Assembly (NCBI GenBank): GCA_963565915.1
Contig: OY751491.1
Location: 1,426,001 to 1,490,000, forward strand
Source: Entoloma clypeatum
Taxonomy: Eukaryota > Basidiomycota > Agaricomycetes > Agaricales > Entolomataceae
Direction of reading: 5' to 3'
Length of the DNA stretch: 64,000 nt
A model generated the notes under the pieces. That model saw only the letters and a list, made by a program, of their open reading frames with translations, was not told where the DNA came from and made no database searches. A program made the translations under genes and the position numbers. Positions 1 to 64,000 of the stretch are shown here, in pieces. Positions within the stretch are counted from its first letter, which is position 1, and each line of letters starts with the position of its first letter.

Positions 1-18
1 GTGGCAGTTTGAATATAC

Positions 19-463
19 TGTTAAGAACTGATCGACAAAAACATCGGAGCTCAGAGCATGTGCAACGTAGGGGCAAGGACTTGGCTTCAACTTGTGTGTT
101 GCGCCCTCGCTAATATGTCGGTGTCCTTATTTCGGAGGATCAGAGGATCGGAGGGTCGGAGGTCGGACACAAGTTAAGAGTTGGAAAGAGGACGGGAGAT
201 ATGATGTTGAATCTAAGTTGATATTCAAACTGAAGCTAATACATGATTCTACATGAGTTTAAATACTATGTCGGAGGACGTGTGGCTCGTCGGAGTCAGA
301 TAACAAGTGGCTGTCAGAGATGCTTAACGGTTGGATGTAAGTAATGTATGTAGTAACGAGATTCATAACAGTAAGTATGCATAATAAGTATTAGTCAAAA
401 TGTCGGAGATGTCGGAGGTGTCAGAATTGGTCAGAAATTGTTGGAGCTTATTGGAATGTAACA
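19..463 (+). repeat. LTR of a CGGAG-rich retrotransposon family
   Basis: Begins TGTTAAGAACTG and ends GGAATGTAACA, so it has the TG...CA form with TGTTA/TAACA inverted termini (445 bp). The inside is rich in TCGGAG motifs. A truncated copy on the opposite strand lies at 10490-10743 and matches through the ACTTGGCTTCAACTTGTG block and the AGTTTGAATATC block. It is followed directly by CTCTT and the tail of a G1-type LTR; the 10.7-kb copy is preceded by CTCTT, so both sit at the same site in a G1-family LTR. The left flank does not show CTCTT. No internal coding region is attached. Confidence 0.6.
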
Positions 464-527
464 CTCTTCGCCTTTCCACTTCCTGCACATGCTGCCCAAA
501 CCTTGGAACGGTTTGTTACACATAACA
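464..527 (+). repeat. 3' tail of a G1-family gypsy LTR
   Basis: This stretch matches the last ~64 bp of the two G1a LTRs (ends at 13353 and 17851), including the CTTCGCCTTTCC block, the CTTGGAACGGTTTGTTA block and the terminal CATAACA. It follows the CGGAG-rich LTR without a gap and borders a minisatellite fragment on its right, the same association seen at the G1a insertion. Confidence 0.6.
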
Positions 528-535
528 TGACTCAC

Positions 536-645
536 ACACAATTGCCGCTCCTCGTCCCCAATGGCTGCCCCTCACACCCAACAGCTGCCCCTCTTCCCTA
601 ATGGCCATCTCTCATGCCCAAAGGCCACTCCTCAGACCCTCCTTT
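536..645 (+). repeat. CCCAACGGCC minisatellite fragment
   Basis: About five degenerate ~20-bp units of the type CCCAATGGCTGCCCCTCA. It belongs to the minisatellite seen at 9050-9465, 12240-12540, 12786-12964, 17852-18372 and 44640-45350. Confidence 0.65.
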
Positions 646-964
646 GCATGTAACTGCCCTTCGTGGACCCTCCTTCACATGCAACTGCTGTAGGCTATGT
701 AGGGCTAGTTTGTAGTATGATGTCCATGATGTCATTCTCTGGAACATTCCATGAGTTACTATATATGTGAGTTTATTGTAGAAACACACAAACAGACCAC
801 AACATGGTCTGTGCACATATATTAGTATAAATAGTAGACCTGTAATGTAGTTGCAGAATAAGAACTCTTCCAGTTCCTACCATGTCAGTTGTCTCTAAAC
901 TCTCCTCTAGCTTAACAAGCTACTCAATTCCTGATCCTCTATCCACCCATACTAACTACTCTGT
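646..964 (+). promoter_or_regulatory. Putative promoter with TATA box
   Basis: No ORF of note lies here. TATAAATA at 826-833 is 132 bp upstream of the ATG at 965 and is followed by a CT-rich stretch with CCATACTAACTACTC just before the ATG, a usual arrangement for fungal pol II promoters. It could equally be the U3/R of a decayed LTR lying upstream of copia C1. Confidence 0.35.
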
Positions 965-1719
965 ATGTCGTCCCACATGATGCACCTCAATACATTCAAT
1001 AGGTTATGGGCCCTGCTGGCCCTTATGGCTGGCAGTTTTGCCGCCCTTGTTGTCGTATATGCTGTAGTTACATGCTGTTGCATATTGGACAGAAGGACTC
1101 CCAGGGCTGCTGGCATGACCGCCCCTGAGGACGACGAACCCGCTGAGCTTGCTCACAATCATCGCAGTCGCTCGGCATTACACCAGTGCACTAGGTCACC
1201 GTCACGGTACCTGTACCTCCGCCTCCTGGGCAACGTCCGCCTTTGCACAGATGTGAAGCTGAGCCTCTGGCACAAGGACGCAGAAATGCTCCTATACCAG
1301 AATTTGTACTCCATGACTGGCCATCCACCACTTGCGGGATATATCTCAGAGTGTGTGACACCTGTTTTGGATACATGAGTGGTGACTATCATCATCACCA
1401 TCTGCCTGCCTGCCTTACCCAATGGGCACAACATCCCGAAGGATTGCTTACAGTGCATTGTCATTTCTGTCAATGCTTCTTTGTGGATAGGGATGGACAT
1501 CCATGTCCAGCGGTAATAGAAAGTGTACGCGCTGCTCGCTCCGGACTAGACTCTAGTCCTGCTCTGCCTTACAGACCTTTGGCTTGGAGGGAGACTGTCC
1601 CTGGAAATCTGCTTGAATATTGGCAGTGCTGTCATCTGTCAGCACCAGGCTTCAGGTGCCCTGAGCATGAGGATCCTCCTCCGCCTTACCAGTGTTCTGA
1701 AAGCCCACACCAACGATAA
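965..1719 (+). CDS. Hypothetical cysteine-rich protein, possibly secreted (two-exon model)
   Basis: No family recognised. Two overlapping ORFs exist: 965-1378 starts with a hydrophobic segment (LWALLALMAGSFAALVV), and 1243-1719 is rich in cysteine and histidine. A single-gene model joins them: exon 965-1054, a 137-nt intron with donor GTATAT and acceptor CACTAG at 1191, then exon 1192-1719. The splice is phase 0 and gives about 205 residues: an N-terminal signal or anchor, a proline-rich stretch (VPVPPPPGQRPP), then at least 13 cysteines including CDTC and CHFCQC, and a PPPPYQC tail. It lies between a TATA box and the copia gag ORF, so it may be a host gene fragment or belong to an element. 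Without the intron it is two unrelated ORFs. Confidence 0.35.
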
Positions 1720-2365
1720 TCGCAGCAGCATGCAGCACACATGATCAAATATTTATTTTCTCTGTGTCTCAGTTTTTCATTAAACTATATGCTGACCAAA
1801 TTTCCTTCCAGATCTCTTCAACATGTCAAACTCTGTTAACACTTTTGTTTCGAAATTCACTGGCACCAATTACCTTATTTGGTCGCAACAAATGAAGGAC
1901 TACCTTCAGTCGACTTTCCTCTGGTGCCACATCACCGGTGAGTCCAAACAACCCACTGAGATCTGGGAAACAAAGTCTTGGCTGGATGCAAAAGGAGGCA
2001 CTCAATCCGGAAGCGTCCAGACCAACACTCGCCAAATTGAGGAATGGCATGAGAAGCAGCTTGCTGCTTTAGGAATTATAAAGACATGATGCGATGAATC
2101 CATCAAGGATCACATCAAGGCTTCCAAGACCCCCAAAGAAGCTTGGGATTCCCTGGAGACAAAGTACGCTGGCACTATGCCTGCCAATACCTTCGGCATC
2201 TTCAGACAGGCTATGGCCTTCAAGCTCTCTGGCGGTGATCCCACTGTCGAGATTGAGCGCCTTGCATCGCTCCTTTTCCTAGAAAGCCTTCAGGCTATGA
2301 TCCTCCTTAATGCTGCCCCATCTAAATGGGACCATCTTGTCACCACCATTGTCATCGTCTATGAT

Positions 2366-2954
2366 TGTCACGTAGCGTGTTTTTCAATGTCAGAAAACGT
2401 CGGATGCGTCGGAGCAGTCGGAGCGGAGTAGCGGATGAACGGATGCGACAAGTCCGACGTCTTGCAGAAAGGACCTGGCTTCAACTTATGTGTTGCGCCC
2501 CATTCTTTGACGTGGTCCTAGATTTTGGATTGGCAGATGTCGGAGGGTGAGAGGAGCGGATGTGCGGAGCGGATGTGCGGAGGTGGAGACGTGAGAAGGA
2601 GGATGAGGACGAAAGGCAAAGGAATAGATTGGTGGAACGTATGGCAACGTATAGTGACATATAATATTCGAACTGAGGAACTATGACAGAATTCATACTA
2701 CTTATAGTAAACCAGAAGTGGGTCAGTAACTACTATAGGTAAGATGTGGATGTCAGAGTTACTCATCGGAGCAATCGGAGTACGGAGAGGAGCAAATGCA
2801 AAATCAACATCAAGATGTCTACTTGTCAGCATAATTAGAATGTTAACTAGTAGAGATGTCAATAAGTACTATTATGAAGATCGTCGGATGTCGGACCGGA
2901 TAAAACATCGAAGTCATTGGATGTGTCGGATGTATGAATTGCATGGTTATGACA
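2366..2954 (+). mobile_element. Solo LTR with perfect 5-bp target duplication
   Basis: 589 bp running TGTCACGTAGCG...GGTTATGACA, with TGTCA/TGACA inverted ends. It is flanked by ATGAT at 2361-2365 and again at 2955-2959. Removing the block plus one ATGAT leaves the C1 gag frame open, which confirms the boundaries. Its body shares the CGGAG-rich character and the GGCTTCAACTTATGTG block with the LTR at 19-463, so it is a diverged member of the same broad LTR group. Confidence 0.9.
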
Positions 2955-3072
2955 ATGATGGGACTAGTCTTACTTGGGAAAATGTAATGAGCTCGATAAT
3001 TAACGAGCACTGGAAGGGACGTAACCTATCCGGCAAAAATGTTCCTCCCTCCGCACAGAAGATCTCTGCCGT

Positions 3073-4146
3073 TGATACGACTGTTGAGCAGCTGTGTTCG
3101 AAGTGGCACATTTCTCATGGTTTTGTCAATATAAAGAATCTGATGTTGGCCCATTTATAATATATTCTATTGGAACTGTTGGTACTAATGGCTACCTATG
3201 AGTGCCTAAATACTACTGGACCCCCTTTGCTCATGATCATGGGAGCAGTCTCCCTGAAGGCTTGACCATAGACTTGACACCACCATTCTATTTATCAATG
3301 GATAAGACCATTGAGGGGACCAATATTAACATATTCTATGACCCATCACCCCATACACTGACTATTGCTATATATGGACTTATTGAGGGCCTCGGGGACT
3401 TGTGTTCTCAAACACGTGCAGAGCTATACCCACGCATCACCATGATCACAGATGCCATGATGCCAAGCATGTGACTTACCAGAAATAGACCGAACCCTGG
3501 AAACGGGTTCCCAGTTCGTGACGCTTCAGACCCTTGATCGATGACAACTGGGAACTTGATCAATTGATCGACAACATCAATATTGATGCGGACTTCTAGA
3601 ATGCTCGCGAAACGATGTGTTCTTGTCGCTCCACTCTGCCAGGGCTGGTTGCCCTCTCGACACCTTGGAAATATGCTTAAAAGACCCATGTGAATATTTG
3701 GACCATGCCCAAATAACAGATACCCTGGAAACCGATTTGTTATGGACATATCTTGTGATAAACCTTATATATATATTTCATATCTTGTCATGTATAAAAA
3801 CTGTAGTTCCCTGCCATGTACTGTAGATTAGAAAGGCCCCCCAGCCAGATCCAATCCCTCTCTCTCTCTCAGTGATTGATTGAGCGGTTTGATTTTCTAA
3901 GTCTCATCCAAAGGGAGTCTCAGTGAACCCTGAGGAAACTCGATCTCATATAATATTTTATTTGATCAAAACCCTTGATTGTCGACGCGCGACCTCACAA
4001 CGACTTTCTACAAAAGACAAACGAGTCTAACTACTTATGAAATAAGTGGTTAAGTTCCCGCCACCCTTGAACTATTTGTTGAGGAGTTGTGAGGGGTTTT
4101 GTGGTGTTTTTGCACCACGGGCAGCTCGTCTAGTCCCATCTTCTCA
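3073..4146 (+). mobile_element. LTR-like insertion in C1 gag
   Basis: This 1,074-bp block runs TGATACGACTG...CATCTTCTCA and separates two gag parts that read QKISAV and KRTPGQNP. The flanks are CCGT (3069-3072) and CCAT (4147-4150), a short duplication with one G-to-A difference. Inside are an alternating TATATATATA stretch near 3765 and a CTCTCTCTCTC tract near 3862, compatible with LTR U3/R. The ORFs at 3202-3474 and 3617-3826 have no recognisable motif. A solo LTR is the simplest reading; the ends are less certain than those of the 2366-2954 LTR. Confidence 0.45.
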
Positions 4147-4666
4147 CCATTAAACGGACTCCCGGCCAAAACCCAAAGTGGCAAGGCCGGGGCAGCAGCT
4201 ACAGCAGTCCCAGCAACCAGCATCAAGACAGTCAGAGGAAAACCCCAAGAAGAAACGCGATGAACGAGTCCGCGGCAAGGGCAAAGGAAAGGCTAGGGAG
4301 CACACGCACATTGCGAGCTCTGCACACATTGAAGAGGTTGAGGATTCTCATCCCCTTCTCACACCTGCACCAGCCATCATGGTCATCAACGGCAGTGGAA
4401 CCATCCCCCGTGAATCGACCTACATCCCGCCTTCTAAAAAGGCTAAAACCCTGATCCAATGCATCAGGGCGAATGACCAATTGGTCATGGGTGAATCATC
4501 GGGGAGCACTAGCATCTGGCCATCAGTCACAGCTGGACACTCCCTCGCCGCCCACAATGTAACACCTACCATAGGCAACCTTCAATTCTGCGAACAGCTG
4601 GTCGATCCCACACTTTAACAACCTGAGGCGTCGACATGCCGCTCAGCTTATCAGCTTGAGCAACAG

Positions 4667-5930
4667 ATGAAGACCGTAGATCCCCGGAAGCACCCCTCTA
4701 TGAAGCGCAAGTCTCCGACCCCTGAACAAGATGACAACAATGTCTCTCTTGGTTTGGAAGAGGAAGAGAAATATCCAGATGCCCATGACTGGGAGGACGA
4801 GCTCTTCGGAGCTCATATGGAAAACATTGCAACTGGTGGTGATCCAAAGTCAGTATTTCCTTTTTCACTTGTCACACAAGCTGATGCATCATTGCAGTTA
4901 TCTTTTTTGAACACAATAGATAGCAGTCTCGCGTCATGTAATACACATTTTATACATGATTTTGTGATTTGTGTTCAGTGTAAGGAAAATACTAAGACAA
5001 ACTGGATATTGGATAGTGGTGCTTCATTGCATTTCACTTATTCTATCGATGACTTCATTGATTACGAGTCATTTGATACTCCAAAACCAGTGCAAACTGC
5101 CAGAAAGGGACATAAAATCTCGATCCTTGGCAAAGGTACCATTATGGTAAATCACACCATAAGTGACAACAGGATTGAAACAAGAAAGATAACTCGTCTT
5201 TATCCTGTTTATTATATCCCAGACTTGAGCACACGACTCTTGTCTGTAGGCGAGATTGTAAAACAAGGAACCCAAATGTTTGGTTCGTTCGGTCGAATTG
5301 ATTTTCTGACCAAGAGCGGTAAAACCTTGTTTACAAGTGAACCGCATTCTATGGGCTGAGTTCCTCAGTTACAAGTAAATCAAGTTTGGCTGCCTTAAAT
5401 GTGCAATCGACCAAGATGGTAGATTACCACACTTGGCACAGACGCTTCGGCCATCCTTCTAAGGATGTATTAGCTAACACGCCGAAACACATCAAAGGCT
5501 TCACGCGGCTTACACTGCCAAAGGTCACACCACCCTGTCAGGGTTGTGCTAAAAAAAAAGATGCCTTCAAAAGCATTTCCACCCTCTTCATCACGTGCCA
5601 GAGAGCCATTCGAGTTAATTCACTTGGACTTAAAGGAATTTCCGACTCTCTCATATCACAAATATAAGTGGTACATCTCCTTTCTCGACGACTTCTCTTC
5701 ATATGCCTGGCTTATTAAGCTATGCAAGAAGTCCGAGGCTATCACTGCCTTCCATCAGTTTAATGTGCTCATTAAAAATCAGTTTGGCAAAACAGCTAAA
5801 CGATGGCGCTTTGATGGTGGTGGAGAGTTCAAGCCATTTGAAAAGGGATTGCATGAGAAAGGCATACTTATTGAAAAGTCACTGCCTCACGAGCAACAAC
5901 AGAATGGGCGTGCAGAATGTTTGAACTGCA
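4667..5930 (+). pseudogene. pol: copia C1 protease and integrase part of pol
   Basis: The aspartic protease motif WILDSGASLHFT lies near 5004, followed by a GAG-pre-integrase segment (YHTWHRRFGHPS with the CQGCAKKK zinc part) at 5416-5560. The integrase core carries HLDLKE, RFDGGGEF and QNGRAE, the three catalytic acidic residues (D, D, E). A stop at 5357 and a frame change near 5550 break the ORF. Similarity ends at about 5930, a few codons after the catalytic glutamate. The reverse transcriptase is absent. Confidence 0.8.
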
Positions 5931-6075
5931 GGTAGTCAACCTACACTGTATTGTAATTTACGGTCCAGCGAAGGCATACAGTGTATGGTAAATTACGGAA
6001 GCAGCAAATTCGCTACAACACCAGTGAATTTACCACAGCAAACGGCGAAATAATAAGGTCACCGGCAAAGAAAAA
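5931..6075. repeat. Pair of ~21-bp direct repeats at the C1 break
   Basis: ACTGTATTGTAATTTACGG (from 5944) and AGTGTATGGTAAATTACGG (from 5980) are near-copies in the same orientation, about 36 bp apart, just past the point where copia similarity stops. They may mark the end of an unrecognised element. Confidence 0.4.
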
Positions 6076-6610
6076 ATGTTGCCAGCGACAACATACAACA
6101 GATCAGCAAATAACCGGCAAAAGACACCACAGTGAAAAACTGGCAAAAGACCGGCAACACGGCAACAGGCCATCGGCTAATGAATGGGCCACCAGCGAAA
6201 CCAAGTCTTGAGGGCCAGTGACACTCCAAATTAAAAGAATGATGCTAACGACAGATCGGCATATCATTGACTGGCGAAAAACTGGCGAAAGACCGGCAAC
6301 ACAGCAACAGGCCATCGGCGAATTGATGATCCATCAGCAAAAGCAAGTCTTGAGGGCCGGCGACACTGCAAATTAAAAGAATGATGCTAACAACAGATCG
6401 GCATATCATTGACCGGCGAAAGACACTACGGCGAAAAACCGGCCAAAGACCAGCAACAGACCGGCAACAGGCCATCAGCGAATGAATGGGCCACCGGCGA
6501 AACCAAGTCTTGAGGGCTGGCAACACTGCAAATTAAAATAACAATGCTAACAACAGACCAGCGAATAATTCACCAGTGACAGACACCATGGCAAAAAACC
6601 GGCAAAAAAC
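6076..6610. repeat. Tandem repeat of ~142-160-bp units rich in CCGGC(A/G)A
   Basis: The marker AAGTCTTGAGGGC occurs at 6203, 6345 and 6505, followed each time by a similar CACTGCAAATTAAAA and AATGCTAAC block, giving spacings of 142 and 160 bp. Within units the short motif GGCGAAA(G/A)AC recurs. Partial units extend to both sides, and a weaker echo (GCTAATGACAGATCAGC) lies near 6853. ORFs here run in several frames and look like repeat artefacts. Confidence 0.7.
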
Positions 6611-7226
6611 CAGCGAATGTTGGATGATGTGCAACACACACCCATCAAACATGTCAAATACATGTAAACAAATGTTGAAAGATATTGCACATCTCCTCAT
6701 TATATCTACACAGGAACAAGTAATGTTTGCTACTATATCAGATGAGTAGGGGAGCATGTTGTATCATCAAGTATGTATTTATTTTAAGAAAATTAGCCAC
6801 AGATTCAAAGTTATAGAGGTCCTATGGTCTGAACCAAATAATAGAAAACAATGCTAATGACAGATCAGCAAATAATTCACTGGCGAAAGACACCACAGCA
6901 AAAAACTGGCTGTGGCGACAATGTTCTTTTGCTGGTCAATGAGTCACCATCTCAACGGTTATCTAGGGCATGTGTGCAGTGCCAGCAAAGCTGTAGACAC
7001 AGTTGAAAGTGAAGCTTACCAGTATATTTGTTCTAATACACCATAGAAAGTCTCTCCCCACCACAGAACCATCTGGAGGTTCGTTCCCGATTATGTGAGG
7101 ATATGAATAAAGATATGTGGATACCATGTAGAGGTAGAACATGGTGAAAAAAGCTGAAATGTATGTCCTCATCTTTGGCACAGATCATCATTTTATGCCT
7201 GCGGTGCAATCTGGGCACCTGTGTAT
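6611..7226. repeat. Degenerate R-family module fragment
   Basis: 6635-6850 resembles the internal module of the R elements: it has the TTGGATGATGTGCA start, GTCAAATACATGTAAACAAA, a TTGCACATCTCCT block and the CTACACAGGAACAAGTAA block also present at 11390 and 43770. From 6960 to 7226 nothing is recognised. Confidence 0.5.
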
Positions 7227-7444
7227 TAGTGTTTCAAGGTTCAGTCCAATAGGACTGGAACCGGACCAGACTGAACCAAAAAATGAACCGAAATAGACTG
7301 AGACCGCGGTCTTGGTCTTGCTAAATTAGGATGGCCCCGGTCTTCGGTCTCGACAAAAATTCTTTTTTTTGAAGACCGGTAAAAGACTGGTTGAGACCGG
7401 TCTAGACCGGTCTTTTGGGTGCTAATACAGGGTCTACATATGTA

Positions 7445-7990
7445 TTTACAGGACGTGAGGATGGGCTGCTGCGCGCGAGTGGGGGCCGTTGGGCTCGAGT
7501 GGTGGCCGTTGCGTGCGAGTCGAGGCCGCTGGGCATGAAGGGAGGGCATTAGGCGTGAGTCAAAGCCGTTGGGCACCAGTGGGGCCCGTTGGGGCGCGAT
7601 AGGGGGCCGTTGGGCATGGGTGGAGGCCGTTGGGCATGAGTGGAGGCCGTTGGAGGCGAAGGGACACCGTTGGGCATGAAAGGACGCTGTTGGGCACAAG
7701 AGGGGCCGTGTGGAGGCCGTTGGGCACAGGAGGGGCCGTTGGGCGTGGGTGGAGGCGTTGGGCATGAACGGAGGCCGTTGGGCATGAGTGGAGCAGCATT
7801 GGGGGTGAGTTGAGGCCGTTCGTTGGGCGTGAAAGGACGCCGTTGGGCACGAGAGGGGCCGTTGGGTGTGAGTGGACGCCATTGGGTGTGGGTGGAGGCC
7901 ATTGGGGGCGAAGGGAGGCCGTTGAGCACGAAGGGAGGCCATTGGGCGTGAAAGGACGCCGTTGGGTGCAAGAGTGGGCATGAAAGTCAG
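7445..7990 (-). repeat. Minisatellite array in R1, left side
   Basis: About 25 units of ~20-21 bp, read on the minus strand as GCCCAACGGCCTCCACTCA with variants. All three frames of the CCCAACGGCC strand are open because the unit has no stop and is near a multiple of three, which creates long low-complexity ORFs that I do not call as genes. Confidence 0.85.
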
Positions 7991-8039
7991 ATGGCGAACT
8001 GGGCAAAGGGTTTGTTTGGCCCAGAAAGCAGCCAAAGCA

Positions 8040-8995
8040 AATAAGGGCAAATAGCCTGCCCTCATTTGGATGCGCATCAGACGCGCATCAAATGTGTCAA
8101 CTAAATATAAACACACTTAAAAAAACATCGCACATCTGCCTACATGTCTTACACAGGGGCAGCAAAAGCTTATGCACTATATCAATTAAGTATTAGAGCA
8201 TTTTGTGCCACTGACTATGTATCTATTTTGTGAAATTTCGCCACGGATCTTATGATATAGCGATGCAGAGCTCTGCACCAAATCATAGTAAACAATGCGC
8301 AGAATGCATCGCGTGGGTGCGTGCGGCACCTTTCTCATGGTCTAATAAGGGTTTTAAGTCATAGAACTCATAAATACATATATATTGACCTTCTGAAACA
8401 CCTTGAATAATTTTAAGATGTCTAGATAAGATAGAAATAATCAAATGTGCATATTTCAGTAAAAGTGTTATATCTCCATGATTGATCCACCAAATTTGAA
8501 AAACAAATGTGCTGTGAGATCCCCTGAATGGGGAGAATCCAAAGCTGGAGTAAAATTTTCTGGTCAAATTTTCGACCTATTTTGCTTATATTCACCTTAT
8601 TAAGTCCTTGAATTTGATTTGCATGGTCTGAATAGATTTACATACAATGTTGCAATAGTATATATTTACTACATGTAGTTTAAAGGGGTTGTGGAAAGGA
8701 GAAAGTGAGGAAATGATGTTTTTTGTGTTTGAGGTAACTCATGATGCACTGTTTATCACGATTTACAATGTGATTTGATACATCAATTTGCTGCCCAGAC
8801 TCTCTACCATACATGGCTCATGTATCTAACTGTATATATACTTCTTATAGGTTTATAAACATCCCTAAATCAGTTAATAAGTATATTTGAGGCCTGTGAT
8901 GCCACAGTTTGGGCATTGAGGCTGCAAGTTTCAACAACACACTCACTCGGCATTGACTGCCGAGCACCTCGGCAATCGCCGAAAGTTGAACCATA
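8040..8995. repeat. Internal AT-rich module of R elements (copy in R1)
   Basis: A ~950-bp module with related copies at 11216-12230 and 43610-44620 (same orientation) and at about 10100-10489 (inverted). Landmarks are TGTGTCAA(C/A)TA, CATCGCACATCTGC, AACAATGCGCA, CCCCTGAATGGGGAGAATCC and ATTGACTGCCGAGCA. It contains no protein-like ORF. Confidence 0.7.
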
Positions 8996-9049
8996 AGTCG
9001 ACGGCCAGCGAAATGTTCCCACAGTTCTTTTTATCCCCCCACCTCCACT

Positions 9050-9465
9050 CCATATGGCCACCACCTGCACCCAACGCCCACCACTCATGGCTAACGACCA
9101 CCACTTGTGGCCAACGGCCCGCTATTGCCCCCTCTAGCACCCAACGGCCTACTTTCATGGACAACGGCCTCCGTTCACACCAAATGCCTCCACCCACGCC
9201 CAACGGCGTCGACTCGCGCCCAATGGCCCCTCCTGTGCCCAACGGCCTCCACTCGCACCCCACGGCCTTGACTCACCCCCAACAGCCTCCACCCACGCCC
9301 AACGGCCTCCACTCACGCCCCACAGCCTCCACCCACGCCCAACGCCCCCTATCACACCCAACAGCCTCCACTCACGCCCAAAGCTGCTGAATCACGCCCA
9401 ACAGCACCGACTCACGCCCAATGTGTCGAACAGCCTCCGTTCATGGCCAACAGCTACCACTCCCA
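9050..9465 (+). repeat. Minisatellite array in R1, right side
   Basis: About 19 units of ~20-21 bp of the CGCCCAACGGCCTCCACTCA type in forward orientation, mirroring the reverse array at 7445-7990. The right TIR region starts just after it. Confidence 0.85.
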
Positions 9466-9693
9466 TATGTATATATATTTAGCCACAATGTATAATTAAT
9501 CGACCCACCAAACCGGTTCTGACCGGTCCAGACCAGTTTGGTCCACCGTCCATGGGTCCGATGGACCGGTCCTGAGTGGTCCGGTCCGGTTTTTTGCCCT
9601 TTTGTCATATATGAAGACCGGTCTCGGTCTCGGTCTATGCCCCTCAGAGGCAAAAAACCGAACCGAACCGAACCCTCAAACACTACTGTGTAT

Positions 9694-10489
9694 GGCTATT
9701 CTCTAGTGTGAGTAGGTCTCAACGCATCAATAGTAAATGGTGTAATGTATAGATAGGTGTTAAAAAGTATCAGACAACTTGCACATCAAAAATGTCTATG
9801 TATTCACCATCTGGCATTATTATTGTAGGGTCAATAAATCTATAGATGGTTGTATAGGGTGTATCAGATGTACATCTACTTGATACAAAAAGTTCCAAGA
9901 GAATCCATGCCATGTGGAAGACTGTTAAGACTTTGTCCAAAATATGTCTCAGAATCCCATGTGCATAACAATGACAGTGTTGGGAACGAAATCATGTTTT
10001 CTACATTTCCCACTTGATGGGCCACAAAAATGCTTGTTAACTAATGGATAGATGTCTATGAACTCATGAAAAGTATATATACAGTTGGATACTCAAGCTA
10101 TGTATGATAGAGAATCTGTATACTGAAATGAGAGATCAAAACACAGGCAAAATTGTGATGCAACCGTGCATCATGGGTTACTCCAAACACCAAAACCAAT
10201 GTTTTTCTCCTTTCCCCTTTCCACAACCACTTTAGTCTACATGTACTGTTTGTATACCATTGAAACATTGTATGTAAACCTCCTCAGACCATTCAACTAA
10301 AGTTCAAGGACTTGATAAGGTGAATATGAGCAAAATAGGTCTAAAATTTGACCAAAATCTTTTATTTCACCTTTGGATTCCCCACATTCAGGGGATCTCA
10401 GAACACCTTCATTTTTCAAATTTGGTTCATTCCTTAGGGAGATATGACACTTTTCCTCAAATCTGCACATTTAATTATTTCTATCATAT
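9694..10489 (-). repeat. Inverted fragment of the R internal module
   Basis: 10100-10489 is the reverse complement of the module seen at about 8390-8790, including the GGGGATCTCAGA block and the CACAACCACTTTAG block. 9694-10100 has no clear match in the window apart from being AT-rich. The fragment ends where the truncated LTR begins at 10490. Confidence 0.6.
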
Positions 10490-10743
10490 GTATTAGCTTC
10501 AGTTTGAATATCAACTTAGATTCGACATCATATCTCCCGTCCTCTTTCCGACTCTTAACTTGTGTCCAACCTCCGACCCTCCAATCCTCTGATCCTCCGA
10601 AATAAGGACACCGACGTATTAGCGAGGGTGCAACACACAAGTTGAAGCCAAGTCCTTGCCCCTACGTTGCACACACTCCGACCCGACGACCCTCCGACAC
10701 GTCCGACGTAGCTCCAACATTGTTGTCGATCAGTTCTTAACAA
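10490..10743 (-). repeat. 5' fragment of the CGGAG-rich LTR
   Basis: On the minus strand it begins TGTTAAGAACTGATCGACAA and matches 19-262, then stops near the TAATACAT block. It is preceded (minus strand) by GCTCTT, the insertion site inside a G1-family LTR. Confidence 0.65.
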
Positions 10744-10850
10744 AGAGCAATGTTATTGCTAAATCTACAGAATAGGACTATTGTACAAGGGTTTATATAA
10801 GTAAAAAGAATGACAACATCGTCAGCATAGTGTATAGTCCATAACATGTC
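10744..10850 (-). repeat. 5' part of a G1-family LTR, internally deleted
   Basis: Reading the minus strand from 10850: TGTTATGGAC, then a foreign or deleted stretch, then TATATAAACCC and TAGATTTAGCAATAACATTGCTCTT, the core promoter and R start seen in the G1a LTRs. The CGGAG-rich LTR is inserted right after CTCTT. Confidence 0.55.
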
Positions 10851-11215
10851 CCTCTCCCTAACCTCTGTGTCCTCACAGAGTCACTGTCCCCATCCGTTGT
10901 TGTCAGAGTTGGTCCAGTGAGGATTGGACTTGACATCCCAGTTCTTGATCAACCCTTTGTTGACCCTAGTGGCGAAATTGAGGCCTTGGATAGCCAATCA
11001 GATGCGATGGTTTTTGATGGCTGATTGCTGGTGTACTCCTTGAGGATCTCTTGATTGGGGGAAATGGGGAGGTCAGAGAGTGTGTGGAGACGAATGTACA
11101 TTTGCCAATGCAGAATGTCAGCAAGGGCGGTTTCAAGGGCATGGATTTGATCTTTCATCGAGAGGGACTCATCAATGAGTGCGGTAATGGCAGGGTTGAG
11201 GTTGGTGGTGAGGCT
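10851..11215 (-). pseudogene. G1-family ORF3 remnant
   Basis: The minus-strand peptide at 11158-10949 starts MKDQIHALETALADILHW and continues through MYIRLHTLSDLPISP, clearly homologous to ORF3 of G1a (17060-17428) and G1b (57898-57530). It frameshifts or stops before the usual C-terminus. It is followed (minus strand) by CACAGAGG and a purine-rich run, then the LTR start. This is the 3' end of a third G1 copy; the rest is lost at about 11215. Confidence 0.7.
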
Positions 11216-12785
11216 TTCAATAAAATCTATAAATATATTTTAATCTTTTCAACATGTGTGCCCCTCATTGCAAGGCCAGGAATGGGTGGATGCGTCGTTT
11301 CAACGTTGGATGATGCGCATCAAGCATGCATCAAATGTGTCAAATATATGTAAACAAATCCCCAAAAACATCGCACATCTGCTTATTATGTCTACACAGG
11401 AACAAGTAAGGGTTTCTACTATATCAATTGTGTAGGAGGGGATTATATCTCACTCAATATGTATTGTTTTTCTGAAATTTTGCCTCAGATTTTAAGTTAT
11501 AGAGGTGCCGTGCTCTGCAACAAATAATAGTAAACAATGCGCAAAATCCATTGCACAGGCGCGTGTGGTGTCTTCCTCATAGCCTAATAATAGCTTAAAG
11601 TGATAGAACTACTTATGGGATATGTATTCACCTTCTGACACACTTTGTATGATTTTTAGAAGTCTAGATATGATAGAAATAATGAAATGTGCAGATTTCA
11701 AGAAAAGTGTGATATCTCCATAATGAATCAACCAAATTTTAAAAACAAATGTGCTATAAGATCCCCTGAATGTGGAGAATCCAAATCTGAAATAAAAACC
11801 CCTGGTCAAATTTTCAACCTATTCTGCTCATATTCACCTTATGAAGTCCTTGAATTGTGTTTGAATGGTCTCAATAGGTTCACATGCAATGGTTAAATAG
11901 TATATATATATTACATGTAATCTAATGTGGTTGTGGAAAGGAGGAAGTAAAAAATGTTGCTTTTTGTGTTTAAGGGAACCCATGCTGCACTGTTTATCAC
12001 GATTTACAGGGTGTTTTGATACATCATTCTGCTACATAGACTCTCTACCAGACATAGCTAATGTATGTAACTGTATATATACTTACTATTGGTTTTATAA
12101 TTTTTGGGACTGGTGGTGCCACAGTTTGGGCATCAAGAGTACAAGTTTCGACAATGTGCATCGCTTGGCATTGACTGCCGAGCATTTTTGGCAATCACCA
12201 AAACTTGAACCATAAGTTGATTGCCAGCAAAACGTTTCCACAGTTTTCTTTTCCCCCACCTCCATTCCATCTGGCCACCACCTCCGCCCAATGGCCACCA
12301 CTCATGCCCAACGGCCCACACTCATGCCCAACGGCCTGCTCTCATGCCCAACGCTGTCCACTCCTGCCCAATGCCGTCCCTTCGAGCCCAATGGCCCCTT
12401 TTCGCGCCCAACGGCGTCCTCTCATGCCCAAGGCCCTCCCTTCGAGCCCAACGGCCTCAACTCATGCCTAACACCCTGCCTTCAAGCCCAACAGCCCCCC
12501 ACTCGTCTCACTGATGCCCAACGGCGTCAGACGGCGAGACTCAGATGATACGTGCATGCACCATCCAGTAGCACACTCGTAGCCTAGTACAGTACATATT
12601 ATGAGTCTGGACCAGTTTAAACCAGTCCAGTCTCATCAGACCTGAATACATGGGCTGGTCAGACCGGTCTCTCACTGGTCTGGTCTGGTTTTTCAAGGTG
12701 ACTATGTAAAATTGAGACTGGTGCGGTCCTCGGTTCTTCCTTTTTTGGGGTCAAAAACGAGACCAAACCAAACTTTCAATCACTA
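11216..12785. mobile_element. R3: truncated R-family element
   Basis: It holds the internal module (11216-12230), a forward minisatellite (12240-12540), then the ACCAGTTTAAACCAG and GGTCTGGT subterminal motifs and the right terminus CAATCACTA at 12785. The left terminus is missing; it abuts the G1 remnant at 11215. The bases after 12785 (CGCTCCTC) begin a free-standing minisatellite. Confidence 0.7.
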
Positions 12786-12964
12786 CGCTCCTCGTGCCCA
12801 ACAGTCACCCCTCCCCCCCAACGGCCACCCCTCATGCCCAATGTCTGCCTCTCGCATCCAACGACTGCCCCTCACATCCAACGACTGCTCCTCATGTCCA
12901 ACGACTGCCCCTCGTCCCAACGACTGCCCCTCGCCCCCAACGGCCTCCCCTCATGTCCAACGAC
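12786..12964 (+). repeat. Free-standing minisatellite, left of G1a
   Basis: About eight units of the CCCAACGACTGCCCCTCA type. The array is interrupted at 12964 by G1a and resumes at 17852, so the pre-insertion array was about 700 bp long. Confidence 0.8.
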
Positions 12965-13353
12965 TGTTATGGACTTACCGGTTTGTATGTTACGCACTTT
13001 TCCCTTGCATTGTACCTTCGTTATTTCTTTGAGTCATCGGACCTCTTATTCATTTACCTTTACTCTACCATTCTCCTTTAGTATACTTTGCTCCCGCGCT
13101 GACTCGCACTCCGCAGTAGGGATTACTCAGTCCGCAGTCGTCTGACTCACTTCGCACTGCCTTTCCGCAGTTACTGACTCATCCGCACTGCCTTCCGCAG
13201 CTACTGACTCACTCGCTACCGCTCCTAGCCAGTACTATATAAACCCCATGTACCATAGCTACATTCCTTAGATTTAGCAATCACTTTGCTCTTCGCCTTT
13301 CCACTTTCCTGCATACTCTGCCCGAACCTTGGAACGGTTTGTTAAGCATAACA
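12965..13353 (+). repeat. G1a 5' LTR
   Basis: 389 bp, TGTTA...TAACA. It contains four GACTC(A/G)C(T/A) CCGCA blocks (13095-13215), TATATAAA at 13236-13243 and the probable transcript start at AGATTTAGCAA (13270), 34 bp downstream of the TATA box. Confidence 0.93.
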
Positions 13354-13366
13354 AGTTGCTAAATCT
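13270..13366 (+). promoter_or_regulatory. Self-priming pair: R start and primer binding site
   Basis: AGATTTAGCAA at 13270-13280, at the expected transcript 5' end, is the exact reverse complement of TTGCTAAATCT at 13356-13366, two bases after the LTR. Tf1/sushi-type retrotransposons prime reverse transcription by folding the 5' end of their own mRNA onto a primer binding site next to the LTR, using an 11-nt match. No tRNA 3'-end complement (TGG...) is visible here. I infer self-priming. Confidence 0.7.
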
Positions 13367-13413
13367 CATTAGGTTCGCCCAGAGCGAAGAGAGCAACTAC
13401 CAGACGAGTCAAG

Positions 13414-14142
13414 ATGTCGCGCTTCTTTGAAGACTTTACCAGTAACCCATTCAGCACACCAGAAGCCCGACAGGAGGAGCTAAGTCCTCGAGACAGTATC
13501 GATTTTACACTCATCCAGCAGTACATCGAATCGGAGATCCATCGCATCCTACAGCAGGTGCTTGACGAAGAACTAGACAACGACGAGCATCGCCCCCACG
13601 GCGAGATAGCAGAGAGCATCCATCTTGCTCGGCAACACCAGATCGTGCGTTACAACGCCCGACAGAACAAACTCGAAAGCTTTCACGTTCAAGAAGGACC
13701 TCAGACAGGTCGGATCACAGAGATCAGAGAGTTTATCGGTGTCCAGACAACCGTTATCAGAAGATTGATTAGGACGGTCACATTGAGACGTCCCAGAGCC
13801 ACATCATCACGTCTTACTCGAAGCAGCAGATCTACGCCCACTTCACCACCGAAGAACAACAGACCGAGTACAACCGCTGGGCACGAAACGAGAGACTTGA
13901 CCCCTTCTCGAGACCAACAGACGCGCAGGAACAGAGATTCCTTAGAGATTTACAGAGGAAATACTCTGAACGTTTTGCCACCGATTCCGCCGACGAGTCC
14001 CCTGACAAATTTACTTTTGACTCTGCGCAGTCAGATATCGAACAGATGCCTAGAACAGAGACTCATTTTCAATCCTTACCTGTATCCCGAACCCCATCTT
14101 CATCCCAACAACCCGACTCCTCTTCTCCTCCGCAGACTCTAA
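13414..14142 (+). CDS. gag: G1a first ORF (gag N-terminal ORF)
   Basis: The 242-codon ORF begins MSRFFEDFTSNPF 60 bp after the LTR and ends at TAA two bases before the ATG of the next ORF. Its first ~115 residues look protein-like (IQQYIESEIHRILQQVLDEE, a likely amphipathic or coiled-coil segment). The last half is Arg/Ser/Pro-rich and may be an out-of-frame reading: from about 13770 another frame reads much more like a protein (QIYAHFTTEEQQTEYNRW) and runs into the MAEAP gag. A TAG in that frame at about 13769 is present in all three copies, so the two-ORF layout is a family property or an ancestral lesion. Confidence 0.55.
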   Translation: MSRFFEDFTSNPFSTPEARQEELSPRDSIDFTLIQQYIESEIHRILQQVLDEELDNDEHRPHGEIAESIHLARQHQIVRYNARQNKLESFHVQEGPQTGRITEIREFIGVQTTVIRRLIRTVTLRRPRATSSRLTRSSRSTPTSPPKNNRPSTTAGHETRDLTPSRDQQTRRNRDSLEIYRGNTLNVLPPIPPTSPLTNLLLTLRSQISNRCLEQRLIFNPYLYPEPHLHPNNPTPLLLRRL

Positions 14143-14144
14143 AC

Positions 14145-15011
14145 ATGGCAGAAGCTCCGGCTGTACAAACAATGGATACATCCAAGATCATCAAGGATCC
14201 TGGGATGTTCAAGGACAGATACACCTTTGACGAGTGGTGGAAAGCCACCAAATAATACATCAGGTTCCAAAAGAGCCTCACAGACGATCAGAAGATTCTT
14301 GCGGTGCTATCCCGCATGATGGAAGGGTCCGGCAGACACTGGGCCAGTAACAAGTTAGACGCTCTTGCCGTTGACAACGAGAACATCACCTGGCTAGGTT
14401 TTTCCGATGATATCGCCACACGATTCTCCATCGCCAACAAGTCGGTCACTGCCAAAGCGAGACTCGAAGTCCTGAAACAAGAGAAACGCACTGTTGATGA
14501 ATTCTTGTATGAATTTGAAGAACTCTTGAAACTGTCAAACCTTGGCGAAGAAACTGGGAAATACATCCTAGAGAAAAACTTCAACCGCAGAATCTCTGAA
14601 CAAGTGGCTAGCGATGGCAAGACGTACACCGATTACGCAAAGGAGATCCGAAACAAAGGACGACAGATGGAAGGACACGCACTGGTCATCCAAGGTGGCA
14701 GCGACATGTGCACCGGATTGGGTACCACTTATGGTGGTCAGGGCAAGGCCATGGAGATTGACAAAGCAGGAGTAGCCCGTTGCTACAACTGTCAACGCTT
14801 CGGTCATCTGGCTAAAGACTGTAGCGCTCCAAAGAAGAAAGATGGTCGCAAGTGTTTCAACTGTGACCAAGAAGGCCATATCGCGCGCAACTGCCGCAAG
14901 CCGAAGAAGAACTCCAGAAGGATTAGGAAGGTGTCCGAGGAAGATGCCGAGAATGATGAAACCACAATCTTAGAAGCCGACGAGAAGGATTTTCCCGAAG
15001 GGTCCGATTAA
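14145..15011 (+). pseudogene. gag: G1a gag with two zinc knuckles, one nonsense codon
   Basis: The gag starts MAEAPAVQTMDTS and carries a retrotransposon gag domain (FDEWWKATK, then GSGRHWASNKL, FLYEFEELLKL) and two CCHC knuckles, CYNCQRFGHLAKDC and CFNCDQEGHIARNC, which bind RNA during packaging. A TAA at 14253-14255 interrupts it where G1b reads TTA (Leu). The same TAA is present in the fragment at 30022-31123. The end reads KDFPEGSD before TAA at 15009-15011. Confidence 0.85.
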
Positions 15012-16937
15012 ACGACGCTAAGTCGCGACCCTTATCTATTAAACGGACTTGCTTGCCTTGTATGACTGCAGACAATGGCACCCCATCGCGTTCTTGTCGC
15101 GGACCATGTCCGCGGCCGAACAGAATTACGAGATATACGACCAGGAACTTCTGGCAGTCGTGGAAGCATTGAAAGATTGGAGACACTATCTGCTCGAAGC
15201 CAGGGAACGCTTTGAAATCTTGACCGATCACAAGAACCTGGAATATTTCCGTCGTCCTCAGGACCTGAATCAACGACAGCGACGCTGGAAAATGAAATTA
15301 CAAGACTATGACTTCAAATTATGGCATGTGCCCAGCAAGACCAATGCGAAAGCGGACATCCTGTCACGCTTACCCTGGTATGAAGCGGAACTTGAACCAC
15401 AGGACAGTGACCAAATGCTCAAGGAGGGACTATTCTTGAAACGGTTGGAATCAGAAGATGTGGTACAAATGGAGATGTTCACGGAGGAACAATTCTTTGA
15501 AGGGGGTGAAACATCTGATTCCATCAAAATTGGAAACATCACGACCATCGAAAATCCGTGGATTGCACGCATCAAGGGTTCAAACCGCATGGAGACAGAA
15601 GTAGCCCAGGGTCTAAAGAAGAATCCTCATTGGTATCAACAGGAAAACGGCATCACATATGCAGGCGAACGAGTCTATGTCCCGCCAGATCCACAACTAC
15701 GACAAGAGTTGATGTTTGAAGCGCATGACTCACCAGTGGCTGGACACCCAGGACAGTACTGAACGCATGAACTCCTCACTCGCACGTACTGGTGGCCTAC
15801 CATCTTGCATGATGTGAAGAAGTACGTGAAGGGTTGCGACACTTGTCAACGCAACAAGATTAACCGACAAAAGCGACATGCTCCGCTACATCCCCATGCA
15901 GCACCAAGTCACCCATGGGAAGACATAGGAATCGACGTCGTGGGACCGATACAGAATCTGATGGAAAAAACGCAATTCTGGTCATCACGGATAGACATTC
16001 AAAGATGCTTCACCTCATTCCGACAACCGTGGAACTATCGGCTGAAGGATTAGCCAAGATCTATCGGGATCAGATATGGAAGCTTCATGGGATCCCCAAG
16101 AAGATCATCAGCGATAGGGGACCGCAGTTCACCGCAAAGTTCATGGAGATACTCTGCCGCATGCTAGGGATCAAAAGGAACCTGTCCACTGCATACCACC
16201 CACAGACTGACGGACAGGCCGAGCGATCGCATCAGGAGACGGAAGTGTTCTTATGAAACTTTGTCAACCATCTACAGGATGATTGGGCTGAATGGATCGC
16301 AATTGCAGAGTTCCAGTACAATGACAAAGAACATCAGGCAACGAAGCACACCCCATTCTACCTCAACTACGGTTTACATCCGTGGAAGGGAGAACTCATG
16401 TTAGAAGATACCAATCCGGCTGCCAACGACTTCTTGAAAAAACTCAAACAGGCACAAGAAGAAGCCAATGCTGCGCTGAAACAAGCACAGGATCAGATGA
16501 AGAAGACAGTTGACACACGGCGAAGTCCGTCTTGGGACTACCACATCGGAGACAAGGTGTGGCTGGAAGGGACTAACATCAGGACTGATCGTCCCTCAAA
16601 GAAACTTGATGCACTCCGACATGGACCATTTAAAGTTCTGGAGAAGAAAGGGGCTAGCGCGTATCTTCTTGACCTTCCGAAGACTTGGAAGATGATTCAT
16701 CCGGTGTTCAATGAGACCCTGTTGTCACCATACGAAACCCCGAAGTATGCCATCCAGAAGAGGAAATCAGCTCCAGACCCGGTCATCGTCGAAGGGCGGG
16801 AAGAGTAGATCCAGTATCTCGTCCAATGGGAAGGGTATGGTCCAGAAGAGAACACGTGGGAACCTCGGACTAACATCCAGAACGCTCAAAACTTAATCCA
16901 TGATTTCCATCGGCAAAACCCGTCAAGTCCACGATAA
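15012..16937 (+). pseudogene. pol: G1a pol remnant: RNase H, integrase, chromodomain
   Basis: Only 50 bases after gag the sequence jumps into RNase H (TMSAAEQNYEIYDQELLAVVEALKDWR is split by no frame change). Compared with G1b, protease and reverse transcriptase are gone; the junction TGCAGACAATGGCACC shares GACAA with both deletion ends. The integrase zinc part (HPGQY, CDTCQRNK) and core (GIDVVGP, SDRGPQF, AERSHQE) are broken by TGA at 15760, a frameshift near 15955 and TGA at 16254. 16398-16808 holds the C-terminal integrase part (RHGPFKVLEKKG), and the chromodomain ([18 protein letters not shown]) has lost about 38 bases at its start. Confidence 0.88.
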
Positions 16938-17059
16938 AAGACAACCGTTGGAATCAGCAACAGCATCGACCTCATCAGTCAAAAACCCACTGAGTTCTCC
17001 GCTCCGTCTTCAATATAGCTACTCCATTCTTCCTCTATCTCTCCAACATCCTCCGCACC

Positions 17060-17428
17060 ATGTCCACCGCCACCGTCACCACCACATCCACTGAAACCAA
17101 CCCCGCCATCACTGCCCTCATGGGTGAAGCCCTCTCCATGAGAGACCAGATCCACGCGCTAGAAGCCTCACTCGCCAACATCCTGCATCGACAGATGCAC
17201 ATCCGCCTCCATTCTTTATCCGACCTCCCCGTCGCACCAACCCCCGAAGAAAAACAAATCCTCGGGAACTACACCCATACGCTGGTCATTGAAAACCGGC
17301 GCATCCGACTAGCCGTCCGGAGTCTCGAGCTCGCCGTCGCCATCAACGAAGAGCTAATAGACGATTGGAGCCTCAAGGAGAATGGCTCCTGGCCAAACAA
17401 CGATGATGCCGGAGGATGGGGACAATGA
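17060..17428 (+). CDS. G1a ORF3, conserved small protein downstream of pol
   Basis: An uninterrupted 122-codon ORF between the end of pol and the polypurine tract. No family recognised. The centre reads ALSMRDQIHALEASLANI and HIRLHSLSDLPVAPT, then NYTHTLVIENRRIRLAVRSL, helical and likely coiled-coil. G1b has a colinear ORF (57898-57530) and a third copy remains at 10949-11158. Substitutions are mostly conservative (EASLANI/ETSIADI; VENRRLRL/IENRRIRL), so the reading frame seems to have been kept by selection in the family. It has its own ATG about 120 bp after pol; how it is translated is unknown. It shows no signal peptide or membrane segment, so an env role is unlikely. Confidence 0.75.
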   Translation: MSTATVTTTSTETNPAITALMGEALSMRDQIHALEASLANILHRQMHIRLHSLSDLPVAPTPEEKQILGNYTHTLVIENRRIRLAVRSLELAVAINEELIDDWSLKENGSWPNNDDAGGWGQ

Positions 17429-17462
17429 CTCTGTGAGGACACAGAGCTTGAGGAGGGGAACA

Positions 17463-17851
17463 TGTTACGGACTTACCGGTTTGTATGTTACGCACTTTTC
17501 CCTTGCATTGTACCTTCATTATTTCTTTGGCTCATCGGACTGCTTATTCATTTACCTTTACTCTACCATTCTCCTTTAGTATACTTTGCTCCCGCACTGA
17601 CTCGCACTCCGCAGTAGGGATTACTCAGTCCGCAGTCGTCTGACTCACTTCGCACTGCCTTTCCGCAGTTACTGACTCATCCGCACTGCCTTCCGCAGCT
17701 ACTGACTCACTCGCTACCGCTCCTAGCCAGTACTATATAAACCCCATGTACCATAGCTATATTCCTTAGATTTAGCAATCACTTTGCTCTTCGCCTTTCC
17801 ACTTTCCTGCATACTCTGCCCGAACCTTGGAACGGTTTGTTAAGCATAACA
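17463..17851 (+). repeat. G1a 3' LTR
   Basis: 389 bp, TGTTACGG...CATAACA, colinear with the 5' LTR including TATATAAA (17734-17741) and AGATTTAGCAA. The polypurine tract GAGGAGGGGAACA adjoins it. Confidence 0.93.
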
Positions 17852-18372
17852 ATGACCCCCCTCGTGTTCAATGACTGTCCCTTGGGCCAAATGGCCACCC
17901 CTTGTTCCCAACAGCCACCCCTCAATTCCAATGGCCTCCCCTTGTTCCCAATGGCCTCCCCTTGTTCCCAATGGCCTCCCCTTGTTCCCAATGGCCTCCC
18001 CTCGTGCCCAATGACTGCCCTTCATGTCTGTCCCTCAGGCCCAACAACTGCCCCTCCTGCCCAATGTCCGCCTCTCACATCCAATGACTGCCCATCGTGC
18101 CCAACAACCATCCCTTGCCCCCAACGATCACCGGCCTCCCCTCATGTCCAACGACCGCTCTTGTGTTCAACAACCATCCCTCCTGCCCAATGGCTGTCCC
18201 TCACATCCAATGACTGCCCCATGCCCCCAACAGTTACCCCTCACCCCCAACGGCCTCCCCTCGTGTCCAACAACCGCCCCTCGTATTCAATGACTGTCCC
18301 TCAGGCCAAATGGCCGCCCCTCGCCCCTAACGACTGCCCCCTGCCCCCTACGGCTGTCCCTCGCAAACAACG
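17852..18372 (+). repeat. Free-standing minisatellite, right of G1a
   Basis: About 26 units of ~19-21 bp, including four consecutive near-perfect copies of CCCCTTGTTCCCAATGGCCT at 17938-18000. It continues the array cut by G1a at 12964. The open frames across it are composition artefacts. Confidence 0.85.
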
Positions 18373-19021
18373 AGTGGGTGATGACTGGGCATTAGTGGGC
18401 CCCAACTTTCACCTTCGCAAAATATCAATTTTAGCACTTGCAAAAGTTTATGAGAAATGACCCCTTTCATAGGCACAAAAGTGTTCGTGAAATATCTCCT
18501 TTTGGGATGCACTTCCCTGATGCCAAAATTAAACTATTGCAATGTTTACTCTTTCTGCCAAAAATATTACTTGTCTGTGAGAAAAGATAAAGTATGGCAA
18601 GCCTGAAAGGGTTTTTAAAGTTGCTCAACAAAGCCCAACTTTTACAAAGAATTTGGTGAACAAGAAAGTAAGAATTTTGAAACAGCAAAACTAAACAAAA
18701 AAGGATTTTTTTGACAACATCATTCTCCACCAACTTTCTCTGGCAAGAATGATTAATATTTGGATCATTGAATCTTTTTGTTCCTCAAGTATTACAGTTG
18801 ATGAGAAATGCCTCGATAATGTCAACATTTTGCCATGTATTTCACATCTGTCAAATATTTTTATTCTTCACCTCCAAAGTCTCCTCTACAAAATATTATT
18901 CTGCAGACCCTTTATCAATATCATTTACAGAGGCTAAATTTTGAATCCTGTGCTGTGTCAGCAAGAATAATGTACCATTTCACTCAATTCGTTGGGCCTG
19001 TGACATGTGACACGGTGTGGT
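18373..19021. other. Non-coding interval left of the KDZ element
   Basis: AT-rich with no credible ORF. 18868-18956 resembles 46393-46478: both carry CCAAAGTCT, ACAAAAT, ACCCTTT, ATCATTT(A/G)CAGAGGC and end near CTGTG/CTTGTG, about three quarters identical by eye. This is a shared old repeat. Confidence 0.5.
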
Positions 19022-19029
19022 GAAATTTT

Positions 19030-20732
19030 CACCTAGTGTACCCTAACTAACAGCCTAATTAGGCTGGTCCCACAGGATGTTTGGTCCCAGCCTAATTAGG
19101 CTTGATATCATCAAATCCCCAACACCAGCGTTAAATCACCCCTCAAAGTAACAAAAAGACTCTGAATACAAGTTCCCTCCACCTATTTGGGAAGGCCATG
19201 CACTGACTGCGTTCTCAGCCATATCGGCTATTACCGCCCCGCCTCCTCCCACGTCCCACGCCCCCTCAGTGCCAATTTAGGAAGGCCATGCGCTGACAAC
19301 GCTCGGCTATTGCCATCCTGTCTCTCTCCACCTCCAACGACCTTCGCTCCCTCCGCAGTGCTCCTCACTGCCATCAACAGCAACGACGGCTACGATGGTT
19401 ACCGGATAGTACCACCTCACTGCCACCCTCCTTGCACAGTGCCCCGCGCCGCCGTCAACAGCAATGATGGCCTTTGAATAGCACCCACCTCGCCGTTGCC
19501 CTGTGCCACCGCCAACGGCACCGATGGCTGTCGGATGACTCCACCTCATTGCCCTCCCCATTCGTCCTCCCTGCACAATGCTCCTCATCACCATCAACAG
19601 CAACGATGGCTGTCGGATTCTGAGTATCACCTCACTGCCTTCTCGGTATTGAAGTCCTACGCCTTATCAACAATGTTGGAGACACAGCTGACCCGCTCTG
19701 CCTTCTCTCCCCTCCGTCCCTTCATCCCTCCCATTCTTGCTCATCACTGGCAGCATTGGTGCTCAAAACGCTCACACATTTTTGTTGGATCAGATAATAC
19801 TCGTTGTCAACAGCGATGACGCCGCTCTGCCTTCTATTACCCTCGCTCATTGTGTCCTCATTCTACACCAGTGGTGTCGGCGCTCGCGGCGCTCGTGATG
19901 CTCATGCATTTTTGTTGGTTGAACCTTGTCAACAGGCGACGACATACCCCCACACTGCCTCTTCTTGGAGCTTCAAACATAACATTCACTGTGCTTCGTT
20001 TGGGCGGTGCGTTTGGTGCACGATTGCAGGGTGCCCACCACTTATTCGTACGTCCGTCGTCTCTACCATGTTTCCCGTCCCTCCTAATCAATCCCATTCA
20101 TCAGCTGCGTCGGTGTTTGGCAAAATGATTGTGTTGAGATTATCGCCAATGATCAGGGTAATAGGACAACCCCTTCTTACGTCTCCTTCTCTGAAAATGA
20201 GCACCTAATCGGCGATGCCACGAAGAACCAAGTGGCCATGAACCCCCACAACACGTAGGTTGTCCTTGATTCTCCTGCAATCATGTTTAATGTCACCCAT
20301 CCAGCGTTTTCGATGCCAAGTGTCTCATTGGTCGCAAGTTCAATGACGCGGAGGTGCAGTCTGATCTCAAGCACTTCTCTTTCACCGTGTTCGACAAGGA
20401 AGAAAAACCTCACATTCAGGTTGAGTATCATGGCGAGCAGAAAGAATTCGTGAGTTTGATTACTACACCGACTCTTAAGTAGTATTTAACATTTTGACAT
20501 AGTCCCCGGAAGAAATTGCCGAGTCATACGTGCTCGTGACGCTCATGCGTTTTTGATTAATTGAACCTTCTCAGCAGGCGACGACGTACCTCCTTGCTGC
20601 TCTACCTCCTCTCTCCTCTCACGTCCTCACTCTGCGCCATCTGCTATGGATTTTTTCCCAATGGTCCACCTACCACCTCGCATCTTAATGACTTGCCGAC
20701 TTCCTCCGACAACCATGTATGTCAGCTCCTAA
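19030..20732 (+). repeat. KDZ element left terminal inverted repeat
   Basis: 1,703 bp. The outer 75 bp hold two palindromes, CAGCCTAATTAGGCTG near 19052 and CAGCCTAATTAGGCTT near 19089, probable transposase sites. 19190-19300 holds a repeated GGAAGGCCATGC block, and 19370-19620 holds four imperfect copies of a CAACAGCAACGATGG unit spaced about 60-80 bp. An Hsp70 gene fragment lies at 20105-20540, between two similar blocks (near 19900 and 20540) containing TGAACCTT and CAGGCGACGAC. Confidence 0.9.
20105..20540 (+). pseudogene. Hsp70 (SSA-type) fragment captured in left KDZ arm
   Basis: Three exon pieces read as the start of the Hsp70 ATPase domain: CVGVWQND, then [55 protein letters not shown] and SPEEI. 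Two introns with GT-AG ends separate them (20255-20304, 50 nt; 20450-20502, 53 nt), and both splice in frame. The acceptor side of a third intron (CATCAG) precedes 20105. There is no start codon, catalytic first strand or remainder of the gene, so it is a genomic capture, not a retrocopy. No stop lies within about 110 codons. It cannot make a working chaperone. Confidence 0.88.
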
Positions 20733-20978
20733 CGCCGGTGGCATCGCTCGCAACATTGATATATTTCTCAATGGCCCACCAACTTCCGACCACCTCGCCC
20801 GTTATCTAAACTCCATTGACATGAGAGCATCTTGAACTTTGTGGGGTATGTATCCTTCTGTCTATCCTCTCCCTTTTCTCATACCTCTACCAGTGCCAAT
20901 GCTGCCTTCCTTACTCACGAACTGCTGTCTAGTCCGGTCGCTAGCCACAAACCTAAACAGGTTTTGAAATCTGTAAGC

Positions 20979-22584
20979 TAAGGTATGACACGGGTACGGG
21001 TAACACCGTGACAATTTGGTCACGGGTGTGTTCGGGTACGGGTTCGAGTTTGTCCTACCCTTACTCACGGGTATATGGGTGTTGTACATACTATCTAATG
21101 GTTACATATCATAACTGAGCATTAATTGAAATATATTCTATTTGAATTTACAATCGACCGTCGAATTGTTGCTTATCAGGGCCGTGAGAAAATTGCCACC
21201 AATCGTGCTGGCATCCGAGCAAGTCACAGCTTCTAGCTCTACGGCCCCCATTGGCCCTCATGGGGTCATCCGATCTTGTTGAAGCTGAAGAAAAAAAACA
21301 ATCTATCGAGATCTGGCTTCACTATTTAAAAGTGTGTCGATTCCCTTCGCTTTTTTTCACCTTCCTGATGCCCCAGTCTTGGAAAACACAGTCTTCGGCC
21401 AAATCTTCACGCTCATCCCTCCAGTCTGCGGTCTCGACATCCTCTCTATCTAAGGCTGTCAGATCCAGTGCCAAAGCGGTCGGGCGCGGCGTCAAACGTA
21501 TCAAGAAAGGTGCCAGTTCAATCGCTCGTCCCCTCAAGCGGGCGAAGCATGCGCTTTCGAATGTCTCTTCCCCAGTCATGAGCGATGAAGGCAGCGACCC
21601 CACAGCCGGTGGAGATGAAGACAGCGTGGATGATGGGCCAGATGTTATCGACATTGATTCGGGTGAGGAGACCGACGAGCTTGAGAAAGAACTTGGTGAG
21701 CACGAATTCTTTTCTTTTCTTCCAGTTGATATCTTACTCATTCATCCCTCAGCTGCGGCGAAGAAAACCTGGAGGTCTGCTGTATATTCCTTCTTCAAAC
21801 CTGAAGTCACCATCGAGGTACATGATGGTCGCGTCGCCCACTTCTTCGCGTGTTCCGCCAAGAAATGCAAGACATCAGCAAAAGGTATTCGACGTTATCA
21901 AGACAAAGCCGACAAGTCGTCAACTGCTAACCTCCGGAACCATGCCGTGCGCTGCTTCGGCGAGGATGCTGTTAAGACAGCCATGAAGGGGGAGTCGAGT
22001 GTCGACCGGAGCGGCAACATCTTCAATACCTTCACCCGCCAAGGAAAACAGCCAGCCACCTACTCCCACCGTGCTCACTCAACCCCCGAGTTCCGGTAAT
22101 TATGTTTGCTTTTGATACATTCCTCCGAACTCACTCCGCCCATCAGTGCCCACATTGCCAAATGGGTGGCCGAAAGCAATCGCCCCGCGCACATCGTCTC
22201 TGCTGTTGAACGAGTATTCTCGCAAGGCCGGCATCTTCTCCCATTCACTCGCAGCCGCCTCTCACCTTCCTCAATTCGAGCCTTTCTCTGCTTGGGGTCA
22301 TGGGCACGGTGTGGTCTTGTAGTATTTGATGATGTAGTAGCTGCTGTGTCTGCGAAGAGCAGATAAGGACTTATATTTCGTAGTGCCATTTTTTTTACCT
22401 AGTAGCTGTCTCCTGTGCCAAATGAATGCGAAACCCACGGGTGCATATGCATACCCGTGGTTTTCGCGGTGTACCCGCCATTTCTATGGGTGTACCCGCA
22501 CCCCTACCCTTATGGGTACGGTGTTTGCGGGTACGGGTACGGGTTCAGGAAAAAAAACCCGAGGTGTACCCGTGTCATACCTTA
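20979..22584 (+). mobile_element. Nested hAT transposon, internally deleted, with exact TSD
   Basis: 1,606 bp bounded by TAAGGTATGACACGGGTAC inverted repeats and by CTGTAAGC at 20971-20978 and 22585-22592 (perfect 8-bp duplication). Both subterminal regions are packed with GGGTACGGGT-type motifs. It encodes one spliced protein (21368-22366). It is inserted in the KDZ interior, left of the transposase. Confidence 0.93.
21368..22366 (+). CDS. hAT-derived protein with BED finger and dimerisation tail, no catalytic core
   Basis: Exons 21368-21695, 21753-22095 and 22147-22366 (introns 57 and 51 nt, GT-AG) join in frame to 296 codons with no internal stop. The N-terminus is basic and Ser-rich, followed by an acidic stretch (VIDIDSGEETDELEKE), then a BED-type zinc finger with HFFACSAKKCKTS and LRNHAVRCF (C, C, H, C). 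The end is the hAT dimerisation region: AVERVFSQGRHLL and RLSPSSIRAFLCLGSW. The RNase-H-like DDE core of several hundred residues is missing, yet the frame is kept across the deletion (around AESNRPAHIV). It could bind the termini and oligomerise with a full transposase without cutting, that is, act as a repressor; this role is inferred. Confidence 0.85.
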
Positions 22585-22988
22585 CTGTAAGCTGCCGCAC
22601 TATTACTGTTGCCATCAGAACTCAACGGAATCTCCACAGATACCATGTTGGCATTGAAAGTATAAGGCTGTTCATGCACCCTCCACATGTCCTCTCCTTT
22701 TGCCGGATAATTTGCTAGCAAGTGTCGGTAGTGCACTCCTCCCCTGGGACTTGCTGGGACTTGCCCTACTCCCCTCTCGGCTCTTGCTAACAAGGTACGA
22801 GCTTTACCATGTAACCTCTACCCTGAGATTTATATGCCTACCAAAATTAGATTGTTTTGACACTGAGCGAAACACCGCCAATAGCCGAAACCTATTCCGC
22901 CCTCTCCAAACCTTATCCAGTGAATGTGTTGTCTCAGCTGCTCGATAGCCACCCTCCTGCGCTTTTCTAGCCTTCCACCTCCACGGCC

Positions 22989-25900
22989 ATGGACCACCAC
23001 AGTGGCAAGAGAATAAAATTCAGAACACTCTCAAAGAAAGCCATTCGACATACCTATGATGGCTCACAATGCCAGTCCCAAGTCCTCAGAGCCAGCAAAC
23101 AGTTGGAACGGAAGGCTGCTCATACTCAATGGTGTCGCGCCAAACTTCAAGGTAAGTATTGCTTTTGTGCGAAGATGCACAGCTGATGCCTCTCACGTCT
23201 CCTACAGCATATTCGCAAGAGGAACGCAATGCTGTAGAACAGATGGACCTCGACACTGGCTATACAAATGATGATGTTGTGGCCATTATTAACCACCCGC
23301 CACCAGGTGAAGAAGGGTTTGACCTCAGCCATGAAGGTGGGGAGTATGAGGTTTTCGATGGTCTCGTCGAAGACATGGCCCAGGCTACTGGCTAGTAAGC
23401 ATTCATTTTCCTCTCCTTCTTTTTTTGCTAACATTTCAACTAGCCGGCGCCTGGACACCCGATCTCGAACAAACTGTGTCGAACTACAAACGGCCTATTG
23501 GGCTTTGCAAATGGAGAAGCTTGTTCAAACATACCTTGCGTATCGGAAGCACAACTCCAGTGATGGTTTATCCAAAGCATCACAGCCATCTGATGATAGT
23601 CCTCAAACCCCGTTTCTTGTAGAAGTTCTGGACAATTACTGTAGCTATCTTTTTTTTCCAGTCAATTACAAATATGAACGACTACACAGCCCAATCACAT
23701 CTCAAGTTTCATCCACAACACGACGAGAGCTTTCTCAATGAGACACTAATCTGCCACGGATATCTCGGCTGTGCCCCTTTGCAACCAACGCTTGCAATAT
23801 CAATTCGCAGCCTTGAAGCATACCACCAATCCCATTGAACCTGTCCTCGATTCAGCATAGAGGCACAATGCAAGACATTATGTCATATGAACAATGTATG
23901 TCTTCTACATATCTGTTATACAAAGCTAATAGTAACATTATCCAAGGTTCCCTATCGTCCCAGTTTGCGGATTCAATTTTCCATTGCATTTGATGCATAT
24001 CTCGAAATTTGCCAGCATGTCGACTGCAAAATCAACCTTGCCCTTGGCTTTGACACACCACAATCTCGGATCCTTCGGTCTTGTCCCGCCTGTTTCTACA
24101 AGCTCAAAGGAGAGGTCGATCTCGAGTTCTCATGTTTGCTTCTTATTGATGGGAATAATTCCTTGAAACGGCTTGGGCCCGTTGTTCGGAACTGCACTGA
24201 GCGTCCCGATTCACGGACCCTAGTTTCAGATCGCTGGTTAAGTGCTGAAGAAGTCGATAAATTCAAAGATGAGGTTAAATCATGCTCGGTGGGTTGATAA
24301 AATAATTTGTTGAATATAATTTCATTGCTCATATGTTTTAGGATGGAAAAGGTGCCGATGATATTGATGTGGACAGTGATGATTGGGAAGATGTTTCCAA
24401 TTTTCAGCCTGGTTCAGTGAAATGTGCTGACCAGTGGCAAAATGCTGGTCCAGAGGAACATAAGAAGATGTTTTCCCTGTTTGATGAATCAGAACTCTTT
24501 GTTGCCTCCTGTCATCATAGGGTTGTCCTCACAGCATGTGATATGATCAAAAGTGGAGAATTGTAAGTCCGTTTATCTCAGTGCAATTGTTGGATCATTA
24601 ACTATAAGGTGCGATTCAGACAGAAATATCCTTTGGCGATTGTCAATCGACTTATCAACGTTCTTGGGCGCAAGATTGGTTGCGCATACGACATCGGCTG
24701 CGACTTTGCCAAAACCCTTGATGGTTCCAGCCTCAGGGATTATGCAAAGGCCAATGAGTTTCATATGATGGTTGGCGCATTCCATGGTCATGCCCATAAC
24801 TGTCTATGCCAACTTAAATGGCATCCTACATACATCAAAGGAACTGGAAACACAGAGGGAGAGGGTTGCGAACATGTATTTTCATCTTCAAACGACCTTG
24901 CTCGGGCCTCTCGACATGCAAACCGTTTCCATCAGCACCAAATGATTGAGGAACACTTCAAGTTTTGGGACAATGACAAGTATGTGAATCTCAGTGCGTA
25001 CCACCCTTTCAATTCATTTCAATAGACTCATTTCGTGCAGGCCAATTTATCAGTAACCATTATTCTGCCACTGTAAATGCCATTCACACCCTCGAATCCA
25101 AACTTGGCATTCTACAGTGAGAACTCACAATCACACCCGAAGACTTCAGGGCCTATATAGATCAGGAGAGAACATATCTTGAAGGGCTAACGAAGCCATC
25201 ACCGATAGCTTCTCAGAAAACTCAATATGTTCAGGCACTTAACGAACTTGCCCGATGCAGGTCAGTGCAGATTCCAAAAATAATGCCGATAAATAATGCC
25301 AATTCATGAATTAGGACGGAATGGGAATCGGCTCGCAGTGCCGCCGTTGCAATTTGCCAGACCACACGAGCAAACAATCTAAATGCCTTGATGAACAAAA
25401 CATGCCACCAGGTGGACACCGCCTACGCCAAACTGCAGAATGCCAAACAATATGTCGGGACATTTGAAATTGAACTTGACATTCCCGAATGCTGGACGCT
25501 GTCAAATCAAGAATATAAGGACTTTTATCAAGAAACCGTTCTCACCAGTTATTCAAAAGCTCTCAACAAACTCAAACATCTTGTTGTCATGCGGCTTTTT
25601 GAGTTGGCAAAAATGAGCACATCTGGAACTGGTACGTGAACCGATCCCACACCCAGTGCCACTGCCAAGCCCAAACCCCAATAGGATATAAGCTTCGTCG
25701 CCAAATCAGCAAAGCCCTTCCGCGGCGATCAGAGGCGATCAGGAGCACTCTTAATCGGTACAATACCCAGGCAGCTTGGCTCAATCCTCCCCGTCCATCC
25801 CTTTCCTGGAAGGAAATCGTTGAATATAGCTTCATTGGAGAATTTGATCTCTTACGCCATTCTAGGGAAGACATTCACTCTGAACCCTGGACCCACCCCT

Positions 25901-26349
25901 CATGTCGTGAGGCCACTGTCAAATTCCTCAAACTCTGTTGAGCACGGGAGGAGTTGGTGAGATTGAATATTGAAATATGCCGTCTTCGAACATGGATCCA
26001 CAATGAAACGAAGCATATGGCTACAGTCATTGTGAGCCTTTCGGCATCAGATCCCCTGCTATCTTCAGAATCACAGCATCAATGGGTGCTTCGTACAGCA
26101 GTGAACAAGGTTCATCTCATGTGACTCAATGCTATTGAACAGCGGCCTGGCTTCACGGGAATTCAAGGTGTAATTGGCTTGAGAAAAGCAGCCACTCACT
26201 CAGATCCCGATTCAGGCATAATCTCTGGAAGTATTGGGCGAGAAGGTTTGCAAGTTGATGCCAACACGCTTGATGATGAGATGGTGAATGATGATGTTGA
26301 TGAACAACTCTCAACGATTACAGATTTTATGCTTATGATTAAAGATTGA
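22989..26349 (+). pseudogene. KDZ (CxC1-type) transposase, ten exons, four in-frame TGA
   Basis: Exons: 22989-23151, 23208-23394, 23444-23618, 23662-23895, 23947-24288, 24342-24562, 24620-24993, 25041-25260, 25315-25631, 25685-26349. All nine introns are 43-57 nt with GT-AG ends and every junction keeps frame, giving 966 codons. Family landmarks in order: NCVELQTAYWALQM, ETLICHGYLGCAPL, TCPRFSIEAQCKTLCH, VPYRPS, RILRSCPACFYKL, LLIDGNNSLKR, YPLAIVNRLINV, GCAYDIGCDF, MVGAFHGHAHNCLCQLKW, EGCEHVFS, FELAKMSTSGTGYKLRRQ and SLSWKEIVEYSFIGEFDLLR. These match CxC1-type KDZ transposases of basidiomycetes (RNase-H-like DDE fold). The only lesions are TGA at 23836, 25118, 25939 and 26122; in at least two of these the family usually has Arg, so CGA-to-TGA is likely. 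It would act on the 1.7-kb arms. Confidence 0.9.
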
Positions 26350-27195
26350 ACCTCCATGTCCATTACCTACATAATAGTAATTTTGCCTTCTTCCAACGAT
26401 TGGGACAAGATTGAGTATTTTATTAATGGTCATATGGTGAGTGCTGATGAGTGGCTGACCGACCCATCGAGTGAAACGTGGTGCATTTCTTGACAGATGA
26501 ACTACATGAAGGGTGTTGTCTCAATCTGAAAGGTTAGGACATGTCTACTGGTAGTTTTAATGAAGTGGATGAAGATGTTGAATATTGGTTGAATATGTAG
26601 CGAAGGAAGATAAGATCAATAATCTAAAGTTGTAGCCTTGTCGAATTTTCCACTGCAATTGATCTGCTTGTCATACATCGCAACAATTCAACCACTATGC
26701 ACTGTCAGAAACCTCGGAAGGATGTTCTTCAAGCCATAAGTTATAGCCTATTAACAGTCATCGATCGGTATCCATCTAATAATTGATGACTTCGGACTTT
26801 ATGCAGTACGAGAAGAAAGTCAACAATTCAACGTACACATTGGACAGGTGACACAAGTCTTCACAAACTTAATCTTTTCGAATCATTATCAACTTATACT
26901 CCTTGTTACAGTCTTTTAATCAATAAGCCTGGTTGTCAATCTACACAATGATTGAGCAACTTCAGATTTAACCCGTTGGCAACCCGTTGATAGCATCGTG
27001 TCGGGCGGGCGACCTCGGTCTTCACAGATCTCAACTTCAAAGTAAGTATTATTAACTTATGATCCTCTCTGCTTTCAATCTGATGACCAAGTTGACAATC
27101 TACACAACACTGCAGTGGGGAGAAATTTGGACTGTTGCAAGATCAACAACTTTGTTTACTTAGGTAAACAAACATCTTGCATTCGAACCGCCATC
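26350..27195. other. Spacer between KDZ transposase and the tail-anchored gene
   Basis: No ORF of note. Short similar blocks recur, for example TTGTCAATCTACACAA near 26933 and TTGACAATCTACACAA near 27091. It should contain the transposase 3' end and the promoter of the next gene. Confidence 0.4.
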
Positions 27196-28591
27196 ATGGC
27201 TTCTTCCCCAGCTTCCTATAACCCGGCAGGGATCGCTTCACTAGCTTCCGCATTCAAGAGCGTCTCCGATTTGACACCAGAACAGAGACGCGCTGCAGCT
27301 TGTGCAATTCTTCATACCTCAAAATGCTATGAAAACCCAAACAATACCTGCCCCAAGGACGGCGGTCTTGATCAAATGTACATCAAGTTGCATGGACGTG
27401 GGAATTTGGAAAAGGTAGAATCCAGAGAGATTGAACATGTTCAGAATGAGACACTACGGGACGTGTTAGACGCGGTGCATATACTTTTTGAGGAAGTTAC
27501 TTTCTCACCAATCAATGAGTTCTAGGTCTCTACTTTTGAACGTACAAATGGAGGCATCACACTTCTTCTCCATTGTCCAGGCTTCAAGCAACCAAGGCCT
27601 TCTGCTGAACTTGCCTGTGAACAAATCACTGTTGAAGCCTATGTCTCACCTCGCGAATTGAATGCTGGCGGCTACCAGCTTACCGAGGACATTGTGTTCA
27701 TAATCCAAGATTTTGGAAGCAAGATAGCTCTTCCCCATGTTCTTCGCTTCCAGTCTCGCTGTGAAGTTGATGGCGTCACTCCACCTCATGCATCGAGTAT
27801 GTTTACACCCTCCCTGAACTTTGCCTGAATCCTCACATTGCTTGACAGAACCAGGAGACCAGATCAGAATTAATAGTCTGCACCGCCTCCCTCCTGCAGA
27901 ACGAACTGGATATATTCTTTGCCGCTGCCGCCCTGATGGTACTCTCGCTCAAGATATCGTGGCTACGAAGGGGCTCTCATTTGCTCGGAGGACGACACCA
28001 CCCAAGGCACCCATTAAGGTTACAGCTATCAATTTGGATCCCTCATATGATCCCGGCAGCAGCTGGTCAAGTGAAGCAGAACATGTCACAGCCCAAAATG
28101 ATGTACCCACCCCTGCTGTGGCTGAACCAGTTGCCACAAGTACGTCTCTTTATTTGAACCCTGCATAACTTACTGCTGACTATGTTGATATAGCCAAATT
28201 TGCTCCAAGGAAGAGTACGATCAATGGCTTTGGCGGTGCTATCATTAGTATTGGCCCTCATACTGACGAGATGCTTCGGCGTTTCAATTTAAAGGATGCC
28301 ATCATTCCCCACCTCCGCGTACTCACTCAGTCTGTCCAAAGTAGTGATTGGGTGCCAACACTGCGAAGTCCGCAGTGGGGCTTTACGTACGAGGAGGCTG
28401 TGAACATTGCCAATGCTATTGAAGCTGACATCAAAGGTAGCCGCTTTGAAGTGGTTAATGTAAGTTCTAAATTTCTGTATCAACATTGATAGACTGCTGA
28501 TTATTGTCTCCAGGCTCAGCCATCCTCGAAAATACTGCTTGTTCTCCTCTCTGTGATTCTAACTCTTGTCCTTGCCATTTATATCCTTTGA
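27196..28591 (+). CDS. Accessory gene A of the KDZ element: tail-anchored protein of unknown function
   Basis: Not recognised. Exons 27196-27796, 27849-28139, 28194-28459 and 28514-28591, with introns of 52, 54 and 54 nt, join without frame loss to 412 codons. The start MASSPASYNP is chosen because protein-like sequence begins there. The N-terminal part holds LTPEQRRAAACAILHTSKCY and a DVLDAVHILFEEVTF helix; the middle reads TLLLHCPGFKQP and IVFIIQDFGSKIALPHVLRF, beta-rich; the C-terminal exon is basic, then SKILLVLLSVILTLVLAIYI and stop, a typical single tail-anchor helix. One in-frame TAG at 27523-27525 (compatible with CAG) is the only lesion seen. It lies same-strand, 847 bp after the transposase, so it looks like cargo or an accessory gene; membrane targeting is inferred from the tail. 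Confidence 0.65.
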
Positions 28592-29468
28592 TCCATTGCC
28601 CTTTTTATTTGCTGACTTGTTTCTTATTGAATTTAGTGACTGTGTAGCTGTTTTTTTTAGTTGCTTAGTTGCCCTACTTGTTTGTCGTCTTCCAGACTTC
28701 AATACCAAATTGCCTGATTTGAATCTAGATTTTTGCAATGGCTCCAACGGGATGGCCCAGGATTCTCAATTTTCCTAAATGGCTATAACGGAATGGATCC
28801 TTGATTATATATAATCAGTCCTGAAGGTTTGTCTGCAATGGCAACTAAACTATATCCTGCATCTAACAAACAGCCGCTTTTGTAGGCTCGGCTGAATGTT
28901 TTGAATTAGCATTCTTTTTCATGGCGTTGATCGAATTGAATCTGATCTTTCACAAGCGGCCTGAATTTTATTGACATTCTGTTCCTTCAATTTATTACTT
29001 GGTGCACAGTGCGCGCTGTTCCCTTGTGGTTCCAAAAACCCACTAACTTGCTAGGGCTTGTGTTGATGATTGGTGAACCTGCACCATGAATCTTGATTGA
29101 CTGGTGCACCTAATTTCATGGTGCAATTGATCTACTTGGTGTGCCAACCTCTTGTTGTTCCGAAAACTTACTAACTTAATTGCGAACCTGCAGAGGGGGA
29201 TTTTATATTCTTACAATTTGCTTGGTGCATTTAATTCATCGGCATGATCGATCTACTGGGTGCGCCATTCTCTTCCTGTTCCAAGACTCCCACAACCAAT
29301 GCTGATGATCGGTACCATTGCACCATGTCTAAAAAGAAATTTAGATTATATCACGATCTCTAGTATGTTTTGCTGTCTGAATAAAAATTATTTCATGGGT
29401 TGCACTTCGTTCTTGGGTCCCCTGTGTTGAACCACCCCCTCCCCCCTCCAAGTCGTCAACACCATTAT
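28592..29468. repeat. Spacer with degenerate ~120-136-bp direct repeats
   Basis: Three related blocks start near 28993 (ATTACTTGGTGCACAGTG), 29129 (GATCTACTTGGTGTGCCA) and 29249 (GATCTACTGGGTGCGCCA), each followed by a TGTTCC or GGTTCC and AA(C/G)ACTCCC-like stretch and an intervening TGCACC. Spacings are about 136 and 120 bp. No coding potential is seen. Confidence 0.5.
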
Positions 29469-31681
29469 ATGATGAAGACACGCTTCTACAAGCCGGCTAG
29501 AGTGTCCTCTCGAACCACTCAAGGCCGACGGGTTCGCAGCTATCCAAAACTCACCAAGGCTAGTGCCGCAGCTCTTCGGGAACGCCGCCAACAATCTGCG
29601 CAAAATTACCATAATGCCATGAAAGATGCCTGGTCAAAAGTCAACGATATTACGGCAGACTTGGCCTCTTCGCATGACAAGAGTGTCCGTCACATCCAGC
29701 TGGACCTTCACATGGAAAGTCAACTCACCCGAAAACGCCACATAAGAACAAATCCTTGGAATGCATTTGTTTGGAAAATGTCTCACAAGAAAGAGAATCA
29801 TGGCATGACACTCGCTGATGTCAATTGTAATGTGTTCTAACATGTTTATTCATGCAGGTGCATCTGGGAAAGGCATTTTACCAGCCCTCATTACCGAGCA
29901 CTGGGAGACTTATGAGACGCTGACAAGCGGGGAGCGAAATGAATTAATCCGTACATTTGAAGAACACAAGGCAAAAACAGCCACGGCAAAGCAAATTTCG
30001 GTAAAGTTCCAAATGAATGATGTTGCCAGATGACCGAAGCATTGACAGTTGTAGCAACGGGCTACTCCTGCTTTGTTGATCTCCATGGCCTTGCCCTGAC
30101 CCCCATAAGTGGTACCCAATCTGGTGCACATGTCGCCGCCACCTCGAATGACCAGTGTGTGTCCTTCCATCTGTTGTTTTTTGTTTCGGATCTCCTTTGC
30201 GTAATTGGTGTACGTCTTGCCATCACTAGCCACTTGTTCAGAGATTCTGCGGTTGATGTTCTTCTCTAGGATGTATTTCCCAGTTTCTTCACCAAGGTTT
30301 GACAGCTTCAAGATTCTTCGAATTCATCCAAGAATTCGTCAACGGTGCGTTTCTCTTGTTTCAGGACTTCAAGTCTTGCTTTGGCAGCAACCGACTTGTT
30401 GGCGATGGAGAATCGTGTGGCGATGTCATCGGAAAAACCTAGCCAGGTGATGTTCTCATTGTTGACAGCAAGAGCGTCTAACTTGTTACTGGCCCAGTGT
30501 CTGCCGGACCCTTCCATCATACAGGATAGCACCGCAAGAATCTTCTGATCATCTGTGAGGCTCTTTTGGAACCTGATGTATTATTTGGTGGCTTTCCACC
30601 ACTCGTCAAAGGTGTATCTGTCCTTGAACATCCCAGGATCCTTGATGATCTTGGATGTATCCATTGTCTGTACTGCTGGGGCTTCTGCCATGTCTAGAGT
30701 CTGCGGAGGAGAAGAGGGGTCGGGTTGTTGGGATGAAGATGGGGTTCGGGATACAGGTAAGGATTGAAAATGAGTCTCTGTTCTAGGCATCTGTTCGATA
30801 TCTGACTGCGCAGAGTCAAAAGTAAATTTGTCAGGGGACTCGTCGGCGGAATCGGTGGCAAAACGTTCAGAGTATTTCCTCTGTAAATCTCTAAGGAATC
30901 TCTGTTCCTGCGCGTCTGTTGGTCTCAAGAAGGGGTCAAGTCTCTCGTTTCGTGCCCAGCGGTTGTACTCGGTCTGTTGTTCTTCGGTGGTGAAGTGGGC
31001 GTAGATCTGCTGCTTCGAGTAAGACGTGATGATGTGGCTCTGGGATGTCTCGATGTGAGCGTCCTAATCAATCTTCTGATAACGGTTGTCTGGACACCGA
31101 TAAACTCTCTGATCTCTGTGATCAGCATAAAATCACCAGCAACTTGTCTCAGCTATATGAGGGGATATACAATTGGAGATTGTGAATGAGCTCAGTGAGT
31201 AAAATCAATTGTGTTTCGTGTCAATACATTGTTGATACTATCTACCATTAAAGAACTTATTACGGAAGATGAGAATGCTCGCATGGAATGGAAGCTTTAT
31301 TGGCAGAAGATCGTACAGCGCTACAAGGTTGTCATTGAAGGATGGCCTGACACTATACCCTTCAAAAACCTCAGTCAATCGTCAAGTGCTCTTCCAGAGC
31401 TCAAGAATCTTCTCCAGCAGTGGCGTACTGGCGAAACTCACTGGAAGAAGCTCACAGATGACGAGTTCTCTGCTCTCGAAGACAAGCACAGGAGACAAAT
31501 TGAGGGTGGCGAAATCACAGCTCCTGTCCCCCGTCGTCGTCGATCTGATCACAGAAAGAAACGGAACCGAAGACAGGATCCTGAGACCTCCAAAGAGAAC
31601 CAGGAACCACGCCGAGCATCCAAGAAGTACAAATGTTCCCACCCCTCACAAATTCTGTCTCCCTTCATGTTAATAGGATGA
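29469..31681 (+). pseudogene. Accessory gene B of the KDZ element: HMG-box-like protein, disrupted
   Basis: The 5' part (29469-30021) reads MMKTRFYKPARVSSRTTQGR, then basic and helical sequence, an HMG-box-like NPWNAFVWKMSHKK motif near 29752, and ALITEHWETYETLTSGERNE. A very short candidate intron (29827-29857, 31 nt) is needed to stay in frame there. A gypsy gag fragment (30022-31123) then replaces the middle. The 3' exon (about 31253-31681) reads YWQKIVQRYKVVIEGWPDTI and HWKKLTDDEFSALEDKHRRQ and ends in a lysine/arginine-rich tail. I recall proteins with the same EGWP(D) block and basic tail beside basidiomycete KDZ transposons, but could not check. A nuclear DNA-binding role is likely. 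Confidence 0.6.
30022..31123 (-). pseudogene. gag: G1-family gag fragment inside accessory gene B
   Basis: About 1.1 kb matching 13715-14825 of G1a in reverse, from within the first ORF to the first zinc knuckle. It has neither LTR nor target duplication, so it did not arrive by integrase. GCCAG at the left junction is shared by both partners. It carries the same TAA after KATK as G1a (here at 30587-30589), so both descend from an already defective source. The MDTSKIIKDPGMF and FDEEFL-type segments are readable on the minus strand. Confidence 0.85.
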
Positions 31682-32058
31682 TGCTTTGTTGTTCTTTAGT
31701 AACCATTATATGTTGCGTCCCGATGAATAGATATATGCAGGCAAATGAAACAACATGGCAATATACCGCAAATCACATCGGGAAAGTTGGTGAGGCGAGG
31801 GAGTAAGTCGGTGAAAGAAAATAGGTTTGTGAACGAAAGTGGGTCCGCGAAGGAATGTAGCAGCGAACAACATGGAGTCTAGCAGTAATAGAGCTGTAAG
31901 AAATAGGCAGAGGAGTCAGAATAATATGTACATACCCCACGATGAATATAGTGAAGAAGGAAAGTAGCAGAAAGGTGCAGTGAGGTGGAAGTAGGCAATT
32001 GGCAGGCCATCGGGAGGAAACCCATCATGGTTTTGAGCACCGGGTGCAGAGTGAGGCA
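31682..32058. other. KDZ interior right of accessory gene B
   Basis: No gene recognised. It holds GGTGAGGCGAGGGAGTAAG and related purine-rich repeats (31790-31860) and ends where the right arm begins. Confidence 0.4.
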
Positions 32059-33761
32059 TTAGGAGCTGACATACATGGTTGTCGGAGGAAGTCGGCAAGT
32101 CATTAAGATGCGAGGTGGTAGGTGGACCATTGGGAAAAAATCCATAGCAGATGGCGCAGAGTGAGGACGTGAGAGGAGAGAGGAGGTAGAGCAGCAAGGA
32201 GGTACGTCGTCGCCTGCTGAGAAGGTTCAATTAATCAAAAACGCATGAGCGTCACGAGCACGTATGACTCGGCAATTTCTTCCGGGGACTATGTCAAAAT
32301 GTTAAATACTACTTAAGAGTCGGTGTAGTAATCAAACTCACGAATTCTTTCTGCTCGCCATGATACTCAACCTGAATGTGAGGTTTTTCTTCCTTGTCGA
32401 ACACGGTGAAAGAGAAGTGCTTGAGATCAGACTGCACCTCCGCGTCATTGAACTTGCGACCAATGAGACACTTGGCATCGAAAACGCTGGATGGGTGACA
32501 TTAAACATGATTGCAGGAGAATCAAGGACAACCTACGTGTTGTGGGGGTTCATGGCCACTTGGTTCTTCGTGGCATCGCCGATTAGGTGCTCATTTTCAG
32601 AGAAGGAGACGTAAGAAGGGGTTGTCCTATTACCCTGATCATTGGCGATAATCTCAACACAATCATTTTGCCAAACACCGACGCAGCTGATGAATGGGAT
32701 TGATTAGGAGGGACGGGAAACATGGTAGAGACGACGGACGTACGAATAAGTGGTGGGCACCCTGCAATCGTGCACCAAACGCACCGCCCAAACGAAGCAC
32801 AGTGAATGTTATGTTTGAAGCTCCAAGAAGAGGCAGTGTGGGGGTATGTCGTCGCCTGTTGACAAGGTTCAACCAACAAAAATGCATGAGCATCACGAGC
32901 GCCGCGAGCGCCGACACCACTGGTGTAGAATGAGGACATGATGAGCAAGGGTAATAGAAGGCAGAGCGGCGTCATCGCTGTTGACAACGAGTATTATCTG
33001 ATCCAACGAAAATGTGTGAGCGTTTTGAGTGCCAATGCTGCCAGTGATGAGTGAGAATGGGAGGGATGAAGGGACGGAGGGGAGAGAAGGCAGAGCGGGT
33101 CAGCTGTGTCTCCAACATTGTTGATAAGGTGTAGGACTTCAATACCGAGAAGGCAGTGAGGTGATACTCAGAATCCGACAGCCATCGTTGCTGTTGATGG
33201 TGATGAGGAGCATTGTGCAGGGAGGACGAATGGGGAGGGCAATGAGGTGGAGTCATCTGACAGCCATCGGCGCCGTTGGCGGTGGCACAAGGCAATGGCG
33301 AGGTGGGTGCTATTCAAAGGCCATCATTGCTGTTGACAGCGGCGCGGGGCACTGCGCAAGGAGGGTGGCAGTGAGGTGGTACTATCCGGTAACCATCGTA
33401 GCCGTCGTTGCTGTTGATGGCAGTGAGGAGCACTGCGGAGGGAGCGAAGGTCGTTGGAGGTGGAGAGAGACAGGATGGCAATAGCCGAGCGTTGTCAGCG
33501 CATGGCCTTCCTAAATTGGCACTGAGGGGGCGTGGGACGTGGGAGGAGGCGGGGCGGTAATAGCCGATATGGCCGAGAACGCAGTCAGTGCATGGCCTTC
33601 CCAAATAGGTGGAGGAAACTTGTATTCAGAGTCTTTTTGTTACTTTGAGGGGTGATTTAACGCTGGTGTTGGGGATTTGATGATATCAAGCCTAATTAGG
33701 CTGGGACCAAACACCCTGTGGGACCAGCCTAATTAGGCTGTTAGTTAGAGTACACTAGGTG
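32059..33761 (-). repeat. KDZ element right terminal inverted repeat
   Basis: Mirror image of 19030-20732, the same 1,703-bp length, with only scattered single-base differences, most of them C/T (for example CAGGATG versus CAGGGTG and GTTCCCTCC versus GTTTCCTCC). The coordinate sum 52791 maps one arm to the other exactly at the ends and at the Hsp70 fragment. Confidence 0.9.
32251..32686 (-). pseudogene. Hsp70 fragment captured in right KDZ arm
   Basis: Exact mirror of 20105-20540: exon pieces, two small introns and the same C-terminal break. The first exon base falls at 32686 as the arm arithmetic predicts. The capture therefore preceded arm duplication, or was spread by gene conversion between arms. 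Confidence 0.88.
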
Positions 33762-33769
33762 GAAATTTT

Positions 33770-34440
33770 GATTTCGTCGCGGTTGCAAATTTCTGTGAGG
33801 TCAACTCAAGTGACTGATTTTCGTCATTTTTGGTGCCATTTTTGGAAATCCTGTGTGCTGCATTTGTTGTCAGGCTCAGGGAAGCATGACAAACATGACA
33901 ATCCAGTGTTTCAAGAGCCCCATTATGTGTGACCAACAAATTGATTGAAATGGTACAGTACTGCACCTTAACATGAGCAATAAGTGCATGGTAGATCCCA
34001 ACCAAGGCTTTCTGGTGAGGGGGAGTTGAAAATTGTGTTTGAAACCTTCATTACAGCTTGGTCACACTTTGGTCTTGTTTAGATGAAGAAAATCATGAAA
34101 TCTCTCACCAGCTTTCCAGTTTTGAGAATATCTCTACTGGCTTCTGTAATGGGCTTGGTATGATAAATACCATGATATCTTCTCACTATAAGCAGTTGCT
34201 ATGTACAACAGAGAGAGTGGTAGACAAGCATTTCAAACACTAGTAACTTTCAAACTCCTGGTCACAAATGGTATTTTGGGCAAGATATCTGTTCTTTTCG
34301 CAGGCTCCTAAACCATCCCCTCAACACGGATGAACACATTTGTGATGATGTATTTTTTCAGAGCAGCAGGTTCTCACCTGGGGAAAAATCACAGATCTTA
34401 TCTGATTTCCCCATCTGGACCATGATCTAGTCAACAGCCG
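33770..34440. other. Non-coding flank right of the KDZ element
   Basis: No protein-like ORF and no match elsewhere in the window was seen. It begins in the second GAAATTTT and ends at the first recognisable ABC-transporter codons. Confidence 0.5.
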
Positions 34441-35994
34441 AACTCGGAAATTGCCGTGCTCTGCAGCGTCCCACTCACCAGTTCAACATCTACGACGGTG
34501 GCCTGCGCGAGCGCGACATCCTCACTAACGCATACCTGAAACTGATTAAACACATCAACTCCATATACAGTTATCTCATCGCCCCGATGTATCCCTGCTT
34601 GAAACTTTCCAGATCCGCATAGCCTACGAATGGACAGAGGACTACGTTATCAAGTACCTCTGGTCCGCCGCAGGCTACGGCCTCATCGCCGTACCCCTCC
34701 TCTTCACACGCAAAAAAGCATCCAACGGAGGAAAGAAGAAGACAGTTGCCGGCCGTACTGAAAGTGCGTTTTCTGCGCATATCCCCTAAGACACCCCGGA
34801 GTCTCATCTCTGTTCTCGCATATATATAGCATACATCTCCAACAGGCGCCTCCTCCTCTCACGACGCGGCTCTACACCCTCCTTTCGACGCTACAACCTC
34901 CAGCCGCTCCCACAGGACATCGTCGACCCCGCCGGCGACCGCGCCCTCAGCCCCGTCGACGTTGGTGTCCCTGTCCCTGTGCCAGCCGTGGACGAGAAGG
35001 CGGCGGCGGTGGCGGTGGCGGCGGAGCACCCTGCGCTGGTGAAGGACCTGTCGTTCGTACTCAAGGAGGGCACGCACCTCATGATAACGGGGAGCAACGG
35101 CATCGGGAAAACGTCCGTCGCGCGGGTGTTGGCCGGGCTATGGCCGCCTGTCAACCTCTCCCCGTCTTCCTCTTCAAAGAAGCGCTGTTCGTCGTCCCGC
35201 AGCGCGCGTACCTGGTCACAGGCACGCTGCTCGACCAGGTGACCTACCCGCACTCGTACAGAGCTGATGGAGATTCTGAACAGGCTGTTTTTGGCGTATT
35301 TGCCGGAGAGAGAGGGAGGGTGGAGGAGGAGGAAGGAGTGGAGGGATGTGTTGAGCGGTGGGGAGAAGCAGAGGGTAGGTTCTTTCTTTGTTGGGTCGGT
35401 TTTGTTTTGGGCTTTTCCTGATAAACTGGTTTTGTCTCTCTTTTCTAGATGGCGATGGCACGAGTGTTTTATCACCGGCCGAGGTTTGCGATTTTGGATG
35501 GTACGTCGCACGTTCCTTTTTTAAATTTTAATCTAAATGAGACCGATCTTTTTCTGTTTGATAGAATGTACCAGTGCTGTATCGAGCGACGTCGAAGGGC
35601 GGATGTACGAACATGCGAAATCCCTCGGGAACACCCTTGTCACCATCTCTCTCCGGTAAGCCACCTTGACTCTCACTCCCAGTTCCCTCTGACCCCATTC
35701 ACTCCCAGTCCTTCCTTGATGAAATACCACACCCACCTGCTCACACTCAAAGGCGACGGGACGGGGGAGTGGACGCTCACGCAGGTGGGCTCGACGGAGG
35801 AACGCATGGGGATCGACAGAGAGATCGCGTCATTGAAGGAGAAGCTGGCAGAGGTAGAGAAGTGGGAGGCGAGGGTGAAGGAGCTGGATGGGCTGTTGGG
35901 AGTTGTTGATGTGGATAGGGAGGATGACGGGGAGGAGGGGGAGAACTTGACGGGGAGCGTGGTTGAGGTGAAGAGCGATGAGGTGAGTGCGTGA
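34441..35994 (+). pseudogene. Peroxisomal ABC half-transporter (ABCD/Pxa-type), 5'-truncated and decayed
   Basis: ABCD proteins import long-chain acyl-CoA into peroxisomes. The 5' half (most transmembrane helices) is missing; sequence starts near IYDGGLRERDILTNAYLKL. Then come YEWTEDYVIKYLWSAAGYG (last helix region), SNRRLLLS after an intact intron (34764-34829), Walker [10 protein letters not shown] at about 35090, the Q-loop [10 protein letters not shown], signature LSGGEKQR at about 35350, Walker B FAILDE with ECTSAVSSDVEG split by an intron, and PSLMKYHTHLL. Lesions: the Q-loop block (about 35160-35255) is out of frame with both sides, and the switch histidine is Leu (ISLRPS where ISHRPS is expected). 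Three downstream introns remain spliceable. The C-terminal coiled coil ends at 35994. Confidence 0.85.
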
Positions 35995-36564
35995 TTGTGG
36001 TGGGGGGAAGGATCGAAGGATCCCCGATGAATGTATATATGTTGATGGTGGGTGTGTGTATTAATCGGTGAAACGTGCTTGGAAGATAGGAATAGGATAC
36101 GAGCTCTACGCCCCGCTTGATGTCGCCGGACACAGATCGGAACCTGCAGAAACCAAATACAGAACACGTTTTGTGAAGGGGTTTTTGTTAAAAGGATATA
36201 CAAGTCTGTCACAAGATCCATATACCCAGATTCTTTCAGGCTATATGGTATTTCTTCGGGTAGGTTCCCAAATAACGAATTGCCAGTGGTAAATTAGAGA
36301 TCGATAAGCTAGTATGTATACGTGACTCTGGAAGAACAGAGTGTACAAATACCACCAACCTTTTGAGAACGGTTTTCGAGATTAAATGGAACAGAACTGT
36401 ATGTAGGTGGAGCCCGGACCTAATTAATCTATCTGAAGAAAGCTAGAAAGCTGCGAAGAGCGGAACGATCGATATAAAAATGATTTACACACAGAAATAA
36501 TCCGGTGCATCCCAGTGCAGTGGTAGGTAGATTCCGCATTACAAACAGCGAAACCAACTTTGAA
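35995..36564. other. Intergenic region between the ABC pseudogene and the DUF5648-type gene
   Basis: No credible ORF. The two flanking genes converge here, so it should hold both 3' untranslated regions. Confidence 0.5.
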
Positions 36565-37172
36565 TTAAACATTGTAGATGTAAGCGGCGATTCCTTCGTA
36601 GCCGTTGTTCAGCTTCTGCTCCGCGTGGCCCCCTTCAGGTTCCGACAACGTGTAGAAATGGCTGGTCGCTTGATGGTTATAAAAACGGTATAGTGGAACC
36701 GAACCACAGTCTTGGTTAACGTAAACATAGCCCGCGATACCCTCGCTCTTGTATCCATGAAGCCTGATCGCGTCGGTCTTTTCTACCATTAGGATAGTAT
36801 AGAAGTGGTCGTAGAGAGTGGGGTTGAAGAGCCGGTACAGCGGGGTAGTTAAGGGCTGCGGGGAAGGGAAGATCCTGCCCACGCGGCCTTCGGCATTGTA
36901 CCCGCCGGTGGTGGTGGCGATCTTGTACTCGGTGGCGTTGGTGGTGTAGAAATGGTCGATGACTTTGGGACTGTATGCTCTGTAGAACGCGACCGCTAGC
37001 CCACTGCCTGCGCAGGATGGGAAACGGGGGGTGACCTGTAGATAGTGTCGAGTTGGGCAGGAGGAGCACCTCGTCGATGTGGACGTACCTCTGCGCCATC
37101 ATTGGCGGGAGCAGCCACGGATGGGTAAACGAAGAGAGTAAAGAGAGCAACAAGTGCGAGAGTGAACTCCAT
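36565..37172 (-). CDS. Secreted DUF5648-type repeat protein, one frame slip
   Basis: On the minus strand MEFTLALVALFTLFVYPSVA is a clean signal peptide with an Ala-Ala cleavage region. The mature part has three repeats of the DUF5648 kind: FYRAYSPKVIDHFYT, PLYRLFNPTLYDHFYT and PLYRFYNHQATSHFYT, each followed by a GY...EG(I/V)AGYV-like block, ending GYEGIAAYIYNV. Such beta-rich extracellular proteins are common in wood- and litter-decay fungi; the function is unknown. The signal-peptide ORF (to about 37005) and the repeat ORF are in different frames. The shift falls at a run of six C near 37032, so one lost base or a sequencing slip explains it. The upstream ATG at 37181 would add three residues. 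Confidence 0.7.
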
Positions 37173-37181
37173 TTTCAACAT

Positions 37182-38396
37182 TGTGGGTTATAGGCCTTCG
37201 AGGGGTAAGGGTTCCTTCCATTAGTCCAACGCAGCGACCTTTTAAGGCTATCCTCCTGCGATTGTTTGGCCGTGAGTAGCTTGAGATTTCCATGAAACAA
37301 TACGTTCCTAAGGATGTGCCTTGACCCGTTCCTGTCCACTGAAATCGTCGTATGCCGGGCAGGCTGCTGGTTTTTCTCAGCAAGCGTGGTGGTCGAAACC
37401 ATGTAAGGACTCGGGGCTCAGGTGGCATGGATGATGGATCCCACTTACCCGGTCATCGTTTTGTTTCCCACTTCTCGTATTGCTGCACTTGAATCCGAGG
37501 ACCATTGGCCGCGGTACGTTTGCTTTATACTTGGACAGTTCCGAAGGATTCGGAGGTGCTGCTGGGTCCTGGCACTCCATGAGACTACTTCACTCCATCC
37601 AACGTCAAACGCGCAGTGGAGGTCGTTGGCCTATCATAACATGCTCGTGTCGATTTCGGTGTGACCCTGCGAGTTTGCTCCGCCGAGTACTTTCAACGTG
37701 TCAATCACGTGCCAGATGCTGGTTAAGTAGGGCTCCCGGAAGGGTACGAGCCCTCTTTATCTCCATGTCATTTCTATGCCGTGTAGTGGGAATGCGAAAA
37801 AAGATCACTCGTATTCGTTTCATTCGGACCTCATGAGAGCCATCGCGTTCGTCGCTTCCGGAGTGGACCTGCGTGAGACCGACTGAAGGTATGTCGACGG
37901 AGGTGGTCGGAGGCTGTTGCGGACCTGTATCTTGTGAATCAGTGAGCTGGCGAAAATGATCTGGGCCTGGCGAACACAGATAAAGGCCCGCGAATCAGGA
38001 CCGGGTTCAGCTTTTTTCCGCTCAAACATCATCTCGGACGACCCCAAAGCCGAGAAGAATACGAGCCAGGGATGCATACACATCTTTTTTACAGCTTGAA
38101 ACACCGGGACACCTTTGGTTGCGCAATGGCCTGCTCAGGGAACATGAACATCCCAAATATGAGGCCTTGCTGGGGTAAGACATAGAGAAATTATTGATCA
38201 GCTTTTCGAATACTAACCATTGCTTCACAATCAGTTTGGGATCTCTTCCTCATCTTTTTTTGAACTTGGTTGAGTTTCCGTCCTTGCAGGAGATCATCGC
38301 GGCCAGGTACTCATAGTAGCATCTAGTGGGAGTAGACACTGTGGGCATTGGCTTCTATATCCCATGAGCTTATGCGAAATAAATCGCAAACAAATA
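37182..38396. other. Intergenic region between the DUF5648-type gene and pogo-like element
   Basis: No ORF with recognisable motifs on either strand. The first few hundred bases presumably hold the promoter of the minus-strand secreted protein gene. Confidence 0.5.
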
Positions 38397-39654
38397 CAGT
38401 AATCTCGTGGTCCTTGAGACATGTGCCTTCCTTGAGACACTTTGCCTTTTCTCACTCAATTCTTGTCCGTTGGTCTTCTTGTTGGGCTATATGATAGTTG
38501 CATATGAGAAGTATACTATATTTGAATCTGGGATGCAGGAGAGTGGTGGATGTCATTCTATATAAATATGCAAAAAACCACTTTTTGGAGAAACTCAAAC
38601 TTTGTATGTGAGATCTTGTTTGTAATTTGGTCAATTTCAATGTAGTAAAGTGCAGCACCTATCTTACAAACATCCTAGATGATAACCACACAAAAGATCA
38701 GGGAGATTAGCCTGTATTCTGTGATGAAAAGTGTCTATTAAGAAGAGTGTCAAAGGAGCGTGACAGCCTGAGATGAAAGCATGTTGATTGTGATGGCATC
38801 TTAGTACAGCACCTTCCTCTTTCGGTCCAAAATTTTCTCATGGCTGGCCGCACCATCTCAGAATTTGTCAAGAAAGTGAAGTGTAGATGCACCGAAAATC
38901 CACGTTATCAGGCAGCAGTTGATGATTATAATGAAAAGCCGGGGAAAAAACATGGTCTAAGACCAATAGCAGCAAAGCATGGGGTGGATTACCACACCCT
39001 AGGCTGTCTTGTCAATGGAAAACAGTCGATGAGTGCATTCAACACGTCAAAACAGGAGCTCACATATGCTGAAGAATCAGCCCTAGATGATTTTATATTG
39101 GCCTCGGCTGATCATGCCATACCCTTGACACGGAAAGACATCATACGACATGTGAATGCAATTATAAAAGCCAAGGGAAAGGAGGATGAGGGGGACCTCA
39201 TGAAGGATGGCTGGTATAGAAATTTCCTTGGGAGATGGCATGATGAGTTGCAGACTCAGTGTGCAAAACCACATGCAGAGGGGGTTAGGGTGGTGGACCT
39301 TCCCATGAAGCCTAAAAAGCCATTGAAAGCGTCACTGGAGGTTGATGAAGCTGAGGATGACGAGGACGGCTTGAGCGAAGGTGATTCAGACGCTTGATAA
39401 GCAATGTAATCTCAGATAACATCTGCTATTGGATTGGTCACACTGTCTCAAGGACACAAATGTGTGACAAGTATCTATTTCACCATAAAATACAATTCAT
39501 ACAAGATTGGCATGAGCTATTGACTCAAGCATCTGGATTATTATTATTTTGAGTTTGCTTTCAAGAATTGTTGACTCAGAATTTGTATAACTGGATGGGG
39601 TGAGCAAATATATGAGGAAATTGAAGTAGTGTCTCAAGGACCATGAGATTACTG
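38397..39654 (+). mobile_element. Pogo-like (Tc1/mariner superfamily) element with TIRs and TA duplication
   Basis: 1,258 bp bounded by 25-bp inverted repeats that begin CAGTAATCTC and end TTGAGACA with one G/A mismatch, flanked by TA on both sides (38395-38396 and 39655-39656). The motif CCTTGAGACA or its complement recurs inside near 38434 and 39445, a likely second binding site. The only ORF encodes a DNA-binding protein without a DDE domain. Confidence 0.9.
38840..39397 (+). CDS. Pogo-like DNA-binding protein without catalytic domain
   Basis: An intact 185-residue single-exon ORF. Residues ~15-60 form a psq-type helix-turn-helix (YQAAVDDYNEKPGKKHGLRP, then IAAKHGVDYHTLGCLVNG). Residues ~70-140 resemble the CENP-B/Tc5 second helix-turn-helix (ELTYAEESALDDFILAS, PLTRKDIIRHVNAII, DGWYRNFLGRWHDEL). 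The tail is acidic (EAEDDEDGLSEGDSDA). Full pogo transposases are about 500 residues with a DDE domain after this part; here it ends. The lack of any stop or frameshift suggests that the short protein itself is maintained or the element is young. Terminus binding and repression are plausible but inferred. Confidence 0.8.
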   Translation: MAGRTISEFVKKVKCRCTENPRYQAAVDDYNEKPGKKHGLRPIAAKHGVDYHTLGCLVNGKQSMSAFNTSKQELTYAEESALDDFILASADHAIPLTRKDIIRHVNAIIKAKGKEDEGDLMKDGWYRNFLGRWHDELQTQCAKPHAEGVRVVDLPMKPKKPLKASLEVDEAEDDEDGLSEGDSDA

Positions 39655-39656
39655 TA

Positions 39657-41894
39657 AGTGTTTTTTTTTGCCATTTGCATTGTGCAAATACAGTGATCAT
39701 ATTTGAAAATAGATCCTTGATATGTTTTGGCTTGTATTCTATGAGGTCAATTTAATTTGCGTGGTGATCATACTGGCAGAAAAAATGTGTGCACTGTTGG
39801 TTGGTTGATTGTTCCCATAGATAGCTTTCCGAGCAGACACAACAGAATTCCAGTATTGGTTGTTGTTGAGACGAACCAACTCAGCTCTTTTCTGTCTGTC
39901 TTCTGGTGTGCCAAATTTATGGACATCGGAAAGTGGGATAGTACATTGGGGGCAGGGACACAGTCCCCCTAGTGGGTCATATTTTTATTGGCACCCCAGT
40001 GTGCATCAGCAAAACCACATGCTGATGGCATGCATGGCATGTCTGGCAATGTCTGGTAGTATGGCACGTTGTGTTGCCATACTACCAGATCTTGGCCACA
40101 CCACCCAGCTTTTTGCATGTATGCCATACATCCCAGATACTAGAATGCACTCATATGGTTGTACCATTCATTTTTCACAACATAATATTTGAGACATAAA
40201 AGCCCCTTTAATGTAGTTCATTTCATTAAACAAATGATAATGTGATACAAAACAATAAATAAAATAGGGTTCAATATTGTGGATGCCACATCTCTTGCTC
40301 TCTCCTGCTTCCATGGCCATGTCGTCCCCAACGGCTGCCCCTCGTGCCCAACGGCCTCCACTCATGCCCAACGACTCGCGCCCAATGGCCATCTTGCTTC
40401 CATCATGAATTCTCTGTGAAACTGACATCTCCTTATAAGCCCTGTTCATATAAACCTTTTTTGCATTATGTGTAACTCTTGCAAATCATCTGTTAAGCAT
40501 ATCTATGAGACAGTATACATGGCGGTTTTCATCAACTGTTTATGAAAGACTCAAGTTGGTTAATCTATGCATTCCTTATATCTTGTGGAGATATTGTAAC
40601 CCACCCCATACATAAATATATTTCACAAAAGTGGAATGTATCATAAGACAAAGAGTGTTTCTATCAATGAGATAATTTTCAATGCAATAGGGATGACTTG
40701 CAAAGTACACAATATATCTCAGTGTTTGACAATGTTAGAATGTGGGGAGTAGCTGAACATTCATGAAATATTAAGATAAATTACCAAGGCCAGAATTGTG
40801 CCATAATAGGAGAGATTTCTTGTTGATGTTGGTATGTGCATAATTGGATACAGGTATGGTACAGAATTGATGTGTCCACCAGAGAAGGGTATTCTTGCTT
40901 GCATTAAAATAGTAGGAATGGCTTTTCATTCTGAGAATTTCCATCATGGCTGGCTTGAATGCAACTGTTGAGACGTCTTAACAGAGATGACACATCCATT
41001 AACAAGAAAGACCTTCTGTGGACATGCATTGTACTATGGTGCACAATATCCACCAAACAGATATATGTTCTCTTATGCTAGAATCCGTTGCAGTGATAGA
41101 AGATGCCTCTCAACTTATGAAAGCAGTTACTATGACGAGATGGAACCAATTAATAATTATATTCAAGAATCAATGTGTGATGAATAGGCATTGTAGAGCA
41201 TCAATAGAGCTCATACAGTCATTACTGAACTCCAACTCCTGCATCAGACAGAACATTGAGGTTATGCTCCATCATCTTTCTTCAAAATGCCTTGAATTTG
41301 GAGAGTAATGTTCCTTCCTTTGATCATTTGTTGACCAAAAAATGGCCTGGAAATATTTGTCTGGTGGAGACAGGAATACAATTAGATCAAGACTGAGAGT
41401 TGAGGCAGTTGATCACACCGATTCCACCACATTAGCAGTTTCTTCACATCAGATAATTCTTCTGGAGAATTGAGAAATTCCACTAGACTATTGTAAAAGC
41501 CTTCAGAGTCTGTTTCTTTGTCCGTCCATGAGAAGATGGGCAAGAAACTCAATGCAAACCTGATCTAACACGTGGAGGAAAATGATGGGTGATGGAAAAC
41601 AGAAAGAGGAACTCAGCCCACCTGTGTTGCTACATACGCAATCGAAGCATAAGTCATGGTGGTCATGCTATGAATATGCACATTTCCTGACCTCGTTGCT
41701 CTGGCTTCTTTTTCAACTGAACTTGGTGATGTGAAAATGTGTTTGAACCCCTGATTTCTGATAAGCTGACTAGAATCAAAAATCCAGAGAAACAAACCTT
41801 CACGAGCAATGTGTTCTTCAGAAAGCCATCCCACGGACGCTCTAGGTTATATGTGCAATCGGCATAAAGAAAAATTGGCCAAACATCTCCTGGC
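39657..41894. other. Repeat-poor non-coding interval with a hairpin and a minisatellite scrap
   Basis: No ORF with recognisable motifs. It contains a perfect 14-bp hairpin (40053-40088) and about three CCCAACGGC units at 40325-40390. Confidence 0.5.
40053..40088. repeat. Perfect 14-bp inverted repeat with 8-nt loop
   Basis: CTGGTAGTATGGCA (40053-40066) and TGCCATACTACCAG (40075-40088) are exact complements around CGTTGTGT. A smaller one, CATCAGCA/TGCTGATG, lies just upstream near 40004-40028. Hairpins in a row may mark a foldback element. Confidence 0.7.
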
Positions 41895-43108
41895 TAGTGT
41901 TTGAGGGTTCAGTTCGGTTCATTTTTTTGCCTCTGAGGGGCATAGACCAAGACTGAGACCGGTCTTCATATATGAGAAAAGGGCAAAAAACCGGACCGGA
42001 CCATCGGACCTATGAACGGTGGACCGAACCAGTCTGCACCAGTTAGAACAGGTTTGGTGGGTTGATTAATTATACATGGTGGCTATATATATATATGTAT
42101 GGGAGTGGTAGCTGTTGGGCATGAACAGAGGCTGTTTGACATGTTGGGTGTGAGTTGGCGCTGTTGGGCACGATTCAGCAGCTTTGGGCATGAGTGGAGG
42201 CTGTTGGATGTGATAGGGGATGTTGGGCATAGGTGGAGTGGCATTGGGGGTGAGTCGACGCCGTGGGGCACGATAGGGGGCCGTTGGGTGTGGGTGGATG
42301 CTGTTGGGCACGAGAGGGGGCCATTGGGCATAGGAGGGGTCGTTGGGCGCAAGTTGGCGCCGTTGGGTGTGGGTGGAACATTGGGCATGAACGGAGGCCA
42401 TTGTCTGCGAAAGTAGGCCATTGGGTGCTAGAGGGGGCGATAGCGGGCCGTTGGCCACAAGTGGTGGGCATTGGGCGGAGGTAGTGTTTAAGGGTTTGGT
42501 CCAGTCCGGTTTTTTGACCCAAAAAGGGTAGGACTGAAGACCAGACCAGTCTTTCATGGTACTCAAAAGGAAAAAAAACCGGACTGAACCACTATAAACC
42601 GGTCTTGGTTGACCCACATGGTGAGACCGAACCGGTTTGAACCAGTTTAAACTAGTCTGCAACAGAAAATCAGCTGCAGTAGGTATACTCACCTACTGCG
42701 TTTTTTTTTTTGAGTTTTTTAATGTATTTGATGATCTTTTGACATAAAATAAAATTCCAAAAAAAGGCGTGGTAGGTAGACTCACCTACCGCGGTTGAAT
42801 ATCGATTTATTTGAATATTTTTTTGACACTGACAGCTGATGAAATCACCCAAGAAACTAATAATACATTGAAAAACTCAAAGAAAAGACCGCAGTTGGTG
42901 AGTAGACCTACTGCGGGTGATTTTCAGTTGAAGACTGGTTTAAACCAGTCTTCTTGCAGTCTCTAAAAATCCTGGAAAATAATGAACCAGAGACCGCTGG
43001 TAATGCAAAACCTTAAAGACTGAGACCATGGTCCAGTCTCAAAACCAGTTCATTGCAGTCCGGTTTCAGTCCAGTTCTCGGTCCTTGAGACCGAACCCTA
43101 AAACACTA
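41895..43108. mobile_element. R5: hAT-like non-autonomous R-family element, rearranged
   Basis: It begins TAGTGTTTGAGGGTTC and ends GAACCCTAAAACACTA. 41895-42481 is the reverse complement of the right quarter of R1 (TIR, subterminal motifs, minisatellite). At 42482 a second TAGTGTTTAAGGGTTTGG starts, so two elements are fused or nested. The outer flanks are CTCCTGGC and TTTCCGGC, which agree at five of eight positions with only C/T differences, a possible decayed duplication. No coding potential. Confidence 0.6.
42673..42915. repeat. Three GTAGGT...ACTCACCTAC palindromes
   Basis: Near-palindromes GCAGTAGGTATACTCACCTA (from 42674), GTGGTAGGTAGACTCACCTA (from 42769) and CGCAGTTGGTGAGTAGACCT (from 42889, opposite arrangement) recur about 95 and 120 bp apart in otherwise AT-rich DNA of R5. 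Dyad sites of this kind suit a dimeric DNA-binding protein. Confidence 0.6.
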
Positions 43109-43394
43109 TTTCCGGCATGTGAAATAAACCAACATACCGCTAGTGTTTCAAGGTCCAGTTTACCTTCGTTGATTTCAGACCGAGACCGGATGGGACTGAA
43201 CCGGTGAGAGACCGGACCACCGGTCTCAGTTTTTAAGGTTTCGGATCACGGCTGGTCTTCAGTTCACTCAAAACTTTAGAATTTGAAAGACTGGCCAAAG
43301 ACCGGTTCGGATCGGTTTAAACCGGTATTTTCCACGGAACAATCTGAGGAACAGAAATCAAGATCACAAAATGGCAAAGTGCAAAATTTGTACC

Positions 43395-43475
43395 ATTTGC
43401 AAGAATTGAACTCACAACCTCTACAGTACAGAACATTAGTTCAGTCATCTATCTAACCAACTGAGCCACACATTC
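43395..43475 (-). ncRNA. tRNA-derived sequence (SINE-head-like) with A and B boxes
   Basis: On the minus strand TGGCTCAGTTGGTTAGA fits the tRNA A box and GGTTGTGAGTTCAATTC the B box, with normal spacing. The acceptor and D stems do not pair well, so it is not a functional tRNA gene; a tRNA-derived SINE head or pseudo-tRNA is the better call. It lies inside R4. Confidence 0.5.
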
Positions 43476-44639
43476 ATTATAACTGGTGCATCACACTCAT
43501 TCTACATCACAACTTTCCCACTTCCCAAATAGGCACACTTAGAAAAAAAACACAAAAGGTGTGTGTGCGTGCTCCCTCCTGCCTCGATCACAAGTAGACA
43601 GATTATAAATAAAATCTATAAATATATTCTGGCCTTTTCAGCATCTGTGCCCCTTATTGCAGAGTCAGCAATGGGTGGATGTGTCGTTTCGATGTTGGAT
43701 GATGTGCATCAAATGTGTCAAATATATGTAAACAAACTCAAAAAACATCGCATTTCTCCTTAATATGGCTACACAGGAGGAAGTCAGCTTACAGACTATA
43801 TCAATTATGTAGCAGAGTATCATATGTCAATAAATATGTGTTGATTTTATGGAATGATGCCACGGATTTTAAGTCATAGAGGTGCCATGCTCTACACCAA
43901 ATAATAGTAAACAATGTGCAAAATGCATCGCGCAGGCACATGCAGTGCGTCTAGTAATAGTTGGAAGTGATAGAACTTATAAATAGATATGTATACACCT
44001 TCTGAAGCACTTTGTATAATTTTTAGAAGTCCAGATAAGATAGAAATAATAAAATGTGCAGATTTCAGTAAAAGTGTTATATCTCTCTAATGAATGAGCC
44101 AAATTTGAAAAACAAATGTGCTGTGAGATCCCCTGAATGAGGAGAATCGAAAGCTGAAACAAAAAAAATTTGGTCAAATTTTCGACCTATTTTGCTCATA
44201 TTCACCTCATCAAGTCCTTTAATTTTATTTGAAGGGTCTGAATAGGTTTACATACACTGTTTCAATAGTATATTTAGAGTACAAATGTTGTGCAAAGGAG
44301 GAAGCTAGAAAATGTTGTTTTTTGTGTTTGAAAACACCATGCCACACTGTTCATCACGATTTACATTGTGTTTTGATGCATCAATTTGGAGCACCAACTT
44401 TCTGCCATCCATAGCTCATGTATATAACTCTATATATACTTCCTATGAGTTTCTAGATATGTCTACATAAGGTAAGAATTATTTTTGTGGGTTTTGGTGC
44501 CACGGTTTGGGCATTGAGGGCACAATTTTCAATGACGTGCATGGCTCAGCATTGATGCTGAGCATGCTCGGCAATCGCTGAAAGTCGAACCATAACTGCC
44601 AGCAAAACCTTCCCACCCTTTTTTTATCCCCCACTCCAC

Positions 44640-45350
44640 CCGGCCACCACATCCGCCCAACAGCCACTACTCACACATAACAGCCACCACTCATGCCCAA
44701 TGGCCCTCTCTTCCGCCCAATGGCCATTTTTCATGCCCAACGGCATCCCTTTGCACCCAACGGCGTCTCTTTGTGCCCAACGGTCCCGACTCATGCCCAA
44801 TGGCCTCCATTCATGCCCAACGGCATCCCTTCGCCCTCAACGCGTCAACCCACACCCAACGCTGTCCTTTCACCCCCAACGCCATCCCTTCGCCCCCAAC
44901 GCCATCCCTTCGCCCCCAACACCATCAACCCATGCCCAATGGCCACCTTTCATGCCTAAAGGCCTCCTTTCACACCCAACGGTCCTGACTTGTGCCCACC
45001 GCCATTGACCCATGCCACGCCATCCCTTTGCCTTCAACCCTGTCAACCCACGCACAACGGCCACCTTTCATGCCCAACGGCTGCCTCGTGTCCCCAACGG
45101 CTGCCCCTCTTGCCCAACTGCCCCAACTAGTGCCCCACGGCCCCTCTAATGCCCAACAACCGCCTTGCTTGCCCAATCCTTGTGCCCAACGGCCACCTCG
45201 CATCCCCAACGCCATTGACTCACACCCAGCACCCTTCCTTCATGCGCAACGGCCTCCCTTCACGCTGTACGGCACCGCGCACCTGCCACAACACGTGCCC
45301 AATGGCCCCCTTTCATGCCCAACGGCGTCAAGTCACGCCCAAAAGCACAT
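44640..45350 (+). repeat. Minisatellite array in R4
   Basis: About 33 units of ~20-21 bp, CCCAACGGC(C/G)TC type, with internal homogenised runs such as two consecutive CCATCCCTTCGCCCCCAACG copies at 44882-44921. Confidence 0.85.
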
Positions 45351-45629
45351 GGGGCTAGGCTGAGCCCACAGAGGACCAATTGAGGGAGTACGACGCGCGT
45401 GCACAGCATTGGGCTGTGCGCGCATGTCCTTAGTCTTATTTTACTTGTAATATATTGGTTTAAACTGGTTGAGACCAGTCCAGTCTCACTTCTTTGAGGT
45501 AAACAGAACCGATGCACCAGTCTTGCATCGGTCTGGTTTAGTTTTTTTGTGAACCAAAAAATTGGTCTCGGTCTCGGTCTCTAAATTTTGAGGGTCAAAA
45601 ACCGGACCGAATCGGACCTTTAAACACTA

Positions 45630-46020
45630 GGGACACATGAGCAACGGTGGGACACAGGAGACATGCGAGAAATGCCACGGGAGAGACGAGAACGGCGCAG
45701 AAATGGTACACGAGAATGGCAACAGGTGCACTGGGCATGCGTGGGAGGCAAGACAGGGCGGAAAACCGCCGTTAGATACGCATGGCGCGTACTTGCCAGG
45801 TAAGCACCCTGACACATCACCTGTGTGAGCCCCCTGACGCACCAAAGAACAGGCCGATGTCAGGGACATGCGCACAAACATGGGGGGATGCACCAGTCCA
45901 CGATGAACTGCAGGCGGAGGTGCGAAGAGGTGGGGGCAATGTATACCATACTTCATTAATTTTGTAATTATGTATATCCTGCAATGAATTGGTTAATTGG
46001 TTTAATCATTTTTCTTTGGA
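45630..46020. other. Non-coding interval right of R4
   Basis: Purine-rich; ORFs at 45637-45828 and on the minus strand have no recognisable motif. Confidence 0.4.
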
Positions 46021-46478
46021 TTAATGGTTTGTGAAATCAAATGTTTTCAAATTTTGCATGTGCCAAAGTTTTTTTTTTGTTTTTCGCACATGTGAAATTT
46101 GAAAACATTTGATTTGGCACATGCAAAATATGTTTTGAAAACAATTGACAAAATAATCATTTGGCAGAACACATGGCAAATGCAAAACCAAAACATTCTT
46201 AATGCCTAAATGAAATATGAAAAATACAAATTTCCCATTACTTTCTCTTTCAACTTTTGTCCAGAGAAATATTTTTTTTCCCATCAGCAAAATATCTTAT
46301 TACTTAGATGCCAAATTCTTTCAAAATAATATAGCCAAATTCAAAGTATTGCATTAGTTTTCGGTGCAAAGAAAGGTTTTCTTTCTGTGCAGCCAAAGTC
46401 TTGTTCACAAAATTTTACTTTACAAACCCTTTCTCATTATCATTTGCAGAGGCCAAAGTTTGCATTTTGTCTTGTGGG
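46021..46478. repeat. AT-rich repeat with a 30-bp foldback
   Basis: 46034-46063 and 46087-46116 are inverted copies (AAATCAAATGTTTTCAAATT on one arm) with about two or three mismatches around a T-rich loop; GGCACATG recurs outside. The right end (46393-46478) matches 18868-18956. This repeat meets the truncated end of G2. Confidence 0.6.
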
Positions 46479-48354
46479 GGTGCCAGTCTCCATTCACATC
46501 TTGTTGGCGCAATACTGCTCCTGTCGCCCATTTGGATGCATCAGATTCTATAATGAACGGCTTGTCATCGTTTGGCATTAACAATACTGGTGATTCCACG
46601 AATTTGTCCTTTAACGTGTCAAATGCCATTTGGCAGTCCTCATTCCATTCCCATTCCTGATCCTTTTTGGTCAGATCATTCAGGGGTTTGGCAATGTCCA
46701 AGTAGTGTCCGATAATCCTTCAATAGAAGTTTCCAAATCCAAGGAAGGATCTGACCTGTTTCACAGTTACAGGTTCTGGCCATTTCACTATTCCCGATAA
46801 CTTAACAGGGTCCATCTCGATTTCGTTTTCTTTGATAATGAGTCCGAGGTATTCACACTGTCTGACTCCAAATTCGCATTTTTCCAGGTTGAGATAGAGG
46901 TCATTCTCTATCATCTTTCTGAGTACGTGGAGTGTCCATTCGGTGTCATCTTCATCATTGACTGAGAATATGAAGATGTCGTCCAAATAAATGAGCAACC
47001 ATCCTTCCTCAAGTTCCTCTTTGAAAATTTTGTTCATCATTGCCTGGAAGGTGGGTGGCATGCCTGCCAGTCCAAAGAAGGCAACCAAGGGTTCGTACAA
47101 CCCTCAATTGGTTTTGAATGCAGCCTTTCATTCATCGCCAGGTTTGATCCATACGTTGTTGTATCCCCAACGCATGTCCAGTTTAGTAAAGACCTTTGCT
47201 CCTTTCAGTTTGTCCAGTAAATCTCCGACCAGGGGTAATGGGTATGCGTTCTTTACCGTTCCTTCGTTCAATCGCCGATAGTCCTGACATGGTCTGAGTT
47301 TATCCGAGTCCTTTTTAGCCACAAAGAAAAAGGGTGATGCCATTGGTGATTTCGAGGGTCTGATGTACCCCTTTTGAAGGTTCTCATCAAGGAATTCGTC
47401 CAATTTTGTTTGTTCTTCCGGTGACAAAGGATAAACTTTACAGTCTTTCGGGGTGAAGTCCGGTTTCAAGTCAATTGCGTGGTCCCATGGTTTGTGTTCC
47501 GGTAATCTCTCAGATGCCGTTTTCTCGAACACCTTCCAATATTGATCGCATCGTTCTGGTAGTTCTTTCTTTGGTTTGTCCGCGGTGTCCGTATTGTGTG
47601 AGAGTTTCTGGGAGATTGAGGTTTTGGCCTGGATCCAAATATCCTTAATGGGTTTGTCCGTTGTGACATATGTCCTGAATAGGTCGAGGTCATCGTCTGA
47701 TCCTTCATCTATCCTTTTCAAGATAGGTCCATTTGCCGGTAGAGCCTCCTTTTTTTGTTTAAGGGTCTCTTCATCATCAATTTCTTCTATCGTCGCGTAG
47801 ATCTTTTGTTCGGGTTTTTCTTTTATCCATGCAGCAATTGCAATGGGTTTCTTGGCTTTTGACGCTAAGAGCTCATCAAATTTCTTCCTCATGACTCCTG
47901 CTAGGGTCTTCTTGAACCTGATCGTTTTGATATCCAAGGTTCCTTTTTTCCAATCAATCTTTGGGTTGTATTGTTTTAACCATGGTAACCCCAAAATGGT
48001 GGTTTCCTTTCCAAGTCCAGTGACCAAGAATCTGACATCGAGTTCTTTGTTATCAATCCAGATCTTCTTCCATGTGCAATGGGTGATCGTCCCTTCTTTG
48101 TTCTTTGTCCTGTCCACATTGAACACGTGAATGGGCTTTAGTAACAGAATAAGCTCCATTCGGTTGGCTGTGGCGAACTTCTGATCCAAGAAGGTTCCTC
48201 CTGCTCCTGAGTCTATCAGGGCATTTATCTTTAGTTTCTCATTGATGCTTTCTCCTTCTCCTGACATTGAAATGGGGATTGAAAAAGATTTGTCATTCAT
48301 GTCAGCTACAATTACAGGGGATAGGGAGATTGAAAACTGAGCGGAGCCTGACAT
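46479..48354 (-). pseudogene. pol: G2 pol: protease, reverse transcriptase, partial RNase H
   Basis: The protease active site ALIDSGAGGTFLD lies near 48215. Reverse transcriptase follows: GYIRPSKSPMASPFFFVAKK, DYRRLNEGTVKNAYPLPLV, FTKLDMRWGYNNV and the catalytic YLDD at about 46985, then LGFGNFY. RNase H starts with [15 protein letters not shown] and is cut after WHP. Three stops interrupt it: TGA at 47128-47130 (the family has Trp in GDEWKAAF), TGA near 47105 (TN*GLYEPL, usually Arg) and TGA near 46720 (NFY*R, usually Arg). No frameshift is needed between these, so the decay is by point changes. Confidence 0.88.
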
Positions 48355-48368
48355 CGGTACAGGCCGCT

Positions 48369-49271
48369 TTATTGAAAACCCTGTTTCTCCATCTCAGAGA
48401 TTAAGGCATCTTGTTCCTCATTTGGTAAGTCCTTGAAAATGCCTTGGATATGGGCATATGCATCGGAAGCTTTCTTGAATGTGTTGTTCGCAACCGGGGT
48501 CTTTCCTCCTTTGTGTGCATCAGCACGGTGTCCTGCCTGATGGCAGACGAAGCACAACCCTTTTTTGAAGTGGTCATCTCTTTCTTCTGCAGTCAGCCGG
48601 TCGATGTCCATGGTGTTTGGGTCTGGAGCGAAGTGTGTGTTTCGGGGTGCAGGGTTATAGTTAACCTTGAACTTCTTTCTTCCTCCATCAGGCCTAAGCC
48701 TTTGAGAGACTGCCTTGGCTCTCCTCCACTGGTTGTCCAATCTGGATGCCGTGGTGTACCATTCATCAACTGTTCCTGGGATCTTGTCCAGGCCCAGAAT
48801 CTTGTCTCGGAGTGCGTGTGGCAATGCCTCCATGAAGTAATCCTTGAGAGATCGCTCCTCTGTGATCAAACTCTCTGCAACCCATAGTTTGAATTTTTCT
48901 ACGAATTCATCAGCTGTCATGCCCTCCATCTTCTGCGTTTTCATCATGGTCAAGGCGTCTCCTTCTTTGTCAACCGGGGAAAATGATTTCCTCAGTTTCT
49001 CAATAAAGTCCGTGTATTTCGGGTAGGTGAGTACTCCGGCGGTGGTGATGTCTCTGTACCAAGACTCCTTCCATGGCCCAGCGGTTCCTCCTTTCATGTA
49101 CGAGACTGTGAAGAGGATTTTCTTCTTGTCAGAGTTGTAGATGTCCTCGTTCATTTCCAAATATAAGTTCATGTCGAACAAAAATTCTGACAGTTTTCTT
49201 CTGTCTCTATTGAAGATCGCTGATGGGCTGATCTTGATCTCTTTTTCTGGGGTTCTTGCCTGAGAAGTCAT
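48369..49271 (-). CDS. gag: G2 gag, intact ORF
   Basis: A 300-residue uninterrupted ORF. Begins MTSQARTPEKEIKISPS; gag core with FNRDRRKLSEFLFDMNLYL and WYRDITTAGVLTYPKYTDF, EFVEKFKLWVAES. Near residue 240 a knuckle reads CFVCHQAGHRADAH, where the fourth zinc ligand is His instead of Cys. Ends 14 bases before pol, which is in another register; readthrough or reinitiation would be needed. It would package the element RNA in the cytoplasm. Confidence 0.85.
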   Translation of the reverse strand: MTSQARTPEKEIKISPSAIFNRDRRKLSEFLFDMNLYLEMNEDIYNSDKKKILFTVSYMKGGTAGPWKESWYRDITTAGVLTYPKYTDFIEKLRKSFSPVDKEGDALTMMKTQKMEGMTADEFVEKFKLWVAESLITEERSLKDYFMEALPHALRDKILGLDKIPGTVDEWYTTASRLDNQWRRAKAVSQRLRPDGGRKKFKVNYNPAPRNTHFAPDPNTMDIDRLTAEERDDHFKKGLCFVCHQAGHRADAHKGGKTPVANNTFKKASDAYAHIQGIFKDLPNEEQDALISEMEKQGFQ

Positions 49272-49565
49272 TTCTACAGGTACTGGTTTAACTGGGGTGT
49301 CTGGGGTCTTTGGTGCAGCAACAGCAGCAGCTGGCGGCGGTTGGATTCATCTCGGGAAGAGGTAAGAGGGTGTTGTGAGGTTGACTGGTACAAAAGAGGA
49401 GGTTACTCTTCTGTATGGTGTCGGCGGTTGTCGTGGTGTGATGGGCGCGTCAACGAACTCCTGTTCAGCTTCTGAGTAAGACGAGACTCCAAAGGTTGAT
49501 CGTCGGGGAGGAATCTTTGCGTCTAAAACCGCAGTGGGTTGACGACATAGATCAGCTTGACCTTT
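49272..49565 (-). other. G2 leader between LTR and gag
   Basis: About 290 bp with a CAG/CTG-rich stretch (49318-49340). The sequence next to the LTR on the minus strand is AAAGGTCAAGCTGATC, which does not look like a common tRNA complement. Confidence 0.5.
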
Positions 49566-50122
49566 TGTTACGGCGATAGCCTAAAATCGGTACAAGGTCC
49601 TGGTCACGTGGGTTTGTACTGTTTCCACACACAAGTCCCTCAGTAGGATGACTTGATCAAGATCAGCGAGTTCCTCAGAAGGACAACTCGGTTCGGGGTC
49701 TGGCAGAGCTAAGTCCTCGCAAGGCACTTAGTTGGAGAGCGTTCAAAGAATAGACAAGTAAGTGTTGTATGCCTAGGTCAAGCTAAGGACCTCTACCCTA
49801 AGGTTACAGGTCTTATATATGTTATTCTATGGCTATAAATAAGTAGGTGCTGCGCAGGAGCTAAATAGGCCATTGGTTAGTTAGATGTTTAAAGGGGGCT
49901 GTGGCATAGGAGTCAGAGATAAGGCCTCAAGGCCATGAGTCAGAGATAACAAGTGAAAATGTAGCTAAAAGAGGAATAGTCTGAGTCAGTTATGAGTCAT
50001 AGTGCTGATAGAGGGGACGCATGTCCCAGGGTCGTCGGAGTGAAGTGAAACAGGATTTGATAAGGATCAAGGGTCGAGGGGTCGTGTGAAGGCACACAGG
50101 AAGAGGGTGAAAAAGTGTAACA
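49566..50122 (-). repeat. G2 5' LTR
   Basis: 557 bp, TGTTAC...GTAACA on both strands. On the minus strand ATATATAAGACC and TTATTTATAG lie mid-LTR as TATA candidates. No partner LTR is present because the 3' end is lost. Confidence 0.8.
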
Positions 50123-51007
50123 CCATCTGCAACAATCTTCAGAAAAAATCAGTGCTTGCTGATGTGGGTTCAAGTTAAGTTTAAGCAGGATGCTATTTTG
50201 TGATGGCCTGCCCCAACTTGAAGCAACTTAAACTGTGCAAGAAGGTAATAAGTATGCATTTCCCTAAGTACAAATTAAACTATGTCGAGTACTTAGACCT
50301 GACTTAGTGCTGGCCCAAGTACATCAAGTGTGGATTAAGTAATTTGGCATTTCACTGATGCTGATGCATCAGTTTTCCTACAAGTTTCTCATGAGGTCTC
50401 ATAATTGCTCATATTGACTCCTACAAGCTCGTATGAGTGCATATGAGTGCATATGAGTCAAGAGCCAAGAGCTCATGAGTTCAATCTTTTTTTCATGAGT
50501 TTTTCTGACAAGTTTTTATTCATACTTTAAATCAACAATTATACTATAACTATGTAGTTTAATCTGAAACTCTTGAAACTCTTGAAGACTCTTGACTCAC
50601 CGTGACCAAATGAGCCTGTGAGTATCTTGTGGGGATCCTACATGATGTACAGTAAGCAAGAAAAGTATTGCACCACCCCCTATGTACCGATACAGACATG
50701 TGACACCCCCAAGTTGGTACATAAAAAAAAATAGATGCTATTTGGTTAAGATTAACATAGAAATGGCATTGATTCACATGACTATGAGTGAGTAACACAA
50801 AAAATGGGGAGGGGGGATGAAATGAGCTTCTCGAGGAGTTGCTCAAAGTGCTTTGAAGGCCCACTTCGGGACCAAGGGGGTGTCAAAAAAAAATTAAGGA
50901 TATAGCGTCAGAAAATTTTTCTACAGCGGAGGTGGGGTAACTAACTAACTATTGTGGGTACCTATTCCCGAAAAAGGAAAGTGGATCAGCCGGACCGCCC
51001 ATGGACC
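50123..51007. other. Non-coding interval between G2 and C2
   Basis: AT-rich with many short palindromes and repeats (GATGCTGATGCATCAG near 50358; GCATATGAGT twice near 50440; ACTCTTGA repeats near 50572). No ORF with a recognisable motif. Confidence 0.45.
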
Positions 51008-51317
51008 TGTTGAAGTTCCACCTGGGTGCTAGCCGCAGATGTACTGAGCAACACAGCTACAGTGGAAGTACTCTACTCTACCGTTCTAGTCACTTACTTG
51101 GTTGAGAAGGGTGGGGCTGGTGAGAGCGGTTGAGGCTGGTAAGAGCGATGGAGCTGGTTAAGAGTCAAGAGACAACTTGTTGATATTGACAGTTTCCTGG
51201 TCTTATATACTGTACTACTGTTTGTACCAACCAAACAAGTATGTAATCGAAGATGTGTAAATGGTCACGTGATGTAATCTAATCTAATCTAATCTATGTG
51301 ATGGAAAAGTTTCAACA
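51008..51317 (-). repeat. C2 3' LTR
   Basis: 310 bp, TGTTGAAG...TTTCAACA. It is preceded on the minus strand by the polypurine tract AAATATGGGGGGG (51318-51330). TATATAAGACC on the minus strand (near 51205) is the TATA candidate. The left flank is GGACC; the other flank lies outside the window. Confidence 0.9.
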
Positions 51318-51386
51318 CCCCCCCATATTTAGTACATACTTCTAAATACATCTTTACTTTTTCCCATATAGGTACTCTTTCTTTGT

Positions 51387-53447
51387 CTAGTTTTTAAGTA
51401 ATCCAAAGTACGGGATAAACTTGTTGAAGAGGATTTTCCCCAGATTCTTAGTTAAAAGGTCTGCAGGGTTATTCACTCCTTCGATGAATTCGACCGTAAT
51501 AATTCCTTCGGATACTTTTTCTCTGACAAAGTGGAATCGCACGTCGATGTGCTTGGATCGCTTCTCAGTTACAGGATTGGATGCGATAAAGACGGAGCCA
51601 TTGTTGTCTCCATAGATCGGAACTGATCCGATCTGCATTCCAAGTTCGGCAAGCATGCTTCTAAGCCATGTCACTGCGCGACTGCAATCTGATAGCGCCA
51701 TGTACTCTGCTTCTGTGGAAGAGAGGGCAATGGTTTTTTGCGCCGATGAAACCCATGTTACTGCTCCAGATGCCAGCGATATGAAGTAACCAGTGGTGGA
51801 TTTTCTGGTGTTTTCGTCTGACGCCCAATCGGAGTCTGTAAATGCGTAGATTCCTTTCCCAGAATCACCATCATACATGATCGCGTAATCTTTCGTTGCC
51901 TTCAAATACCTGCAAACATCCCTTGCCACTTCTAAATGGCATTTGGTAGGGTTTGCGGAAAATTGGGACATTTTGATCACGGCGAAACAAATGTCGGGTC
52001 TTGTCCCGATCATTAAGTACAATAGTGATCCGATGACGGATTGGTACTTGGATCTGAGTTCGGCATTGGGTTCATCTTCGGACTTCATGGGTTTGTAGCC
52101 CGTCGGGAGTGGGGTGTGGGTGGCATTGGATTCGCTCATCCCCATTCGTGCGAGAATTTTCTCAAGGTAAGGTACTTGATCAATGAAGATTTTCTTCCCA
52201 CGTTGCCTTATTTGGATTGAGAGAAATTCTTTCGGTTCCCCATTAGACACTAGGTGGCCTAGGTCCCTACATTCCCATGTTGTCATGAAGGCCTTCTTTT
52301 TCTCTAGCATGTATTCTCGGTTTGTGCCGAGAAAAGCAGAGTCATCGACATAAATGACGGCAATTACAGTTTCCCCTTTGGTACTTGTGTGAATGAAAAC
52401 TCCCGCATCGGAGTGAAGCCGGACAAAACCGAGCTTTTTCATGGAGGAATTGAGTTCCCTCCACCAGGCTAATGCGGCCTGCTTAAGTCCGTATAGGGCT
52501 TTGTATAGTCAGTACATGAAGTGCTCTTTCCCTTTTACTATGTAGCCCTCAGGCTGTCGCATGTAAATTACCTCACGGAGTGTTCCATAGAGGAAGGCTG
52601 ATGAGACGTCCAGGAATGTCATGAACCACCCTTCAAGGGCTGTCAATGCCAGAATCAACTGGACGGTCTCGTACCTCACTACCGGTGAGAAGATCTGATC
52701 GAAGTCGATCCCTTCTACCTGTGAGAAACCTTTTGCAACAAGGCGCGCTTTCAAATGCCCGTCGGATTTTTCGTTGTAAACCCATTTGTTCCTTAGAGCT
52801 TTCCTCCCTGTAGGTAGGGGTACTAACTCCGTGATCACCCTGCGGCTTTTGAGCATGTCTAGCTCTTTTCGTTCTGCCGCATACCAATCTTCTTTGTTGG
52901 GAAGAGTGTATATGTCTTTGTGTGACATTTCGATGATGCCCACTTGGATAGAGATTGCCTCCATTAGGAGATCATTCATCCATGCCGTTTGACCGCCTAA
53001 TCTACATCTTCGATCCATTTTTTCAAGATCAGAAGCAGGGGTGTCTTCCCCATAGATGCTACCTGGCATTCTCTGAACTCGTCGTTCCCTGATCAGTTGA
53101 TCTGGTACTTGTTCGGGTTCCGGAGTGGGTACCTGTGGTTCATTGTCGGGCTCGCTAGATGGCAAGTCATCATCTGATTCAGGGTGATCCTGTCCAGTGG
53201 GAACAGGGTCGTGAGGTTTTTTGTAATGACTGTCATTGTCATCATTTCCGGGGATGAGGTCCTCAAACTCATCAGCCGGTTCTGGGTTTTCCATTTCTGG
53301 AGGGTTTTCTGGCAAAGGCTCGATGTGGCATCTAGGGTACTTGCTTTCATCAAAGATAGCTTTCCCACCCATGAAAATTGTATTAGTCTCAGGATCCATG
53401 AATCGGTATCCTTTGACCCCTGGTTTTGATCCGAGATAAATCATCAA
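51387..53447 (-). pseudogene. pol: C2 reverse transcriptase and RNase H part of pol
   Basis: Starts in the tether (YLGSKPGVKGYRFMDPETNT), then an acidic linker, and the copia RT: LPTGRKALRNKWVYNEKSDG, RLVAKGFSQVEGIDF, FLDVSSAFLYG, the catalytic IYVDD, RNase H with FTDSDWASDENTRKSTTGY and TEAEYMALSD, ending HVREKVSEG and LTKNLGK. One TGA at 52509-52511 (HFMY*LYKALYGLKQ, usually Arg) splits it. Otherwise open to the natural stop at 51387. Confidence 0.9.
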
Positions 53448-54852
53448 TCAAGATCTAGACTCCAGGGAATTTCTATGTTTTTCCTTTGGGATATACACAT
53501 ATGCCTGACATCCGAAGACTCTGATGCTTGACATATCGGGGATCTCATTGGTCACCCTGAAGTAAGGGATATTCCATTCGAGACGCTGCATGGGGGTTCT
53601 GTTGTAGAGAAACGCTGCATGTTCCAAACAGAATTCCCACCACATAGGGGGTAAGCACACGTCGAAGCGCAAGGCCTGAGATTTCTCCCACAGGGTTCGA
53701 TTTATCTGTTCTGCTCTACCGTTCTGCTGGTGCTGATACGGGAGCGTGACGTCGATCAGAACTCCATGATCGGCAAGTACATCCTTGTATTCGTCAAACT
53801 CTCCACCTCCATCAACTCGCCATTTTTTAGGAGTGGCGGCGAACTGATTCTGGATCATCGGAAGAAATTGTCGCAGTGCCATGATGGCATCTGACTTCTT
53901 TCTAAGCAAGACAACCCAGACGTGGGATGAAAAATCGTCCAAAAACGTGAGGAAATATTTATATTTATGGTATGATGCCGTGGATATCTGTTTGAGATCG
54001 GAATGGATCAGATCAAAGGTTTTGGTTGCCCTTGTCATCGAATTGGGATATGATTGATTCGGCATTTTCCCTTTGAGGCAACCTGTGCAATTTTCCTGTG
54101 ATTTCTCACATACTAGTGTTTCAGGTACCCCTTTGGTACTGGTGGGGATCTTTCGGAGTGCTTGATCATTTGGGTGACCAAGGCGCTTGTGCCATGTTTC
54201 GACAGTGATTTCACTCGAGATCGCATGGATCTGGTCATAGCGTATTTCAATGTCTAACCAGTAAATGGTTTGACCAAGGATGTGGGGCGAAAACTGGATT
54301 TTGTTCAGCCCTTTGGAGATGTTGATTTCTCCACAAGTTCCGTCTACTTTGTAACCATGGTTAAGGAAGACGCCTAGGGACAATAGGCGTGTGTCCATGT
54401 CCGTGATGTAGAATACCGAGAAGATGGGTTTTAACTTCCCCATTTAGGGTGTGCCGTACTGGAACGGCCCCAACTCCGAGTATTTCCAGTTTCTTTCCTT
54501 TAGCAGCAGTTTGGACAAATCGCTCGACCGTGAGAGGTCTATAGTATGCAAAGTCTTTGAACTCATGCGTAAAGTGTAAAGAAGCACCGGAATCTAATAT
54601 CCATTGTGCGCGTTCTTTTTCCTTACAATGTGTACAGGAGGCAAAATGTTTTATATATTTTTTATGTAGATCACTGCTGAAGTGATCTACGCAAACTGTA
54701 CTGGTACTGGCTAATATATTATACGTCTGTTGAGAGGTATTATTAGCGTTCCGCAATTGATAAGGTTTGAGAGAAGATTTTGACAAACCATCAAGTTCAA
54801 TCTCGTCCACAAACTCATCTGGCCCCATTCGCTCTTGGTCGATGTCCATCAT
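53448..54852 (-). pseudogene. pol: C2 protease and integrase part of pol
   Basis: Protease WILDSGASLHFTHEF near 54610; one frame change near 54440 leads into FYITDMDTRLLSLG. GAG-pre-integrase TWHKRLGHPNDQAL with CTGCLKGK follows, then the integrase core LIHSDLKQIS, VDGGGEFDEY and QNGRAEQINRTLWEKSQ with all three catalytic acidic residues. TGA at 53448-53450 separates it from the RT part. Confidence 0.88.
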
Positions 54853-54882
54853 CCGTAGCGATTGGTCTAATGGCGGAGTTAC

Positions 54883-56172
54883 TCAATGCTGTTTAGTTGG
54901 CCTTTCGTCGATGTCCAGAATGATGGTGTCCAAGATACGAAGATTTGACCCAGAGGGTCGGGCGCCGATTTCTCGGGCGAGTTTTTTCACCCTCTCGTTC
55001 TTTTTCCACACTGACAGCTTTCCAGAAGGAAGCCCGGTGTACTGAGAAGGAGGAGGGTTCATGCGTTGCAGTAGTGACTGCATCCTTTCTGACTCAGGTT
55101 GTACAGTAAAGGAAGTCTTTCCGCGACCGGTGATGGTGGTGAAAGATGGTGCATGACGAGGAGGAAGGGGACAGGGAGCAGGATGACGAGGGGGTAGCTC
55201 AAAGGCCGGTGCGATGAACTCGACCATCTCCTTGGCGTGGTCGGAGTCATTGTCAGCGTTGTTGGCGCGTTTCTTCTGGTTGCGCCAGTGTCCTTTTCCC
55301 TTCTTCTTTTCAGAAGCGGTACTCTGGTCGGTCGAGTTAGGCTGCTCGTCAGTGTTGTTACGTGAGGTACTCGGCGCTGATTGCCTTTCCCATTTGGGGT
55401 CTTGCCCCTTTCGCTTAGTCCCGCAGATTTTCCGGGCCTGCTCGTTGGACACCCGAGTAGACCCTATCGCATACTTGCGCCTGTACTCTGAAACGATGCT
55501 GTCGGTGACGGCCTGTCATGTGAAGTCATTGGCATCGTAGACCTGAAAGAGGGTGGTGGAGAGAGACGACCAAGCATCAGGAATGGCACTTGCCAAGATC
55601 ATAGCCTGCATCAGATCAGGCACAACGAATTTTGAGTCGCTAAGGCGAGCGAAGAGTGACCCAAGGCGCTCGATTTCCGGCACAGGGTCCCGACCAGACA
55701 GTTTGAAAGAGGCTGCAGCTTTGAAATCGCCAAATATGGTGGCGGGGGAGACTTTTGAATAAGCGTCCTTCAATGATGTCCAGGCGTCTTTTGAGGTCTT
55801 GGCGTCCTTGATGTGCCTCCTGATTGCCTCAGAGACTTTGAGGCGGATGGAGCCTAGAGCCATGTCGTCGTCCCTAATCCAAATCTTCCTTTCCTTGTGG
55901 AAGGCGGGTTGGTCGACGGTAGTGGTGACCACTGGAGGTTGAGTCGCAGACGTTGAGGTGGCGGAGGCAGGGGTGGAGACCGCGACCGTAAAGTCCGCGA
56001 TGTCAGGGCACTCAATGTCGCCGGATACGATGCGCCAGACTCCTTGATGGAGAAGGTACAACTTCATTTTCTCGGCCCAACTCTGGTAGTCAATGCCGTC
56101 GAAGACGGTGATGGAGTCGAGGGCGGAGCGAGAGGTAGACATTTTTAATGAGTCTAAAAGGAGTTCTCCCAA
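54883..56172 (-). pseudogene. gag: C2 gag
   Basis: Starts MSTSRSALDSITVF at 56142 (an upstream ATG at 56172 is less likely). Copia gag core: YQSWAEKMKLYLLHQGVWRI, ALGSIRLKVSEAIRRHI, KDAWTSLKDAYSKV, AASFKLSGRDPVPEIERLGS. TGA at 55516-55518 follows NDFT, where the family usually has Trp. The second half contains the basic GKGHWRNQKKR stretch and ends DIDERPTKQH with TGA at 54883-54885. No CCHC knuckle is seen. Confidence 0.85.
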
Positions 56173-56480
56173 TCAGTGATGTTCTTGATTTCAGAGAAAA
56201 CAAATAAATGATTCCTCATAACATATTCCCTTCAGGAATAGTGGTTGTGGGAAAAACCCTTTTTGTCAGAAGTGTATGAGGTACAATCAATGTTTCCACA
56301 TGATGTGTACTAAGTCAATCCCCTTAGGGACGCTTCATGACAGGTACTTGTCGTAATGACGTTTCCCAGGTTCATATGTGAAGAAGTATGACTCAGAACC
56401 TAGATCTTTCGATCGGTTCTTTGCCAACCAGGGTAGAGTGGGCAGGTACTCGCTGTTGCCAGCGTTCCCAAGTTTCTCTG

Positions 56481-56499
56481 CTATCCGGGGCCCATAACC
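56481..56499 (-). promoter_or_regulatory. C2 primer binding site matching initiator tRNA-Met anticodon arm
   Basis: On the minus strand GGTTATGGGCCCCGGATAG follows the LTR end directly. Its first 13 bases are complementary to the anticodon stem-loop of initiator tRNA-Met (GGGGCCCATAACC, containing CAT). Drosophila copia primes from such an internal, half-tRNA site, so the same mode is inferred here. Confidence 0.7.
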
Positions 56500-56697
56500 T
56501 GTTGAAGTTCCACCTGGGCGCTAGCCGCAGATGTACTGAGCGACACAGCTACAGTGGAAGTACTCTACTCTACCGTTCTAGTCACTTACTTGGTTGAGAA
56601 GGGTGGGGCTGGTGAGAGCGGTTGAGGCTGGTAAGAGCGATGGAGCTGGTTAAGAGTCAAGAGACAACTTGTTGATATTGACAGTTTCCTGGTCTTA
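56500..56697 (-). repeat. C2 5' LTR, inner part, cut by the Tc1 element
   Basis: Matches 51008-51205 with two changes (GGGCG versus GGGTG, AGCGA versus AGCAA). It ends at TA (56696-56697), where the Tc1 terminus CAGTG begins. Confidence 0.93.
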
Positions 56698-56937
56698 CAG
56701 TGCCTCACAAAACTGATTCAATGTTTGCTACTTTGTGAATACCTTCAAAATAACTTTGCAAATAATGCCAATCAAAAGAAGCTATTGGTACCTGGTTAAA
56801 AGCCCTGCTTCAGGACTCTCGGAATCTGCAACAATTATGTAATTCCCATAAAAAATGATCAATATATGATCAAATTACTCCAGGGACTCATTGAATCAGT
56901 TTTGTGAGTATGTACAATAAATACAGTATTTTATACT

Positions 56938-59900
56938 TTAGTACTTGGTATTACCCCCCTTAGCTTTGATTACTGCCTCTACCCTTCTTGGCATACTTTC
57001 TATCAGGTTTTGACACACTTCTGGCTCTATATTATTCCACACCTCTGCTGCTCTGTCCCAAATCTCCCAGACTCTCTTGGGTGGTGTTGGATATTCATTC
57101 AACTTCCTTTTAATATGAACCCAGAGGTGTTCAATAGGATTGAGGTCTGGGGACTGTGCAGGCCAATCCAGCAGAGCAATATTCTTGCTGTCCATCCATT
57201 TTTTGGCCTTCTTGGAGGTGTGCTTGGGGTCATTGTCCTGCTGAAAAATGATCTCCTCTTCAGAAATTCCACTCTCCTCCATGCTGGGCAGCAAATTGTC
57301 CTCCAAAATGGACACATACTGATCAGCATCCATCCTCCCCTCAACCTCTGCAAGTCTCCCCACACCTTCCCAACCCATACAACCCCAAACCATAATATTT
57401 CCTCCCTGTTATGCTTAACAAACCGTTCCAAGGTTCGGGCAGAGCAAAGTGAAAGAGTAAGCGTATATGTCCGTAGTCGTTAGTCCGTAACATGTTCCCC
57501 TCCTCAAGGTCTGTGTCCTCACAGACTACCTACTCCCATCCATCGTTGCCATTTGGATTGGCCCAGGCAGGGTCAACTCGGTTACCCCAATCCTTTATCA
57601 GTTCATCGTTTACCGCCGTGGCAAACTCTAAACCTCGAACGGCGAGGCGAAGGCGTCGATTCTCGACAGCAAGGGTGTTGGTATAGTTTTTGAGGATGAG
57701 CTTCTCCTCAGCGGTGGGGGCGGTTGGTAAATCGGAGAGGGTATGAAGGCGGATATGCATCTGCCGGTGGAGGATGTCGGCGATGGAGGTTTCAAGCGCA
57801 TGGATCTGGTCGCGCATGGAGAGCGCTTCGCCGATGAGGGTGGTGATGGTGGGGTTGATATCGGAAACATCGGTGGAGGCGGCGGTGATGTTGGACATGG
57901 CAGAAATGATGTTTGAAAGGTATAAGAAGAACGGCGTGTTGGGCGAGAAGAGTTGGAGCGGGGAACTCGATGTGACAGAAGTCGATGTGGAAAATGGTTC
58001 TCAAAGTTTTTTCTTTTATCGTGGACACGATGGATTTTGCCGATGAAAATCTCGGATCAAGTTTTGAGCGTTCTGAACATTAGTCCGAGGTTCCCACGTG
58101 TTCTCTTCTGGGCCATACCCTTCCCATTGGACAAGGTACTGGATCTTTCCACAGAATTTCTGAGAGTCCAGGATCGTGGAGACATGGTATTCTTCTCGTC
58201 CTTCGACGATGATCGGATCAGGGGCTGGCTTCTTTTTCTGAATGGCATACTTCGGGGTTTCGTATGGCGATAACAGGGTCTCGTTGAACACAGGGTGGAT
58301 CATCTTCCAGGTTTTGGGAAGATCAAGACGGTATGCGCTAGCTCCTTTCTTCTCTAGGACTTTGAACGGTCCATGTCGGAGGGCGTCAAGTTTCTTTGAG
58401 GGATGATCAGTCCTGATGTTAGTCCCTTCCAGCCACACCTTGTCTCCGATGCGGTAATTCCGAGACGGGCTTCGTCGTGTGTCAACTGTCTTCTTCATCT
58501 GATCCTGGGCCTGTTTCAGTGCTGCGTTGGCTTCTTCTCGTGCCTGTTTGAGTTTTTTCAAGAAGTCGTTTGCCGCTGGATTGGTGTCTTCCAACACAAG
58601 TTCTCCCTTCCAAGGATGCAGACCGTAGTTGAGATAGAATGGTGTGTACTTTGTCGCTTGATGTTCTTTGTCATTGTACTGGAATTCTGCGATTGCGATC
58701 CATTCTGCCCAATTATCTTGTAGATGGTTGACAAAGTTTTGTAAGAACACCTCGGTTTCCTGATGCGATCGTTCGGCTTGTCCATCAGTTTGTGGATGGT
58801 ACGCAGTGGACAGGTTTCTCTTGATTCCCAACATGCGGCAAAGTATCTCCATGAACTTCGCGGCAAACTGTGGTCCTCTGTCGCTAATGATCTTCTTAGG
58901 GATCCCATGAAGCTTCCATATCTGGTCCCGATAGATCTTGGCTAATCCTTCAGCCGATAGTTCCACGGTTGTCGGGATGAGATGAAGCATCTTTGAATGT
59001 CTGTCCGTGATGACCAGAATTGCGTTCTTCCCATCAGATTCTGGTATCGGTCCCACGACGTCAATCCCTATGTCTTCCCATGGTTGACTTGGCGCGGCGT
59101 TAGGGTGTAGAGGGGCGTGTCTCCTTTGGCGGCTGATCTTGTTACGTTGACAGGTGTCACAACCTTTCACATACTTTTTTACGTCATGTAGGATGGTGGG
59201 CCACCAGTAGGTGCAAGTGAGGAGTTCATGTGTTCGATACTGTCCTGGATGTCCTGCCACTGGTGCGTCGTGCGCTTCAAACATCAGTTCTTGGCGCAAT
59301 TGTGGGTCTGGTGGAACATAGACTCGTTCTCCTGCGTAGGTGATGCCATTTTCCTGCTGGTACCAGTGAGGATTCTTCTTCAGACCCTGGGCTACTTCTG
59401 TCTCCATGCGATTCGAGGCCTTGATGCGTGCGATCCATGGGTTTTCGATGGTTGTGATGTTTCCGATTTTGATGGAATCAGATGTTTCACCCCCTTCAAA
59501 GAATTGTTCCTCCGTGAACATCTCCATTTGTATCACATCTTCTGATTCCAATCGTTTCAAAAATAGCCCCTCCTTGAGCATTTGGTTGCTGTCCTGCGGC
59601 TCGAGTTCCGTCTCATACCAGGGTAAACGTGACAAGATGTCTGCTTTCGCGTTTGTCTTCCCAGGTACATGTCGCAGTTCGAAGTCATAGTCTTGTAACT
59701 TCATCTTCCAGCACCTCTGTCGTTGGTTTAGGTCCTGAGGACGCCAGAAATACTCCAGGTTTTTGTGATCGGTTGAGATCTCGAAACGTTCCTTGGCTTC
59801 AAGTAGATAATGTCGCCAGTCCTTCAGTGCTTCCATGACTGCCAAGAGTTCCTTGTCATATATCTCATAATTCTGTTCGGCCGCGGACATGGTTTGCGAC

Positions 59901-62900
59901 AAGAACGTGATAGGGTGCCACTTGTTGTCTTGTTTCTGTGAAAGTACCGCTCCAATCGCATAACCCGATGCATCGGTTTCGACCCTGAACTGTCCGTCCG
60001 GTTTGGGCAATGCCAAGACTGGTGCCGTCGTGATTGCCCGTATGAGACCTTCAAATGCTTCTTGCGCCGCTGGTCCCCACGTGAATGCTGTATTTCCCGT
60101 AAGTGTTGTGAGTGGCTTTGCGATGTTTGAGTATCCTTCAATAAAGCGTCGATAAAAATTGGCAAATCCCAGGAACTTCTGGACTTCCTTTTTTGATGTG
60201 GGTACTCGCCAGTTCCGGATTGTGTCCATCTTTTCAGTTTCCATCTCAACACGTCCTTCTCCAACGACATATCCCAATATGGGGCATTTTGTTACTTCCC
60301 AAAGACACTTCTTCTCCTTTAGGAACAATCTGCAAGATCTCTTCGGTGTTCCGGGCGAGTTCTTCCTTGGTTTTACCAATAACCACTATGTCATCCATGT
60401 AAATCACACAGATGCGCCGACGGATCTGATCCCTGAATAGGCTGGCCATCATCCGAGAGAACGTTCCCGGGGAGTTGCAGAGACCGAAAAACATGACCAA
60501 TGGTTCAAACAATCCTCGGCTGGTCAGGAAGGCGGCTTTCCATTCGTCACCCTTCTTGATCCGCACGTTATTGTATCCCCACATGATGTCCATTTTGTTG
60601 AAGTAGACTGCGTCCTTCAATACATCCAAGAGGTCGTTGATGCATGGGAGTGGGAATTTGTCCTTAACCGTGAATTTATTGACCGTGCGATAATCCTGTA
60701 CCAATCGTTTGGAACCGTCTTTCTTGTTAATGAAGAAGCAGGGTGATGCATAAGGGGATTTGGACGGTCGGATCTTTCCGGTTGCCAGGCCTTCATCAAT
60801 GAATTCGTCCAGTTCTTCTTGCTCCTTTTGGGTCATAGGATACGTGTTTCCTCCTAGCTCCTTTGGTGCGTCCGGTGTAAGTTCGATGCCGTGGTCCCAT
60901 TCTCTTTCCTTTGGGATCTTGTCAAAGTTTTCTTTTTCAAAGAGATGGGCAAAACGTTCAACGTATGAGGGTCGCTTGGTTGTGGGAGGTGGTGTGGGAG
61001 TAACTGCTTCCAATATGGGGTCTCCGGGCTTCCATTTCTGATCCGATTTCTTGGGCGCGTCCTTGTCTCGTACTTCTACCATGCGAACCCGATGTTTGCG
61101 ACCATTAAGGTTAACCCTGAAATCCGAGCGTTTGGTTTGACATGTTGATGGGCACCGGTTGAATGTTACAGCGCCGGTCGTCCAATTGATTGTGGGGTTG
61201 TGGTGCACCAACCAGTCATGTCCCAAAAGCATGTCCGTTCTCCCAATGTCCAATACCATTGCTTCCATGGTTTCCTGGTGTGTTCCTAAGTCCAGCTTGA
61301 CTTCGGCAAGTTTTTCTGCTTTCTGTTGTCGGTTCGGCGATCCATCCGCATTTAGGATTGATATGGGCTTTATTCCCCATGTGGGAAGGTTCTGTTCGCG
61401 TACTATTCTGGGATGGATACATGTGCGTTCACATCCGCTATCAACCTCGGGTCGAATGGCCTTTGGTCCTCGTCGTGTTTTGATCTGAGCTTGCAGCTTG
61501 ATCTCTCGTCGTTTCGGAGGTTTATCTCCCTTGACAATCTTAGTTGACGCAACGGCTCGCTTTGCAGGGATAACATAAGTTATATTGTCTGTAGCTGCAC
61601 CAGGCAAGCGAGTTCGTTTAATGGATAAGGGTCGCGACTTAGCGTCGTTTAATCGGACCCTTCGGGAAAATCCTTCTCATCGGTCTCTATGGTGATGGTT
61701 TCATCATCATCGGTATCTCCATCAGACACCTTCCTAATCTTTCCAGAGTTCTTCTTCGGCTTGCGGCAGTTGCGCGCGATATGTCCTTCTTGGTCGCAGT
61801 TGAAACACTTATGACCATCTTTCTTCTTTGGGGCTTTGCAGTCTTTGGCAAGGTGACCAAAGCGCTGACAGTTGTAGCAACGGGCTACTCCTGCTTTGTC
61901 AATCTCCATGGCTTTGCCTTGACCACCATAAGTGGTGCCCGATCCGGTGCGTGTGTCGCCACCCCCTCGGATGACTAATGCATGTCCCTCCATCTGTCGT
62001 CCCTTGTTTCGGATCTCCTTTGCGTAATCAGTGTATGTCTTGCCATCGCTAGCCACTTGTTCAGAAATTCTGCGGTTGATGTTCTTTTCCAGGATGTATT
62101 TCCCAGTTTCTTCGCCAAGGTTTGACAGCTTCAAGAGCTCTTCGAATTCGTCCAAGAATTCGTCGATGGTGCGTTTCTCCTGTTTCAGGACTTCGAGTCT
62201 CGCCTTGGCCGCTGCCGACTTGTTGGCAATAGAGAATCGCGTAGCGATGTCGTCTGAGAACCCTAACCAGGTGATGTTCTCGCCATCGGTGGCAAGGTCG
62301 TCTAACTTGTTGCTGGCCCAGTGTTTACCGGACCCTTCCATCATGCAGGATAACACCGCAAGAATTTTCTGATCGTCGGACAGGCCCTTCTGGAACCTGA
62401 TGTATAATTTGGTGGCTTTCCACCACTCGTCGAAGGTGTGTCTGTCTTTGAACATCCCAGGATCTTTGATGATCTTGGATGTATCCATTGTTTGTACTGT
62501 CGGTGCTTCTGCCATGTCTAGAACCTGCGGAGTAGGAGAGGTGTCGGATTGTTGGGATGAAGATGGGGTTCGGGATACAGGTAGGGGTTGAAAATCAGTC
62601 CCTGTTCTAGGCGTCTGTTCGGTATCTGACTGCGCGGAGTCAAAAGTAAATTCGTCAGGGGACTCGTCGGCGGAATCGGTGGCAAAACGTTCGGGGTATT
62701 TCCTCTGTAGATCTCTAAGGAATCTCTGTTCCTGCGCGTCTGTTGGTCGCGAGAAGGGGTCAAGTCTCTCGTTTCGTGCCCAACGGTTCTACTCGGTCTG
62801 TTGCTCGTTGGTGGTGAAGTGGGCGTAGATCTGCTGCTTCGAGTAAGACGTGGTGATGCGGCTCTGGGACGTCTCGATGTGAGCGTCCTAATCAATCTTC

Positions 62901-63728
62901 TGATAACGGTTGTCTGGACACCGATAAACTCTCTGATCTCTGTGATCCGACCTGTCTGAGGTCCTTCTTGAACGCGAAAGCTTTCGAGTTCGTTCTGTCG
63001 GGCGTTGTAACACGTGATCTGGTGTTGCCGAGCAAGATGGATGCTCTCTGCTATCTCGCCGTGGGGGCGATGCTCGTCGTTGTCTAGTTCTTCGTCAAGC
63101 ACCTGCTGTAGGATGCGACGGATCTCCGATTCGATAAGAGTAAGCGTATACGTCTGTAGTCGTTAGTCCGTAACACTCCCCCAAACTTGACTGTGCCCTG
63201 AACCTCTCTTTCAATAAGCCCCTCACCCTTCTTTTTCCAGACCCATTCCTTGCCATCTGACCCAAACCTGTTGATTTTGGTCTCATCTGACCAAATGACC
63301 CTCTTCCAGTCCTCCACTGTCCATTCCCTGTGCTTCATAGCAAATGCCAACCGCCTCTTCCGATGTATGGCCTTTAAGAAAGGTCTTTTCTTCTTTGTTA
63401 CAGCCTTGAATTCATGTTTTCTGAGAACCCTTCTCACAGTTTCTGGGGAGACAGGATTGGAGATGACAGTGTTGATGTGTTTGGTAGCCTGCACAGCATT
63501 GGAGGCTCTCCCTGAGGTGATTTGTGAAAGCATGTTTCGTGTGTTGGTGGGAGAAAGCTTGGATGGACGACCACCAGAAGAGAGATTGTGATGAGGAAGA
63601 AGATTCTGAAGCACTCTGGAGACAGTTGGTTGGCTGACACCCAGGTTAGAGGCAATATGACGAGTGGAGTGACCATTGGAGGCCAGAGAAAGAATGTTTT
63701 CCTTGTGGGAAGAGGAGATAGGGCGCAT
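56938..63728 (-). CDS. Tc1 transposase (DD34E), uninterrupted except for the G1b insertion
   Basis: N-terminal part 63728-63176, C-terminal part 57406-56938. Removing G1b and one CTCCC gives 339 codons with no stop or shift. Order: helix-turn-helix (NGHSTRHIASNLGVSQPTVS), second HTH (VSPETVRRVLRKHEFK), first Asp in VIWSDETKI, the FGGGN-MVWG strand broken by the insertion, second Asp in FQQDNDPKHTSKK, Glu in LNPIEHLWVHIK. Thir­ty-four residues separate the second Asp and the Glu, the Tc1 spacing. Length and motifs equal a full-size Tc1 transposase that cuts and pastes at TA. It was probably functional until G1b inserted. Confidence 0.9.
57407..57492 (-). repeat. G1b 3' LTR (86 bp)
   Basis: On the minus strand TGTTACGGACTAACGACTAC...AAGCATAACA. 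The last 38 bp match the end of the G1a LTR, but the TATA box and most of U3/R are absent. A polypurine tract (CTTGAGGAGGGGAACA) adjoins it. Confidence 0.85.
57530..57898 (-). CDS. G1b ORF3
   Basis: 122 codons, MSNITAASTDVSDINPTI then ALSMRDQIHALETSIADI, HIRLHTLSDLPTAPT, AVENRRLRLAVRGLEF and EELIKDW-like end, colinear with ORF3 of G1a without indels. It lies 118 bp after the pol stop and 37 bp before the LTR. Family and function unknown; helical, no signal peptide. Confidence 0.78.
   Translation of the reverse strand: MSNITAASTDVSDINPTITTLIGEALSMRDQIHALETSIADILHRQMHIRLHTLSDLPTAPTAEEKLILKNYTNTLAVENRRLRLAVRGLEFATAVNDELIKDWGNRVDPAWANPNGNDGWE
58016..61607 (-). pseudogene. pol: G1b pol: protease to chromodomain, one frameshift
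   Basis: Protease EVDSGCERTCIHP near 61440; RT with GKIRPSKSPYASPCFF, DYRTVNKFTVKDKFPLP, DIMWGYNNV and the catalytic VIYMDD near 60395. A shift near 60320 moves to the frame of KEKKCLWEVTKCPILGY. RNase H ETDASGYAIGAVLS, integrase zinc part HPGQYRTHELL/CDTCQRNK, core GIDVVGP, SDRGPQF, AERSHQETE, GPF-type RHGPFKVLEKKG, and a C-terminal chromodomain ([27 protein letters not shown]) that would bind methylated histone tails to guide integration. The pol frame is open across the gag stop in the -1 register, so frameshift expression is possible. Confidence 0.9.
61649..62515 (-). CDS. gag: G1b gag, intact
   Basis: 288 residues starting MAEAPTVQTMDTSK. Reads TTA (Leu) where G1a and the 30-kb fragment have TAA. 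Gag core (FLDEFEELLKLSNLGEETG), then two CCHC knuckles CYNCQRFGHLAKDC and CFNCDQEGHIARNC, acidic tail ending FPEGSD. Confidence 0.9.
   Translation of the reverse strand: MAEAPTVQTMDTSKIIKDPGMFKDRHTFDEWWKATKLYIRFQKGLSDDQKILAVLSCMMEGSGKHWASNKLDDLATDGENITWLGFSDDIATRFSIANKSAAAKARLEVLKQEKRTIDEFLDEFEELLKLSNLGEETGKYILEKNINRRISEQVASDGKTYTDYAKEIRNKGRQMEGHALVIRGGGDTRTGSGTTYGGQGKAMEIDKAGVARCYNCQRFGHLAKDCKAPKKKDGHKCFNCDQEGHIARNCRKPKKNSGKIRKVSDGDTDDDETITIETDEKDFPEGSD
62518..63135 (-). pseudogene. gag: G1b first ORF, 5' end deleted
   Basis: Colinear with 13527-14142 of G1a (LDEELDNDEHRPHGEIAESI, then FIGVQTTVIRRLIRT). The start codon is gone because LTR sequence joins at 63136. It ends at TAG two bases before the gag ATG. 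Confidence 0.75.
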
Positions 63729-64000
63729 AATTAATTATGGAGGCTGTTGAGGTTGGATTCTTCTTATACAACTTTCCTTGACAACCCATCAGGGTTCTAT
63801 TCAAGTTCCATCAGTAAGTCATGACAACTGGTTACCATACAACCAGTGAAGCATTTGATTCTGATAATTGCCATAGGTACTCACAACACTGATTCAATGA
63901 GTTGCTGATTTAATTTAATCATATCTCCATGGATTCTGATCTAAATCATATGATTCCTTTATATTCTGAAAGCCCTGAAGTAGGGCTTTCAATTATATAC
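63729..64000 (-). repeat. Tc1 right end region (partial)
   Basis: 5' leader of the transposase and most of the right terminal inverted repeat; AGCCCTGAAGTAGGGCTTTC near 63972 mirrors the left copy near 56803. The outer CAGTG end and second TA are not in the window. Confidence 0.75.

Follow-up and report, generated by a model that had tools for sequence, protein, structure and literature searches.

KDZ (Kyakuja-Dileera-Zisupton) transposons generate 8-bp target duplications, have been described with short terminal repeats, and carry cysteine-cluster domains next to the KDZ domain. Fragments of host genes are found inside Pack-type elements, which have no transposase gene of their own; long inverted arms are a feature of Foldback elements and of MITEs with long terminal inverted repeats (TIRs), and Starship giant elements possess a tyrosine recombinase as captain gene. 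Here we analyzed a window of 64,000 nt (C10:1426001-1490000; C-numbers denote contigs, plain coordinates refer to the window) from the 60-Mb genome of Entoloma clypeatum, which is assembled in 20 contigs. At positions 19030-33761 the window contains a KDZ element whose history we reconstruct, with a probability of roughly 0.8, as a single insertion into a repeat, capture of an Hsp70 gene fragment in one arm, homogenization of the inner parts of the arms, and later decay. Its features are the following:

19022..19029, no strand: target duplication, left copy GAAATTTT, present as a single copy at two paralogous empty sites
19030..20732, plus strand: left arm (terminal inverted repeat), 1,703 nt, from alignment to the right arm
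19052..19102, plus strand: hairpin close to the end, formed by two pairing AGCCTAATTAGGCT palindromes, from folding
19347..19640, plus strand: outer-arm subterminal repeats, four copies of about 45 nt each, 60-84% identical to the reference copy
19891..19951, plus strand: first copy of the ~62-nt direct repeat (85% identity between its two copies) that encloses the Hsp70 fragment
20036..20517, plus strand: left-arm copy of the intron-bearing Hsp70 gene fragment, 84% identical to C5:3214593-3215067
20979..22584, plus strand: nested hAT-type element, 1,606 bp, with perfect 17-bp ends and an 8-bp duplication
22990..26348, plus strand: broken KDZ transposase gene of several exons, from PF18758 and reading frames, limits set by eye
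27196..28591, plus strand: gene B, five exons by inspection, 394 aa open, hydrophobic tail
29469..31681, plus strand: gene C, interrupted and without the middle part that its homologues have
30025..31123, minus strand: internal gag-like piece of an LTR-type retrotransposon, 1,099 bp, 96% identical to window 13713-14812
32059..33761, minus strand: right arm (terminal inverted repeat), 1,703 nt, from alignment to the left arm
32274..32755, minus strand: right-arm copy of the Hsp70 gene fragment, with no difference from the left-arm copy in the alignment
33762..33769, no strand: target duplication, right copy GAAATTTT, from the same empty-site comparison

The length of this single insertion is 14,732 bp. 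Alignment of 19030-20732 with the reverse complement of 32059-33761 yielded 1,684 identical positions out of 1,703, with 19 mismatches and no gaps, and the arms are thus of equal length and in mirror orientation, as the preliminary description had stated. The inner edge of the homology lies at arm position 1703. Past the outer ends, which GAAATTTT abuts directly on both sides, six of the eight duplication positions still pair, because GAAATTTT is nearly its own reverse complement, and then the arm homology stops. A junction search, in which 40 of 122 candidates were scored, detected joined flanks with one GAAATTTT that match across the junction at C9:190403-190877 (95%), C5:316675-317122 (91%) and C14:265374-265827 (83%). 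Base-by-base alignment of the C9 and C5 sites revealed one uninterrupted GAAATTTT each and the absence of the element; the C14 site was judged from its 83% match. Since the two aligned, paralogous empty sites carry a single GAAATTTT, the insertion site is a dispersed repeat, which the element entered in one piece. The empty sites, found as copies of the target repeat in the same genome, fix the exact ends and the perfect 8-bp duplication of the full element, both of which had been proposed correctly. The left flank itself (18630-18958) is a repeat of about 329 nt that occurs at many genomic places, in several cases as two copies that face each other at a distance of about 0.8 kb (C6:3312059 and C6:3312893, for example); it is probably a MITE with arms of about 328 nt, ending 71 nt from the KDZ insertion.

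The transposase domain expected in the interior was recovered well above threshold (PF18758, E 3.5e-44, 151.5 bits against a cut-off of 26.6). The gene that encodes it contains four in-frame stops (at about 23836, 25118, 25939 and 26122) at positions where its relatives read on, and it changes frame near 23640-23690, which may be an intron or a frameshift. With four in-frame stops this copy should make no full transposase, and any present mobility would probably depend on a transposase supplied in trans by another KDZ element. The term complete, used in the preliminary description, therefore applies to the element's ends, both of which are present, and not to its function. The Pfam scan, which covered typed exon pieces only, detected no cysteine-cluster domains beside the KDZ domain; none of the 17 typed pieces of the element matched a recombinase in Pfam, and there was no Rfam match at gathering score over 19000-33800.

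Part of the large size was acquired secondarily. The nested hAT-type element is flanked by the duplication CTGTAAGC (20971-20978 and 22585-22592), and its match to Dimer_Tnp_hAT (E 6.3e-4, 19.9 bits) falls just below the cut-off of 21.4; subtracting this element together with one copy of its duplication leaves a KDZ element of 13,118 bp. The retrotransposon piece at 30025-31123, for which no target duplication of its own was seen, interrupts gene C. About 2.7 kb of the size that had suggested a giant cargo element thus consist of the nested hAT element and the retrotransposon piece. Elsewhere in the window, direct repeats of 390 bp (12965-13354 and 17463-17852, 98% identical) bracket a source-like copy of the gag piece, and the region 12965-17852 is probably an LTR retrotransposon. 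Arrays of a 20-bp unit around CCCAACGGCC are located at 7476-7966, 9140-9421, 12286-12496, 12808-12966, 17879-18364 and 44691-44981.

KDZ domains are abundant in this genome, with at least 118 matches (116 of them over the cut-off), which we merged to 84 loci. The end motif CACCTAGTG occurs 22 times genome-wide with up to three mismatches, two occurrences being the window ends, and the reversed pattern used as a control gave none. Copies with the same ends, for which a search had been suggested, therefore exist: five pairs of these ends face each other, and four pairs have 8-bp duplications, namely GAAATTTT in the window and TGCCCACC, GGGGGGTG and CCTTTCAT at three of the four others. At the fifth pair (C14:1727075-1728707) a matching duplication is absent, and the remaining 12 motif matches are single ends whose partner was not found by the CACCTAGTG pattern. 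The TGCCCACC pair delimits an element of 10,830 bp (C5:2250468-2261297) with a KDZ gene inside and the same terminal motif; its arms extend over about 815 nt on the left side at 82% identity, with an insertion of 1.3 kb in the right arm, and have only the terminal ~75 nt in common with the window arms. The other three pairs delimit short elements of 1.6-1.8 kb, whose arms run uninterrupted for 181, 333 and 241 nt, and the closest ends elsewhere match over the terminal 114 nt at 89% (C12:2685251). Long arms thus recur in the group, and those of the window, at 1.7 kb, are the longest among the arms read; to this extent they are exceptional, as previously suggested, although relatives reach about 0.8 kb and part of the length is a captured Hsp70 fragment. 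KDZ copies with different ends, which would have spoken against these termini, were not seen among the ends read so far: both ends of one other element, which are the same as in the window, and one end of a second (C2:270066, the right end of which was not found in the 19.8 kb examined), out of 84 loci. Two further observations concern these relatives. Pairs of KDZ genes with equal scores and opposite orientation are located at C9:3444446/C9:3468326 (24 kb) and C2:3160279/C2:3196380 (36 kb), as if in large inverted duplications. The loci L052 (C5:826478) and L062 (C14:4033872) have the same ends, and their 20-nt flanks differ at a single position, a hint that both may have inserted at one and the same point of another repeat.

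The two arms have not diverged evenly. All 19 mismatches are located within the outer 823 nt, and the inner 880 nt are identical between the arms. All mismatches are transitions, and 15 of the 19 are of the CpG type (three TG/CA double sites counted). In simulations of 200,000 draws each, a clean run of 880 nt arose once for 19 mismatches and 22 times for 16 independent events. The first ~75 nt of the arm contain the hairpin, with z-scores of -4.7 and -5.4 at two lengths. The Hsp70 fragment (arm positions 1007-1488) is located in the identical inner part and is bracketed by the direct repeats of about 62 nt, the second of which spans 20532-20593. It aligns over exons and introns to the host gene at C5:3214593-3215067, and two of its exon pieces match the Pfam family HSP70 (E 6.5e-18 and 3e-07); two weaker Hsp70 matches to the arm are present in the genome (74% and 72%). 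At 20 of the 41 CpGs of the aligned host stretch the arm reads TG or CA, and in the opposite direction this applies to 6 of 24 arm CpGs. Among 98 codons compared between arm and host we counted 19 silent differences and 12 residue changes, and neutral decay of the captured exons is likely despite the lack of in-frame stops. Both arms are identical across the fragment and have the CpG changes in common; this shared decay indicates a long divergence from the host gene before the inner arms became identical.

These observations are best explained by the following events. A transposon of the KDZ superfamily entered the dispersed repeat through an 8-bp staggered cut, for which the empty sites provide direct evidence, with ends composed of the CACCTAGTG terminus, the hairpin and the subterminal repeats that are probably recognized by the KDZ transposase. 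One arm would have gained the piece of the host Hsp70 gene as DNA, with its introns; the homology establishes the source, and the route is our reconstruction. The captured piece decayed, mainly by C-to-T changes at CpG, and the inner halves of the arms may later have been made identical, most simply by gene conversion or by arm-to-arm copying during break repair. The element has since decayed through the four stops in the transposase gene, the hAT insertion and the retrotransposon piece in gene C. We consider capture into one arm followed by arm-to-arm homogenization the likeliest course, in which the route and the homogenization are inferred. The absence of a duplication at C14:1727075-1728707, the missing right end at C2:270066 and the lack of in-frame stops in the captured exons count against this explanation. 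The homogenization step lacks an outgroup, and the same picture would result if the inner 880 nt had been duplicated recently in inverted orientation. Such a duplication, extending original arms of about 820 nt without any conversion of old arms, is a serious though less favored possibility. It would account for the contrast between no differences in the inner 880 nt and 19 in the outer 823, and the arms of about 815 nt in the C5 relative come near the length of the diverged outer part. However, the small terminal stretch shared with that relative means that the match in length may be due to chance, and no relative with a single-copy inner sequence was found: apart from Hsp70, the DNA search matched the inner arm to no other genomic place.

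Downstream of the transposase gene, genes B and C had been regarded as cargo, a view that found little support. Gene B matches no Pfam family at E <= 0.1 and no PDB sequence at E <= 1. The same Pfam threshold returned no family for the first part of gene C and only weak matches below the cut-off for the second, and between these two conserved parts about 0.4-0.5 kb present in the relatives L080 and L081 are missing from the window copy. Gene B follows a KDZ gene on the same strand within 10 kb at 4 of 8 B loci (spacing 2.0-2.5 kb) and gene C at 6 of 16 C loci (spacing 5.1-6.3 kb), counts that include the window copy and are lower bounds, the search for C having used only its second part; of the 8 B loci, 5 have C next after B in the same orientation. 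Among the KDZ loci of the group, the one around C9:1044220 carries both B and C, and the one around C14:845523 carries B. In a simple binomial estimate that excludes the window copy, the chance of such adjacency comes to roughly 1e-5 (gene B) and 5e-8 (gene C). An acquisition of both genes as passengers by the window element alone is therefore improbable: the lack of recognizable Pfam families would fit it, and so would the loci where the preceding 10 kb contain no same-strand KDZ match (4 of 8 for B, 10 of 16 for C), which may reflect decay or independence, but wherever a KDZ gene lies upstream, order and strand are constant and spacing is similar. The supposed cargo looks mostly like the clade's own set of genes, KDZ-B-C, and the recurrence of this order suggests that a transposase may not be all that such elements use. 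In the C5 element some frames resemble, as we take it by eye, the family of gene C; the comparison gave no significant match for genes B and C (best E 0.32). A search for a second DNA copy of the interior (26360-30024), which skipped very common words, returned only the interior itself.

A faster divergence of the outer arms through composition or local mutation, with no homogenization, is highly improbable. Mismatches that are exclusively transitions, most of them at CpG, are what local mutation might produce, but the inner arm is richer in CpG than the outer (49 versus 40) and would thus be expected to diverge at least as much, and it had earlier lost about half of the host CpGs (20 of 41). 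The simulation and the CpG counts likewise disfavor a uniform decay of the arms. Two independent, opposite insertions of a repeat, with GAAATTTT matching by chance, are scarcely credible even though short arm-only relatives exist in the genome, as the arms are of equal length without gaps and the empty sites read through the position of both ends with one GAAATTTT, which rules this out unless the sites represent precise excisions; the arms belong to the KDZ element. Judging from the genome assembly, an artifact of assembly is unlikely, since 19 sites distinguish the two arms and the flanking sequences have matches in repeats at other places.

The exact ends, together with relatives that have the same ends in the genome, provide defined termini for binding and excision tests, and the contrast between diverged outer and identical inner arms renders homogenization testable in sister strains. 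The presence of a host gene fragment in each terminal repeat would represent a clear case of gene capture by the KDZ superfamily. The novelty of the locus would lie chiefly in this Hsp70 fragment in both arms and in the different ages of the outer and inner parts of the arms. More speculatively, and with considerable doubt on our part, KDZ transposons could be capture devices of the Pack type, in which repair of breaks in an arm takes up host fragments and conversion between the arms places each of them in both, lengthening the terminal repeats; mirrored Hsp70 sequences could then feed dsRNA against the host gene.

Compared with known systems, the element agrees with KDZ transposons in its KDZ transposase domain, its 8-bp target duplication and terminal repeats common to the KDZ-bearing element at C5:2250468-2261297. 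It differs from them, which have been described with short repeats, by its 1.7-kb arms and the host gene fragment; the four stops set it apart from elements with an active transposase and leave its membership in the family unaffected. With Pack-MULEs and other Pack-type elements it shares an intron-bearing host gene fragment between its ends, here inside the terminal repeats, but it belongs to another superfamily and keeps a (broken) transposase gene. Long inverted arms also link it to Foldback elements and long-TIR MITEs, which its short relatives of 1.6-1.8 kb with arms of up to 333 nt recall as well, whereas the arms in the window flank an 11.3-kb interior with a transposase gene.
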